This document shows, one piece after another, positions 1-47,975 of a stretch of DNA of 47,975 nt. The notes under the pieces are model-generated. The model did no database searches. It was not told the origin of the DNA and saw nothing but the letters and a program-made list of their open reading frames with translations. Position numbers and translations under genes: made by a program. The stretch comes from a bacterium (GTDB lineage Bacteria; Oederibacteriota; Muellerivitia; Muellerivitales; Muellerivitaceae). The first letter of the stretch is position 1; every line of letters begins with the position of its first letter. Location: positions 1 through 47,975 of the forward strand of contig DASZRK010000036.1 of NCBI GenBank assembly GCA_035549195.1, read 5' to 3'.

Positions 1-1
1 A

Positions 2-300
2 CCTTCCGCCACCTCGACGTCGACCTTCAGCGTGACCTCGACGCCCACCCTGACCGGCACGAACACCGCGACTTTCACCGTCACCTTGACGGCGACCCTG
101 ACACCTTCCGCTACCCCGACGTCGACCTTCACCGTGACCTCGACACCCACCCTGACCGGCACGAGCACCGAGACTTCCACCGCCACCTCGACCGCCACCC
201 TGACGCCCACCTCCACCAGCACGGGAACGTCCACGAGCACCTCGACCACCACCCTGACCCCGACCTCCACCAGCACGGGAACGCCCACGAACACCCCGAC
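2..300 (+). repeat. In-frame tandem repeats encoding the Thr/Pro stalk
   Basis: A 102-bp unit (34 codons) starting near 3 is repeated near 105 with few changes. A second, 54-bp unit recurs at 211 and 265 (CTCCACCAGCACGGGA). Both periods are multiples of three, so copy-number change would lengthen or shorten the stalk without a frameshift. Confidence 0.6.
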
Positions 301-910
301 ATCCACTTCTTCGCGGACCCCGACCGCCACGGCGACTTCCACCTCCACCTTCACGCCTACTTCGACGGCAACAGGTACGGGCACTTCCACGGCGTCCTCG
401 ACGGCCACGAACACCGCAACCTCCACGGCCACCCGGACCGCGACCTCCACCGCGACCCTTACCCCGACCGCCACGGCCACTTCGACCGTCACCAATACCA
501 CGACCTCCACACCTTCCCGCACCCCGACCTTGACCCCCACCATCACCAACACCCCCGCGGCGACCGCCACCCCGACCCCCCGGACCATCACACTCAGCAT
601 TGTTACGGGCGGCCCGAACTTCGAGTACCAGGCTGCCGGGTTCACGAACGCCGCCAATGGGGTGTTGACCATGACAGCCCGAGTGGGGGATACGATCATC
701 TTCCCGGCAAGCACCCTGCACCCGTTGCGCTTCGACGCGAACAACGCCACCTGCATCTACGCGGGAGTGACCTCCAACCAGACCTACGCGGTGACCGCCA
801 CCGGGACCTATTACTTCCATTGCCAGAACCACGTCCAAACCTGTTCCGCGGCGGTCTGTGGTTCGACCAATTGCACCGCTATGGCCGGTGTCTTGACCGT
901 GACCCCTTAA
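2..910 (+). CDS. Thr/Pro-rich surface protein with C-terminal cupredoxin domain (5' end outside window)
   Basis: The frame is open to the left edge, so the start is missing. About the first 190 visible residues are a low-complexity Thr/Ser/Pro chain, the type of extended, probably glycosylated stalk also seen in the giant proteins to the right. The last 100 or so residues form a compact domain with a putative type 1 copper site: His in TLHPLRF, Cys and His in YYFHCQNH, and Met in TAMAGVL, the usual H...C..H...M order of plastocyanin-like folds. The His-to-Met segment carries an extra Cys-rich insertion (CSAAVCGSTNC). Unlike the giants it has no FlgD-like C-terminal domain. Copper binding is inferred from motif order only. 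A terminator follows directly. Confidence 0.7.
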   Translation, partial: PSATSTSTFSVTSTPTLTGTNTATFTVTLTATLTPSATPTSTFTVTSTPTLTGTSTETSTATSTATLTPTSTSTGTSTSTSTTTLTPTSTSTGTPTNTPTSTSSRTPTATATSTSTFTPTSTATGTGTSTASSTATNTATSTATRTATSTATLTPTATATSTVTNTTTSTPSRTPTLTPTITNTPAATATPTPRTITLSIVTGGPNFEYQAAGFTNAANGVLTMTARVGDTIIFPASTLHPLRFDANNATCIYAGVTSNQTYAVTATGTYYFHCQNHVQTCSAAVCGSTNCTAMAGVLTVTP

Positions 911-924
911 ATCCATCCTTTCCG

Positions 925-961
925 GGCCCCCGTCCTCTCCACGGGGGCCTTTTCTGTTTTT
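925..961 (+). terminator. Rho-independent terminator after the cupredoxin gene
   Basis: Perfect 9-bp stem GGCCCCCGT / ACGGGGGCC with a 7-nt loop, followed by a T-rich tail (TTTTCTGTTTTT), 15 bp after the stop codon. Confidence 0.85.
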
Positions 962-1007
962 ACGGAAGTGTTATAGTTGGGCTTCCAAAATCCCACCGAG
1001 GAAGCCC

Positions 1008-1832
1008 ATGACCCATATCCGTCTCGCCCACAGCCCCGACGCCGACGACGCCTTCATGTTCTATGGCCTGGCCAAGGACAAGATCGACACCGAGGGCATC
1101 ACCTACGAACACATCCTCAAGGACATCCAGACCCTGAACGAATGGGCCAAGGAAGGCCGCATGGAGGTCACCGCCCTCTCGGCCCACGCCTACGCTTACG
1201 TGAAGGACAAATACGCCATCCTGAGCCACGGGGGGAGCATCGGGAAGAACTACGGGCCCATGGTCGTGGCCCGGGAGGCCCGGCCCCTGGAGTCCTTCAA
1301 GCGCATCGCGGTCCCCGGCAAGATGACGAGCGCTTTTTTGGCCCTCAAACTCCGCCATCCGGATTTCGAGGAAGTGGTCATGGACTTCGACGCCATCCAG
1401 CCCGCCGTGAAGGACGGGAAGGTGGAGGCGGGGCTCCTCATCCATGAGGGGCAATTGACCTACCAGAACGACGGACTTAAATGCGTGGTGGAACTGGGCC
1501 AATGGTGGTTCGAACGGACGAAACTGCCGCTTCCCATGGGCGTGAACGGCATCCGCCGGGACCTGCCGGAGGATGTGAAGGCCAAGGTCTCCAAGCACCT
1601 CAAACAGTCCATCCAGTATTCCCTCGACCACCGGGACGCGGCGCTCGATTACGCGCTGGCCTTCGGCCGGGGCCTGCCCCGGGACGTGGCCGACCGATTC
1701 GTCGGCATGTGGGTCAACGACCGCACGGTCGATATGGGCGAGGAGGGCCGCAAGGCCATCCGGACCTTCCTGGGGGAGGGTGAAACGAGGAAACTGATCC
1801 CCGCCGTGGGCGTGATCGAGTTCGTCAACTGA
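1008..1832 (+). CDS. mqnD: 1,4-dihydroxy-6-naphthoate synthase-like protein (futalosine menaquinone pathway)
   Basis: 274 residues, the usual MqnD length. The N-terminus IRLAHSPDADDAFMFYGL is the family's substrate-lip signature. The two-lobed periplasmic-binding-protein-like fold is suggested by the later segments ALSAHAYAYVKDKYAILSHG and MGVNGIRRDL. MqnD converts cyclic dehypoxanthinyl futalosine to 1,4-dihydroxy-6-naphthoate in the cytoplasm, late in the alternative menaquinone route. The ATG is preceded by GAGGAAGCCC, a good ribosome site. No other mqn gene is visible, so a related substrate-binding paralogue (MqnA-like) cannot be excluded. The gene stands alone behind a terminator. Confidence 0.75.
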   Translation: MTHIRLAHSPDADDAFMFYGLAKDKIDTEGITYEHILKDIQTLNEWAKEGRMEVTALSAHAYAYVKDKYAILSHGGSIGKNYGPMVVAREARPLESFKRIAVPGKMTSAFLALKLRHPDFEEVVMDFDAIQPAVKDGKVEAGLLIHEGQLTYQNDGLKCVVELGQWWFERTKLPLPMGVNGIRRDLPEDVKAKVSKHLKQSIQYSLDHRDAALDYALAFGRGLPRDVADRFVGMWVNDRTVDMGEEGRKAIRTFLGEGETRKLIPAVGVIEFVN

Positions 1833-1876
1833 AGGCTTTTACCGCGCGGACGCGCAGACGTGGAGTGAACCCCTCG

Positions 1877-2218
1877 ATGGCCGTACGGCGCCAAGCAAAA
1901 CCATCTTGGTCCCTCTACGTCGTCGAATGCGCGGATGGGTCCTATTACACCGGCATCGCCAAGGACGTGGACAAGCGCATCGAAGCCCATAACACGGGCA
2001 AAGGCGCCAAATACACCGCCACCCACGGGCCCGTGACCCTGGTCTTCCAGGAAGCCCAGGCCAGCTATTCGGCGGCCCTGCGCCGCGAGTACCAGGTGAA
2101 GACCTTATCGAAAAAGCGGAAGGTGCGGTTCATCGGCGGGGAAAAATTGCCCAAACCGCCCCGGAAGGCGAAAATGACCTTCCAAAGGAACCAAAGGTCC
2201 AGGAAGTCCAAGGCTTGA
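1877..2218 (+). CDS. GIY-YIG domain protein (YhbQ/UPF0213 type)
   Basis: About 113 residues. The core WSLYVVECADGSYYTGIAKDV is the GIY-YIG nuclease signature in the YhbQ-like form, followed by the conserved basic segment RIEAHNTGKGAKYT and an ALRREYQVKTLSKKRK helix. Members are small single-domain proteins with nuclease activity on DNA shown for some. I place the start at the ATG at 1877 because GGAG at 1862-1865 sits 11 nt upstream; a GTG at 1865 in the same frame would overlap that site. The C-terminus is Lys/Arg-rich, fitting nucleic-acid binding. It lies 10 bp before the next gene, so the two are probably co-transcribed. Confidence 0.75.
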   Translation: MAVRRQAKPSWSLYVVECADGSYYTGIAKDVDKRIEAHNTGKGAKYTATHGPVTLVFQEAQASYSAALRREYQVKTLSKKRKVRFIGGEKLPKPPRKAKMTFQRNQRSRKSKA

Positions 2219-2228
2219 ACGGAGCCCC

Positions 2229-2666
2229 ATGACCAAGCGCTACAATCTTTATATGCCCGGGGAGTACAGTTTCAAGGGCCATTTCCTGCCTTTGATCGAG
2301 AAGGCGGAACTGGACGCCTTCGAGGCGGATACCCATCGCTGGGGCATCCAGCGAAAGGACAACAACCACCTTTGCGTCTTCCTGGAACATTCCCTGAAAA
2401 TGGGACCGTCCCATTTCACCCAAGGGGAAGAGACCGGACGTTTCGCGATCCAAGCCCCGAAAGACAAAGCCTTGTTCGAGAGGATCCTGGGTGACCGGAA
2501 GGAGGTCTCGGTCTTCGCCCTTTTCTACACGCCCCGCATGACCCCCTTGGCCTGGAAGGTGATGATCGAGCTGGCCGACGATCCGAAGATCCTGGTCATG
2601 GACGATGCCCGTAATTTCATGCCGGGCCCCGATTGCGCCCTGGAGTTGAAGGGGTTGATGGTTTAG
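2229..2666 (+). CDS. Hypothetical protein, 145 residues
   Basis: I do not recognise a family. The protein is soluble, with no signal peptide or membrane segment, and has a mixed alpha/beta pattern with several hydrophobic strands (NHLCVFLEHSL, VSVFALFYTPRM, WKVMIELADDPKILVMDDA). The ATG follows GGAGCCCC. It sits 10 bp after the GIY-YIG gene and 35 bp before the Nudix gene on the same strand, so the three probably form one transcript. No catalytic motif is evident. Confidence 0.6.
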   Translation: MTKRYNLYMPGEYSFKGHFLPLIEKAELDAFEADTHRWGIQRKDNNHLCVFLEHSLKMGPSHFTQGEETGRFAIQAPKDKALFERILGDRKEVSVFALFYTPRMTPLAWKVMIELADDPKILVMDDARNFMPGPDCALELKGLMV

Positions 2667-2701
2667 TATCCGGGTGGAGCCGGACGAACCCAAGGAGACC
2701 C

Positions 2702-3508
2702 ATGACCCCCCCCGATCCATCCCGTCCGGTGCTTGAGGTGGGCGCGGCCCTCATCTTCAAGGACGGCAAGTTCCTCATCACCCAGCGGCTGGACTCCGAT
2801 TCCTTCGGCGGCCATTGGGAGCTGCCGGGGGGCAAGAAGGAACCCAACGAGACCCTGGAACAATGCGTGGTGCGGGAGCTCAAGGAAGAGCTGGACATCG
2901 AGATCGAGATCCAGCATTTCTTCCGGATCCTGACCTATCACTACCCCCAGCGGTCGGTGCGGTTGAACATCTTCTTCTGTTCCCATAAAAGCGGGGAGCC
3001 CAAGACCATCGAATGCCAGGCCTATGCCTGGGTCGATCCCAAGGACCTGCCCACCTATAAATTCCCCGAAGCCGACCACATCCTCATCCAGGAACTGTCC
3101 CAACGGAACGATTGGGACCGCTACCTGAAAAGCCTGAAATATCCCCATGAGTATTACGAGGGCATCCGGCTCTTCAATTCGGGGGAGTTCTTCGAATGCC
3201 ACGAGATGCTGGAGGATATCTGGCACCCCTCGGAAGGCCAGGAACGCCTGCACTATCAGGGCATCATCCAGGCCGCCATCGCCCTGGAACATTTCAGGAA
3301 GGGTAACCATACGGGGGCCCTGGGTCTTTACGAGAAGGCCCTGGAGAAATGGGCCCAACTGCCGCCCCAGTTCATGGGGGTGGACCTGAAAGGGTTAAAA
3401 GAGAAGCTGGACCTCTTTTTCGGCGAGGTCCAAAAGGCCGGTCCGGCGGATATGGCGAAGGTGGACCGGGGCCTCATCCCGAAGATCCCTCTGCCGCCCC
3501 TTCAATAG
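2702..3508 (+). CDS. Nudix hydrolase fused to a DUF309 domain
   Basis: 268 residues from the ATG at 2702, chosen over an upstream in-frame GTG because AGGAG lies 5 bp before it. Residues 10-135 are a MutT-type Nudix domain; the Nudix box begins at G44 and shows E50 and REL-KEE at 58-63, with the usual Gly at position 65 replaced by Asp. Nudix enzymes cleave nucleoside diphosphates linked to another group, such as oxidised nucleotides. Residues 150-215 are DUF309, recognised by YYEGIRLFNSGEFFECHEML and HYQGIIQAAIAL, a helical domain of unknown function usually found as a stand-alone protein. The 3' end overlaps the convergent neighbour's stop by 7 bp. Confidence 0.85.
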   Translation: MTPPDPSRPVLEVGAALIFKDGKFLITQRLDSDSFGGHWELPGGKKEPNETLEQCVVRELKEELDIEIEIQHFFRILTYHYPQRSVRLNIFFCSHKSGEPKTIECQAYAWVDPKDLPTYKFPEADHILIQELSQRNDWDRYLKSLKYPHEYYEGIRLFNSGEFFECHEMLEDIWHPSEGQERLHYQGIIQAAIALEHFRKGNHTGALGLYEKALEKWAQLPPQFMGVDLKGLKEKLDLFFGEVQKAGPADMAKVDRGLIPKIPLPPLQ

Positions 3509-4563
3509 TGATAGCTGAACGAGAGCCCTAAGTCCCCGCCGGTGTAGTCCACCTTGGCGGAGGTATAGCCCGGTGTTCCGATGAGCGAGGATGGGTTCAG
3601 GCCCATCTGGCCGCTCGGGTCGAAGGAAAGCACCAGGTTCTGGCCCGCCCCCACCCCTTCGATCCCGTCCCCATGGATGTTGTCGGTCGTGGCCCAGCGG
3701 CCGCGCAGGAAAGCGCTGGCCGAGAATTCATCGTCGATCGCCAATTCGAAGCCGCCCCCCAGGAATCCCCCGAAGCCTACGCCGCCCACTTGGCCCGCCT
3801 GTTGGGTGACCCCCGCATAGGTGATGTTGACGTTCACCAGGGTGTTGTAGAGGCCGGCCCCGCCCTTCGCGAAAAGCCGGAAGGACCCGAGCTTGAAGAA
3901 CCGCATATATTCGGGTTGGACGGCGATCATGGTGGGCTGGAAGACCTCCAGGTACTGTCCCGTCGAGTCGGAAGCGGTCCCGCGGTAGCCGTTGAAGGCG
4001 GCTACGTTGAAATCCATTCCCCAAGCGTCGAGGGTGTCGAGCATGAAGCCGACCTCCAGGTCCACCATGGGGCCGAAACCGTCCAAGCTCCCGCCGGGGC
4101 TGTAGGCGGGGTTGTTCTTGATGAAGGCGGCGGGAGCCTTGGCCATGTCCCCGAGGGAGGCGGTGGCGGCCCCCAGGTCCACTTGGATCCAGGTCGGGGG
4201 CTTGCGGAAGACCCGGGGATAGGGGTCCGCCCTTTCCGCCTCCCAAATGAGCCGGGCCCGGATGGTCTCGGCCAGGTTCCAGACCTCGAAGTTGTCCGCG
4301 TGGATGGAAAGGCTTTGGTCGAAATATTCCAGGGCCCGGGGCTCCTGGTGGAGGAAGTAATAGGAATAGCCGATGAGCTGGGCCGCTTTCCAGAGGGTCG
4401 GGTCCTGCCGCAGGGCCTCCTTCAGGTAGGGGATGGCCTTCTCGTATTCATGCTGGGCATAAAGGCCGAAGCCGGCCACGTAATAGTCATTGGAAGTGGC
4501 CGCTTGGGAAATGGGCGAAATAGCGAGGAACAATAGAACCGCGAAAAGATTCCGCAAGGTCAT
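3502..4563 (-). CDS. Secreted TPR protein with outer-membrane beta-barrel C-terminus
   Basis: 353 residues. An N-terminal signal peptide (MTLRNLFAVLLFLAISPISQAA) is followed by TPR-like helices at about 25-110 (YVAGFGLYAQHEYEKAIPYL, IGYSYYFLHQEPRALEYFDQ). The remaining 220 residues alternate polar and aromatic/hydrophobic residues with glycine turns and end in ...LSFSYHY, the terminal aromatic typical of beta-barrel proteins handled by the BAM complex. It is probably an outer-membrane protein with a periplasmic TPR arm. Ligand or substrate is unknown. An AAGGGG ribosome site precedes the ATG. The gene is monocistronic and convergent with the Nudix gene. Confidence 0.7.
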   Translation of the reverse strand: MTLRNLFAVLLFLAISPISQAATSNDYYVAGFGLYAQHEYEKAIPYLKEALRQDPTLWKAAQLIGYSYYFLHQEPRALEYFDQSLSIHADNFEVWNLAETIRARLIWEAERADPYPRVFRKPPTWIQVDLGAATASLGDMAKAPAAFIKNNPAYSPGGSLDGFGPMVDLEVGFMLDTLDAWGMDFNVAAFNGYRGTASDSTGQYLEVFQPTMIAVQPEYMRFFKLGSFRLFAKGGAGLYNTLVNVNITYAGVTQQAGQVGGVGFGGFLGGGFELAIDDEFSASAFLRGRWATTDNIHGDGIEGVGAGQNLVLSFDPSGQMGLNPSSLIGTPGYTSAKVDYTGGDLGLSFSYHY

Positions 4564-4673
4564 TCAACCCCTTTGAAATAGGACGGGGTCATTGTCCCCG
4601 CAAAGTTGCGGGAAGGCAAAGGGAACGGGTCGGGCGGGACGGCGGATGGCGGGATGATCCCGGCGGGTGGGGG

Positions 4674-5600
4674 TCAAGGATGGCTTTGGCCGGCTTCCAG
4701 GTTCCTTTTCCACATGGGGAACTTGACCCGTTCCAGGGCGCTGTGGCGGGTCAGGCCCTTGAAGGCCTCCTCGTCCATCCGCGCGCCCCCTTCAAGGGTC
4801 AAGGCCAACACCTCGGGCCGAGGTTGGAAAGCGGGCTCCCGTCCGGCCGGCGCCTTTTGGTTATAAGGGCAGACCGTTTGGCAGAGGTCACAGCCCGCCA
4901 GGTAGCCATGAAGCTCCGCCTTTTCCGGCAAGGGACTGCGGTGCTCGAGGGTCAGATAGCTGATGCATTTGGTGGCGTTCAGGAGACCCGGTTCCTCCAG
5001 GGCCCCGACGGGACAGGCGTCCAGGCAGGACGTGCAGGTCTTGCAGAGGTCCTCGACCGGCGCATCGAAGGCCAGCTCGGCGTCGGTGAGGATCTCGCCC
5101 AGGAAGAGGAAGGACCCGTAGGTCCTGTTCAAAAGAAGGGTGTTCTTGCCGATCCAGCCCAGCCCCGCCCGCGCCGCGAACCCCCGCTCCAGGATGGGGC
5201 CGGTGTCCGCATAGGCCCTGGTCTTCGCGCCCGGGGAAAGTTCCGAGGATAGATGGCCGCCCAGGGCCTCGAGTTTTTCCCGGACCACCTCGTGATAATC
5301 CTGTCCCCAGGCGTAGCAGGAGATGGGGTGCTTTTCCAAAAGGGGGTAGTGCTCGGGGGCGGGGTTGTAGCTCAGGGCGACGCTCACGACCGAGAGCGCC
5401 CCGGGGAGGAGCGTCCGGGGATCGTGGCGTTCTTCCTTGCGCCGTTCCAAGTATCCCATCTCCCCCGCATAGCCCTTCCCCAGCCATTCAAGGAAGGAAG
5501 CGTGTTCGGGCACGGGACCGGCGGGGGAGACACCGCAAAGCTCGAAACCCAGTTCCCGGGCCTTTTGTTTCAGGCGGGAAGACCTTTCGGCCGGGGTCAT
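4674..5600 (-). CDS. queG: Epoxyqueuosine reductase
   Basis: 308 residues from the ATG at 5600. It carries the QueG signatures: YADTGPILERGFAARAGLGWIGKN in the cobalamin/substrate region and two ferredoxin-like 4Fe-4S motifs, CKTCTSCLDACPVGAL near residue 185-200 and CDLCQTVCPYNQ near 235-250. The enzyme reduces epoxyqueuosine to queuosine in the wobble position of GUN-decoding tRNAs, using cobalamin and iron-sulfur clusters. The start overlaps the stop of the upstream gene by 4 nt (ATGA), so translation is likely coupled. A longer in-frame reading extends upstream, but it runs through that neighbour and lacks family similarity. Confidence 0.9.
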   Translation of the reverse strand: MTPAERSSRLKQKARELGFELCGVSPAGPVPEHASFLEWLGKGYAGEMGYLERRKEERHDPRTLLPGALSVVSVALSYNPAPEHYPLLEKHPISCYAWGQDYHEVVREKLEALGGHLSSELSPGAKTRAYADTGPILERGFAARAGLGWIGKNTLLLNRTYGSFLFLGEILTDAELAFDAPVEDLCKTCTSCLDACPVGALEEPGLLNATKCISYLTLEHRSPLPEKAELHGYLAGCDLCQTVCPYNQKAPAGREPAFQPRPEVLALTLEGGARMDEEAFKGLTRHSALERVKFPMWKRNLEAGQSHP

Positions 5601-6136
5601 TCGCGCCGCAGTTGCAGGTAGGTGAGGCCGCAGGCCGAGAGGCCGGCGAAGACCAGGACCACCAGGATGGTCCAGCGGTTGGGCCCTTCGACCCTGAGGA
5701 AGGCCACGAGGGCCCCCAGGGCGACGAGCCAGGCGAAGGCCACCCAGGCCCAATCGGAGGCCTTGCGGTCCCCGCTGTGGTGGGCCTGGAGCTTCAGGGA
5801 GAATTGCTGGAGGTTCAGGCGTTCCCGGGTGGTCCCGTGGTCCGCGAACCCGCCGACCTCCCGTAGGAGCGTCTCCACCACATAAAGCTGGAGTTCGCGG
5901 GCGGACAAGGGTGCGTCGGGCGAGATGGAGACCCGGTAGACCTTCGCGCCGGGGTCGAGGCTCAGGACGCATTCGCCATTGGAGCCATCGTGTTCGGTGA
6001 AGCGGATCGACTCCCAGCCGCTATCGGGCCCCTTCAGGGTGATCTCGACGGGGAAGCCCTTACGGTGCAGTTCCTCCATCAGCCGGGTGGCGACGGGCCG
6101 CTCCTGGGATTCGGGGGTGATGAGATAATCGGACAA
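5597..6136 (-). CDS. Hypothetical membrane protein upstream of queG
   Basis: 179 residues, family not recognised. The N-terminal 125 residues are soluble (MSDYLITPESQERPVATRLM). The C-terminus has two hydrophobic segments at about 130-150 and 156-174, then a short basic tail LQLRRE. This suggests a tail-end hairpin in the inner membrane with a cytoplasmic domain. Translation starts at a TTG supported by GAGGAG six bases upstream; no closer ATG fits. The 4-nt overlap with queG indicates an operon, although nothing in the sequence shows a role in queuosine synthesis. Confidence 0.65.
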   Translation of the reverse strand: MSDYLITPESQERPVATRLMEELHRKGFPVEITLKGPDSGWESIRFTEHDGSNGECVLSLDPGAKVYRVSISPDAPLSARELQLYVVETLLREVGGFADHGTTRERLNLQQFSLKLQAHHSGDRKASDWAWVAFAWLVALGALVAFLRVEGPNRWTILVVLVFAGLSACGLTYLQLRRE

Positions 6137-6168
6137 AGGATGCTCCTCAAAACGTTCCGAACGGCCTC

Positions 6169-6198
6169 AAAAAAAAATCCCCCCGGCTCCGGGGGGAT
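6169..6198 (-). terminator. Terminator of the mtnB-mtnD operon
   Basis: On the minus strand a stem of ATCCCCCCGG against CCGGGGGGAT is followed by about nine T residues (A-run at 6169-6177 on the plus strand). It lies downstream of mtnD and upstream of the 5597-6136 gene. Confidence 0.85.
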
Positions 6199-6280
6199 CG
6201 AACAGGGATCAAGGGGATGAACCCAGGTGATCGAAAGTCCTTATCGGCGTTTATCGGCGCTCATCCCTGTTGCTTAGCCG

Positions 6281-6748
6281 TTAGTTCTTCGCGCCGGCGG
6301 TCTCCACGTCCTTGCGGTAGTGGGGGGCCCAGCCGGACTGGTCCTTGAAGAGGCGCACGCAATGGATCTGCTTCTCGTCGGTCAGGTAAAAGCGGTGGAA
6401 GCGGTTGGCGGGCACCGAGATGTAATCCTTCGGTTCCACCAGGATCTTCATCCAGCGGTCGTCCAAGCTGCGGATCTCGAAGACCCCCGAGCCCCCGACC
6501 ACGAAGCGGACCTCGTCGTCGGTGTGCAGGTGTTCGCCCACGAACTTGTCGCAAAGGGCCTGGAAATTGGGCATCTCGGGCCACATCTTCACCTGGTCCA
6601 TGGTCACATAGCCGTTCTGCTTCATGATGCCTTCCAGGGGGGCTTTATAGGAGGCTTCGTCGGTGGGGAGGGTGAGATAGGTCACCCCTTGGCCGTTCAA
6701 CTCCTCCGCCGTGATATTGGCTCCCGAATCCAACCAGATGGCCTTCAT
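6281..6748 (-). CDS. mtnD: Acireductone dioxygenase
   Basis: 155 residues, cupin fold. The metal ligands fit the ARD pattern: H73, H75 and E79 in GEHLHTDDEVRFV, and H118 in ANRFHRFYL. The enzyme oxidises acireductone, with Fe giving the 2-keto acid precursor of methionine and Ni giving the off-pathway CO-producing reaction. It is slightly shorter than the typical 180-residue enzyme, ending soon after the second cupin motif. The ATG has a strong GGGAGG ribosome site. It is the second gene of an operon with mtnB, giving the dehydratase and dioxygenase steps of methylthioadenosine salvage; mtnA and the enolase/phosphatase steps are not in this window. The reaction needs O2. Confidence 0.9.
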   Translation of the reverse strand: MKAIWLDSGANITAEELNGQGVTYLTLPTDEASYKAPLEGIMKQNGYVTMDQVKMWPEMPNFQALCDKFVGEHLHTDDEVRFVVGGSGVFEIRSLDDRWMKILVEPKDYISVPANRFHRFYLTDEKQIHCVRLFKDQSGWAPHYRKDVETAGAKN

Positions 6749-6788
6749 GAAAACCTCCCAAAAACGAATTTTAAGTTCTTAATTTTTA

Positions 6789-6841
6789 ATTCTTAATGTT
6801 GGAGGTTTTGAATCAAGGATTCAAAACTCAAAATTAAGAAT
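6789..6841 (-). repeat. Intercistronic inverted repeat between mtnB and mtnD
   Basis: A perfect 10-bp hairpin GTTTTGAATC / GATTCAAAAC with a 3-nt loop (6805-6827) is nested inside an outer 9-bp inverted repeat ATTCTTAAT / ATTAAGAAT (6789-6797 with 6833-6841). It is strongly AT-rich in a GC-rich neighbourhood and occupies most of the 92-bp gap. In mRNA it lies just after the mtnB stop and before the mtnD ribosome site. Confidence 0.7.
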
Positions 6842-7512
6842 CAACCCTCTAAAGCAATGCCCAGCTGTTTCATGCGGCCCGCGGCCTCGAACAGGTAGTC
6901 GTAGCACTCGGCGTGGGTCTTGGCCTGTTTCCAATCCTTGCCCCAGACATAGACCCCGTGGCGCCGGACCAGCACCGCGTGGGACTTGGGGTTGTTCTTG
7001 ATGGCTTCCTCCAGGGAGTCGGCCAGGTCGCACTCATAGGCCGTGTTGTCGATGATGGGGACCTCCAGGGTGTCGAAGGCGCCCATGCCCTCGATGCCCT
7101 TTTCCATCTCCATGTTCTTGATGCGGAACTGCTTGTCGAAGAGCAGGGTGGCGGTGACCGCGTTGATGGAGTGGCTGTGCAGGACCGCCCCGGCGCCCCG
7201 GATCTTGTAGGCGTGCATGAAGAGGGGGGCGCATTGGGAGAGCTTCAGGCCCCGGCCGGGTTCCTGGGTGATGTTACCGTCCAGGTCGAGGCTGAAGATG
7301 TCCTCGGGCGCGAGGCGTTCCTTCATCACCCCGCTGGGGGCCATATAGATGGTGTTCCCCTCGCGGATGGAGATGCCGCCGCCGGTGCCGGAAGCCCAGC
7401 CCAGGGTGTAGAAATTGCGGCAAAGCTCACAGACCAGTTCCTTGATCTTTTGGGGGGAGGCGGAAGAAGCGGCGTACTTGGCGGGGGTCTCTTCTTTAAG
7501 TTGTGATGTCAT
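6841..7512 (-). CDS. mtnB: Methylthioribulose-1-phosphate dehydratase
   Basis: 223 residues of the class II aldolase/adducin fold. Family marks: GWASGTGGGISIR near 38-50, APSGVMKERL near 58-67, the zinc ligands H112 and H114 in VLHSHSINAV, and the third ligand H185 in VRRHGVYVWG. MtnB dehydrates 5-methylthioribulose-1-phosphate in the methionine salvage pathway, in the cytoplasm. The partner mtnD follows 92 bp downstream on the same strand, which separates this assignment from fuculose- or ribulose-phosphate aldolases. No clear ribosome site precedes the ATG, so initiation may be weak or leaderless. Confidence 0.88.
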   Translation of the reverse strand: MTSQLKEETPAKYAASSASPQKIKELVCELCRNFYTLGWASGTGGGISIREGNTIYMAPSGVMKERLAPEDIFSLDLDGNITQEPGRGLKLSQCAPLFMHAYKIRGAGAVLHSHSINAVTATLLFDKQFRIKNMEMEKGIEGMGAFDTLEVPIIDNTAYECDLADSLEEAIKNNPKSHAVLVRRHGVYVWGKDWKQAKTHAECYDYLFEAAGRMKQLGIALEG

Positions 7513-7586
7513 CGTAAGAAGAATTATCAGTTATCTTATTTTGAAGGTCAAGGGACAGGCCCTGAAGTTAACATGCATGGACCATC

Positions 7587-8051
7587 ATGAACCATTATTC
7601 CTCCGAACTTTCCATCGTTGTCCGGGCGAAACCCGATCGGGTCTTTCAGGCCCTGACCGATTGGTCCCTCCGCGCCCAATGGCGCAAGGGGATCGTCCCC
7701 CAATGGGATGGGGAACCTCAGGCCCACGTGGGGCAGAAGGTCACCTTCAGGGTCCAAGGAGGTCCTTTCCCCTATGAGTTCTCCTTCCGGGTCACGGGCG
7801 TGGAAGCACCCCACATCCTTTACTTTGAATATGAGGGCGGGCCCTTGAAGGGTCGAGCGGCCCTGGAGGTCCGTTCGCAGGAGGACGGGACGAAGGCGAC
7901 CCTGCATTGGATGAAGGTGGAGCCGGTCGGCCTGCTTCCGCGGTTGTTGTTCTCTTTGGGATGGGGAATGAAGGCACACCGAGCCCGGACGCTCGAAACC
8001 CTCCAGTTACTGAAGGGATACTTGGAAAGCCAGCCTGATCCAAGTCGTTGA
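7587..8051 (+). CDS. SRPBCC-family (START-like) protein
   Basis: 154 residues. The opening SSELSIVVRAKPDRVFQALTDWSLRAQWRKGI is the usual beginning of polyketide-cyclase/START-like (SRPBCC) proteins, with a strand, the AxPxxVFxxLTD helix and a W-containing helix. A beta-sheet middle and a long C-terminal helix (AHRARTLETLQLLKGYLES) complete the helix-grip fold. Such proteins bind hydrophobic ligands; no ligand can be inferred here. It is transcribed away from mtnB across a 74-bp divergent gap. Confidence 0.7.
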   Translation: MNHYSSELSIVVRAKPDRVFQALTDWSLRAQWRKGIVPQWDGEPQAHVGQKVTFRVQGGPFPYEFSFRVTGVEAPHILYFEYEGGPLKGRAALEVRSQEDGTKATLHWMKVEPVGLLPRLLFSLGWGMKAHRARTLETLQLLKGYLESQPDPSR

Positions 8052-8125
8052 TTTAGCCCGACTTGCCCTCTTAAGATACCCTTCCTATTTTTAAGGTTCA
8101 GCCAACGCGACGCATGGGAGACGCC

Positions 8126-9286
8126 ATGAGCAACCTCAACCAAGACCAGATCAAGCGCTACACCCGCCATATCCTGCTCCCGGAGGTCGGGGTGACCGGC
8201 CAGAAGAAGCTCCTGGACGCCAAGGTCCTCGTGGTCGGCGCGGGCGGCTTGGGCTGCCCCATTTCCCTCTATCTCGCCGCGGCCGGCGTGGGCACCATCG
8301 GTTTGGTCGATTTCGATACCGTGGACGCTTCCAATCTCCAACGCCAGGTCCTCTTCACCACCGAGGACGTGGGCAAGCCCAAGGTCGAGGCCGCCGCGAA
8401 GCGCCTCAAGGCCCTCAACCCCGACGTGACCATTAAGACCTACCAGGTCGCCTTGAAGAGCGACAACATCATGGACATCCTCAAGGAATACGACATGATC
8501 ATCGACGGGACGGACAACTTCCCGACCCGTTACCTCACCAATGACGCGGCCGCCCTGCAGGGCAAGCCCAACATCTATGGCTCCATCTTCCGTTTCGACG
8601 GGCAAGTGACGGTCTTCAAGACGCCCGAGGGCCCTTGCTACCGCTGCCTTTATCCCGAACCGCCCCCGCCGGGGGAAGTGCCTTCCTGCGCCGAAGGCGG
8701 CGTCATGGGCGCCATGGTGGGGACCATCGGGGCCATCCAGGCCACCGAGGCCATCAAGCTCATCACGGGGGCGGGGAAACCCGCCATCGGCAAGTTCGTC
8801 ATCTATAACTCATTGGACATGCAGTTCCGCAACCTCAAACTGCGCAAGGACCCCAAGTGCCCGCTTTGCGGGGAGAATCCCACCATCAAGGAATTGATCG
8901 ACTATGAGCAGTTCTGCGGCATGAAGATCGAGGACACCCAGACCAAGCAGGTGGCCAAGGCCAAGGACGAGATCGACGCCTTGGAGCTGAAGGTGAAGAT
9001 GGACGAGAAGCAGGACTTCTTCCTCTTGGATGTCCGCGAGCCCAACGAGTACGAGATCGCCAACATCAAGGGTTCCACGCTCATCCCCCTGTCCCAATTG
9101 CCCAACCGGTTCCATGAACTGGACAAGGTCAAGGGCAAGGAGATCGTGGTGCATTGCAAGAGCGGGGTGAGGAGCCAGAAGGCCATCCACTTCCTCAAGC
9201 AGCAGGGCTTCGACCACCTGGTGAACGTGGCGGGCGGGATCCTGGGCTGGAGCGACCAGGTCGACTCCTCGGTGCCCAAGTACTGA
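8126..9286 (+). CDS. moeB: MoeB/ThiF-type adenylyltransferase with C-terminal rhodanese domain
   Basis: 386 residues from the ATG at 8126, chosen because GGGAG lies 5 bp upstream; an ATG at 8114 has no such site. Residues 1-250 form an E1-like adenylyltransferase: VLVVGAGGLGCP nucleotide loop, NLQRQ arginine, and the zinc cysteines in CYRC and CPLC. Residues 275-386 form a rhodanese with DVREPNEYEIANI and an active-site loop CKSGVRS. Such two-domain proteins (MoeZ/MoeBR, related to Uba4) adenylate the C-terminal glycine of a ubiquitin-like sulfur carrier and pass it sulfur, serving molybdopterin, thiamine, cysteine or thiolated tRNA synthesis. No carrier gene is adjacent, so the pathway is open. 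Confidence 0.88.
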   Translation: MSNLNQDQIKRYTRHILLPEVGVTGQKKLLDAKVLVVGAGGLGCPISLYLAAAGVGTIGLVDFDTVDASNLQRQVLFTTEDVGKPKVEAAAKRLKALNPDVTIKTYQVALKSDNIMDILKEYDMIIDGTDNFPTRYLTNDAAALQGKPNIYGSIFRFDGQVTVFKTPEGPCYRCLYPEPPPPGEVPSCAEGGVMGAMVGTIGAIQATEAIKLITGAGKPAIGKFVIYNSLDMQFRNLKLRKDPKCPLCGENPTIKELIDYEQFCGMKIEDTQTKQVAKAKDEIDALELKVKMDEKQDFFLLDVREPNEYEIANIKGSTLIPLSQLPNRFHELDKVKGKEIVVHCKSGVRSQKAIHFLKQQGFDHLVNVAGGILGWSDQVDSSVPKY

Positions 9287-9305
9287 GGCCTTAGGGCCTT
9301 TTTTT
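9286..9305 (+). terminator. Short terminator after the MoeB-rhodanese gene
   Basis: AGGCC / GGCCT stem with a 4-nt loop followed by seven T residues. It begins at the stop codon and overlaps the last codon of the convergent minus-strand gene. The stem is only 5 bp, hence modest confidence. Confidence 0.5.
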
Positions 9306-9956
9306 CCTCTCGGGAGCCAGGAGTTCGGACCCGTCCTTCTCCTCGTCCCATCCCCGATCCTTTTTCCCCACGGGGACCAGTTCGCCCCCTTTCACCGGGC
9401 CTCCTGTCAAGCCCAACCTTAATCGTTCCAGTTCGTCCAAATGGGCCTGGATGGAACCCAGCAAGGGTTCGACCGAGTTCCTTTCCTCGGACCGCCGGTA
9501 GGCCTTGGTCAGCGAATGTTCCATCTCCATCTTCTCGAAGAATCTTTGGGAGGCTTCCGGTCCCAGGCCGATGGCGATGCCCTCGATGGCCTGACGCTGC
9601 CATTCCTTGGCCTTGAGGTAGGTCTCCTCCACTTTCGTTTCCCCGAAGAACCCGTGGCCCTGGTGGAGCAGGTGCTCCAGGTAGGCTTTGAAGAAATTTT
9701 TGGAGGTCTCGGCGACGAGCCTGTGGTGGCCGGCCCAATGTCCCAGGGCCAGGAACCAGAGAAGGGAGAGCCAGGCGATGACCCAGGCGTACCAGGGAAC
9801 GGCCATCAGGGCGTCCCTTAAGAGGGCCACTTGGGGTGAGGGAAAGGGGATCAGGACCCAGGCCAGGACCTGCAATGGGGCCAGGAGCCAAAGGAGCGAG
9901 GGTCGTTGGAGGATGAGCTTGAGGACCTCGGCGCGTTCACGGAACCAGGAGAGCAT
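9291..9956 (-). CDS. Hypothetical inner-membrane protein
   Basis: 221 residues from the ATG at 9956; a longer in-frame reading runs under the opposite-strand DUF1223 gene and is not credible. Two hydrophobic segments (SLLWLLAPLQVLAWVLIPF and WYAWVIAWLSLLWFLALGHW) lie at about 19-38 and 55-75. The rest is a charged, helical cytoplasmic domain (ETSKNFFKAYLEHLLHQ, EASQRFFEKMEMEHSL) with a Lys/Arg/Glu-rich tail. No family recognised. It stands between a convergent and a divergent neighbour, so it is monocistronic. Confidence 0.6.
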   Translation of the reverse strand: MLSWFRERAEVLKLILQRPSLLWLLAPLQVLAWVLIPFPSPQVALLRDALMAVPWYAWVIAWLSLLWFLALGHWAGHHRLVAETSKNFFKAYLEHLLHQGHGFFGETKVEETYLKAKEWQRQAIEGIAIGLGPEASQRFFEKMEMEHSLTKAYRRSEERNSVEPLLGSIQAHLDELERLRLGLTGGPVKGGELVPVGKKDRGWDEEKDGSELLAPERKKRP

Positions 9957-10022
9957 GGGGGATTTTAGACCAATTCCCAACCGGCATGAAACCTTTCGGA
10001 CCCCAAGGGCGTAAAGACCGGT

Positions 10023-10778
10023 ATGCGAACACGACTTCCATACGTCTTTGGGATGGGCCTGGCGCTGGTTTCTTTCGGGACCTCCCCCACCTTTGCGAAG
10101 GGCGGTCCCATCCTCGTCGAGCTTTTCACGTCCCAGGGTTGTTCCAGCTGTCCCCCCGCCGAGGATTGGCTGAACGGGACAGGCATGAAGCTGTTCCAGG
10201 AGGGCAAGGTCATTCCCCTGGCCTTCCACGTGGACTATTGGGATTATTTGGGCTGGAAGGATACCTTTTCCTCTTCGGGGAACACCCATCGGCAGAGGCG
10301 CTACGCCGCCTTTTGGCAGAGCCGATCCATCTATACCCCCCAAATGGTCGTGCAGGGACGGGCGGGGTTCGTCGGCTCCGACGGTGACCAGGCGCAGAAA
10401 GAGATCGCGAAGGCCGGAAAGAAGACCGGGGAGTTCCCCTTCACCTGGAAGGTCCAGGGGGTGCCGGGCGGGCTCCAATTGGACCTCCATGGAACCCCAC
10501 CCGAAGGGGTCGAGGCCGTGGCAGCGCTGTTCCAGAACGGTTGCGTGACGAAAGTGGGGCGGGGTGAGAACGCCGGACGGACGCTTATCGAAAATTTCGT
10601 GGTCCGCCAGTGGGGCCCGGTCCCGCGGGATCACGAGGGGAAGTATCAGGCCCGGTTCCAGGTCCCCGAAGGCGCGGACCTTAAGGACCTTGGTCTCGCG
10701 GTCTTTCTCCAGGATCCGATGGACCTGGGCGTATCGTCGGCCCATTGCCTTTTTCCTTTATCGATAAAGCGGTCCTAG
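10023..10778 (+). CDS. DUF1223 family secreted thioredoxin-like protein
   Basis: 251 residues. A signal peptide (MRTRLPYVFGMGLALVSFGTSPTFA) precedes ILVELFTSQGCSSCPPAEDWL, the hallmark of DUF1223, with a CxxC pair at C40 and C43. The segments PLAFHVDYWDYLGWKDTFSS and YTPQMVVQGR are also family-typical. The fold is thioredoxin-like and the CxxC suggests periplasmic thiol-disulfide activity, but the physiological role of the family is unknown. The gene is divergent from the membrane protein at 9291-9956, with 66 bp between starts. Confidence 0.8.
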   Translation: MRTRLPYVFGMGLALVSFGTSPTFAKGGPILVELFTSQGCSSCPPAEDWLNGTGMKLFQEGKVIPLAFHVDYWDYLGWKDTFSSSGNTHRQRRYAAFWQSRSIYTPQMVVQGRAGFVGSDGDQAQKEIAKAGKKTGEFPFTWKVQGVPGGLQLDLHGTPPEGVEAVAALFQNGCVTKVGRGENAGRTLIENFVVRQWGPVPRDHEGKYQARFQVPEGADLKDLGLAVFLQDPMDLGVSSAHCLFPLSIKRS

Positions 10779-10823
10779 GCCTTCGTCCTTTAGGAAATCC
10801 ATTTCCTCCGTATAATCCCTGTC

Positions 10824-11546
10824 ATGAAATGCCCCGAGTGCGATTCCAACCAGCCGGACAATGCGGCGACCTGCTCCCAGTGCGGGTTGAGCTTCGAGGC
10901 CTGGAGGGAGTTGAACCCCATCGAAGCCTCGGTCATGGGCGAGGATATGGCTTTTCCCGAGAAGCCCGACGACCCCGGCCCGGAAAAGGAACCGGAAAAA
11001 GAGCCCGAGCCCGTCCCGGCTGCCGAACTTGAGCCCAAGAAAGAAGAAAAGGACGAGGAACCGGCCGAGGCGAAAGCCCCGAAGGAAAAAAAGTCCATTC
11101 CCCTGGGACTGATCCTCGGGGTCCTGGGTGGCTTGGCAGTGGTCGGCGGTTTGGCCGTCCTTCTTTTGAAGGATTCTTCGGCGTCCTCCAAGGCTCCGGT
11201 CGTGGCCGAACCCGTCCCGGTGGACCCCAGCCCGACGCTGTCCATTCCTCCCACCTTTTCGCCGACCCCGACCGTGGCGGCCATGGCCCCGGCCGGAAAG
11301 CCAGCGCCCGTGACCCAACCGGCGGCGCCCGAACCGACCCACGCCCCGACCCCCCGTCCCCAACCGACGGAGACCCCGACCGCGACCGACATTCCTTTGG
11401 ATGATGACGGCGCCGACAACGCCCAGGACCCGGCGGCGGCCTCCGAAGCGGCTCCTGCCGCCTCCCAGCCTGGGGACCTGTTGGAATCCTCCGAGGCCGC
11501 GCCCAGCGCCACGCCCACCTCCGCCGAGTCCGCACCGGCCCCTTAA
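10824..11546 (+). CDS. Zinc-ribbon, single-span membrane protein with Pro/Thr/Ala-rich tail
   Basis: 240 residues. The N-terminus MKCPECDSNQPDNAATCSQCG is a zinc ribbon (two CxxC pairs). An acidic, Glu/Pro/Lys-rich linker follows, then a transmembrane helix at about 92-115 (IPLGLILGVLGGLAVVGGLA). The last 110 residues are Pro/Thr/Ala-rich and probably extended outside the cytoplasm. Zinc-ribbon plus one membrane span is a common layout for membrane-anchored proteins of unknown function. The next gene follows after 66 bp on the same strand. Confidence 0.65.
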   Translation: MKCPECDSNQPDNAATCSQCGLSFEAWRELNPIEASVMGEDMAFPEKPDDPGPEKEPEKEPEPVPAAELEPKKEEKDEEPAEAKAPKEKKSIPLGLILGVLGGLAVVGGLAVLLLKDSSASSKAPVVAEPVPVDPSPTLSIPPTFSPTPTVAAMAPAGKPAPVTQPAAPEPTHAPTPRPQPTETPTATDIPLDDDGADNAQDPAAASEAAPAASQPGDLLESSEAAPSATPTSAESAPAP

Positions 11547-11612
11547 GCTCCCCGGCTTTCCATCCCCGGACCCACCCTTTATGATGGGCCCGTCGCCCCA
11601 TGAAAGGTTTCC

Positions 11613-12236
11613 ATGGAACCCACCCCCAAAGAGATCGGCCTGGCCCGGGTGGTCTTCGAAAGCCGGTTCAAGGCCTTCGTTGATTACCAAAGCCCCGAGC
11701 CCGAAGCCCTGTCCCGGGAAAGGGACGCCATCCAGCTCTTCGCCCTGGCCTTGGTGCGGATCCTTTTCCTCCTGGGGGAGAACAAACAGGCGCCGATGCT
11801 GCTTCAATATGTCCAGACCGCCATGGGGGACACGGTGACGCCCCAGGGCCTGAAGCGTCCCGCCATCCTGGGTCCCGGGCAGGAACTTTTGACCGACCTG
11901 CCGGAAAAGCCAGAGCGAGGAGTGCTCCTGCGGCTGATGCAGGAAGAAGGCTCCCGATTGGCCGAGATCCAGCTCCCCACGGGGGATGAGGGGCACTATT
12001 ACCCCACCACGGCCATCCTCTTCTTCCAATACCTCATCAAGACCTTGTCGGATCCCTCCCTCTTCTTCCTCATCCTGGTCCTGGGCGGCCTGATGGAATA
12101 TTACGAGAAGATCGGGAAGACGAACGACCTGAGCGCCCTCACTGGGGCCCCCGCCCATGCCTTCTCCACGGCCATCCGCTATATCGACGAGGAACGCCGC
12201 AGGCAACAGCCGCCCGCCGGCCCCTCAGCCAACTGA
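11613..12236 (+). CDS. Hypothetical protein upstream of galK
   Basis: 207 residues, not recognised. Predominantly helical and probably soluble, although a hydrophobic stretch (PSLFFLILVLGGLMEYYEKI) near residue 150-170 could pack against a membrane. No signal peptide. Its stop lies one base before the galK ATG, so the two are almost certainly co-transcribed and possibly translationally coupled; nothing else links it to galactose metabolism. Confidence 0.6.
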   Translation: MEPTPKEIGLARVVFESRFKAFVDYQSPEPEALSRERDAIQLFALALVRILFLLGENKQAPMLLQYVQTAMGDTVTPQGLKRPAILGPGQELLTDLPEKPERGVLLRLMQEEGSRLAEIQLPTGDEGHYYPTTAILFFQYLIKTLSDPSLFFLILVLGGLMEYYEKIGKTNDLSALTGAPAHAFSTAIRYIDEERRRQQPPAGPSAN

Positions 12237-12237
12237 C

Positions 12238-13413
12238 ATGGACCCGCATCTAGCGGAGCGGGCCCGCGCGCTTTTCTTCGAGGCCTTCGGGGGGGAGCCG
12301 GCGGTCACGGTATCCGCTCCGGGCCGGGTCAACCTCATCGGGGAGCATACCGACTATAACGAAGGCTTCGTCCTTCCCATGGCGGTGGACCGGGGCGTGG
12401 TGATGGCCGCCCGCCGGCGGGACGACGCCAAGGTCCTCCTCCATTCCGCCGACTACCGCCAAAGGGCGGAGTTCCTCCTGGAGCCCCTGCGCCCCGACCC
12501 CGAGCATCCTTGGGCCGATTACATGAAGGGCGTGGCCTTGGGCCTGCGCCAGAGCGGGCGCCCCTTGGGCGGTTTCGAGGCGCTCATCCTGGGGGACCTG
12601 CCCCAAGGCGCGGGATTGAGCTCCTCGGCGGCGCTGGAAGTGGCCGGCGAGGTCCTCTTGCGGCGGCTCTTCGGATTTTCCCTGGATGACCTGGAACTGG
12701 TGCGGCTGGCCCAAAAGGCCGAGAACGAGTTCGTGGGCGTCCAATGCGGCATCATGGACCAGTTCGCTTCCCACTTGGGGGCCCAGGGCTGCGCTCTTTT
12801 CCTCGACTGCCGGAGCCTGGAATACGACTGGGTGCCCCTGGGGGAGGACCTTAAGGCCGTGGTCTTCAACACGGGGGTGAAGCGGGAACTGGCCTCGTCC
12901 GATTACAACGTGAGGCGGCAGCAATGCGCCGAGGGGGTCCGCCAGTTCGCCCGTTTCGTGCCGGGCCTCACTTCCTTAAGGGACCTGTCGCTCTGCGACC
13001 TGGAGAAGCACCAGGCCCAGGTGGAGCCCTTGGTCCTGAAGCGCTGCCGCCACGTGGTGGGAGAGAACCAGCGGGTGCTGGACGCGGTGGAGGCCTTCCG
13101 GAACCGGGACCTGGGCCGGATCAAGACCTTGTTCCGCGAGTCCCACGAATCCCTGCGGGACGACTACGAGGTCAGCTGCCCCGAACTGGACGCGCTGGTG
13201 GAAGCGGCCCAGGAGCACCCCTTGCAGAAGGGGTCCCGCATGACCGGGGGCGGTTTCGGGGGCTGCACGGTCCACCTGGTCCCCCAGGACGAGGCGGTCA
13301 TCCAGAATTTCATCTCCTTCGTCTCGCAGGACTATGAAAAACGTTTCGGCCGAAGGCCCGAGAGCTATGTGTTCTCGCCCGCGGCAGGGGCCAAGTTCCT
13401 TAACGAAAGCTGA
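12238..13413 (+). CDS. galK: Galactokinase
   Basis: 391 residues, the normal GHMP-kinase length. The three signatures are present: the galactokinase motif GRVNLIGEHTDYNEGFVLPMA near residue 25-45, the ATP-binding GAGLSSSAALEVA near 122-134, and the C-terminal MTGGGFGGCTVHLV near 335-348. The enzyme phosphorylates alpha-D-galactose at C1 in the Leloir pathway. The ATG at 12238 is 1 bp after the upstream stop; longer readings start inside that gene. A nucleotidyltransferase follows on the same strand, which could supply the nucleotide-sugar step. Confidence 0.92.
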   Translation: MDPHLAERARALFFEAFGGEPAVTVSAPGRVNLIGEHTDYNEGFVLPMAVDRGVVMAARRRDDAKVLLHSADYRQRAEFLLEPLRPDPEHPWADYMKGVALGLRQSGRPLGGFEALILGDLPQGAGLSSSAALEVAGEVLLRRLFGFSLDDLELVRLAQKAENEFVGVQCGIMDQFASHLGAQGCALFLDCRSLEYDWVPLGEDLKAVVFNTGVKRELASSDYNVRRQQCAEGVRQFARFVPGLTSLRDLSLCDLEKHQAQVEPLVLKRCRHVVGENQRVLDAVEAFRNRDLGRIKTLFRESHESLRDDYEVSCPELDALVEAAQEHPLQKGSRMTGGGFGGCTVHLVPQDEAVIQNFISFVSQDYEKRFGRRPESYVFSPAAGAKFLNES

Positions 13414-13425
13414 CAGCTGTCAGCT
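13408..13425. repeat. Perfect 18-bp palindrome over the galK stop
   Basis: AGCTGACAGCTGTCAGCT is its own reverse complement and includes the galK TGA. It is followed by imperfect copies of the same core (GATAGCTGGCAGCTC), so the 13408-13440 stretch is a small cluster of CAGCT/AGCTG units. No T-run follows, so it is not a standard terminator. Confidence 0.75.
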
Positions 13426-13494
13426 GATAGCTGGCAGCTCGTGATAGGCATTGCATCATCGAACATCATTTGGACCTTCGAACCGGAGGATGGA

Positions 13495-14403
13495 TTGAAA
13501 CCAAGTTTAGTGATCATGGCCGCCGGGATGGGGAGCCGCTACGGCGGCCTCAAACAGATGGAGGCCATGGGTCCCCATGGGGCCGCCATCCTCGATTACT
13601 CCATCCACGACGCCCTTAAAAGCGGGTTCGGGAAGGTCGTCTTCATCATCCGTAAGGACCTGAGGAAGGATTTCCGCCGCCTCGTCGGGAAGAAATGGGA
13701 AAAGAAAGCCCCGGTCCGCTACGTCTTCCAGGAACTGGAACTTCTTCCCAAGGGGTTCCCTGTTCCCCCGGGCCGCCAGAAACCCTGGGGCACGGCCCAT
13801 GCCATCTGGGCGGCGCGGGAAGCTGTCGGGGAACCCTTCGCCGCCATCAATGCGGACGACTTCTATGGCCGGGGTTCCTTCGAGACCCTGGGGAAGTTCC
13901 TGGCCCATGTCCCGACCGGTCCCCAACCCACCTTCGCCATGGTGGGGTTCCCTCTTTCCAAGACCCTCTCGGAGCACGGCACGGTGGCCCGGGGCGTCTG
14001 TGTCCTGGGGCCGGGCAGGTCCTTAAGGAAGGTCGTGGAGAGGACCCGGATCGCCCAAACGGGCCGTTCGATCCACTACCTCGATGAAAAAGGAAGGAAG
14101 CATCCCCTGGGGCCATCCGCCACGGTCTCGATGAACATGTGGGGCTTCACCCCGGAGCTGTTCCCCTTGTTGGATGGGGAACTGGTGAAATTCCTCAAAA
14201 GCCGGGGCCGGGAGCCGAAGTCGGAGTTCCTCATCCCCCGGGTCGTGGACCAGGCCTTGGCGGAAAAAAGGATCGGGGTCCGTGTCTTGCCGACCCGGTC
14301 CCAATGGTTCGGGGTGACCTATCCCGAGGACAAGGCCAGGGTCCAGGCGCGCCTGCGCGAGCTGACCGTGAAAAAGGCCTACCCGGCGCGGCCTTGGGGC
14401 TGA
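13495..14403 (+). CDS. Sugar nucleotidyltransferase family protein
   Basis: 302 residues. The N-terminus SLVIMAAGMGSRYGGLKQMEAMG is the nucleotide-binding loop of NDP-sugar pyrophosphorylases; AINADDFYGRGSF carries the metal-binding aspartates, and WGTAHAIWAAREAV is also typical. I choose the TTG at 13495 because GGAGG ends 5 bp upstream and the protein then begins two residues before the conserved strand; an upstream GTG at 13441 adds 18 non-conserved residues. The closest functional types are enzymes joining NTP and sugar-1-phosphate. Placement after galK suggests galactose-1-phosphate or a related substrate, which is inference. Confidence 0.8.
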   Translation: MKPSLVIMAAGMGSRYGGLKQMEAMGPHGAAILDYSIHDALKSGFGKVVFIIRKDLRKDFRRLVGKKWEKKAPVRYVFQELELLPKGFPVPPGRQKPWGTAHAIWAAREAVGEPFAAINADDFYGRGSFETLGKFLAHVPTGPQPTFAMVGFPLSKTLSEHGTVARGVCVLGPGRSLRKVVERTRIAQTGRSIHYLDEKGRKHPLGPSATVSMNMWGFTPELFPLLDGELVKFLKSRGREPKSEFLIPRVVDQALAEKRIGVRVLPTRSQWFGVTYPEDKARVQARLRELTVKKAYPARPWG

Positions 14404-14407
14404 GGGT

Positions 14408-15073
14408 TCAGAATCCCTGGAGCCTCTCGCGGGCGGTTTCGGCCTCGGGGCCCGAAAACCCGGCGGCCTCCCGGTAATAGATCCCGGCTTCCTTCCTCTT
14501 ACCGGTTTTCTCCAGCACCTCGCCCAGGGTCAGCAGGGTCGCCGGATCCTTGGGGTCCTTTCGAAGGAGCCTCAGCAGGCACTTGAGGGCCGCCTTCAGG
14601 TCCCCCCGCCTCGCGTAGCAGACCGCCCGCCCCCTTTCAAAGGACCGCCGCGTTGGGAAATAGGTGGCGCCCAGCTTCGCGAGCCGAAGCGCCCGTTCGG
14701 TCGCTTCCTCATTCTCCAGCCCCAATTCCCGGTCGATGGCCTCTTGCAGGCGGTCGGTGATGAGGTGGGAAGGGGGTTGGGGCGGTGGGCCCTTTTCCCA
14801 TCGGAAACGAACCGGGTACCGGTCCTCCATCTGAAGGGTCTGGACCCAAAGATCGTACGCGTGGGTGAAACGACCTTTTTCCCCGTAAAGATCGGCCAAC
14901 CGGAAGCGCGCGTCCAGGCGCCAAGGATCCTTTCGCAGAACCTCTTCCCATAGCGCGGTCCCATCCGTCTCCACCACCGGGGGCGGGTCCGGGCGGACCA
15001 GGGTCTTGGGCGCGCAACTTCCCAGGAACATCGCGATGGAAAGACAACCCAAGAAAGGGGGAGCGAAGCGCAT
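14408..15073 (-). CDS. TPR lipoprotein
   Basis: 221 residues. A lipoprotein signal peptide with lipobox LGSC (MRFAPPFLGCLSIAMFLGSC) is followed by tetratricopeptide-like repeats: WEEVLRKDPWRLDARFRLADLYGEKGRFTHAYDLW near 45-80 and LLRKDPKDPATLLTLGEVLEKTGKRKEAGIYYREA near 170-205. It is probably anchored in the outer or inner membrane facing the periplasm as a scaffold. Its ATG overlaps the stop of the acyltransferase gene by 4 nt or less (ATGA), making it the last gene of a three-gene operon. Confidence 0.75.
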   Translation of the reverse strand: MRFAPPFLGCLSIAMFLGSCAPKTLVRPDPPPVVETDGTALWEEVLRKDPWRLDARFRLADLYGEKGRFTHAYDLWVQTLQMEDRYPVRFRWEKGPPPQPPSHLITDRLQEAIDRELGLENEEATERALRLAKLGATYFPTRRSFERGRAVCYARRGDLKAALKCLLRLLRKDPKDPATLLTLGEVLEKTGKRKEAGIYYREAAGFSGPEAETARERLQGF

Positions 15074-16221
15074 CAAGAGCGGCGCGCTCCTAAGAGGCCG
15101 CGGACCCAACGGTTGGCCGGGACCTCGAAGAATCGATAGGAAAGATAGGCGAGGGCCAGGGTCGCCCCGGCGTAAAGCGCGTAGGCCAGGAACCCGTCCA
15201 TCCCTGAGATCAGGGGCCAAAAGAGGAACAAGAACAACGGGTGAAGCAGGTAGCCCCCATAACAAAGGATCCCCGGAAGGGCCAGCGGCTTCCAGATCGG
15301 CCAGCGAAAAAGGTCCAGGTGGAAGCCCCCCAGAAGGAAAAGGAAGACCCCCCAGGTGATGGAGGGAGATCCCACGATATGCCCCCAAAAATCGGCCTTG
15401 TAGTCCTGGTGGAGAAAGGCGGCGAGGAAAAGGGAAAGGCCCGCGAGGGTTGTCAGGACCGAGACGCCTTTGTGCCTCTCCAGGGCGGGCCCGAAACGGC
15501 GGGATGCCAGTTCGAGAAGGCAGCCGGTGGCGATGGCCCCGAAGGGAGCCAGCCCCCCCAGGATGGGCACTTCGACATGGGGGAAATAAAAGGTCCGAGC
15601 AGCCATGAAGACCGGCGGGAAGAAGATGAGCATCAGGAGGAAGGCCTTCAGCCTTTTCTCGTTCCCCAGCTTTTTCAGCAGGAAGGGATAGGCGAAATAG
15701 AATTGTTCTTCCACTGAGAGGGACCAGAGGATATCCCAATGGAGCCCGTAATCGGGCGAGGCCCCGGGCCAGAGGGGTTTGAACCAATTGAAGGTGAAGG
15801 TGGGGATGGAGAGCCAGAAAGGAAGGCTGAAGACCGCTCCCGGATGGTGGAAGACATATTCATAGGGGTGGCCGGGACAGGGAAAAGCCAGGAAGAGGGC
15901 CCCCCAAAGGACGGTCAGGGCCAGGAGGGGCAGGATGCGGCCGGCGCGTCTCGAGTAGAATTCCCGAAAGTCGGGATCGAAGAGCCCCCGGGACCCTTGG
16001 GCGATCAACCGGGTGATGACGTAGCCCGAGAGCACGAAGAAGACCGTCACCCCATATCCCCCGTTGATCCAGAGCCGGTACCAGAGGCGGTCCAGGATGG
16101 GCGAGGAAGCCGGGGCGGTGATGTACTGGAAGCCCAGGTGATGGACCATGACCGTCAGGATGGCGAAGGAGCGCAGCAGGTCGACGAGGAGGATCCGGCC
16201 CGGGCCCTTCCGGTCCTTCAA
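15073..16221 (-). CDS. Acyltransferase 3 (OafA-like) integral membrane protein
   Basis: About 382 residues with ten or so hydrophobic segments. RILLVDLLRSFAILTVMVHHLGF near the start is the acyltransferase-3 signature with its conserved His, and DILWSLSVEEQFYFAYPFLL is the second family motif. These enzymes transfer acyl groups, often acetyl, from cytoplasmic donors to surface or periplasmic glycans. The best start is a TTG at 16221 whose last bases overlap the upstream stop (TTGA); longer readings overlap the DUF4149 gene. Middle gene of a tightly coupled operon. Substrate unknown; cell-envelope polysaccharide is likely. Confidence 0.82.
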   Translation of the reverse strand: MKDRKGPGRILLVDLLRSFAILTVMVHHLGFQYITAPASSPILDRLWYRLWINGGYGVTVFFVLSGYVITRLIAQGSRGLFDPDFREFYSRRAGRILPLLALTVLWGALFLAFPCPGHPYEYVFHHPGAVFSLPFWLSIPTFTFNWFKPLWPGASPDYGLHWDILWSLSVEEQFYFAYPFLLKKLGNEKRLKAFLLMLIFFPPVFMAARTFYFPHVEVPILGGLAPFGAIATGCLLELASRRFGPALERHKGVSVLTTLAGLSLFLAAFLHQDYKADFWGHIVGSPSITWGVFLFLLGGFHLDLFRWPIWKPLALPGILCYGGYLLHPLFLFLFWPLISGMDGFLAYALYAGATLALAYLSYRFFEVPANRWVRGLLGARRS

Positions 16222-16721
16222 GGGCGGATCTCTTGGAACCAATAAAGGAGGTAGACGAAGCCCGCGATGATCACCAGGAGGTTCACCAGGCTGGAGATGC
16301 CGTGGGCCTTCCCGAATTCCTTCGAGAGCGCTGCGACCTTTTCCTGGTCGGCGGAGGCGTTGGTCCTTTGCAGGGCCTCCTCGGCGGCCTGGCGTTCCAG
16401 CCGGAGGTTGGCGACCTTGGGGCCGGCCCAAAGGCCTTGGGCCAGGGAGAAGAGGAGCATCAGGCAGAGGGCGGTGATGCGCACGCAATCCTGGGGGACA
16501 TAATCCTTCAAGGGGTGAAGGATGTGATAAGTGACCACCATCACGGCGCCACAAACGTAGCCGATCAAGTAATAGACGGGGAAGAGGTGGCTTTGGACCT
16601 CCCCGAAAAGGGGCCGGGAGAGGGATTTGAAGAGGACGGGCGCCTGGACGAAGGTGAAGAAAAGGATGGTCCCGTACCAGAAGATGAAGGTGAAGAAGTT
16701 CAGGAACCGCAAGAAGACCAT
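16218..16721 (-). CDS. DUF4149-like membrane protein
   Basis: 167 residues with four hydrophobic segments: near 5-28 (FLNFFTFIFWYGTILFFTFV), 45-68 (FPVYYLIGYVCGAVMVVTY), 80-98 and 140-162. The pattern WYGTILFFTFVQAPVLFKSL with an amphipathic loop before the last span matches the DUF4149/TMEM205-type family, whose function is not established. First gene of the operon with the acyltransferase and the TPR lipoprotein, overlapping the former by 4 nt. Family assignment is by pattern only. Confidence 0.65.
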   Translation of the reverse strand: MVFLRFLNFFTFIFWYGTILFFTFVQAPVLFKSLSRPLFGEVQSHLFPVYYLIGYVCGAVMVVTYHILHPLKDYVPQDCVRITALCLMLLFSLAQGLWAGPKVANLRLERQAAEEALQRTNASADQEKVAALSKEFGKAHGISSLVNLLVIIAGFVYLLYWFQEIRP

Positions 16722-16793
16722 GGATGCCTCCGGGCTTGGCCGGTCCTATAATTGGACGGCCGTTCTTCAAGACCAGCGATCAGGGAATCGACC

Positions 16794-17144
16794 GTGACCG
16801 GACCATCATCCCCCATTCGAATCGTTTTTCCAAGGACCGGCCAGTCCTGCGAAGTGGACCACGACGATACCCTGGTGGACGCCACCTTCCGTTACGACCT
16901 GCCCATCCGTTACCGTTGCGAGCGGGCGGTCTGCGCGACCTGCCTGGTGGAGGTCCTGGAGGGGATGGGGAACCTGTCGCCTATCGAGGAGCGGGAAGCC
17001 CAGACGCTGAAGGCCATCGGGGCCCAACCGAACTGGCGCCTGTCCTGCCAGGTCTCGGTGCTGGGGGATGTCCAACTGGACTATCTCCCCATCACGGACC
17101 CGCGCCGCCAAGCCGCCCGGGACGGGAACGACCGGGCCCTCTGA
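16794..17144 (+). CDS. 2Fe-2S ferredoxin
   Basis: 117 residues if started at the GTG at 16794 (AGGGA seven bases upstream). The cluster ligands are C42, C47, C50 and C85, in a CX4CX2CX34C spacing that fits plant-type/adrenodoxin-like 2Fe-2S ferredoxins: YRCERAVCATCLVEV and WRLSCQVSV. It is a small soluble electron carrier with no fused reductase domain. Partner unknown. An in-frame TTG at 16752 would add 14 non-conserved residues. Convergent with bcp. Confidence 0.85.
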   Translation: MTGPSSPIRIVFPRTGQSCEVDHDDTLVDATFRYDLPIRYRCERAVCATCLVEVLEGMGNLSPIEEREAQTLKAIGAQPNWRLSCQVSVLGDVQLDYLPITDPRRQAARDGNDRAL

Positions 17145-17227
17145 CCTTTCGGTCGAAGGTTCCCGGGCAGTTCCTTTACGTTCGCCCCCTCGAGCGGCCC
17201 TGGGTCCCTCAGGGCGCGCGTGGATCC

Positions 17228-17680
17228 TTATAGGTTCTCCAGGACTTCCTTTACATGGTCCTTGACGCTCACGGGCGACCAAACTTTTTTCACCTTGCCC
17301 GCCTTGTCGATGATCAGGGTGGTCCGGACGATGCCCATGAACTCCCGACCCATGAACTTCTTTTTCTGCCAGACCCCATAGGCCTTCAACATTTTGAGAT
17401 CCTCGTCCGACAGGAGGGTGAAGGGGAGCTTGTACTTCTCCTTGAAGGTGACATGTCGCTTCACCGGATCGGCGCTTACCCCCAGGATCACCGCGCCCTT
17501 TTTCTTGACCGCGCCCCAATGGTCGCGGAAGTCGCAGGCTTCCTGGGTACAGCCGGGCGTCATATCCTTGGGATAGAAATAAAGGACGACGGTCTTGCCC
17601 TTCAGGTCGGAGAGGGAGACCTCCTGGCCTTGGTCGTCCGACAGGGTGAAATCGGGAGCTTTTTGACCTTCCTTGAGCAT
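17228..17680 (-). CDS. bcp: Thioredoxin-dependent peroxiredoxin (BCP type)
   Basis: 150 residues. [20 protein letters not shown] and [21 protein letters not shown] are BCP/PrxQ signatures, with peroxidatic C44 and resolving C49 five residues apart. The enzyme reduces hydroperoxides using thioredoxin, in the cytoplasm. Length is normal. The ATG has a GGAGG-type site upstream (GGAGGTTCCC on the minus strand). Monocistronic; the 300 bp upstream is intergenic. Confidence 0.92.
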
Positions 17681-17980
17681 GGGAACCTCCGGTGGGAATG
17701 GGCGTCATCATTGGAGAGGGAAGGCAGGAATGCAAGATTCCAAGATCCAAGGTTCCTGGACGAACTTGGAAAGAAGGAGGTGTAAAAACAGTGTAAAAAT
17801 TGACTCAAAAAGGACAAATTTGTCCAAATTTTATTGGCCAATGGTCATTATTCCCTTAAATATAACGATTTTATGCATAGTTTACGTGTGAGTATAGATT
17901 AATAGGAACATTTGCCCTATAGTAACCTCCAACTCAAATCCTCCCTATTCACTCAACGGAAGTGCCAAAGGAGAAAAGTC
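17681..17980. other. AT-rich intergenic region between bcp and the 17981 gene
   Basis: A 300-bp gap between divergently transcribed genes, clearly richer in A and T than the flanks. It contains the 14-bp palindrome at 17812-17825, a 10-bp palindrome ATTGGCCAAT just after it, and TTGACT at 17800-17805. I cannot identify a convincing -10 box at proper spacing from that -35-like element, and see no RNA gene. Confidence 0.5.
17812..17825. promoter_or_regulatory. 14-bp palindrome, candidate operator
   Basis: GGACAAATTTGTCC is perfectly self-complementary and lies 6 bp after a TTGACT element in the divergent gap. This size and symmetry are typical of dimeric repressor sites. No regulator gene is adjacent, so the binding protein is unknown. 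Confidence 0.4.
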
Positions 17981-18664
17981 ATGAACTTCTATTTTTCGCT
18001 GTTCGAGCTGATGGAGACGGTCGATCGATTGGAGAAGAACATCCAGCATCTGGCCAGCCGGGCCTTAAGGATCAGTCCCCGGGACGCCCGGGCCAACCGT
18101 GAGCTGTTGGAACAATGCGAGATGAAGATCCGGGAAACACGCCTGCTGCTCAACAACAAGACCCATATCAGCAAGATCACCCTGCGCAAGGCATCCCTTC
18201 TCTTCCAGCTTTTGGAGACCTACTATCGCCGGGTCCTCCATCTTTCGGCTTCCACGACCGACCTGGAGTTCGAGGATGAGACATCGGCCCGGACCTTGTG
18301 GAACCTGCTTTCCACGGCCCAACGCCAATACCAGGCCCTGGTGAAGACCCTTTTCGACCTGACGGGGATCCCTGTTTCCCTGAACCTGGACGGTACGGTG
18401 GAAGAGGGGGCCCATGGGCTCGCCGGGATCCTCCAAAAAGAAGCCGGTTTCCAGCAGGACGCCCTCAAGGTCCTGGACAAGGCCATCGAGGTTTTCGGCG
18501 AGGAGCAGGAACTGGCGGACCAATTGGCCCGCGACCGCAAGGAGCTCCTGGACCTGAAGCGCCGCTTGAAGCACCAGGGTACCCCCGAGAAAACCGAGGC
18601 TCCCAAGGCGGAAAAGCCGCAGGCCCGTTTGGCGCCCCTGGCCCCCGCCCCGGCCAAGATCTAA
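17981..18664 (+). CDS. Hypothetical helical protein
   Basis: 227 residues, family not recognised. The ATG at 17981 has GGAG 8 bases upstream. It is almost entirely helical and charged, with heptad-like stretches (LMETVDRLEKNIQHLASRAL, LFQLLETYYRRVLHLS, LADQLARDRKELLDLKRRL) suggesting coiled coils, and a Pro/Ala/Lys-rich tail. No membrane segment or signal. It precedes the enhancer-binding-protein relative by 108 bp on the same strand. Confidence 0.6.
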   Translation: MNFYFSLFELMETVDRLEKNIQHLASRALRISPRDARANRELLEQCEMKIRETRLLLNNKTHISKITLRKASLLFQLLETYYRRVLHLSASTTDLEFEDETSARTLWNLLSTAQRQYQALVKTLFDLTGIPVSLNLDGTVEEGAHGLAGILQKEAGFQQDALKVLDKAIEVFGEEQELADQLARDRKELLDLKRRLKHQGTPEKTEAPKAEKPQARLAPLAPAPAKI

Positions 18665-18772
18665 GGGCGGTCCGGCAGGCGTGGTCCTTTTCAAAATGAA
18701 AACGACGGTGAAGACCTGGTATGGGAGAATATCCCCGCCGGGTCTTTTCATTCCCAGATCCCGTGAGGTCCT

Positions 18773-20059
18773 GTGAGCCCCCGTCGAGCCCGCCCTCCTG
18801 CGCTTTATACCAAGGCACCCTTCCTCCAGCAGGTGCTGGACGGCATGCCCGAATCGGTCAAGATCATCGATGACCGCTACCGCCTGGTCTATGCCAACGC
18901 CGCCTCCCGCAAGACCCTGGGGGCCGGCCTCAACGAGCTCCGGGGCCAGCCTTGCCACCAGGCCTTCTACGGCTTCAAGGACCGTTGCTTCTTCTGCAAC
19001 ATGGACAAGGTCTTCAGCCAGGGCCGCTCCCATACCACCTACTGCACCTTCACCCTCGACGGCGTGAACCGCGACTTCGAGGTGACGATCTTCCCGCTCG
19101 AGGGGGAGGACGGAAAGGCCTCCTTCGCCGTCGAGATGGTGCGGGACGTGACGCCCCTTTCCAAGGGGCAGGCCCTGCCCCAGAACGCGGGCAAGCTTTC
19201 CAGCCGGGACCGGGCCTTCGCCCATGTCTTCCAGACCATGGCGGAATGGGCCAACGACGGCAAGCCCGTCCTGCTCCAGGGCGAGAAGGGGACGGGAAAA
19301 AAATCCTTCGCCCAAGCCCTGCACCAGCGTAGTTCCCGGTCCCACGGCCCTTTCCGGGTCTTCCACTGCGTCGATAACCCGAAGGGCGATTGTTCCGAGG
19401 GTCTTTTCGGGCCCGACAGCGCCTGGGAGAAGGCCCGGGGCGGCACCCTTTACTTGGACGGGATCTGCGCGCTCGGCGAGGCCAGCCAGCGGAAACTGGG
19501 CGAACGGCTCGCCGACGCCTCCCCGGACGACCCCCGGGTGGTGGCCGGAACGCGGCAGGACATCCAGGCCCTGGTCCACCAGGAAGTGCTCCGGGTGGAC
19601 CTTTTCAACCGCTTCGCTTCCCGGACCCTGCGTCTCCCGGCCCTTCGGGACCGCAAGCAGGACCTGCCTTTCCTGGCCCAGCACTTCATCGAGACCTACC
19701 GGGTCCTCACCGGGTCGCCCGCCGAGAAGATGGGGCAGGAGGCCTTCTGCCAATTGATGACCTACGATTGGCCCGGCAATATCCGGGAACTGGAGACCTT
19801 GGTGGAACGGGCCTGCCTACTGGCCCAAGGGCCGGTGATCGACCGGCTGGACCTTCCTTCCTGTGCCCCGAAAGTGGAAAAGCTCGACGACCTGATGAGC
19901 ATCACCGAGAAGGCCTACCTGGTGGAAACCCTCACCAAGAGCCGGGGCGACCTAGCCGAGGTGGTGAAACTCTCGGGGCTCACCCCCAAGACGCTCCAAC
20001 GCAAGCTCAAGAAGCACGGCCTCAAGGCCGAGGATTTCCGCAACCTTCCTCAGGACTGA
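18773..20059 (+). CDS. PAS / AAA+ / Fis-type protein, degenerate sigma54 activator relative
   Basis: 428 residues from a GTG with GAGG 4 bp upstream. Residues 15-130 are a PAS domain with a cysteine cluster (C61, C72, C75, C91), which could hold a metal or respond to redox. Residues 145-370 are a sigma54-activator-type AAA+ domain: Walker A GEKGTGKK at 170-177, RVDLFNRF near 274-281, and YDWPGNIRELETLVERA. The GAFTGA loop is deleted (only nine residues between LFG and GGTL) and the Walker B glutamate is Gly (LYLDGI at 226-231). Residues 390-425 are a Fis-type helix-turn-helix (LAEVVKLSGLTPKTLQRKLK). It probably binds DNA but should not activate sigma54; ATP hydrolysis is doubtful. Confidence 0.8.
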   Translation: MSPRRARPPALYTKAPFLQQVLDGMPESVKIIDDRYRLVYANAASRKTLGAGLNELRGQPCHQAFYGFKDRCFFCNMDKVFSQGRSHTTYCTFTLDGVNRDFEVTIFPLEGEDGKASFAVEMVRDVTPLSKGQALPQNAGKLSSRDRAFAHVFQTMAEWANDGKPVLLQGEKGTGKKSFAQALHQRSSRSHGPFRVFHCVDNPKGDCSEGLFGPDSAWEKARGGTLYLDGICALGEASQRKLGERLADASPDDPRVVAGTRQDIQALVHQEVLRVDLFNRFASRTLRLPALRDRKQDLPFLAQHFIETYRVLTGSPAEKMGQEAFCQLMTYDWPGNIRELETLVERACLLAQGPVIDRLDLPSCAPKVEKLDDLMSITEKAYLVETLTKSRGDLAEVVKLSGLTPKTLQRKLKKHGLKAEDFRNLPQD

Positions 20060-20174
20060 TCGTCCCCGTCGCCGTTGTCGGCTTCCTTCCTTTGCCGCTC
20101 CTTCAACGTCCGTCATTTTGAACCGGTTCTAAGTTCACTGGATCCCGATCCTTTGCACTATGGGACCGTTGTCC

Positions 20175-20203
20175 TTGACCGTTTTTGGGCCCCGGCCTAA
20201 ACT
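20175..20203 (+). promoter_or_regulatory. Candidate housekeeping promoter of icd
   Basis: TTGACC, 17-bp spacer, TAAACT, placed 59 bp upstream of the icd ATG. Both boxes are near the sigma70 consensus and the spacing is ideal. Confidence 0.45.
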
Positions 20204-20261
20204 GCCGACCGCTATCCTTTTGCGCGTTCCTCTTCCTAAATAAAACCCTCAAGGAGCCGTC

Positions 20262-21521
<1,260 letters not shown>

Positions 21522-21541
21522 AAGTCGTCCATTTGGGTCCG

Positions 21542-21578
21542 AAAAAGGCGGCGGGGCTTATCCCCTCCGCCTTTTTTT
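21542..21578 (+). terminator. Terminator of icd
   Basis: Stem GGCGG-C-GGGG against CCCC-T-CCGCC with loop CTTAT, preceded by an A-run and followed by seven T residues. Confidence 0.88.
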
Positions 21579-21606
21579 ATTCCCCGAGATCAAGGCCCAA
21601 ATTTCC

Positions 21607-21635
21607 TTGAAAAATCAACGGACATAAAGTTAATT
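21607..21635 (+). promoter_or_regulatory. Weak candidate promoter of module A
   Basis: TTGAAA, 17 bp, TTAATT, 43 bp upstream of the NHL-FlgD ATG. The GGAATAA motif found at the sigma and giant genes is absent here, so this transcript may not belong to the ECF regulon. Confidence 0.3.
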
Positions 21636-21677
21636 AATCCCGTCTAGAGGGGACCTTTCACTATCCAAGGACTTTAA

Positions 21678-22886
21678 ATGAAGAGGCGTTCACCTTTTTT
21701 TGGCGCCATCCTGCTTTCCCTTATTCTGCCGGCGATCGGCCACAACCAAACGGCGACCCCGACCTTCACGCCGGACCCCTGCCAAGGGATTTCCCGCCCT
21801 TTCACCGGACTCCAAGAGCCGGTCGGGGTTTTTCTTGATAATTCCAACGGTATCCTTTATGTCGTCGACCGTTTCCAAAAATTGTGCCTCTTCCAAAGCG
21901 CAGATGGAACACCCGTCACTTCCATCAGTTCTTGGACAGGTGGTTCCTTTTCCCTTCCTCATGATGTGGTGCTGGATTCCTTGGGGGATATATTCGTCGT
22001 GGACAATGGAAACTCCGGGGTGAACGCGCAGATCGATGAATTCGACCCGAACTTGAACTTCATCCGCACCATCGGGGCAGGGGTCCTCAGCTATCCACGG
22101 GGGATCTGGGTGGATGACCAGGGCACGACCCAATCCCTTTTCATCACGACCCATTACGATGGCGTTTACCGCTATGACAGCGTCTCCGGCGGATCCTTTT
22201 CCGCGGTCGCCACTTTCGGGGGTGCCATCCTGAACGTACCCACCGGGATCACCAAGGTGGGTAACCGGATCTATGTGGCCGATGATGGGGGACGGATCAT
22301 GGGATTTGACCTGCCCAACTACATCCCGACCACCCTTTACACAGGCATTGGGGACCTCAAATCGGTACGGGCCGACGCATCCGGACGGTTCTATGTCACC
22401 GAAGCGAACGCCTCCCTTTTGGACATCTTTCCGTCCGGATTCGGGACAGCTCCCCAACAATGCCATCTTTCAACGCCATGGGGGATCGCTTTGAATTCGA
22501 ACGGCAATATCTTCGTTACGGAGACGAATGACCAGGCGGTCACGGTCCTTAGCGGATTTGGTGCCCCCCCGACACCCACCCCAAATCCCGGCGGCCTTTC
22601 GTTCCTGGTCCCTGGTGGGTGCTTTATTTATCCTTCCCCCATCCGGGGCCCCCAGGCCAAGCTCGCCTATTTCATGGCCGAGAGTGGCTCGATGGACCTG
22701 AAGATCTTCAATGAAAGCGGCGAATTGGCCGCGGATGTCACCGACCAGAAGCCGGCCGGTCCGCAAACCACCCCCTTCCGAAGTTCCGCCCTGGCCCCGG
22801 GGGTCTACTTCTATTCCGTGACCTTGAGCTATGGGTCCGGAAAGTCGGAACGGCTGAAGAGCGGTAAATTCATCGTGGTCCGGTAG
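21678..22886 (+). CDS. Secreted NHL beta-propeller protein with FlgD-like C-terminal domain (module A)
   Basis: 402 residues. A signal peptide (about 1-25) is followed by NHL-type blades at about 35-295, seen as repeated GILYVVDRFQ, GDIFVVDNGNSG, NRIYVADDGGR and GNIFVTETNDQ motifs. A short TPTPNP linker leads to a FlgD-like/T9SS-type C-terminal domain at about 315-402 (IYPSPIRGPQAKLAYFM, LAPGVYFYSVTL, KSGKFIVVR). Such C-terminal domains serve as sorting signals for outer-membrane translocation in T9SS bacteria; by analogy this is a surface or secreted protein. Paralogous to 35812-36978. The next gene starts 4 bp after its stop. Confidence 0.8.
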   Translation: MKRRSPFFGAILLSLILPAIGHNQTATPTFTPDPCQGISRPFTGLQEPVGVFLDNSNGILYVVDRFQKLCLFQSADGTPVTSISSWTGGSFSLPHDVVLDSLGDIFVVDNGNSGVNAQIDEFDPNLNFIRTIGAGVLSYPRGIWVDDQGTTQSLFITTHYDGVYRYDSVSGGSFSAVATFGGAILNVPTGITKVGNRIYVADDGGRIMGFDLPNYIPTTLYTGIGDLKSVRADASGRFYVTEANASLLDIFPSGFGTAPQQCHLSTPWGIALNSNGNIFVTETNDQAVTVLSGFGAPPTPTPNPGGLSFLVPGGCFIYPSPIRGPQAKLAYFMAESGSMDLKIFNESGELAADVTDQKPAGPQTTPFRSSALAPGVYFYSVTLSYGSGKSERLKSGKFIVVR

Positions 22887-22890
22887 GTCC

Positions 22891-24393
22891 ATGGCGACCC
22901 CTGCTTCCTGGAAGGGCCCCGGTTTCCCGCTTTTCCTTTTGGTCATGTCCATGCTCACGGATCCCCTCCTGGCCCAGACCTCCCAGACCTTCTATTCCGT
23001 GGCGGGTGAAAGGCCGTCCGACGTGCTTGCTTCCACTTCCGTGAGAGCGGTGGTATTCGGGCCCGCCCTGACCGCGGTCGCGGATGGCCCATCGGTCCTT
23101 TTCCTCGACCCGGGCGGACTGGGCCATTTGACCCAAGCCCAGGTCGAGTTCGACAGCTTTTATGGGAACTTGGATTCGATCCGGGGCGCGGCCATTTTCT
23201 GTCTTCCTTTGGAACAGGCGGGAGTGGCCGGTTTGGGGGTGGGATACCTCAATTACGGGTCTTTTGAGGGAAGGGATGAATTGGGGTCGGTCACCACGGG
23301 ATATGGGGCGGACCGCGTGGAGGTTCAAGGAGGATGGGGCAAGAACCTCTTTCCGGGTTTTTCGGCCGGCGCGGGAGTCCATTTTTCACGCCAGGACCTA
23401 GTGGGAACGGTCCTGAACGGTGTTCAAGCCGATTGTGGGACTTTATGGGAATTCGAGAGGGGTTTGAGGTTGGGATTGGATTACTTGATTCCGGGATGGG
23501 TCGAAGGCGGAAGTCCCCTGGTTTCGGCCTTGCGAGTAGGGATCTCGAAGGACCTTGAGTTACCGGGTAGTTCCAAACTATTGATCGCCCTGGGGGGTTC
23601 CCTTCAATCCAATGGATCGGATCATCTCCAAGCCGGCATGGAATGGTCCTTGGGCGGATCCTATTTCCTGGAAGCGGGTTATGGAACGGACCTGAACGAT
23701 CATGGGGTCAGTGGTTTTTCGAACGCCGCCCTGGGGGCGGGCATGGTTCTGGGGGAAATGCGGTTTGATTACGCCTATTCCCCGGCTGGGATCCTGGGGG
23801 ATTCACACCGCATCAGCCTTGGCTATTCCTTGGGTCCGAAGGAAACGGTCCAAAATAAAGAGAATCCTCCTGAACCCACGGGTGAACAAAGCGCGTTGGT
23901 CCCCGAAAAGGCCGGCCAGGGGGCGATCCTTTCCCAGGGGACGGAAGAAAGCGGGGCCGGACGGGTTCCCGTCGACCGATCGTTGGCCGATCCTTCGGGG
24001 GCTGTTTCCCAGGACCAAGGGGGATCTTCCCAGGCTCCGACGACGGTATTCGTCCAATCCCCTCCTACGCTCGCCGGGATCCAACCCCAGATGGAAGGGG
24101 CGGCCGATAAAAAGAACAACCTGACCCTGAGCTTTGAAATCCCCGATGATTACCTATCCCAAGGGGAACAAATGGCCCGACAGGGGAGTTATTCGGAGGC
24201 GATAAAACTTTACCGGCAGGCGGTCGAACAGGACCCCAAAAATGTCAAAGCCTGGTGGGATATGGGCGATACCTATTACCGGCTCCGCCAAAAGGCGCTT
24301 GCGATCGATTGTTTTGAGAAAGCCTTGGAATTAAGGCCTGATAATAAGGTCCTCCGGGGCTGGTTGGATCGATATAGGGCCCAAAAACCTTGA
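22891..24393 (+). CDS. PorV/PorQ-like outer-membrane barrel with C-terminal TPR (module A)
   Basis: 500 residues. A signal peptide (about 1-29) is followed by a beta-barrel at about 30-310. FGPALTAVADGPSVLFLDPGGLGHL near residue 53-77 is a diverged form of the PorV/PorQ signature, and LNYGSFEGRDELGSVTTGYGADRV is shared with the module B copy. A Gln/Pro/Ser-rich linker leads to two TPR motifs at about 415-500 (GSYSEAIKLYRQAVEQDPKN, KALAIDCFEKALELRPDN). PorV of type IX secretion carries CTD-bearing cargo at the outer membrane; the TPR fusion is not part of classical PorV. Co-transcribed with the NHL-FlgD gene (4-bp gap). No other T9SS component lies in the window. Confidence 0.75.
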   Translation: MATPASWKGPGFPLFLLVMSMLTDPLLAQTSQTFYSVAGERPSDVLASTSVRAVVFGPALTAVADGPSVLFLDPGGLGHLTQAQVEFDSFYGNLDSIRGAAIFCLPLEQAGVAGLGVGYLNYGSFEGRDELGSVTTGYGADRVEVQGGWGKNLFPGFSAGAGVHFSRQDLVGTVLNGVQADCGTLWEFERGLRLGLDYLIPGWVEGGSPLVSALRVGISKDLELPGSSKLLIALGGSLQSNGSDHLQAGMEWSLGGSYFLEAGYGTDLNDHGVSGFSNAALGAGMVLGEMRFDYAYSPAGILGDSHRISLGYSLGPKETVQNKENPPEPTGEQSALVPEKAGQGAILSQGTEESGAGRVPVDRSLADPSGAVSQDQGGSSQAPTTVFVQSPPTLAGIQPQMEGAADKKNNLTLSFEIPDDYLSQGEQMARQGSYSEAIKLYRQAVEQDPKNVKAWWDMGDTYYRLRQKALAIDCFEKALELRPDNKVLRGWLDRYRAQKP

Positions 24394-24406
24394 TAAGAGC
24401 ATCTTT

Positions 24407-24436
24407 GGAATAAATAGGTCTTTTGACACCACTTAT
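24407..24436 (+). promoter_or_regulatory. Candidate ECF promoter upstream of sigma A
   Basis: GGAATAAA at 24407-24414, a 15-nt spacer, then CACTTAT at 24430-24436. It starts 14 bp after the preceding stop. The same bipartite motif occurs before sigma B and all three giant genes. It ends about 46 nt before the TTG start of sigma A. Confidence 0.6.
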
Positions 24437-24482
24437 GGGTATGGCCCCCATCCGACCCCAAACCGACGAGACGGAGACATCC

Positions 24483-25055
24483 TTGGAAGACAGGGAACTG
24501 GTTGAAAAGCTCCTGGCCAAGGACCCAGAGGCGGAAAAGTTCTTTTTCAAGACCTACCACCCCAAACTTTTCCGTACTTGCAACCACATCCTGGGTTACC
24601 GGGACCCGGAAGCGGAGGACGTGGCCCAGGAAGCCTTCGTTGTGGCCCTGCGCAAGCTCCACGAGTTCGAATTCCGTTCCAGCCTGAACCGTTGGCTTTT
24701 CCGTATCTGCGTCTTCCTCTGCTTCGAGCGGATCCGCAAACGGAAACGGCAGATACTCCAATTGGAGGGGGAACTCGAGGCCTTGTCCCTTTCCATGATG
24801 CACGATAGGGAGGATGAGAGGCGGGAAGAGGATGAGCGCCGGAGGATGGTCCAGTTGGTCCGCGCCCAAAGGGACTTGATGGGGGAACCCTGCCAAGGGA
24901 TCTTGAGGCGTTGGGATGAGGAGGACCAGAGTTACGCGGTGATCGCCGAAGCGCTCAAACTTCCGATCGGGACCGTCATGTCCCGTTTGGCGCGGTGCAA
25001 GGAAGCGTTGAAGCAACTAGTGATAAAGGTCCTCCGGGGAGGCGAACATGCCTGA
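24483..25055 (+). CDS. ECF-type sigma factor A
   Basis: 190 residues. Region 2 (FFKTYHPKLFRTCNHILGYRDPEAEDVAQEAFVVAL and NRWLFRICVFLCFERIRKRKR) and region 4 (SYAVIAEALKLPIGTVMSRLARCKEALKQL) are clear, with no region 3, which defines group 4 sigma factors. I set the start at the TTG at 24483: GGAG lies 6 nt upstream, the protein then aligns end to end with sigma B (also 190 residues, also TTG, beginning L/M-EDREL), and in-frame ATGs at 24435 and 24441 fall within or next to the proposed -10 element. It overlaps the anti-sigma gene by 8 nt. Probably autoregulated. Confidence 0.88.
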   Translation: MEDRELVEKLLAKDPEAEKFFFKTYHPKLFRTCNHILGYRDPEAEDVAQEAFVVALRKLHEFEFRSSLNRWLFRICVFLCFERIRKRKRQILQLEGELEALSLSMMHDREDERREEDERRRMVQLVRAQRDLMGEPCQGILRRWDEEDQSYAVIAEALKLPIGTVMSRLARCKEALKQLVIKVLRGGEHA

Positions 25056-25857
25056 CCTGGTGGAGCGATTTTTTACGGAAGGACTGACGGACGAAGAGGA
25101 ACAAGTCCTCAGCGAGTCCCTTGGGGCTTCGGACGAAATAGCGGAAAAATTCGCCGGTTTGGCCGAAGCGGCTTATGTCCGTTATGGTTTCCCGGAGCCG
25201 AGCGGTCCCGGTGCGCCTCCGCCGGAAGCTCCGGGTCCCGCTCCTTGGGGCCTTTGGATGGGCCTGGCCTTGCTTTTAGGCGCCGCTGGGGTGTTTTTGG
25301 CCCTTCGTCCATTCCAAATTTCCGTGGCATCCGTTGGAACGAGGTTGGACCAAGGGGTCGACCCGATCCCGTCAAAACCAAACCGGGATACAGGGGCCCC
25401 CGATCCCGGGGTGAGCGGGAAATCGGAGAAAATCAGGGAGAGTGAGAAAGATCTTGGAGCCCTAGGCGCTATCTCCGATGGGGCCATTTCCCCGCCCCGA
25501 TCCTCGGAACACCCGGTCGGCGCCAGGGTACCATCGGAAGCGGAAGTGAATTCCCCCGCCCTTCCTCGGACCGAGGCGGCGCGGGGCCCCATCAATTTGG
25601 ACCAGGACCCCAAAGCCCACTATTCGGGGGTCTCGGTCCAGGTCCATCTGACCCATCCAGGTCCCTTGCAAGTGAAGGTGTTCGACACCCGGGGCGTAGA
25701 AGTGACACCGCTTTATTCCGGGAGCCTTGGCACCGGTCATTGGGTCTTTGAATGGGACGGCCGTTTAGCCAATGGGGAGTTGGCCGCTCCCGGGTTCTAT
25801 CAGATCGAAGTTCGGGTGGGCTCCTTTAGCCAGAGGAAGAGCATCCAGATCCGGTAG
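25048..25857 (+). CDS. Transmembrane anti-sigma factor candidate with FlgD-like sensor domain (A)
   Basis: 269 residues. The N-terminal 60 residues are acidic and helical (LVERFFTEGLTDEEEQVLSE), like the cytoplasmic domain of anti-sigma factors, but without the zinc His-Cys motif. A membrane helix lies at about 67-88 (WGLWMGLALLLGAAGVFLAL). A low-complexity linker leads to a periplasmic domain at about 185-269 with the FlgD-like pattern LQVKVFDTRGVEVT, WVFEWDGRLANGELAAPGFYQIEV, KSIQIR, which resembles the C-terminal domain of the cargo proteins. It overlaps the sigma gene by 8 nt. Anti-sigma function is inferred from position and topology. Confidence 0.7.
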   Translation: MPDLVERFFTEGLTDEEEQVLSESLGASDEIAEKFAGLAEAAYVRYGFPEPSGPGAPPPEAPGPAPWGLWMGLALLLGAAGVFLALRPFQISVASVGTRLDQGVDPIPSKPNRDTGAPDPGVSGKSEKIRESEKDLGALGAISDGAISPPRSSEHPVGARVPSEAEVNSPALPRTEAARGPINLDQDPKAHYSGVSVQVHLTHPGPLQVKVFDTRGVEVTPLYSGSLGTGHWVFEWDGRLANGELAAPGFYQIEVRVGSFSQRKSIQIR

Positions 25858-25935
25858 CTTTGTTGAAATTCTGTCCGAATTCCTTCGCCTTTTAGATTTC
25901 CCGTGAAAACTCTCCCTTAATTTTTTCGAATTTTT

Positions 25936-25965
25936 GGAATAAGCCCGACCCTTCCCGCCACTCTT
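25936..25965 (+). promoter_or_regulatory. Candidate ECF promoter of the first giant gene
   Basis: GGAATAAG at 25936-25943, 15-nt spacer, CACTCTT at 25959-25965, 104 nt upstream of the giant's ATG by its first base. Matches the motif before both sigma genes. Confidence 0.6.
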
Positions 25966-26039
25966 TCACGAGTGCAATAGGACGACATGATATCCGTTTA
26001 AAAACCTCTTTCCCCCCGTGGAAAGGAATGTGACTTCCT

Positions 26040-29000
26040 ATGAAACAGACAGACCGTATTTTAATAAAAGGATATAGCAGGATTGGGGCGGCCCTTATCG
26101 CCGCCCTTTTTTTCAATTTTGGTTCCGTGTTCTCCCAAACCCTCGCTGTTCACGGATTACCAGGAGACTGGTGGTCGGACAGGATCCTTGGCCAAGCCGA
26201 TAACGGAATTCCGGGATCTGCTTTCAAGGAGATGTGCTTTAACGAAATTACAGAGAAAACACTTTTTGATCCGAAGAACGCCTGCATGGATCCTGCGCGG
26301 GACAGGTTATTTATTTGGGATTCAAGTAATAGCAGGATCCTAGTGGTCCATAACGCTACCAACGCGTCCCCTGGCCAAGGGGCCGATGTGGTCCTCGGGC
26401 AGCCTGATTTCCACCACGGCGCCTGTAACCACGATGGAAACAACCAGAATTACGATTGGCATCTTTCCGTCAATCCTGCCGTGACTCCGACTGCCGACTG
26501 TCTTTGCGGTGATGTTGGACAATCCCCAGCTGAATCATGGTCCATCAACAATATGGCGGTCGATCCCTCTGGAAATCTCTATGTGCCAGACCTTTTCAAC
26601 AACCGGATCCTCCGTTTCGACAACCCTTTTTCCAACGGAGAATCCGCATCCTACGTTTGGGGTCAGCCCAATTTTAACGGGATGACCGGTAACAACGATG
26701 GGACCGGTCACGTAGGTGCCCCCTCGAACTCGAACTTGAGCTTTGACCGGGAAGGGGGGGTCGCCATAGACGGAAACGGAAATCTTTGGGTGGCGGATCA
26801 ACTCAATAACCGTGTGCTCAGATTTCCTGTGGGCTGTACGGGTGTTCCCCAATCCCAGGCGGATGTGGTCTTGGGTCAGCCGAATTTTACTACCGCTGTT
26901 CCTTCGAGCGGTCCTTCCGATTACAGCCATCTCCTGAGTCCATCGGCGGTCCGGATTGACGCTTCAGGAAATGTTTATGTGGCGGAATATGGGAGCTTCG
27001 CACGGATCTCGGTGTTTTATCCGACGGGAACAAATCTAATGACCTGTGGGGTAAATTCGGTCACACAGTTTCAATATGCGAATTCCGCTACCGCTGATTA
27101 TCACTTTCCGATAAGTATTAGCGTCGCGACCGGAATGGAATTCGATCCTCGAACCATTACTTTTCCGATAGAACCACCTCAAAACACCTATTCCGCCACC
27201 CAGTTCAGTCTCTGGATCAGTAATAGCGTTTCCCAGGTCCCCTACCAGGTATCTCTTTCGGGCGGCTTCCCGTCCGTGATCACGTCAGTGGTGGACCTTG
27301 CCACTTCGGTGCCGACCAACGGGGGATCGGCGGGGATCGCTGCGAATGGGGATATTTACAGTACTTTCACCAATAGTCACACCACAGCCAGGTTCCAGGC
27401 TCCAGGATATTCTTCTTATCAGGAAATTTTCGAAATGCCGGCGGCTGGGTTCCCTGTTCCCAATAAAACGGGAAACGTTGGTTTGTATGTTCCCAATGGA
27501 ATCTCCGTGGTCCAGGCCGAGGGCCAAAGCCAGATCATCGTCGCGGATGGTCTCCGACTACATTTTTGGAACCTAGGGTCCAGCGGACCTTCCGGTCTTG
27601 CCAATGGCCAGCCGGAGGATGGATATGCGGGAACCAATCTTCCTCTTGCCTTCCAAGCAACAGGTTTTCATGAAACGGCGGTCCAGGCCGTGACCAATCT
27701 TTGGGTTATTCACTCCACTTCCGAAGGTTTCGATCAACTGGTCGAAAGGTACCTTCTGCCATTCAGTATGACCTCTCCCCAAACTTCGCCTCACGATACT
27801 TTGGACGGAAGGAACCCGATACCAGTCCTCGGCAAGGACATCACGGTGGGATGGACCAACCTTTGGGGATTGGCTGCGGATGATTATGGGGATCTGTGGG
27901 TCTGCGACCAGTGGAAGAATCGAGCCCTGCGGATCCGCGATCCCTTGGGTGCGACCAATTCCTGTGGAGGGTTGCCGGGGCCTTGCGTGGACATGGTCAT
28001 TGGCCAGCCCGATCCGGGCATGGGACCGATCGGTTCCGCGTGTAATGGGACCGGAGTGAACGTCACTGGTTCAGGCCTGGGGCCTTGCGATGTCACCACT
28101 CCTTCGGACCATACATTGAACGCTCCGGGGTATATCCAGATGGACCACCATGGGGACCTATTCATCTCGGATCATTCCTTCGAATCCCAGGGGAATTGCC
28201 GCGTTCTCCGGTTTGATTCCAAAACACTCACGCCGCCAAATTTTCCCACTTGCCTTTTCGGGCTCAAGGCGGATGGGATCTATGGAACAGGCGGCAGTTT
28301 TACGGCTTACCGTCCATGCTTTGAGGGAGCCTGCGTCCCAGGGGCGAATAACGCGGCTTATTGCTGGCAAACAACCTTCAATCATGATGACAGCATCATG
28401 GTGGTCGGTACGGACAGCCAAATGAACGGACATCCGCCCATCATCATCCAAAACCCGCGGAACGGCATCAATCCATCGGGCATTCCGGACGATCCGGGAG
28501 CGGGCGATAATCCGATCGGATACCTCAACGATTATGGTTTCCAATGCCCGGCATTGACCTTTGACGACCAAGACAATCTTTATGTGGCTGAGATGAACCG
28601 GAGCCGCGTCGGTATCTACCTGGAGCCTTTCCCCACATCCATACCGAGCCCCACTCCAACGTTCACCCCCACTCCCCAATGCGTCTATTGCCAAATCGGC
28701 TCGGCGTTCATTTCATCGGGACTCTTAGGTCCCGTGGGAGTCACTTCGGATGCTACCTATCTCTATGTGGCGGACCGGCAAGCTCATGCGGTCAATAAGT
28801 ATAAACTTGCCGATGGATCCTTACAGGCGACCTTCGCCAATGCCGCTTTCGTGAACCTTAATTACATGGGAGGGGATGGAGCTGGACATCTTTTTGTCGC
28901 CGATTCGGGCGCCCATGCGGTGTTCGAGTTGGATGGTTCCACGGGAGCGATCATTTCCACTATCACGGACGCTGGAATGAATGTGGTTGAGAGCGCCTCT

Positions 29001-32000
29001 ATCGGGGACGACGGGGATCTTTATGTGGGCGATTTGTCGACGGTCCGTCGTTTCCACGAGACCTCCCCTGGCTCATGGACCGAGATAGCAGTGCTGGGGG
29101 TCCCGGGGGTTGTGGGGAGCGATAATGGGCATTTCAATCTTGTCACGGGCGTGGTGGAGAGAAACGGAGCCGTTTACATCAGTGATTATGGTAACCAAAG
29201 AATCCAACGCTGGAAGGCCCAATGCAACCTCACGCCCTTGAACTATGTCTGGGAGGCCATGGTCGCCTCCCCGGGGATGCTGCCGATCCAAACTGGCTTC
29301 TTTCCAGGCGGGCGTTATGCCTATGAGGATGGCTCGGACCTCAGCATTCGTATTTATGACACATCGACAACGCCTTGGACCCAAGTAAGATCCTGTCCCT
29401 TGGGTGGTTCCAATCCAGCTGGTTTGACGGTGGATGCCAGCGGCAATCTTTTTGTCAGTGATTACGGGTCAGCGAAGGTACTTAAATTCGACCCTCCGAT
29501 GGCTTGTTTTGTCGGGAATGTAACCGAATCTCCGACCGATACGCCGACCTTGCCTTGTGGCGCGAACAACACACCCACACAAACCGTCACCCCTAGTGTC
29601 ACGAATTCAGCGACCAATACGCCGACACAAAGTTCGACGAATTCGCCTACTGCGACCCCGACCCAGACGGCGACGATGACACCGACAGCCACTTATACCA
29701 ATAGCTTTACCTGGACAGCGACCCAAACACCCACACATACAGCGACCGGGACAACTACGGAAACCTCAACTAAGACCGTGACCAGCACCCCATCGGGAAC
29801 GCCGACCAGGACTGCGACGCGCACCGTGACGGCCACGGTCACCCGAACCGCCACAAAAACCCCTTCGGGGACGCCGACCAGGACCGCAACGCGTACCGTG
29901 ACGACCACGGCAACCCGAACCGCCACCCGAACCTCCACAAAAACCCTTTCGGGGACGCCGACCAGGACCGCAACGCGTACCGTGACGACCACGGCAACCC
30001 GAACCGATACCCGAACCCCCACAAAAACCCCATCGGGAACGCCGACCAAAACCCAGACTTGGACCCCTACCCAGACCTCGACGGGTTCAGCTACTCCTAC
30101 TTCGACTCCCACTCCCACCTGCGGCTTCTGTCCTGCGGGAACATCCTTTGTGACGGGTCTCCAAGGGCCGGTTGGCTTGGCGACAGATGCTCATTATCTT
30201 TATGTGGCGGATCGCGCCTCTCGTTCGGTTCTTAAATACCGTCTTTTGGATGGTGCGCTCCTAAACACATTCACGAGTCCTTATTTTGTGAATCCGAATT
30301 ATATGGGGAGCGACGGGATGGGCCATCTTTTCATGGCCGATTCGGGTGCCCAGGCCGTTTTCGAATTGGATAGCACTTCGGGTGCTGTCCTTTCTACGAT
30401 CAGCGATTCAGGGATGAATACGGTTGAAAGCGCCTCTATAGGCGATGACGGAGACCTCTATGTGGGCGACCTAGCCACGGTCCGTCGTTTCCACGAGACC
30501 TCCCCCAATGTTTGGACCCGAATAGCGATCTTGGGAACGGGTTCGACGGGGAACGCAGATGACCAGTTCTTTTTGGTGATCGACGTTGTGGCCCGAAATG
30601 GGGCGGTCTTTGTCGCCGACTATGGGAACAATCGCGTCCAAAGATGGAAACTGACATGTGGCAGTTCCCCCTTGGCGTATTCCTTTGAGGACACTGTCGC
30701 AATTCCGGGAATGGCCCCGATCCAAATGGGGGCGCTGCCCCCCTCGGGTCGCTATTTCTATCTGAATGGATCCGATGATAGCGTCAGGATCTATGACACG
30801 GCCACGACCCCCTGGAGCCCTATCGCCGATTGTGGCCGTGGTTTCTCGAACCCGGCGGGGATGAGAACAGATGCTACGGGGAATCTCTATGTCGCCGATT
30901 ACGGGGCGGGTACTGTGATGAAATACGGTCCAGCCTGTATCCCGCCAGGCGTGGTAGCTTCTCCAACGAGCACACCTACCCAGATCTGTGTCCCGACGGC
31001 TTGCTACGCCTTTAGCTCGGCTTTTCAGGCGGTCGGGAGCGGACCTACCAGTGGCATGGCGGGGCCTTACGACGTTACCTCCGATCCCCAGGGAAATCTT
31101 TACATAACGGCGAATCCCTTCAGCACGGATCCCGCAGTTGTCGTCAAATATGATGCCGGTGGTGCCTATCAGACGCAATGGATGGTACCGTCGAATGCAG
31201 GTGCTTATATCACATCCGATAGTTTGGGGGATATCTACGTGGAATACCAATCGGGCAGCGGCCAACGAAGCGTCCAGGAATACACCTCGACCGGGACACC
31301 TATCGGATCACCCTTGGGGCCTTTTTCCCTCATCGAGGGTTTGGCGGTGGATGGTTCCGACAATCTTTACGTCCTGACCGGCCATCAGAACACTCCCCAG
31401 GTTTTTGTCTACGACTCAACCCATGTTTTGATCCATACCTTTTCTTTCCCAAATATGGGCGGGAATATGGCGGGGTTGGCCATCGACGCGGCGGGAAACA
31501 TGTACGTCGGGAATGTGGCTGGTAGCGGGGTCTACATTTTCAATGCGTCGACCGGTGCTCAGACCGGAAGCTTTCCCCTCCCCAGCGGAGAGACCATTGT
31601 AGACTTGGCCTTTGATAATAGGACGAACCAACTGGTTTTATCGGACGGTGCGACACACTTCTTGACCTATACGCCTTCAGGCGTACTTTTGGGAACTTTC
31701 GGGACCGCTGGTTTGAACCCGGATCAATTCGGGGCGATCAGGGGGATAGGTGTTAGTTCAGGCGGTTGTGTCCTTTTGACCGATACGAACCATCGTTCTG
31801 TCGATACTTGGTGTGCTTGTGGAGATTCCGGCCCGAACCAGAAGCGTGGCGGTTCGTTGGAAACCGTAAGCCATCCTGAAACGCAGACCCCGACACCTAC
31901 TCCTGTGGCCCATCCATTCGCCCTGGCGGCGCCCAACATCTCCCGGGATGGGGAGCCGGTGAAGTTCCTGATTGATCTGGATCGAGACGCCGTCATCCAT

Positions 32001-32198
32001 TTGATCCTCTACAGCGTGGCGGGGGAGCAGGTCATGGCGAAGGACATTTCAGGGAGGCCGGGGCAGAACAGCTTGACCTGGGATCTGGACAACCAGAACG
32101 GGAGTCCAGTGGCCAGCGGACTTTATCTCTATGCCATCAGCGCCGAGGAAGGGAGCCTGATCAAGACCGCCAAGGGCAAAGTGGTGGTCCTCCACTAG
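26040..32198 (+). CDS. Giant secreted NHL-propeller protein 1 with Thr/Pro linkers and FlgD/T9SS-like C-terminal domain
   Basis: 2052 residues. Signal peptide about 1-33. Residues 34-860 contain NHL-type blades with motifs such as [27 protein letters not shown] and [17 protein letters not shown] short PT linker at about 862-878 leads to propeller unit A (880-1165). A 200-residue Thr-rich segment (1166-1360) separates it from unit B (1361-1640), a duplicate of unit A sharing [16 protein letters not shown] and RRFHETSP. A third propeller region spans about 1650-1930. The C-terminal domain (1957-2052) has [20 protein letters not shown] and ends KGKVVVLH. Probably a cell-surface or released protein exported through a T9SS-like route. 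Paralogous to giant 3 from the N-terminus onward. Binding target unknown. Confidence 0.8.
28680..30960 (+). repeat. Internal duplication of a propeller unit in giant 1
   Basis: The unit starting at 28680 ([10 protein letters not shown]...) recurs 1440 bp later at 30120 ([10 protein letters not shown]...). The two share long identical peptide stretches and are separated by the Thr-rich segment. Confidence 0.8.
29793..30045 (+). repeat. 72/84/84-bp minisatellite in the Thr-rich segment of giant 1
   Basis: Copies begin at TCGGGAACG 29793, TCGGGGACG 29865, 29949 and TCGGGAACG 30033, giving spacings of 72, 84 and 84 bp. All are multiples of three and encode [19 protein letters not shown]-type units. 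Confidence 0.85.
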
Positions 32199-32237
32199 AC
32201 CTTTGTGCTTGTAATCTTTAAAAAATCCAATTTAATG

Positions 32238-32272
32238 AGGCCTTTCAGCGATCCCTGAAAGGCCTTTTCTTT

Positions 32273-32274
<2 letters not shown>
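32238..32274 (+). terminator. Terminator of giant 1
   Basis: Perfect 11-bp stem AGGCCTTTCAG / CTGAAAGGCCT with 6-nt loop and T-rich tail. The stem is identical to that at 47671-47698 after giant 3. Confidence 0.92.
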
Positions 32275-32607
<333 letters not shown>

Positions 32608-32634
32608 GCCGGCCCCCGGAAGTCCGGTCCTGAA

Positions 32635-32663
32635 GGGAAGGGGAGATTCCCCTTCCCTTTTTT
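32635..32663 (+). terminator. Terminator after the icd fragment
   Basis: Perfect 10-bp stem GGGAAGGGGA / TCCCCTTCCC with 3-nt loop and six T residues. Different in sequence from the terminator of intact icd. Confidence 0.88.
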
Positions 32664-32730
32664 ATTGCCCCAGTGTAAGAAGAACCTGACAAACGCCTGG
32701 TGTTCCAGGTGTTTTCCACAGTCATTCTTG

Positions 32731-32759
32731 GGAATAAAACCACGCATTGGCCCACTGGT
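32731..32759 (+). promoter_or_regulatory. Candidate ECF promoter upstream of sigma B
   Basis: GGAATAAA at 32731-32738, 14-nt spacer, CACTGGT at 32753-32759, 83 nt before the TTG start. The -35-like octamer is identical to that of sigma A. Confidence 0.6.
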
Positions 32760-32813
32760 TAGGTAAGGAACCCGCGAGCCCGGCGTTGGAGCGCCCATCT
32801 TAGGGAGCGGGTC

Positions 32814-33386
32814 TTGGAAGACCGCGAGTTGGTGCAAAAACTCTTAGCCAAGGACGACCAGGCCTACCGTTATTTCTACGGGACCTACCGGGACCGTATC
32901 TACCGGGCCAGCGTCTATCTGCTCGGTTACCGGGACCCGGAAGCCGAGGATGTGACCCAAGAAGTTTTCCTGGCGGCCCTCCAGCACCTCCCCCAATTCG
33001 AGTTCCGTTCCAGCCTTTACCACTGGCTCTACCGCATCTGCATGTACCAATGCTACGAGCGCATCCGTAAGAGGCGCCGTCAGGTGGCCAGCCTGCAGGA
33101 GGAATTGGAAGCGGCGTCCCAGGCGGGGGCCCTGCGGGACCACGACGGGCCGGAGGAGGAAGCCGAGAAGCAGGTCCTATTGGACCTGCTGGAAAAACAA
33201 AGGGCGCTCTTGGGCGATCCTTGCCGGCAACTCCTGGACCTGTGGGATGTCCAAAAAAGGTCCTACGCGCAAATGGCCGACGCCTTGAAGGTGCCGATCG
33301 GGACCATCATGTCCCGATTGTCCCGCTGCAAGGCGGCGTTGAAGGAACTTTTCTTGAAGGCTTTGAAGGAACGACCGAATGGCTGA
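32814..33386 (+). CDS. ECF-type sigma factor B
   Basis: 190 residues from a TTG with GGGAG 6 nt upstream. Region 2 reads YGTYRDRIYRASVYLLGYRDPEAEDVTQEVFLAAL and SLYHWLYRICMYQCYERIRKRRR; region 4 reads SYAQMADALKVPIGTIMSRLSRCKAALKEL. It is paralogous to sigma A over its whole length, with the DNA-recognition helix region PIGT(V/I)MSRL(A/S)RCK almost unchanged, consistent with both recognising the same promoter. It overlaps the anti-sigma B gene by 8 nt, as in module A. Preceded by its own candidate ECF promoter. Confidence 0.9.
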   Translation: MEDRELVQKLLAKDDQAYRYFYGTYRDRIYRASVYLLGYRDPEAEDVTQEVFLAALQHLPQFEFRSSLYHWLYRICMYQCYERIRKRRRQVASLQEELEAASQAGALRDHDGPEEEAEKQVLLDLLEKQRALLGDPCRQLLDLWDVQKRSYAQMADALKVPIGTIMSRLSRCKAALKELFLKALKERPNG

Positions 33387-34143
33387 TGACCTGATCATCA
33401 AATATTTCCGCGAGAACCTCACCGAATCCGAGGAGGAGGCGCTGGCGGAACGCTTGAGGACCTCCACGGAGGAGGCCCTTCGCTTCGGCCAGCACGCCGA
33501 GGCGTCCTATCGGCATTACGGTTTGCCCGAGCCCCAATGGACGGGCGCGCCTCCGCCGCCCGGGTTCCCCGGGGCCGGGGGCCTGGGAATGAAATTATGG
33601 TTACCCCTGGCCTTGGCCGTCGGTTCGATGGGGTGGATCGGATGGCATTTCGCGGGGACGATGGGGAAGGAACGCCCCCTATCCCCGCCTTCGGCCGCCG
33701 TTTCCGGTCCCCCCGCGCCCTCTTCGAAAGCCCAGGCATCCGCCCCGGGGTGGGAGCAGGAAATTCCGGATGAAGTCCGGGAGGACGCCCCATCGCCGCA
33801 GGAGGATGTGGAAGGCCGGGACCTGTCCGACAGACCCGCTGTGCCGGCTTCCGCCGGGACAAAACCCGCCCTCCTGGCCCCGGTCCCGGCGTCGGCCCAT
33901 AGGACCCATTCCAACCTGGAAGTGGTCGTGAACCGGACGAAGCCCGGGAACCTGACCGTTGAGGTCTTGGACCCTGAAGGCCGCCAGGCGGTCCTGCTCT
34001 ATCAAGGAACCCTTCCGCCGGGTTCCTGGGCCTTCGATTGGGATGGGAACCTGGGGAGCGGCCAAAAGGCGGCCCCCGGGACCTACCGGATCCAGGTGGA
34101 ATCGGGAGCGGTGACCCAAAGCAAACGGGTGGTCATCCGATAG
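33379..34143 (+). CDS. Transmembrane anti-sigma factor candidate with FlgD-like sensor domain (B)
   Basis: 254 residues, paralogue of the 25048 gene. The cytoplasmic N-terminus (LIIKYFRENLTESEEEALAE) and the segment GQHAEASYRHYGLPEPQWTGAPPPP align with FAGLAEAAYVRYGFPEPS of copy A. The membrane helix is at about 73-95 (LWLPLALAVGSMGWIGWHF). A Pro/Ser/Glu-rich linker precedes a FlgD-like domain at about 172-254 (LTVEVLDPEGRQAVLLYQG, WAFDWDGNLGSGQKAAPGTYRIQV, KRVVIR). No zinc anti-sigma motif. The 8-nt overlap with sigma B supports co-regulation. Anti-sigma role is inferred. Confidence 0.7.
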   Translation: MADDLIIKYFRENLTESEEEALAERLRTSTEEALRFGQHAEASYRHYGLPEPQWTGAPPPPGFPGAGGLGMKLWLPLALAVGSMGWIGWHFAGTMGKERPLSPPSAAVSGPPAPSSKAQASAPGWEQEIPDEVREDAPSPQEDVEGRDLSDRPAVPASAGTKPALLAPVPASAHRTHSNLEVVVNRTKPGNLTVEVLDPEGRQAVLLYQGTLPPGSWAFDWDGNLGSGQKAAPGTYRIQVESGAVTQSKRVVIR

Positions 34144-34295
34144 CGCTTTTCCCCTGGAAAGGGGCCATGAAGGCCCCGGACTTGTCTATTCCCATGGTCC
34201 ATTGAATGTGATAAATAAAGGTCCTTTGAGGGGTCTTTCGCCAAGTGCCGGTCCTGAAAGCCCCTTATTGCCGGGTTCGATCAAGGGACTTTCCT

Positions 34296-35786
34296 ATGAG
34301 CTGTATCAATATTTTTCCCCCATGGGAACGGACACACCGGATGGTCGTCCGGACATTCCTCTTTTTTTCGATGATCCTCCTCCTTCCGTCGTTCGTCCCG
34401 GCCTCCCAGACTTTTTATGATCCCTACCTTCACCCGACCCGACCCGATGACGGGGCCGGCTTGGCCAGGGTTTCGGCCCTGGGGGCGGCCTTCACCGGCA
34501 TCGCGGACGACGCCACGGCCTTGCTGTTCAATCCGGGCGGGTTGGGGTTCCTCGACCAGGATCAACTTTCGTTCAACAGCGATCTGGGGTTGGTGGGGAC
34601 CTTGCAGGAACGGTTCATCGCCGGATTCCCCCTGCCGGGTTCGGGAGGCTTGGCCTTCTCGACTTCCTACCTGGATTATGGGACCTTCGAAGGACGGGAT
34701 GGACTAGGCTCCTTGACCAGTCCCTATGGGGCCGATCGAATGAGCCTGGGGGCTGGGGCGGGTGTGGAAGTGGCGCAGGGCTTGGCGGTGGGACTTTCCC
34801 TCCAGGGCGCCCGGAACACCTATGCCGGGGAAGGCTCCAATGAACTTGTTTCCAGCGCCGGTCTTTTATGGAAGGGCCCCCAGGGTTTCCGGGCCGGTGT
34901 TTCCTACCTCGACCTGGCCTGGTTTTCCACCGGAAGCGGCCCCTCGGGGTCCCTGGAGTTGGGACTATCCGAGGACCTGGCCCTGGACAGGGCCAACGGC
35001 CTTTTGATGGCCCTGAGCGGGTCCTGGGAATCCCGGGGGGAAAGCCGACTGAAAGCCGGTGCGGAGTTCGGTTACCAGCATCATTTGTTCCTGCGAGCGG
35101 GCTACCAGTTCCCATTGACCGATCCCCAACTCAATGGGTTGTCGGGTTTGACGGCGGGGGTCGGGGTCCACTTCGGTGACCTTGTCTTGGATTATGCTTT
35201 CCTCCCCTATGGGGACCTGGGGATCGCCCATCGTATCGGCTTGGGCTACTATCTGGGGTCCTCGGGGTCCGCGGGTGCGGGAAGGGCCGGCCTTCCAGGG
35301 TCCGACAAGGAGAAGGACGAAAAGAAGGGGCCTGCTGTCATGGCCCTTCACGCCGCTCCAACCCAGCCGCCCGTGAGCGTTCCCTTGGTCCCGTCGGTCC
35401 AGTCTCGAGCCCAAGAGGGGACACCGGTCCCGCCCATTCCTGCGGCCCCAGCGGCCCCGTTGACGTCCAAATCCACCGCTCAAGGCCAGGCGTCGCCGGT
35501 GCCTGCGGGCGAACTACCCAAAGATTCCCTGGTGGTCCAGTTCGATATGCCCGACGATGAAACTCCGACCCCCGGCGCTGGGACGGCGCCGGGGGACCTG
35601 GCTTCCCTGGAGAGGGCGGTCGAAATGTCGCCCAAAGACCCGAACGCTTGGTGGAATTTGGGGAACGCCTATCGCGGATCCAAGCAGAAGGAAAAGGCCG
35701 TGGCATGTTTCGAAAAGGTCCTGCAGTTACAGCCGGACAACACGAGGTTGGCCGATTGGCTCCAAAAGTACAAGTTGGCGCCATGA
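34296..35786 (+). CDS. PorV/PorQ-like outer-membrane barrel with C-terminal TPR (module B)
   Basis: 496 residues from the ATG at 34296 (AAGGGA 7 nt upstream); an internal ATG at 34341 would give a more classical signal peptide but has no ribosome site. After the signal peptide, VSALGAAFTGIADDATALLFNPGGLGFLD is a clear PorV/PorQ signature, followed by barrel strands and LDYGTFEGRDGLGSLTSPYGADRM, shared with the module A copy. A Pro/Ala-rich linker leads to a C-terminal TPR (PNAWWNLGNAYRGSKQKEKAVACFEKVLQLQPDN). It probably escorts CTD cargo at the outer membrane. No GGAATAA motif lies upstream; it may be read from the sigma B transcript. Confidence 0.78.
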   Translation: MSCINIFPPWERTHRMVVRTFLFFSMILLLPSFVPASQTFYDPYLHPTRPDDGAGLARVSALGAAFTGIADDATALLFNPGGLGFLDQDQLSFNSDLGLVGTLQERFIAGFPLPGSGGLAFSTSYLDYGTFEGRDGLGSLTSPYGADRMSLGAGAGVEVAQGLAVGLSLQGARNTYAGEGSNELVSSAGLLWKGPQGFRAGVSYLDLAWFSTGSGPSGSLELGLSEDLALDRANGLLMALSGSWESRGESRLKAGAEFGYQHHLFLRAGYQFPLTDPQLNGLSGLTAGVGVHFGDLVLDYAFLPYGDLGIAHRIGLGYYLGSSGSAGAGRAGLPGSDKEKDEKKGPAVMALHAAPTQPPVSVPLVPSVQSRAQEGTPVPPIPAAPAAPLTSKSTAQGQASPVPAGELPKDSLVVQFDMPDDETPTPGAGTAPGDLASLERAVEMSPKDPNAWWNLGNAYRGSKQKEKAVACFEKVLQLQPDNTRLADWLQKYKLAP

Positions 35787-35811
35787 CACGATCGGACCCG
35801 GGAGTTCCCTC

Positions 35812-36978
35812 ATGATCCATCGAAGACTTGCCTTGGTGCTCGGCATGGGCTTGGGATGGGCCGGCGCGGCCTTGGCCCAGACCCCGACCCCCGACTGCTG
35901 CATGGGGTTGACCCAGATCTCGGGCTTGAACGGGCCCGCTGGGATGGCGATCGACCCGGCCCGGGACCGGCTTTACGTGACGGACCGGCTGAACAATTAT
36001 TTGAGGGTCTATACGGAAGCGGGAGCGCCGGTCACGGCCTTCAATACCTGGAGCGGCGGTGGGTTCAACCAGCTCCAGGATGTGGCCCTGGACGACCAAG
36101 GCAACGTGTATGTGGCGGATTACAGCAATTATGTCGTCGAGAAATTCAGTTCCGGCCTCTCCTTTTCCGCGACCATCATCAACCTGTGGCCCTACGATCT
36201 TCCGCGCGGCATCTGGGTCGAAGACCAGGGCGTGAGCCAATCCGTCTTCATCGCGAGCCAATACGGCCATATCTACCGCTATGACGGCGCCGGTACTTCC
36301 TATTCGGCCGCTGTGACCTTCGGGACAGGCTTGAATACCCCCACGGGATTGGAGAAAAAAGGGAACATGGTCTATGTGGCCGATACGGTCAATAACCGGG
36401 TGGTGGTCTTTGACGCTTCCAGCGCCTATTCAGCGGCCGCCACCTATTCTTTCGACTTTCCCTATTTCATCCATACGGACACAAGCGGTCAATTTTACGT
36501 GACCGAAGCGGCCAGCACCCAAAGGCTCAATACCTTCCCAAATGGTTTGGGAGGCGCTCGGACCACTTGTCCGGTGCCGAATGGGGCCGCCGGCATCGCC
36601 GTCAATGGGCTGGGCAACGTCTTTGTCAGCGAGATCAATGGATCGGCGGTGACTTTGTTGCAGGGATGTGATCCTGGCTATACGCCCACACCCCACCCCG
36701 TGACCGGGAATTTCTTCATATATCCATCACCCGTCCGGGGGGACCAAGCCACCGTTTCCTATGAAATGGCCGAGCCGGGCCGGATGGACCTGAGGGTCTG
36801 GAACGAAAAGGCCGAGATCGTGACCCGGGTGACGGAGCAGAAGCTATCCGGCACCCAAATTAGCCCAATTTCTGTCGCAGGATTCAGGTCCGGTGTTTAT
36901 TTCTATATGGTCACCCTCCATTACGATTCGGGCCGGGAAGAAAAACTGGGTCCGAAAAAATTTATTGTATTGCACTAG
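35812..36978 (+). CDS. Secreted NHL beta-propeller protein with FlgD-like C-terminal domain (module B)
   Basis: 388 residues from the ATG at 35812 (GGGAG 7 nt upstream). Signal peptide MIHRRLALVLGMGLGWAGAALAQ, then NHL blades at about 25-285 (DRLYVTDRLNNYLRVY, GNVYVADYSNYVVEKF, NMVYVADTVNNRVVVF, GNVFVSEINGSAV), a TPTPHP linker and a FlgD-like domain at about 300-388 (FIYPSPVRGDQATVSYEMAE, SGVYFYMVTLHYDSGREEKL, KKFIVLH). Aligns throughout with 21678-22886, sharing the unusual PRGIWV-DQG-SQS-FI segment. It follows the PorV-like gene by 25 bp. Probably surface-exposed; function unknown. Confidence 0.8.
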   Translation: MIHRRLALVLGMGLGWAGAALAQTPTPDCCMGLTQISGLNGPAGMAIDPARDRLYVTDRLNNYLRVYTEAGAPVTAFNTWSGGGFNQLQDVALDDQGNVYVADYSNYVVEKFSSGLSFSATIINLWPYDLPRGIWVEDQGVSQSVFIASQYGHIYRYDGAGTSYSAAVTFGTGLNTPTGLEKKGNMVYVADTVNNRVVVFDASSAYSAAATYSFDFPYFIHTDTSGQFYVTEAASTQRLNTFPNGLGGARTTCPVPNGAAGIAVNGLGNVFVSEINGSAVTLLQGCDPGYTPTPHPVTGNFFIYPSPVRGDQATVSYEMAEPGRMDLRVWNEKAEIVTRVTEQKLSGTQISPISVAGFRSGVYFYMVTLHYDSGREEKLGPKKFIVLH

Positions 36979-37097
36979 AACTCGGACTCCTTTGTTTACC
37001 CGCCGACAGTTTCGAAGAAGTACAACCAGCTAAATTGCACAATAAAAGACGTTTTCTTTCGTTTAGGTGAAGATATTCGATCAGTTGTATTTTTTTT

Positions 37098-37126
37098 GGA
37101 ATATTCAAGCGTTGGTTTACACAAGA
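37098..37126 (+). promoter_or_regulatory. Candidate ECF promoter of giant 2
   Basis: GGAATATT at 37098-37105, 14-nt spacer, CACAAGA at 37120-37126, 72 nt before the ATG. The most divergent of the five matches, but similarly placed. Confidence 0.45.
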
Positions 37127-37169
37127 GAACGAAGGATATTGAACGGAGACATTTTAAAGCGAGGTATTT

Positions 37170-40100
37170 ATGTCCTGGATAATGGATGGCAGTGGATCAT
37201 CTAAAAAGGCCATGTGTCTGGCGCTTTTTTTATTATTTTTTATGCTGGATCAATCCGTGTGGGCTTCAGGCCGACAACAGTTGCAAGGACATTTGCCCCG
37301 TGAAATGCAGAACGCCTCCCTTGTAGGCGATGTTCCCATTACGGAAAGTTTGGATCTGGGAATTGGATTACCTTTAAGAAATCAGGAAGTTTTGCATCAA
37401 TTGTTGAGGAATTTATACGACCCTAAAAGCCCAGAATACCATCATTTCTTAACCCAAGAACAATTCACGGCATTTTTTGGCCCGACGGAATCGGATTATC
37501 GATCCGTTGTAGATTTTGTCAAAGCTCAAGGCCTTTCAGTGACAGGAATTCATTCTGGCCGCACCTTGTTGGAAGTAAATGGAACCGTCCAAGCGATCCA
37601 AAAGATGTTTCATGTCAAATTGCGTCATTTTCGCAGATCTGATGGAAGTCAATTTCGAGCTCCGGATGCCGAACCCTCCATAGACTTGGACGTGCCGTTG
37701 TCCCATATATCGGGTTTGGAGAATTACGCCCAACCCAAGAATTTTTTGAATATTAAGTCAGTTCTGTCTGCATCCATGCCGCGTGGTGCTTTGAGTGGGA
37801 AAACATCCAATGGCCCCACGGTTTTTGCGGGATCTGGAATTTCCGGAACTTATATCGGAAGTGATTTTCGGAATGCCTACCTTTCGAACCCAACATGTCT
37901 TCCATCTCTCACCGGTAGCGGTCAAAATATTGCATCAATTCAATTGGAAGGCTACTACGCTTCCGATATCGCCAACTACGAAAGCTTTGCAGGCATTCCC
38001 AGCAATGTTCCGATCAATGTTTTGTGTGGCGGATCGACGGGAGCACCAGGGGCAAGTACCGATGAACAAAGCCTCGATATTGAGATGCAAGTGTCCATGG
38101 CCCCATCGGCCAATATATATGTTTATGTAGCTCCCCCTACTCCGGCGGGATGGGACAGCCTTTTCGTCAATTTGGCGAATCCACCTGCCGGGGTTCCTCA
38201 AGCGAATCAGGTCAGCAGTTCCTGGGGGTGGTTCCTGGATTCGACCATTTCCAATGCGCTTCTGCAAATGTCCGTACAAGGGCAATCTTTTTTCCAAGCT
38301 TCAGGCGATTCTGATGCCTATTCATCGGACCCAGTGGATAACAGGGATGGGCTTTATACGACATTGGTCGGAGGAACCACCCTTTCCATGACCGGCTCTG
38401 GAGCGGCCTATTCTTCAGAAACCACCTGGAACTGGGGTGGTGGCATCGGAAGCGGTGGTGGGATCATGACGAGCCTTTCGATCCCTTCCTATCAAACATG
38501 GATTTCGATGACAAGCAACTACGGTTCGACCCTCCACCGTAATGTGCCTGACGTCTCCATGACTGCGGACAATGTCTTTGTGACGGCAAACAATGGGGGC
38601 CTGTATAACGAAGGTGGCACAAGCTGCGCTGCCCCCCTTTGGGCCGGGTTCACGGCATTGGTCAACCAAAAGAGAGCTGCGGTGGCATTAGCCCCTGTGG
38701 GGTTCTTTAACCCGACTCTTTACGCCTTGGCTTCTGTGCCAGCCAGTTATAGCAACGACTTCCATGACATCGCCGATGGCAGTAATAACGGAACATCCAC
38801 GCATTATCCAGCGGTCGTTGGCTACGACTTGGCAACGGGGTTGGGTAGCCCAAAATGTAATCTGATAAATGACTTGTTGATTACCCCTACTCCTACCCCC
38901 ACCTTCACCCCCACCTTCACTCCCACCTTTACCAATACCCCGACTCCAATCCCTGTTTGTACTCAGCCTGTACCGGGACCCAACTGCTGTCAGTTAGATA
39001 CGGTCTGGGGTACGGCCGGATCCTTGAATTTTAGTGCGTTGAACCTAGGCTCAGAATTGGGGATCGTCGTGGACTCGCAATATGCCTATTTTGCCATGTA
39101 TGGCACGACCAATGGTGGCGGTGGAATCCAGGTTGTCAATCGGTGTAATGGAGCAACCATGAATTTCATCCCAACCACCTCAAATCCATTTGGGATCGCC
39201 CAGGATGGAAACGGATCGTTGTACATCGCGGAACATGATCAAGGTCAAGCTTCCGTATTTAATCCGGTCTCGGGTTTGAAAGTCGGTGCCTCTTTTGGGG
39301 GCGGGATATTAGCGAACCCCCGTGGCATTTGGGTGAACAATGCGGGATTGGTGGTTTTTGTTACTGGTGAAGACGATCAAGTCCACCGCTTTGAACGCTC
39401 TTCCATAAGTGCCAACTTTACGGTTTCTTCGGCAACCTTAGGGACGACCGAAGGAAGTGGAAGCGATCAATTTAGAAATCCCGAGGGAATCGTTGTGTTC
39501 GAAGATGTGGCTTCGCTGGGAGGGCGGGATGTGGTTTATGTGGCGGATACGGGGAACAGCCGGATCCAGAAGTGGGTCGAAACCGCCGCAAACAGCCATT
39601 CGTATCAATTCGTCATGACCGTGGCATCGGGGTTCCAACCTAGACTCATGACCACGGATAACATGGGTCATATCTTTTTGGTCGGAACCGACAACACCCT
39701 TCGTGTCTTTAATTATGGGACCCACGGGACCACTTGGGGCGCGCCCGTCTATACCTGCCCTTCGTCCGGATCCTTAGGAATTGCGGTGGACAATTGGGGG
39801 ATGATCTACGCGGGGAACGATACGACCAAGATTGTCAAGAAGATCACGGTTTGCGCTTTTCCAGCTCCACCCACGGCTCCTGCGCCTGGTAGCAACTGTT
39901 GCTCATTGGATACGGCTTGGGGAACCAGTGGTAGCTTGAATCTGACCAGTCTTGGTAAGGGACCTGAATATGGGTTGGCGGTCGGGCCCCAAGACGCTTA
40001 TATGGTCATGTATGGTACAGGAGGCGCTTTAGGCGGTATCGAAATCGTCAACCGGTATACAGGCATTGCAGGTGGGTTCATCGCGACAACCTCCAATCCT

Positions 40101-42149
40101 TATGGGATCGCGCGGGACAACCAAGGTCTGCTTTATCTGGCAGAGCACGACCAAAGCCAGGTGTCGATATTTGACCCGGCCATAGGTCAAAAAGTCGGCG
40201 CATCCTTCAGTACTGGGGGCTCATCCAATCCACGTGGGATCTGGGTGAACGGTGCGGGTCTGGTTGCTTTTGTCGCCGGGGAGGATGACCGGGTTCAAAG
40301 ATTCGAACGCCCCTCGACGACGGTCGATTTCACGGCGGCGCCGGTGGTTTTTGGTTCATTCGGGACCACTATGGACAAATTCACGAATCCGGAAGGGATC
40401 GTGGTGTTCGAAGATGTGGCTACACTGGGCGGGCGGGACGTGGTTTATATAGCGGATACGGGCAACAACCGGATCCAGAAGTGGGTTGAGACCACGGCCA
40501 ATAGCCACTCTTACCAAGCGGTGATGACGGTGGCTTCTGGGTATCAGCCGCGTCTTATGACCACGGATAACGCGGGTCATATCTTCGTGATGGGCACCGA
40601 TGGCACTTATCGTGTCTACAATTATGGGAACCACAATTCCACATGGGGCGATCCCATCTATACCTGTACGACCACGGGTTCGGTCGGAATTGCGGTGGAC
40701 GATTGGGGCAGGGTTTATGGCGGGAATGACACAAGCAAGGTGGTCAAGAAATACCTGGCCTGTACGTTCCCGGCTCCACCCACGGCTCCCGCGCCTGGCA
40801 GTAATTGTTGCTCATTGGATACGGCTTGGGGAACCAGCGGGATATTGAGCCTTTCCCAACCATTCGGGATCGTCGTAGGGGCAACCGATGCTTATATCGC
40901 CTTACGAGGGGCGACGACGAATGCTGGTGGGATCCAGATCGTCAATCGCAATACAGGAATTCCTGGGGCGTTCCTGGCTACTCAGACCAATCCATTTGGC
41001 ATCACCTTGGATGGTCAAGGATTGTTGTATCTGGCGGAGTATCTTCAAAATCAGGTTTCTATCTATGATCCCTCGATCGGCCAATTGGTTCCGGGTTCGA
41101 CTTTTGGCGGATCAGGGACAGGGAATGGAAAATTCCAGAACCCGAAAGGGATCTGGGTCAGTAGCGATGGACTCATATGCTTTGTCTCCGAAGAAGGAGA
41201 CAGAGTTCAACGCTTTGATCGTCCATCGATCAACAGCACCTTTAGTTATACCTCGAAATTGGGGAATGGCATTGATCACATGAGCGGGATCTCCGACCTT
41301 TGGAATCCTGAGGGTGTGGTCGTGCTTCGAGGTGCCTTATCCGGCAAGGATGTGGTTTATATTGCGGATACCGGGAACAGTCGTATCCAACGCTGGATCG
41401 AGACCGGAGTCGGGACACGAGCCTACAATCCGGATTCATCCATCACATTAGCGCGAGTTGCGACCGGCTTCCAACCGCGGCTCATGGCCACCGATTACGC
41501 GGGTCATCTTTATGTCATGTGCACGGACGGCACCTATCGGGTGTTCAATTATGGGAACCACACCGGGACCTTGGGTTCTGTCATCGATAGCTGCCCCAAT
41601 ACGGGACGTACGGGCATCGCGGTGGATAGCTGGAGAAGGGTTTACACGGGAAGTGAAGTTTCTAATCAAGTCAAAAAATACATAGCTTGTACCGCGAATT
41701 CGGGAGGCACGCCCTCTCCGGCAATTCGTGAAGGAATCGGAGATGGTGGGGAAGAAGGGGCGGACAGTTCTACACTGGACCTGCATCCGACCGCTACTCC
41801 AACTTTTGTCCCGGATGGAAGAGAAACGGCCACGGCGACGCCCACATCCACACCAAACAGAAATGATTTTGTCGTCGTAGCTCCCAATGTTTCGAGGAAT
41901 GGGGAACCCATCAAGTTCCTCGTGAATCTGGAGAAGCCGGCCCGGATCGACTTGACACTTCTGGCCATCTCCGGGGAAACGATCTTCTCGGAGACCCTCC
42001 GGGGGGAATCTGGCTGGAACACCCTGAACTGGGGATTGGACAACCAACAGGGAAGCTCGGTGGCCAGCGGCCTTTATCTCTTCATCCTGGAAGCAAACGA
42101 TGGCGAGACGGTTCAGGTCAAGAAGGGCAAGGTAGCGGTCCTGCATTGA
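37170..42149 (+). CDS. Giant surface protein 2: sedolisin (S53) protease with three propeller repeats and FlgD/T9SS-like C-terminal domain
   Basis: 1659 residues. Signal peptide about 1-33. A pro-kumamolisin activation domain at about 35-190 (DPKSPEYHHFLTQEQFTAFF, LLEVNGTVQAIQKMFHVKLR). The S53 catalytic domain spans about 215-570 with the full set of residues: E299 and D303 (DEQSLDIEMQ), oxyanion D380 (ASGDSDA), S485 (GGTSCAAPLWAGF), and the calcium-site end DIADG...GYDLATGLGSP. A short PT linker is followed by three tandem repeats of about 303 residues starting near 605, 908 and 1211, each opening with a Cys-Cys pair. The CTD is at about 1565-1659 and ends KGKVAVLH. Sedolisins are acid-active endopeptidases, usually secreted. 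GC content is visibly lower than in the flanks. Confidence 0.88.
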   Translation: MSWIMDGSGSSKKAMCLALFLLFFMLDQSVWASGRQQLQGHLPREMQNASLVGDVPITESLDLGIGLPLRNQEVLHQLLRNLYDPKSPEYHHFLTQEQFTAFFGPTESDYRSVVDFVKAQGLSVTGIHSGRTLLEVNGTVQAIQKMFHVKLRHFRRSDGSQFRAPDAEPSIDLDVPLSHISGLENYAQPKNFLNIKSVLSASMPRGALSGKTSNGPTVFAGSGISGTYIGSDFRNAYLSNPTCLPSLTGSGQNIASIQLEGYYASDIANYESFAGIPSNVPINVLCGGSTGAPGASTDEQSLDIEMQVSMAPSANIYVYVAPPTPAGWDSLFVNLANPPAGVPQANQVSSSWGWFLDSTISNALLQMSVQGQSFFQASGDSDAYSSDPVDNRDGLYTTLVGGTTLSMTGSGAAYSSETTWNWGGGIGSGGGIMTSLSIPSYQTWISMTSNYGSTLHRNVPDVSMTADNVFVTANNGGLYNEGGTSCAAPLWAGFTALVNQKRAAVALAPVGFFNPTLYALASVPASYSNDFHDIADGSNNGTSTHYPAVVGYDLATGLGSPKCNLINDLLITPTPTPTFTPTFTPTFTNTPTPIPVCTQPVPGPNCCQLDTVWGTAGSLNFSALNLGSELGIVVDSQYAYFAMYGTTNGGGGIQVVNRCNGATMNFIPTTSNPFGIAQDGNGSLYIAEHDQGQASVFNPVSGLKVGASFGGGILANPRGIWVNNAGLVVFVTGEDDQVHRFERSSISANFTVSSATLGTTEGSGSDQFRNPEGIVVFEDVASLGGRDVVYVADTGNSRIQKWVETAANSHSYQFVMTVASGFQPRLMTTDNMGHIFLVGTDNTLRVFNYGTHGTTWGAPVYTCPSSGSLGIAVDNWGMIYAGNDTTKIVKKITVCAFPAPPTAPAPGSNCCSLDTAWGTSGSLNLTSLGKGPEYGLAVGPQDAYMVMYGTGGALGGIEIVNRYTGIAGGFIATTSNPYGIARDNQGLLYLAEHDQSQVSIFDPAIGQKVGASFSTGGSSNPRGIWVNGAGLVAFVAGEDDRVQRFERPSTTVDFTAAPVVFGSFGTTMDKFTNPEGIVVFEDVATLGGRDVVYIADTGNNRIQKWVETTANSHSYQAVMTVASGYQPRLMTTDNAGHIFVMGTDGTYRVYNYGNHNSTWGDPIYTCTTTGSVGIAVDDWGRVYGGNDTSKVVKKYLACTFPAPPTAPAPGSNCCSLDTAWGTSGILSLSQPFGIVVGATDAYIALRGATTNAGGIQIVNRNTGIPGAFLATQTNPFGITLDGQGLLYLAEYLQNQVSIYDPSIGQLVPGSTFGGSGTGNGKFQNPKGIWVSSDGLICFVSEEGDRVQRFDRPSINSTFSYTSKLGNGIDHMSGISDLWNPEGVVVLRGALSGKDVVYIADTGNSRIQRWIETGVGTRAYNPDSSITLARVATGFQPRLMATDYAGHLYVMCTDGTYRVFNYGNHTGTLGSVIDSCPNTGRTGIAVDSWRRVYTGSEVSNQVKKYIACTANSGGTPSPAIREGIGDGGEEGADSSTLDLHPTATPTFVPDGRETATATPTSTPNRNDFVVVAPNVSRNGEPIKFLVNLEKPARIDLTLLAISGETIFSETLRGESGWNTLNWGLDNQQGSSVASGLYLFILEANDGETVQVKKGKVAVLH
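38982..41690 (+). repeat. Three tandem 0.91-kb repeats in giant 2
   Basis: Copies begin at 38982, 39894 and 40803 (spacings 912 and 909 bp). Shared features include NCC(Q/S)LDT-WGTSG, NPEGIVVFEDVA-LGGRDVVYIADTG and QPRLM-T-GH. Copies 1 and 2 are closest; copy 3 has an insertion in the middle. Confidence 0.9.
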
Positions 42150-42173
42150 CCGAAAGGGTAGGATCCAACGGGA

Positions 42174-42206
42174 GCCCCCGGCCAAGACCGGGGGCTTTCT
42201 TGTTTA
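42174..42206 (+). terminator. Terminator of giant 2
   Basis: Perfect 9-bp stem AGCCCCCGG / CCGGGGGCT with 6-nt loop, then TTTCTTGTTT. Unrelated to the AGGCCTTTCAG terminators after giants 1 and 3. Confidence 0.9.
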
Positions 42207-42244
42207 GGGTGAAACCCGAAGGCCTCTATTTAAAAATATTTAAC

Positions 42245-42272
42245 GGAATAAAGCCGGGTCTCCGGCACTGGT
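42245..42272 (+). promoter_or_regulatory. Candidate ECF promoter of giant 3
   Basis: GGAATAAA at 42245-42252, 13-nt spacer, CACTGGT at 42266-42272, 80 nt before the TTG start. Both half-sites are identical to those of sigma B; the spacer contains a small hairpin GCCGG-GTCT-CCGGC. Confidence 0.6.
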
Positions 42273-42324
42273 AATAGGACAAAACCAAATCGATCGAGCT
42301 TTATTTATCAGCCAAAGGTATTCC

Positions 42325-45300
42325 TTGAAATCGGGTATCTTCCCAATCGAACGTTCCTCCTCCCCCAAGGGCCGTGGCTCTCTCGCCACGGGCGGAATAT
42401 TGCTCTTGGTGTTTTTGACCGCCCCGGCTTTCGCCACCCCGCCCCGCGGGGTATCGGGCGATCTTTGGGCCGACCGTATCCTTGGCCAGCCGGATTTCAC
42501 CGAGACCAAGTTCAACGAAACCAACGCCCGGAACCTCTACAATCCCACCAGCGTCCACGTGGACATCGCCCACAACACCCTTTACCTTTGGGATTCGGGC
42601 AACAACCGCCTCTTGGCTGTCCATAACCTCAGTTCGGCGGGGAACGACCAGGGCGCCGATATGGTCCTGGGCCAGCCCGATTTCAACCATTCCTCCTGCA
42701 ATGGCGACTCTTTCTGGCAGGATTTCCTTTGGTCCAACAGCCCGAACGGTTTCCATAGTCCCCCGGTCCTCCCGAACGCTTCCTGCTTTTGCGGTCAGGG
42801 TTACATGCTCCAATCTCCCGCCGAGGCTTGGTCCACCGCCAATATGGACAATGACGCGGCTGGCAACCTTTATGTGCCGGATTACATCAACAACCGGATC
42901 CTTCGGTTCGATTACCCCCTCTCCACCCACCAAACGGCCTCCCACGTTTGGGGCCAGTTGGACGGGTCCGGGAACGAGCGATTCGACTATCAGGCCTATG
43001 ACAACGGGGGAGCCAACAATCCTTCCACGCCCACGAACCAGAACCTCGGTTTTTTCCCGACGATCTATGGGGATGAGGGCGGTCTCCCCCAATACGGGGC
43101 GGGGGTGGCCTTGGACCGTTGGGGGAACCTGTGGGTGGCCGATTCCCAGAACCAGAGGGTCCTTCGTTTCCCGAACGTAAGTGGCCTCCCGTCCCATACG
43201 GCCGACGTGGTTTTGGGCCAGGCCAATTTCAACTCCAACGGGACCAATACCAATGTCAACAACCTCACCAGCCTCCCGATCCTCAACGACCCGCTGGCGT
43301 TGAGGGTGGACTATTCGGGCAATGTCTATGTGGTGGAATCCAATAATTACTATGGCCGGTTGACCATCTTCCAGCCGACAGGAACGGACGGTTCCGGGGT
43401 CCCGGTCTACGCGAACCATGGCGCCACCCAAAAGATCGTGGTCTCCGGCTCCACAGGCCCCATGGGGATCGAGATCGATCCCGCCATGAACAACACCTCC
43501 CAGGTGGGGTTGTGGGTGATCGACCATCTCCAGTTCAAGATGTTCCGTTATCAGGTGACATGGCCCGCTTTTTCCTATACCACCACCCGGACCATCAATA
43601 CGCCCGAGTGCCTGGCCTCTCCCGGCATCGATGGGGTGGGGAACCTTTACATCAGCAATTACCGGGGCATGGGAGTTTTGCGCTATCCCGCGGGGAGCAA
43701 CAACTACGATCTCTCGATCTTCCAGCAGCCCACCGGTGCCAATAACACCCAGAACAAGATCGGGGACGTTGGTTTCTATGTGCCGGACGGGGTTCTCGTG
43801 GCACCGCTTCCCGCGGCGGGAGTGACCCAACTGATCGCGGCGGACGGGATCCGCCTGCATTTTTGGAACATGCCCAATGGGGACCCGACCGCGCTCTCCA
43901 ACGGCCAGCCCGAGGACGGTTACGCGGGCACCAGCCAGCCCTATGTCTTCAATTCCTCCTATTCGGCGGGGTTCGGGGAATTGGCCCTGGACGCCAATGG
44001 GACGGCCCTCTGGACCCTGAACGCCACCAATCCGACCCGGGTGGAAGCCTATAGTCTTCCCTTGCCGCTCCCAGGAGCGGCCGAAACCTCCCCGGTCCGG
44101 ACCCTCGCATCCCCCTTGCCGGTCCTAGGGAAGACCGTCACCGTGCCCTGGACCAGCCTCGCCGGACTGACCGCCGACGAAGCGGGGAACCTGTGGATCG
44201 CCGACAGTCCGCACAGCCGGGTGATGCGTATCCGCGACCCCTGGGGCCAGACCTTGGGTTGTAATGGCCAGCCCGGTCCCTGCGTGGACGTGATCCTGGG
44301 ACAACCGGACCCGGGGTCGGGCCCTATCCCTGCCAACTGCAATGGGGTCGCCACCTCCTCCCCTTGCAATGGTTCCCCCAGCGCCTCCACGTTGAATTTC
44401 CCGGGACAATTGGCCATGGACCATCACGGGGACCTCTTCGTATCGGATCATATGCTCGAATTCTTCGGGAACTTACGCCTATTGAGGTACGACGCCAAAT
44501 CGATCCCGGCGAACAATCCCAGCTGTGTTTTCGCCATCCCGGCCGACGGGGTCTATGGGACCGGGGGAAGCTTTACGACCTATGGCTCCACCCTTTACGA
44601 CAAATCCTTCTGGAAACCCGCCTTCAAATCCGACGATTCGGTCATGGTCGTGGGGACGAACAGCCAGGCCAGCGGGGGATATCCCCCGGTCATCATTCAA
44701 AACCCCTTGAACGGTGTGAGGCCCGCCGGGACCCCCGATATCCCCGGCGCCGGTGACAATCCGGTCGGCCATTTGAACGATTATGGTCCCCAATCCTTTG
44801 CCTCGGTCTTCGATGATCAGGACAACCTTTACGTGACCGAACTGAACCGGAACCGGGTCTTGATCTATCAGCATCCTTTCGGTACCCCGGGCCCCACTTC
44901 GACCCCCACCTCCAGCTTCACTCCCACGCCTACCGGAACCTCGACCCATACCCCAACCCCGACCGCCACCTCCACGTCCACCTTCACCGGGACCTTACCG
45001 ACCGACACGCCCTCCTTCTCCCCCACACCGACATTGACCCCCACGTCGACGGCCAGCCCGACGCCGAGTTGGACCCCGACCCCTACTTCGACATGGACCT
45101 CGACCTTCACCTCCACGGCCTCACCCACACCCACGGGGTCCTGGACCCCGACCCCCACGAACAGCCCTGTCCTGGCTTGTGGCACCATTGTTTGGACCCA
45201 GACCCCCAACAGCCTCTCCGTCGCCCGTGGGATCGCGATCGACTACGGCCGGGGCCTGGGTTATGTGGCGGACAACAACAGCGTGCGCAAGTTCGACCTG

Positions 45301-47631
45301 ACCACTGGTGCCCTCACGGGGACGGTCGGCGCGGGCAACCAATTCGGGTCACCCCAAGGGATCAACCTGGGCGGGGACGGGAACCTCTATGTGGCCAATT
45401 ACAGTACGGGCAATCTCCAGAAGGTGGACCCGGTCTCGGGGACCGTCCTGGCGACCATTGGTTCCACCGATGGACTTGGGACTGTCCGGGACGTTTTCGT
45501 GGACGGCAATGGGGACCTTTACCTTACCGCCACCGCCAGCACCAACTCCCTGGTGCGCTATGTCTATGGGGCGCCTGCGACCTGCGGCGGGATCCCCACC
45601 TACACCAAGGTCATCCTGACCCTGGGCGGGACCGCCTTGAACACGCCCACGGGCATCGCCAAGGTAGGGCCACGGCTTTTCGTGGCCGATTCCCTCCATA
45701 ACCGCGTGGTGATGTACCGGGAATCCACCACCGGTTCGAACAATTACGACCAAGCCACGGTCCTGACGGGTAATTCGGTCGCCCTCAACACGCCGCAGGA
45801 GCTGACCACCGACCTGGCGGGGAACATCTACGTGGCCGACTACGCCAACCAGGCCTTCGTGGTTTGGGGCCCGGACGGGACCTTCCAATCCAATTATCAA
45901 AAGAGCGGTTTTGGAAGCCCCTTCGGAGTCGGGGTGGACGCGTCCGGTAATGTCTATTTGGCCGACGCCAGCTCGGTGAACCGCGTGGTGAAGGTTTTTG
46001 GAGGATGTCTCAGCGAACCCGCCTACGGCACCTCCACCCCCACGGCCTCCTGCACGCCGACCTCCACCCGGACGGCCACCCCCTCGCCGACCCCCACCTC
46101 GACCTATAGCCCTACGGCCAGCCCGACCGACACATGGACGGGAACGTCCACGCCGACGGATACCTCCACTTCGACCTGGACCTTCACGGCCAGCGCTACC
46201 GATTCGCCCACCGATACCCCGACCGACACTTCGACCTGGACCTTCACCAACACGTCCACCTGGACCCCGACCGACACGCCGACCGATACCTCGACCCATG
46301 TCTTCACCGCCACTCCCACGGACAGTGCGACGGATACCTGGACCGATACCGCTACTTCGAGCCCGACCGGTACGTTCACTTTCACCCCGACGGTCACTTT
46401 TACATCGACCGCGACCCCCACGTTCACCGACACCTGGACCGCGACCTTCACTCCCACCCCAAGCTTCACCCAAACTCCGACCCCTTCCTATACGCCGACC
46501 GGGACCTTCACCGTGACACCGACCGCCACTTTCACCGTTACCGGCACTTTCACTAAAACCGCCACTTCGACCTTCACCCGGACCCCTACCCTGACCGCGA
46601 CCCGGACCAATACGGGAACGATCACTCCGACCCCTACCAGGACCCAGACACCCACCCGGACGGGGACGCCGACCCGGACCAACACTCCCACGAAGACCTC
46701 GACCCCTACATCAGGGACCGGATGCGGGACCAGTACGGCGAACCTACAACTGATGGAATTCAGCAGCTGCGGCGGCAACCAGTCCATGGAAAAATTCGAG
46801 GTCATCAACAAGGGGACCGCGCCGGTCACCCTTTCGGACATCTCCATCAAATTCTGGGTGGACGATGTTTCCGGACAAGGATTGGTGGGAGCGGTCAACT
46901 ATGGCGGTTGTTTTGGTTCCACTTGTACGGCCGTATCCGGAGTGGCCGTCCATACGCTGAGCTTCTCCCCGGCCTGCGGACCCGACGGCACCCATCAAGC
47001 CGATTGGGAGGTCACCCTATCGACGACCGACAGTCGGACCCTGGCCGCCGGGGTGACTTGGGCCAATATCCAGACCGCCCTGCACTTGTCCAATTGGTCC
47101 AATTTCGCCAATAGTTCCATATGGTACAGCCCCTGTGGAGTAGGGGGCGGAACGACCTATACCAACGACCTGCATTATGCGGTCTACTTGAGGGGGAACC
47201 TGGTGACCGCTTCAGGAGGGATACCCCCCGCCTGCCGGCCTTTGCCGACCTGCACGCCCAATGGTGGCTCGATGATGGCCATGGTCCTCGGGGACCAGGA
47301 TAAGGCGACCTCCACCCCGACCGCCGGATCCGACCGGGAAAGGGTCCCGTTCGCCATGGCGGCGCCGAACATCTCGCGGGATGGGGAAGAGGTGAAGTTC
47401 CTGGTGAGATTGGAACAGGCCTCCACCATCCATTGGGTCCTCTTCGACCTTTCCGGGGAAAAGGTCCTCGCCCGGGATATCCAGGGGCAAGCGGGCACTA
47501 ACAGTCTGTCATGGGTTTTGGACAATCAGAACGGGAGCCCCGTGGCCAGCGGTCTCTATCTCTACGCCATCAGCGCCCAGGAAGGGAGCCTCATCAAGAC
47601 CGCCAAAGGAAAGGTGGTCGTCCTCCACTAG
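42325..47631 (+). CDS. Giant secreted NHL-propeller protein 3 with CBM3-like module and FlgD/T9SS-like C-terminal domain
   Basis: 1768 residues from a TTG with AAAGG 6 nt upstream; the resulting signal peptide ends ...[12 protein letters not shown] near 37. Residues 38-855 are NHL-type blades paralogous to giant 1 ([45 protein letters not shown]). A Thr/Pro linker (about 855-950), a second propeller (951-1230) and a longer Thr-rich segment (1233-1464) follow. Residues 1470-1635 resemble family 3 cellulose-binding modules ([41 protein letters not shown]). The C-terminal domain (about 1673-1768) ends [20 protein letters not shown]...KGKVVVLH, almost identical to giant 1. Probably a surface protein that could attach to polysaccharide. 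Confidence 0.8.
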
Positions 47632-47670
47632 ACCTTTGCGCTTGAAATCCCAAAAAACTATCCTTTAATG

Positions 47671-47706
47671 AGGCCTTTCAGCGACAACTGAAAGGCCTTT
47701 TCTTTT
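47671..47706 (+). terminator. Terminator of giant 3
   Basis: 11-bp stem AGGCCTTTCAG / CTGAAAGGCCT, loop CGACAA, T-rich tail. The stem is identical to that after giant 1. The apparent TTG start of the next gene lies at the end of the tail. Confidence 0.92.
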
Positions 47707-47975
47707 GCGCCCCACCCGGCTCATCCTCTTCGACCTCGACGGGACCCTTACCTATGGCATTTCCACCACCCGGTTCCTCTTCCGCCGGGCCGGGGACGAG
47801 GCCTTTTTCGAATACCTGGAACAGGAATGGTTGAAGGACCGGATGGACCACCTGACCCTGGCGAAAAGGGTCACGAAAAAAATGACGGGTTGGCGGGTAC
47901 GGGACCTGGAGAGGAGCCTGCATCTCATCCCGAAGATCCGTGGGATCGCCCGGACCGTCCGGGCCTTGAAGAAGC
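47705..47975 (+). CDS. HAD-superfamily hydrolase, N-terminal part (cut by window end)
   Basis: The visible 90 residues open with LRPTRLILFDLDGTLTYGIST. DLDGT is HAD motif I with the nucleophilic Asp, and the following helical cap (RFLFRRAGDEAFFEYLEQEW) suggests a HAD-IB, phosphoserine-phosphatase-like enzyme. The start is uncertain: a TTG at 47705 falls in the T-tract of the preceding terminator, with AAAGG about 9 nt before it. A broken copy of the same 5' region lies at 32273-32343 after giant 1. Confidence 0.7.
   Translation, partial: MRPTRLILFDLDGTLTYGISTTRFLFRRAGDEAFFEYLEQEWLKDRMDHLTLAKRVTKKMTGWRVRDLERSLHLIPKIRGIARTVRALKK

Follow-up and report, generated by a model that had tools for sequence, protein, structure and literature searches.

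What does a bacterium of the candidate division FCPU426 do with a sedolisin (S53) protease that is fused to three propellers and a putative sorting domain, and that is encoded among genes resembling a secretion cassette? The gene lies on a contig stretch of 47,975 nucleotides, referred to below as the window; the host genome (G000) is a member of a family in FCPU426. The features on which the argument draws are collected in Table 1.

Table 1. Features of the window and of two related cassettes, with the evidence for each assignment.
Feature	Position	Strand	Basis
Module A (NHL protein, PorV-TPR, ECF sigma, anti-sigma, giant 1)	21678..32198	+	paralogous cassette
GGAATA/CAC motif 5' of the module B sigma gene	32731..32755	+	
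ECF sigma factor (module B)	32814..33386	+	TIGR02937 E=7e-23
Anti-sigma-like membrane protein, C-terminal FlgD/CTD-like domain	33379..34143	+	position and layout suggest the anti-sigma role
TPR-tailed barrel of the PorV/PorQ family, likely shuttle	34245..35786	+	NF033709 E=6e-21, under its curated cut-off; TPR matches
NHL propeller protein, type-A-like sorting tail	35812..36978	+	Por_Secre_tail E=9e-4
Candidate ECF-type promoter GGAATA-N16-CAC, 72 bp 5' of the S53 start codon	37098..37122	+	
S53 protease / triple propeller / CTD protein, 1659 aa	37170..42149	+	open frame; Pfam and PDB matches
Putative Sec signal peptide, aa 1-32 (KK, hydrophobic core, SVWA)	37170..37265	+	by eye from sequence alone
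Pro-kumamolisin activation domain, aa 48-174	37311..37691	+	PF09286 E=1.4e-26
S53 catalytic domain, about aa 241-572	37890..38885	+	alignment to 1t1e and kumamolisin-As; conservation
TP-rich linker	38886..38957	+	sequence
NHL-type propeller 1, start near NCC motif	38958..39869	+	tandem-copy comparison; NHL repeats in Pfam search
NHL-type propeller 2	39870..40778	+	AlphaFold2 pLDDT 86.5; best Foldseek matches to NHL propellers
NHL-type propeller 3	40779..41699	+	tandem-copy comparison
C-terminal T9SS-type sorting domain, end GKVAVLH	41862..42146	+	model pLDDT 95.5; matches PorZ 5m11, PorU 6za2, FlgD
GGAATA/CAC motif 5' of giant 3	42245..42268	+	
Giant 3, multi-propeller protein, CBM3-like domain, same CTD as S53 protein	42325..47631	+	profile matches, sequence comparison
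Subtilase + IgGFc_binding + NHL or Kelch + CTD, cassette protease slot	L153 10380-15770		
Subtilase + IgGFc_binding + NHL or Kelch + CTD, cassette protease slot	L154 13038-19106		

Judged by its sequence, the protein is a genuine member of the S53 family. In a search of PDB sequences, prokumamolisin 1t1e aligns end to end with residues 34-562 (E=3.4e-38), and the pro-domain scores 93.9 bits in the Pfam search against a PF09286 cut-off of 23.5. The 1t1e alignment and conservation within the family place all of the catalytic residues (E299, D303 and S485) as well as the oxyanion D380. Among 20 S53 sequences from FCPU426, E299, D303 and D380 are invariant and S485 is kept in 19, the sole exception (L051) being a row that ends at the contig end. 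The calcium segment retains D533, I534, G551 and D553, with one backbone glycine replaced by valine. In pro-domain, catalytic domain, active-site and oxyanion residues and calcium segment the protein is like kumamolisin (MEROPS S53; PDB 1t1e, 1sio), which, however, has neither propellers nor a sorting domain. An acid-type enzyme would fit these observations: lysine and arginine are scarce in the catalytic domain, whose computed pI of 4.1 is consistent with an acid optimum without proving one. Two further hints are the analogy with the family and the recorded occurrence of the phylum in an acidic peat (pH 4.0; PMC3660313).

The three propellers are tandem copies of ~303 residues that start near NCC motifs and share pairwise identities of 65%, 54% and 46%. 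NHL repeats are detected in the protein with PF01436 (E=4e-14), and the model of the second copy finds its closest solved structures among NHL propellers, for example Thin, TRIM2 and PknD. The final 95 residues are modelled as a beta-sandwich, with PorZ 5m11 and PorU 6za2 among its structure matches; FlgD and other Fn3/Ig-like domains score equal to PorZ and PorU against this model. Neither of the curated CTD models (TIGR04183, PF18962) matches the S53 protein over its cut-off, and profile searches with this protein give E=0.061 for FlgD_ig and E=0.0063 for the PorZ CTD. The likeness to T9SS type-A cargo such as RgpB, PorZ and PorU consists in an Ig-like beta-sandwich at the extreme C-terminus, in a genome with SprA and PorV homologues; the differences are the GKVxVLH ending, the scores below the Pfam/TIGR cut-offs and a C25 sortase that was not found. 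PorZ of Porphyromonas gingivalis likewise has tandem propellers followed by a CTD, but its propellers are two and it lacks the protease domain.

Is this combination peculiar to the window? The sequence-only reading had described a complete protease, with pro-domain, catalytic residues and calcium segment, fused to three propellers and a sorting CTD, an architecture not known to be described. The first part agrees with the PF09286 match, the 1t1e alignment and the 20-sequence conservation, the fusion with the tandem-copy identities and fold models, and no exact match to the architecture was found. No second case of the exact S53/triple-NHL/CTD order was found in the phylum genomes searched, and the triple propeller, sought in the 58 other genomes, returned nothing beyond weak pieces at 30-37%. 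What does recur within the phylum is the general plan: its S53 genes carry TP linkers and the same or related CTDs, while the middle varies among Kelch propellers, malectin, L-type lectin, CBM5/12 and NHL. In the FCPU426 lineage, S53 coupled to other binding modules and the same CTD forms a theme. An S53-PA14-Kelch-NHL-CTD protein of genome G002 (L047) comes closest; its S53 part has one in-frame stop at about 7809-7811, reflecting a pseudogene, an assembly error or recoding.

Outside the phylum, the best 80 named S53 loci are mostly from Verrucomicrobiota. The giant-tailed proteins of that group (Limisphaerales) likewise place S53 before long extracellular repeats, and their S53 regions are roughly 40-48% identical to that of the window. 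Their tails are mostly Ig-like, HYR or DUF11, with DUF5122 or RCC1 propellers in a few, as against NHL here; of 79 families, the 25 most frequent do not include NHL, a tally that a rare NHL tail could escape. Recent transfer of the S53 gene from Verrucomicrobia was considered and is unsupported: the window's S53 pairs with that of genome G006, outside the Verrucomicrobia cluster, in a tree whose deep forks are weak. The literature searched held nothing relevant on sedolisin with a propeller or on kumamolisin with NHL.

How would such a protein reach the cell surface? Because its CTD falls under the curated cut-offs and FlgD and Ig-like domains score equally, the case for a T9SS rests on the gene set: SprA, PorV, the CTD matches and the adjacency of PorV and CTD genes. 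A SprA/Sov translocon gene outside the window encodes 1960 aa and scores 227.4 bits with TIGR04189 (cut-off 200), and SprA matches are present in 40 of the 45 phylum genomes. The host genome has ~23 PorV-family genes and 47 matches to the CTD profile, seven of them strong (98 bits or more). Seven PorV genes have a CTD gene at a distance of at most 2 kb (binomial p of about 0.001 by a crude uniform model). Several stand directly next to one, and such neighbours are likely private shuttle/cargo pairs. Linkage of a cargo gene to its own outer-membrane shuttle is also seen in Flavobacterium johnsoniae (PMC12618676), although there the shuttles are of the PorP/SprF type and the CTDs of type B, whereas here the shuttles belong to the PorV family and come with a private sigma/anti-sigma pair. 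GldM (TIGR03517) had no match in the genome, and the model matched none of the controls either. The C25 domain of PorU-type sortases was not found in any of the eight family genomes, although the search did detect it in genomes of other phyla and in four FCPU426 genomes outside the family. Thirteen matches of the whole-protein PorU model in the host genome cover only the CTD and were not counted as PorU. T9SS-like export in the host is well supported, the S53 protein is very probably T9SS-type cargo, and from the CTD, PorV and SprA we infer that it is held at the surface. The SprA/Sov homologue (L061, 3093-8975) lies directly 3' of genes for a histidine kinase-like protein and a LytTR response regulator.

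The gene order of module B is sigma, anti-sigma, PorV-TPR, NHL, S53 and giant 3, and its proteins are 33-54% identical to their paralogues in module A (42% between the NHL protein and its counterpart at 21678). Among the NCBIfam T9SS models, the CTDs of the giants score best against that of PorZ. The anti-sigma-like proteins of the window (25048-25857 and 33379-34143) and of the related loci L048, L043 and L150 share a conserved FlgD/CTD-like C-terminus, and full-length relatives occur throughout the family; this domain is expected outside the inner membrane and is a possible sensor of export.

Comparison of upstream regions in the window yielded the motif GGAATA-N13..17-CAC, a candidate ECF-like promoter of the cassette genes. 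It occurs seven times in the window against 1.18 expected, and five of the occurrences precede sigma1, giant 1, sigma2, S53 and giant 3. As the motif was chosen from these very regions, the fair test is G002, where eight matches fall in 40 kb, with 1.1 expected; five precede sigma1, giant 1, sigma2, S53 and PorV2. In L152-L155 and L157 the motif is also present 5' of genes for sigma, PorV, protease and giants, usually with GGAATAAA as its extension, but no copy precedes the genes of L043 or the cassette genes of L156 and L158. It was not found upstream of the host's other strong-CTD genes (on C2, C17 and C1), which suggests that it marks the cassettes rather than all CTD cargo.

The most informative result lies in the position of the gene. 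Synteny of sigma2, anti2, PorV2, NHL2 and S53 extends over three genomes: that of the window, G002 (L048, L150, L151) and G006 (L043, with a second NHL segment). G002 has both modules, B preceding A, and an S53-Kelch protein at the S53 position; module B of G006 ends in the S53 protein that most resembles that of the window, at 57% identity, but its tail consists of Kelch and malectin. At two loci, G006:C10 and G001:C110, the same slot is occupied by S8 subtilisin proteases with the same CTD, proteins of 1797 and 2023 aa that combine the subtilase with IgGFc_binding, NHL or Kelch and CTD and have the triad motifs IDTGV, GHGTH and GTSMAAP. The slot is conserved over five loci, including the two S8 examples. 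The functional link to the neighbouring genes suspected from the window alone is thereby upheld, as the slot persists in other genomes even with a subtilisin in place of S53. The S53 gene is the cargo of a conserved export cassette that is probably under ECF control. Since related cassettes keep a serine protease while swapping its family and binding modules, the surface protease itself seems to be the object of selection: the cassette appears to require one, of whichever family.

We consider it the better-founded account, and hold it with moderate confidence, that the product is an ECF-induced, T9SS-exported and surface-held acid S53 endopeptidase, filling a slot selected for a surface protease that works with the propeller proteins of the cassette. 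The zymogen would leave the cytoplasm via Sec, its CTD would route it across the outer membrane by way of the SprA/Sov-type translocon, and at the surface it would probably be retained by the PorV-family barrel whose gene lies two positions upstream. By analogy with kumamolisin, the pro-domain may block activity until external acidity triggers self-cleavage, and the three propellers could position the protease by binding a ligand or partner. The cassette's ECF sigma would switch the protease on together with its gene set. Its role would most likely be feeding on or remodelling external protein and, less certainly, maturing the giants.

Could maturation be the dedicated function instead? A surface protease trimming the giants or NHL proteins of the cassette, for example at TP-rich linkers or before CTDs, would account for the retention of a protease beside a giant, under the same promoter motif, while the protease family changes. 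However, the specificity of S53 enzymes is broad, as known for the family, and cleavage sites are not credibly predictable; moreover, the S53 proteins of G002 and G006 carry Kelch or malectin modules and no NHL propellers, a better fit to foreign substrates. We therefore regard a dedicated maturase as rather unlikely, although it fares best among the alternatives.

Another possibility is suggested by the formal resemblance of the cassette to the attachment complex of P. gingivalis, which consists of the protease PorU, PorZ with its two propellers and CTD, PorV and PorQ (PMC8545088). A serine-protease version would assign the role of PorU to the protease, that of PorZ to the propellers and that of PorV/PorQ to the PorV-TPR barrel. 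The lack of C25 in the family, against many positive controls, the confinement of the PorU model to CTDs and the closeness of the giants' CTDs to PorZ all speak for it. Yet PorU is a transpeptidating cysteine peptidase, whereas hydrolysis is the ordinary activity of S53 and S8 enzymes, and in two family genomes (G005, G007) S53 has no match. Most other genomes of the phylum, some of them without S53, likewise lack C25, which implies that a sortase may not be needed. Such a substitution is improbable. Its generalisation is likewise a long shot: FCPU426 would have a C25-free T9SS whose cassettes supply their own ECF sigma, an anti-sigma with a CTD decoy sensing export, a PorV shuttle and a swappable serine protease as the substitute for PorU in sorting and attachment.

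The protease is not tied to the cassette, for two further S53 genes of the host stand outside it: they lie in tandem (L060, 4516-9681), encode proteins of 1008 and 713 aa that have TP linkers and a CTD, and lack the promoter motif. S53 genes occur in 10 of the 45 phylum genomes, many of them outside cassettes, and large-tailed S53 proteins are common in soil and peat Verrucomicrobia; but an ordinary extracellular scavenging protease in a random neighbourhood, its cassette link coincidental, is very improbable in view of a placement and gene order shared by three genomes, the motif upstream of S53 in two and S8 in the slot elsewhere.

An exported surface protease selected as part of its cassette would connect S53 enzymes with T9SS-type export, a combination on which the literature searched holds no relevant paper, and would do so in a candidate phylum absent from the list of T9SS-bearing phyla (PMC11285876). 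The exchange of S53 and S8 within a fixed slot offers a direct way to ask what use a surface protease is to a secretion cassette, and through the CTD-like tail of the anti-sigma cells could sense export, a mechanism that lends itself to testing. A further peculiarity of the locus is a repeat just before module B, where the 3' end of an isocitrate dehydrogenase-like gene (21237-21521) recurs at 32323-32607 over 285 bp at 95% identity, which suggests the scar of a segmental duplication or rearrangement.
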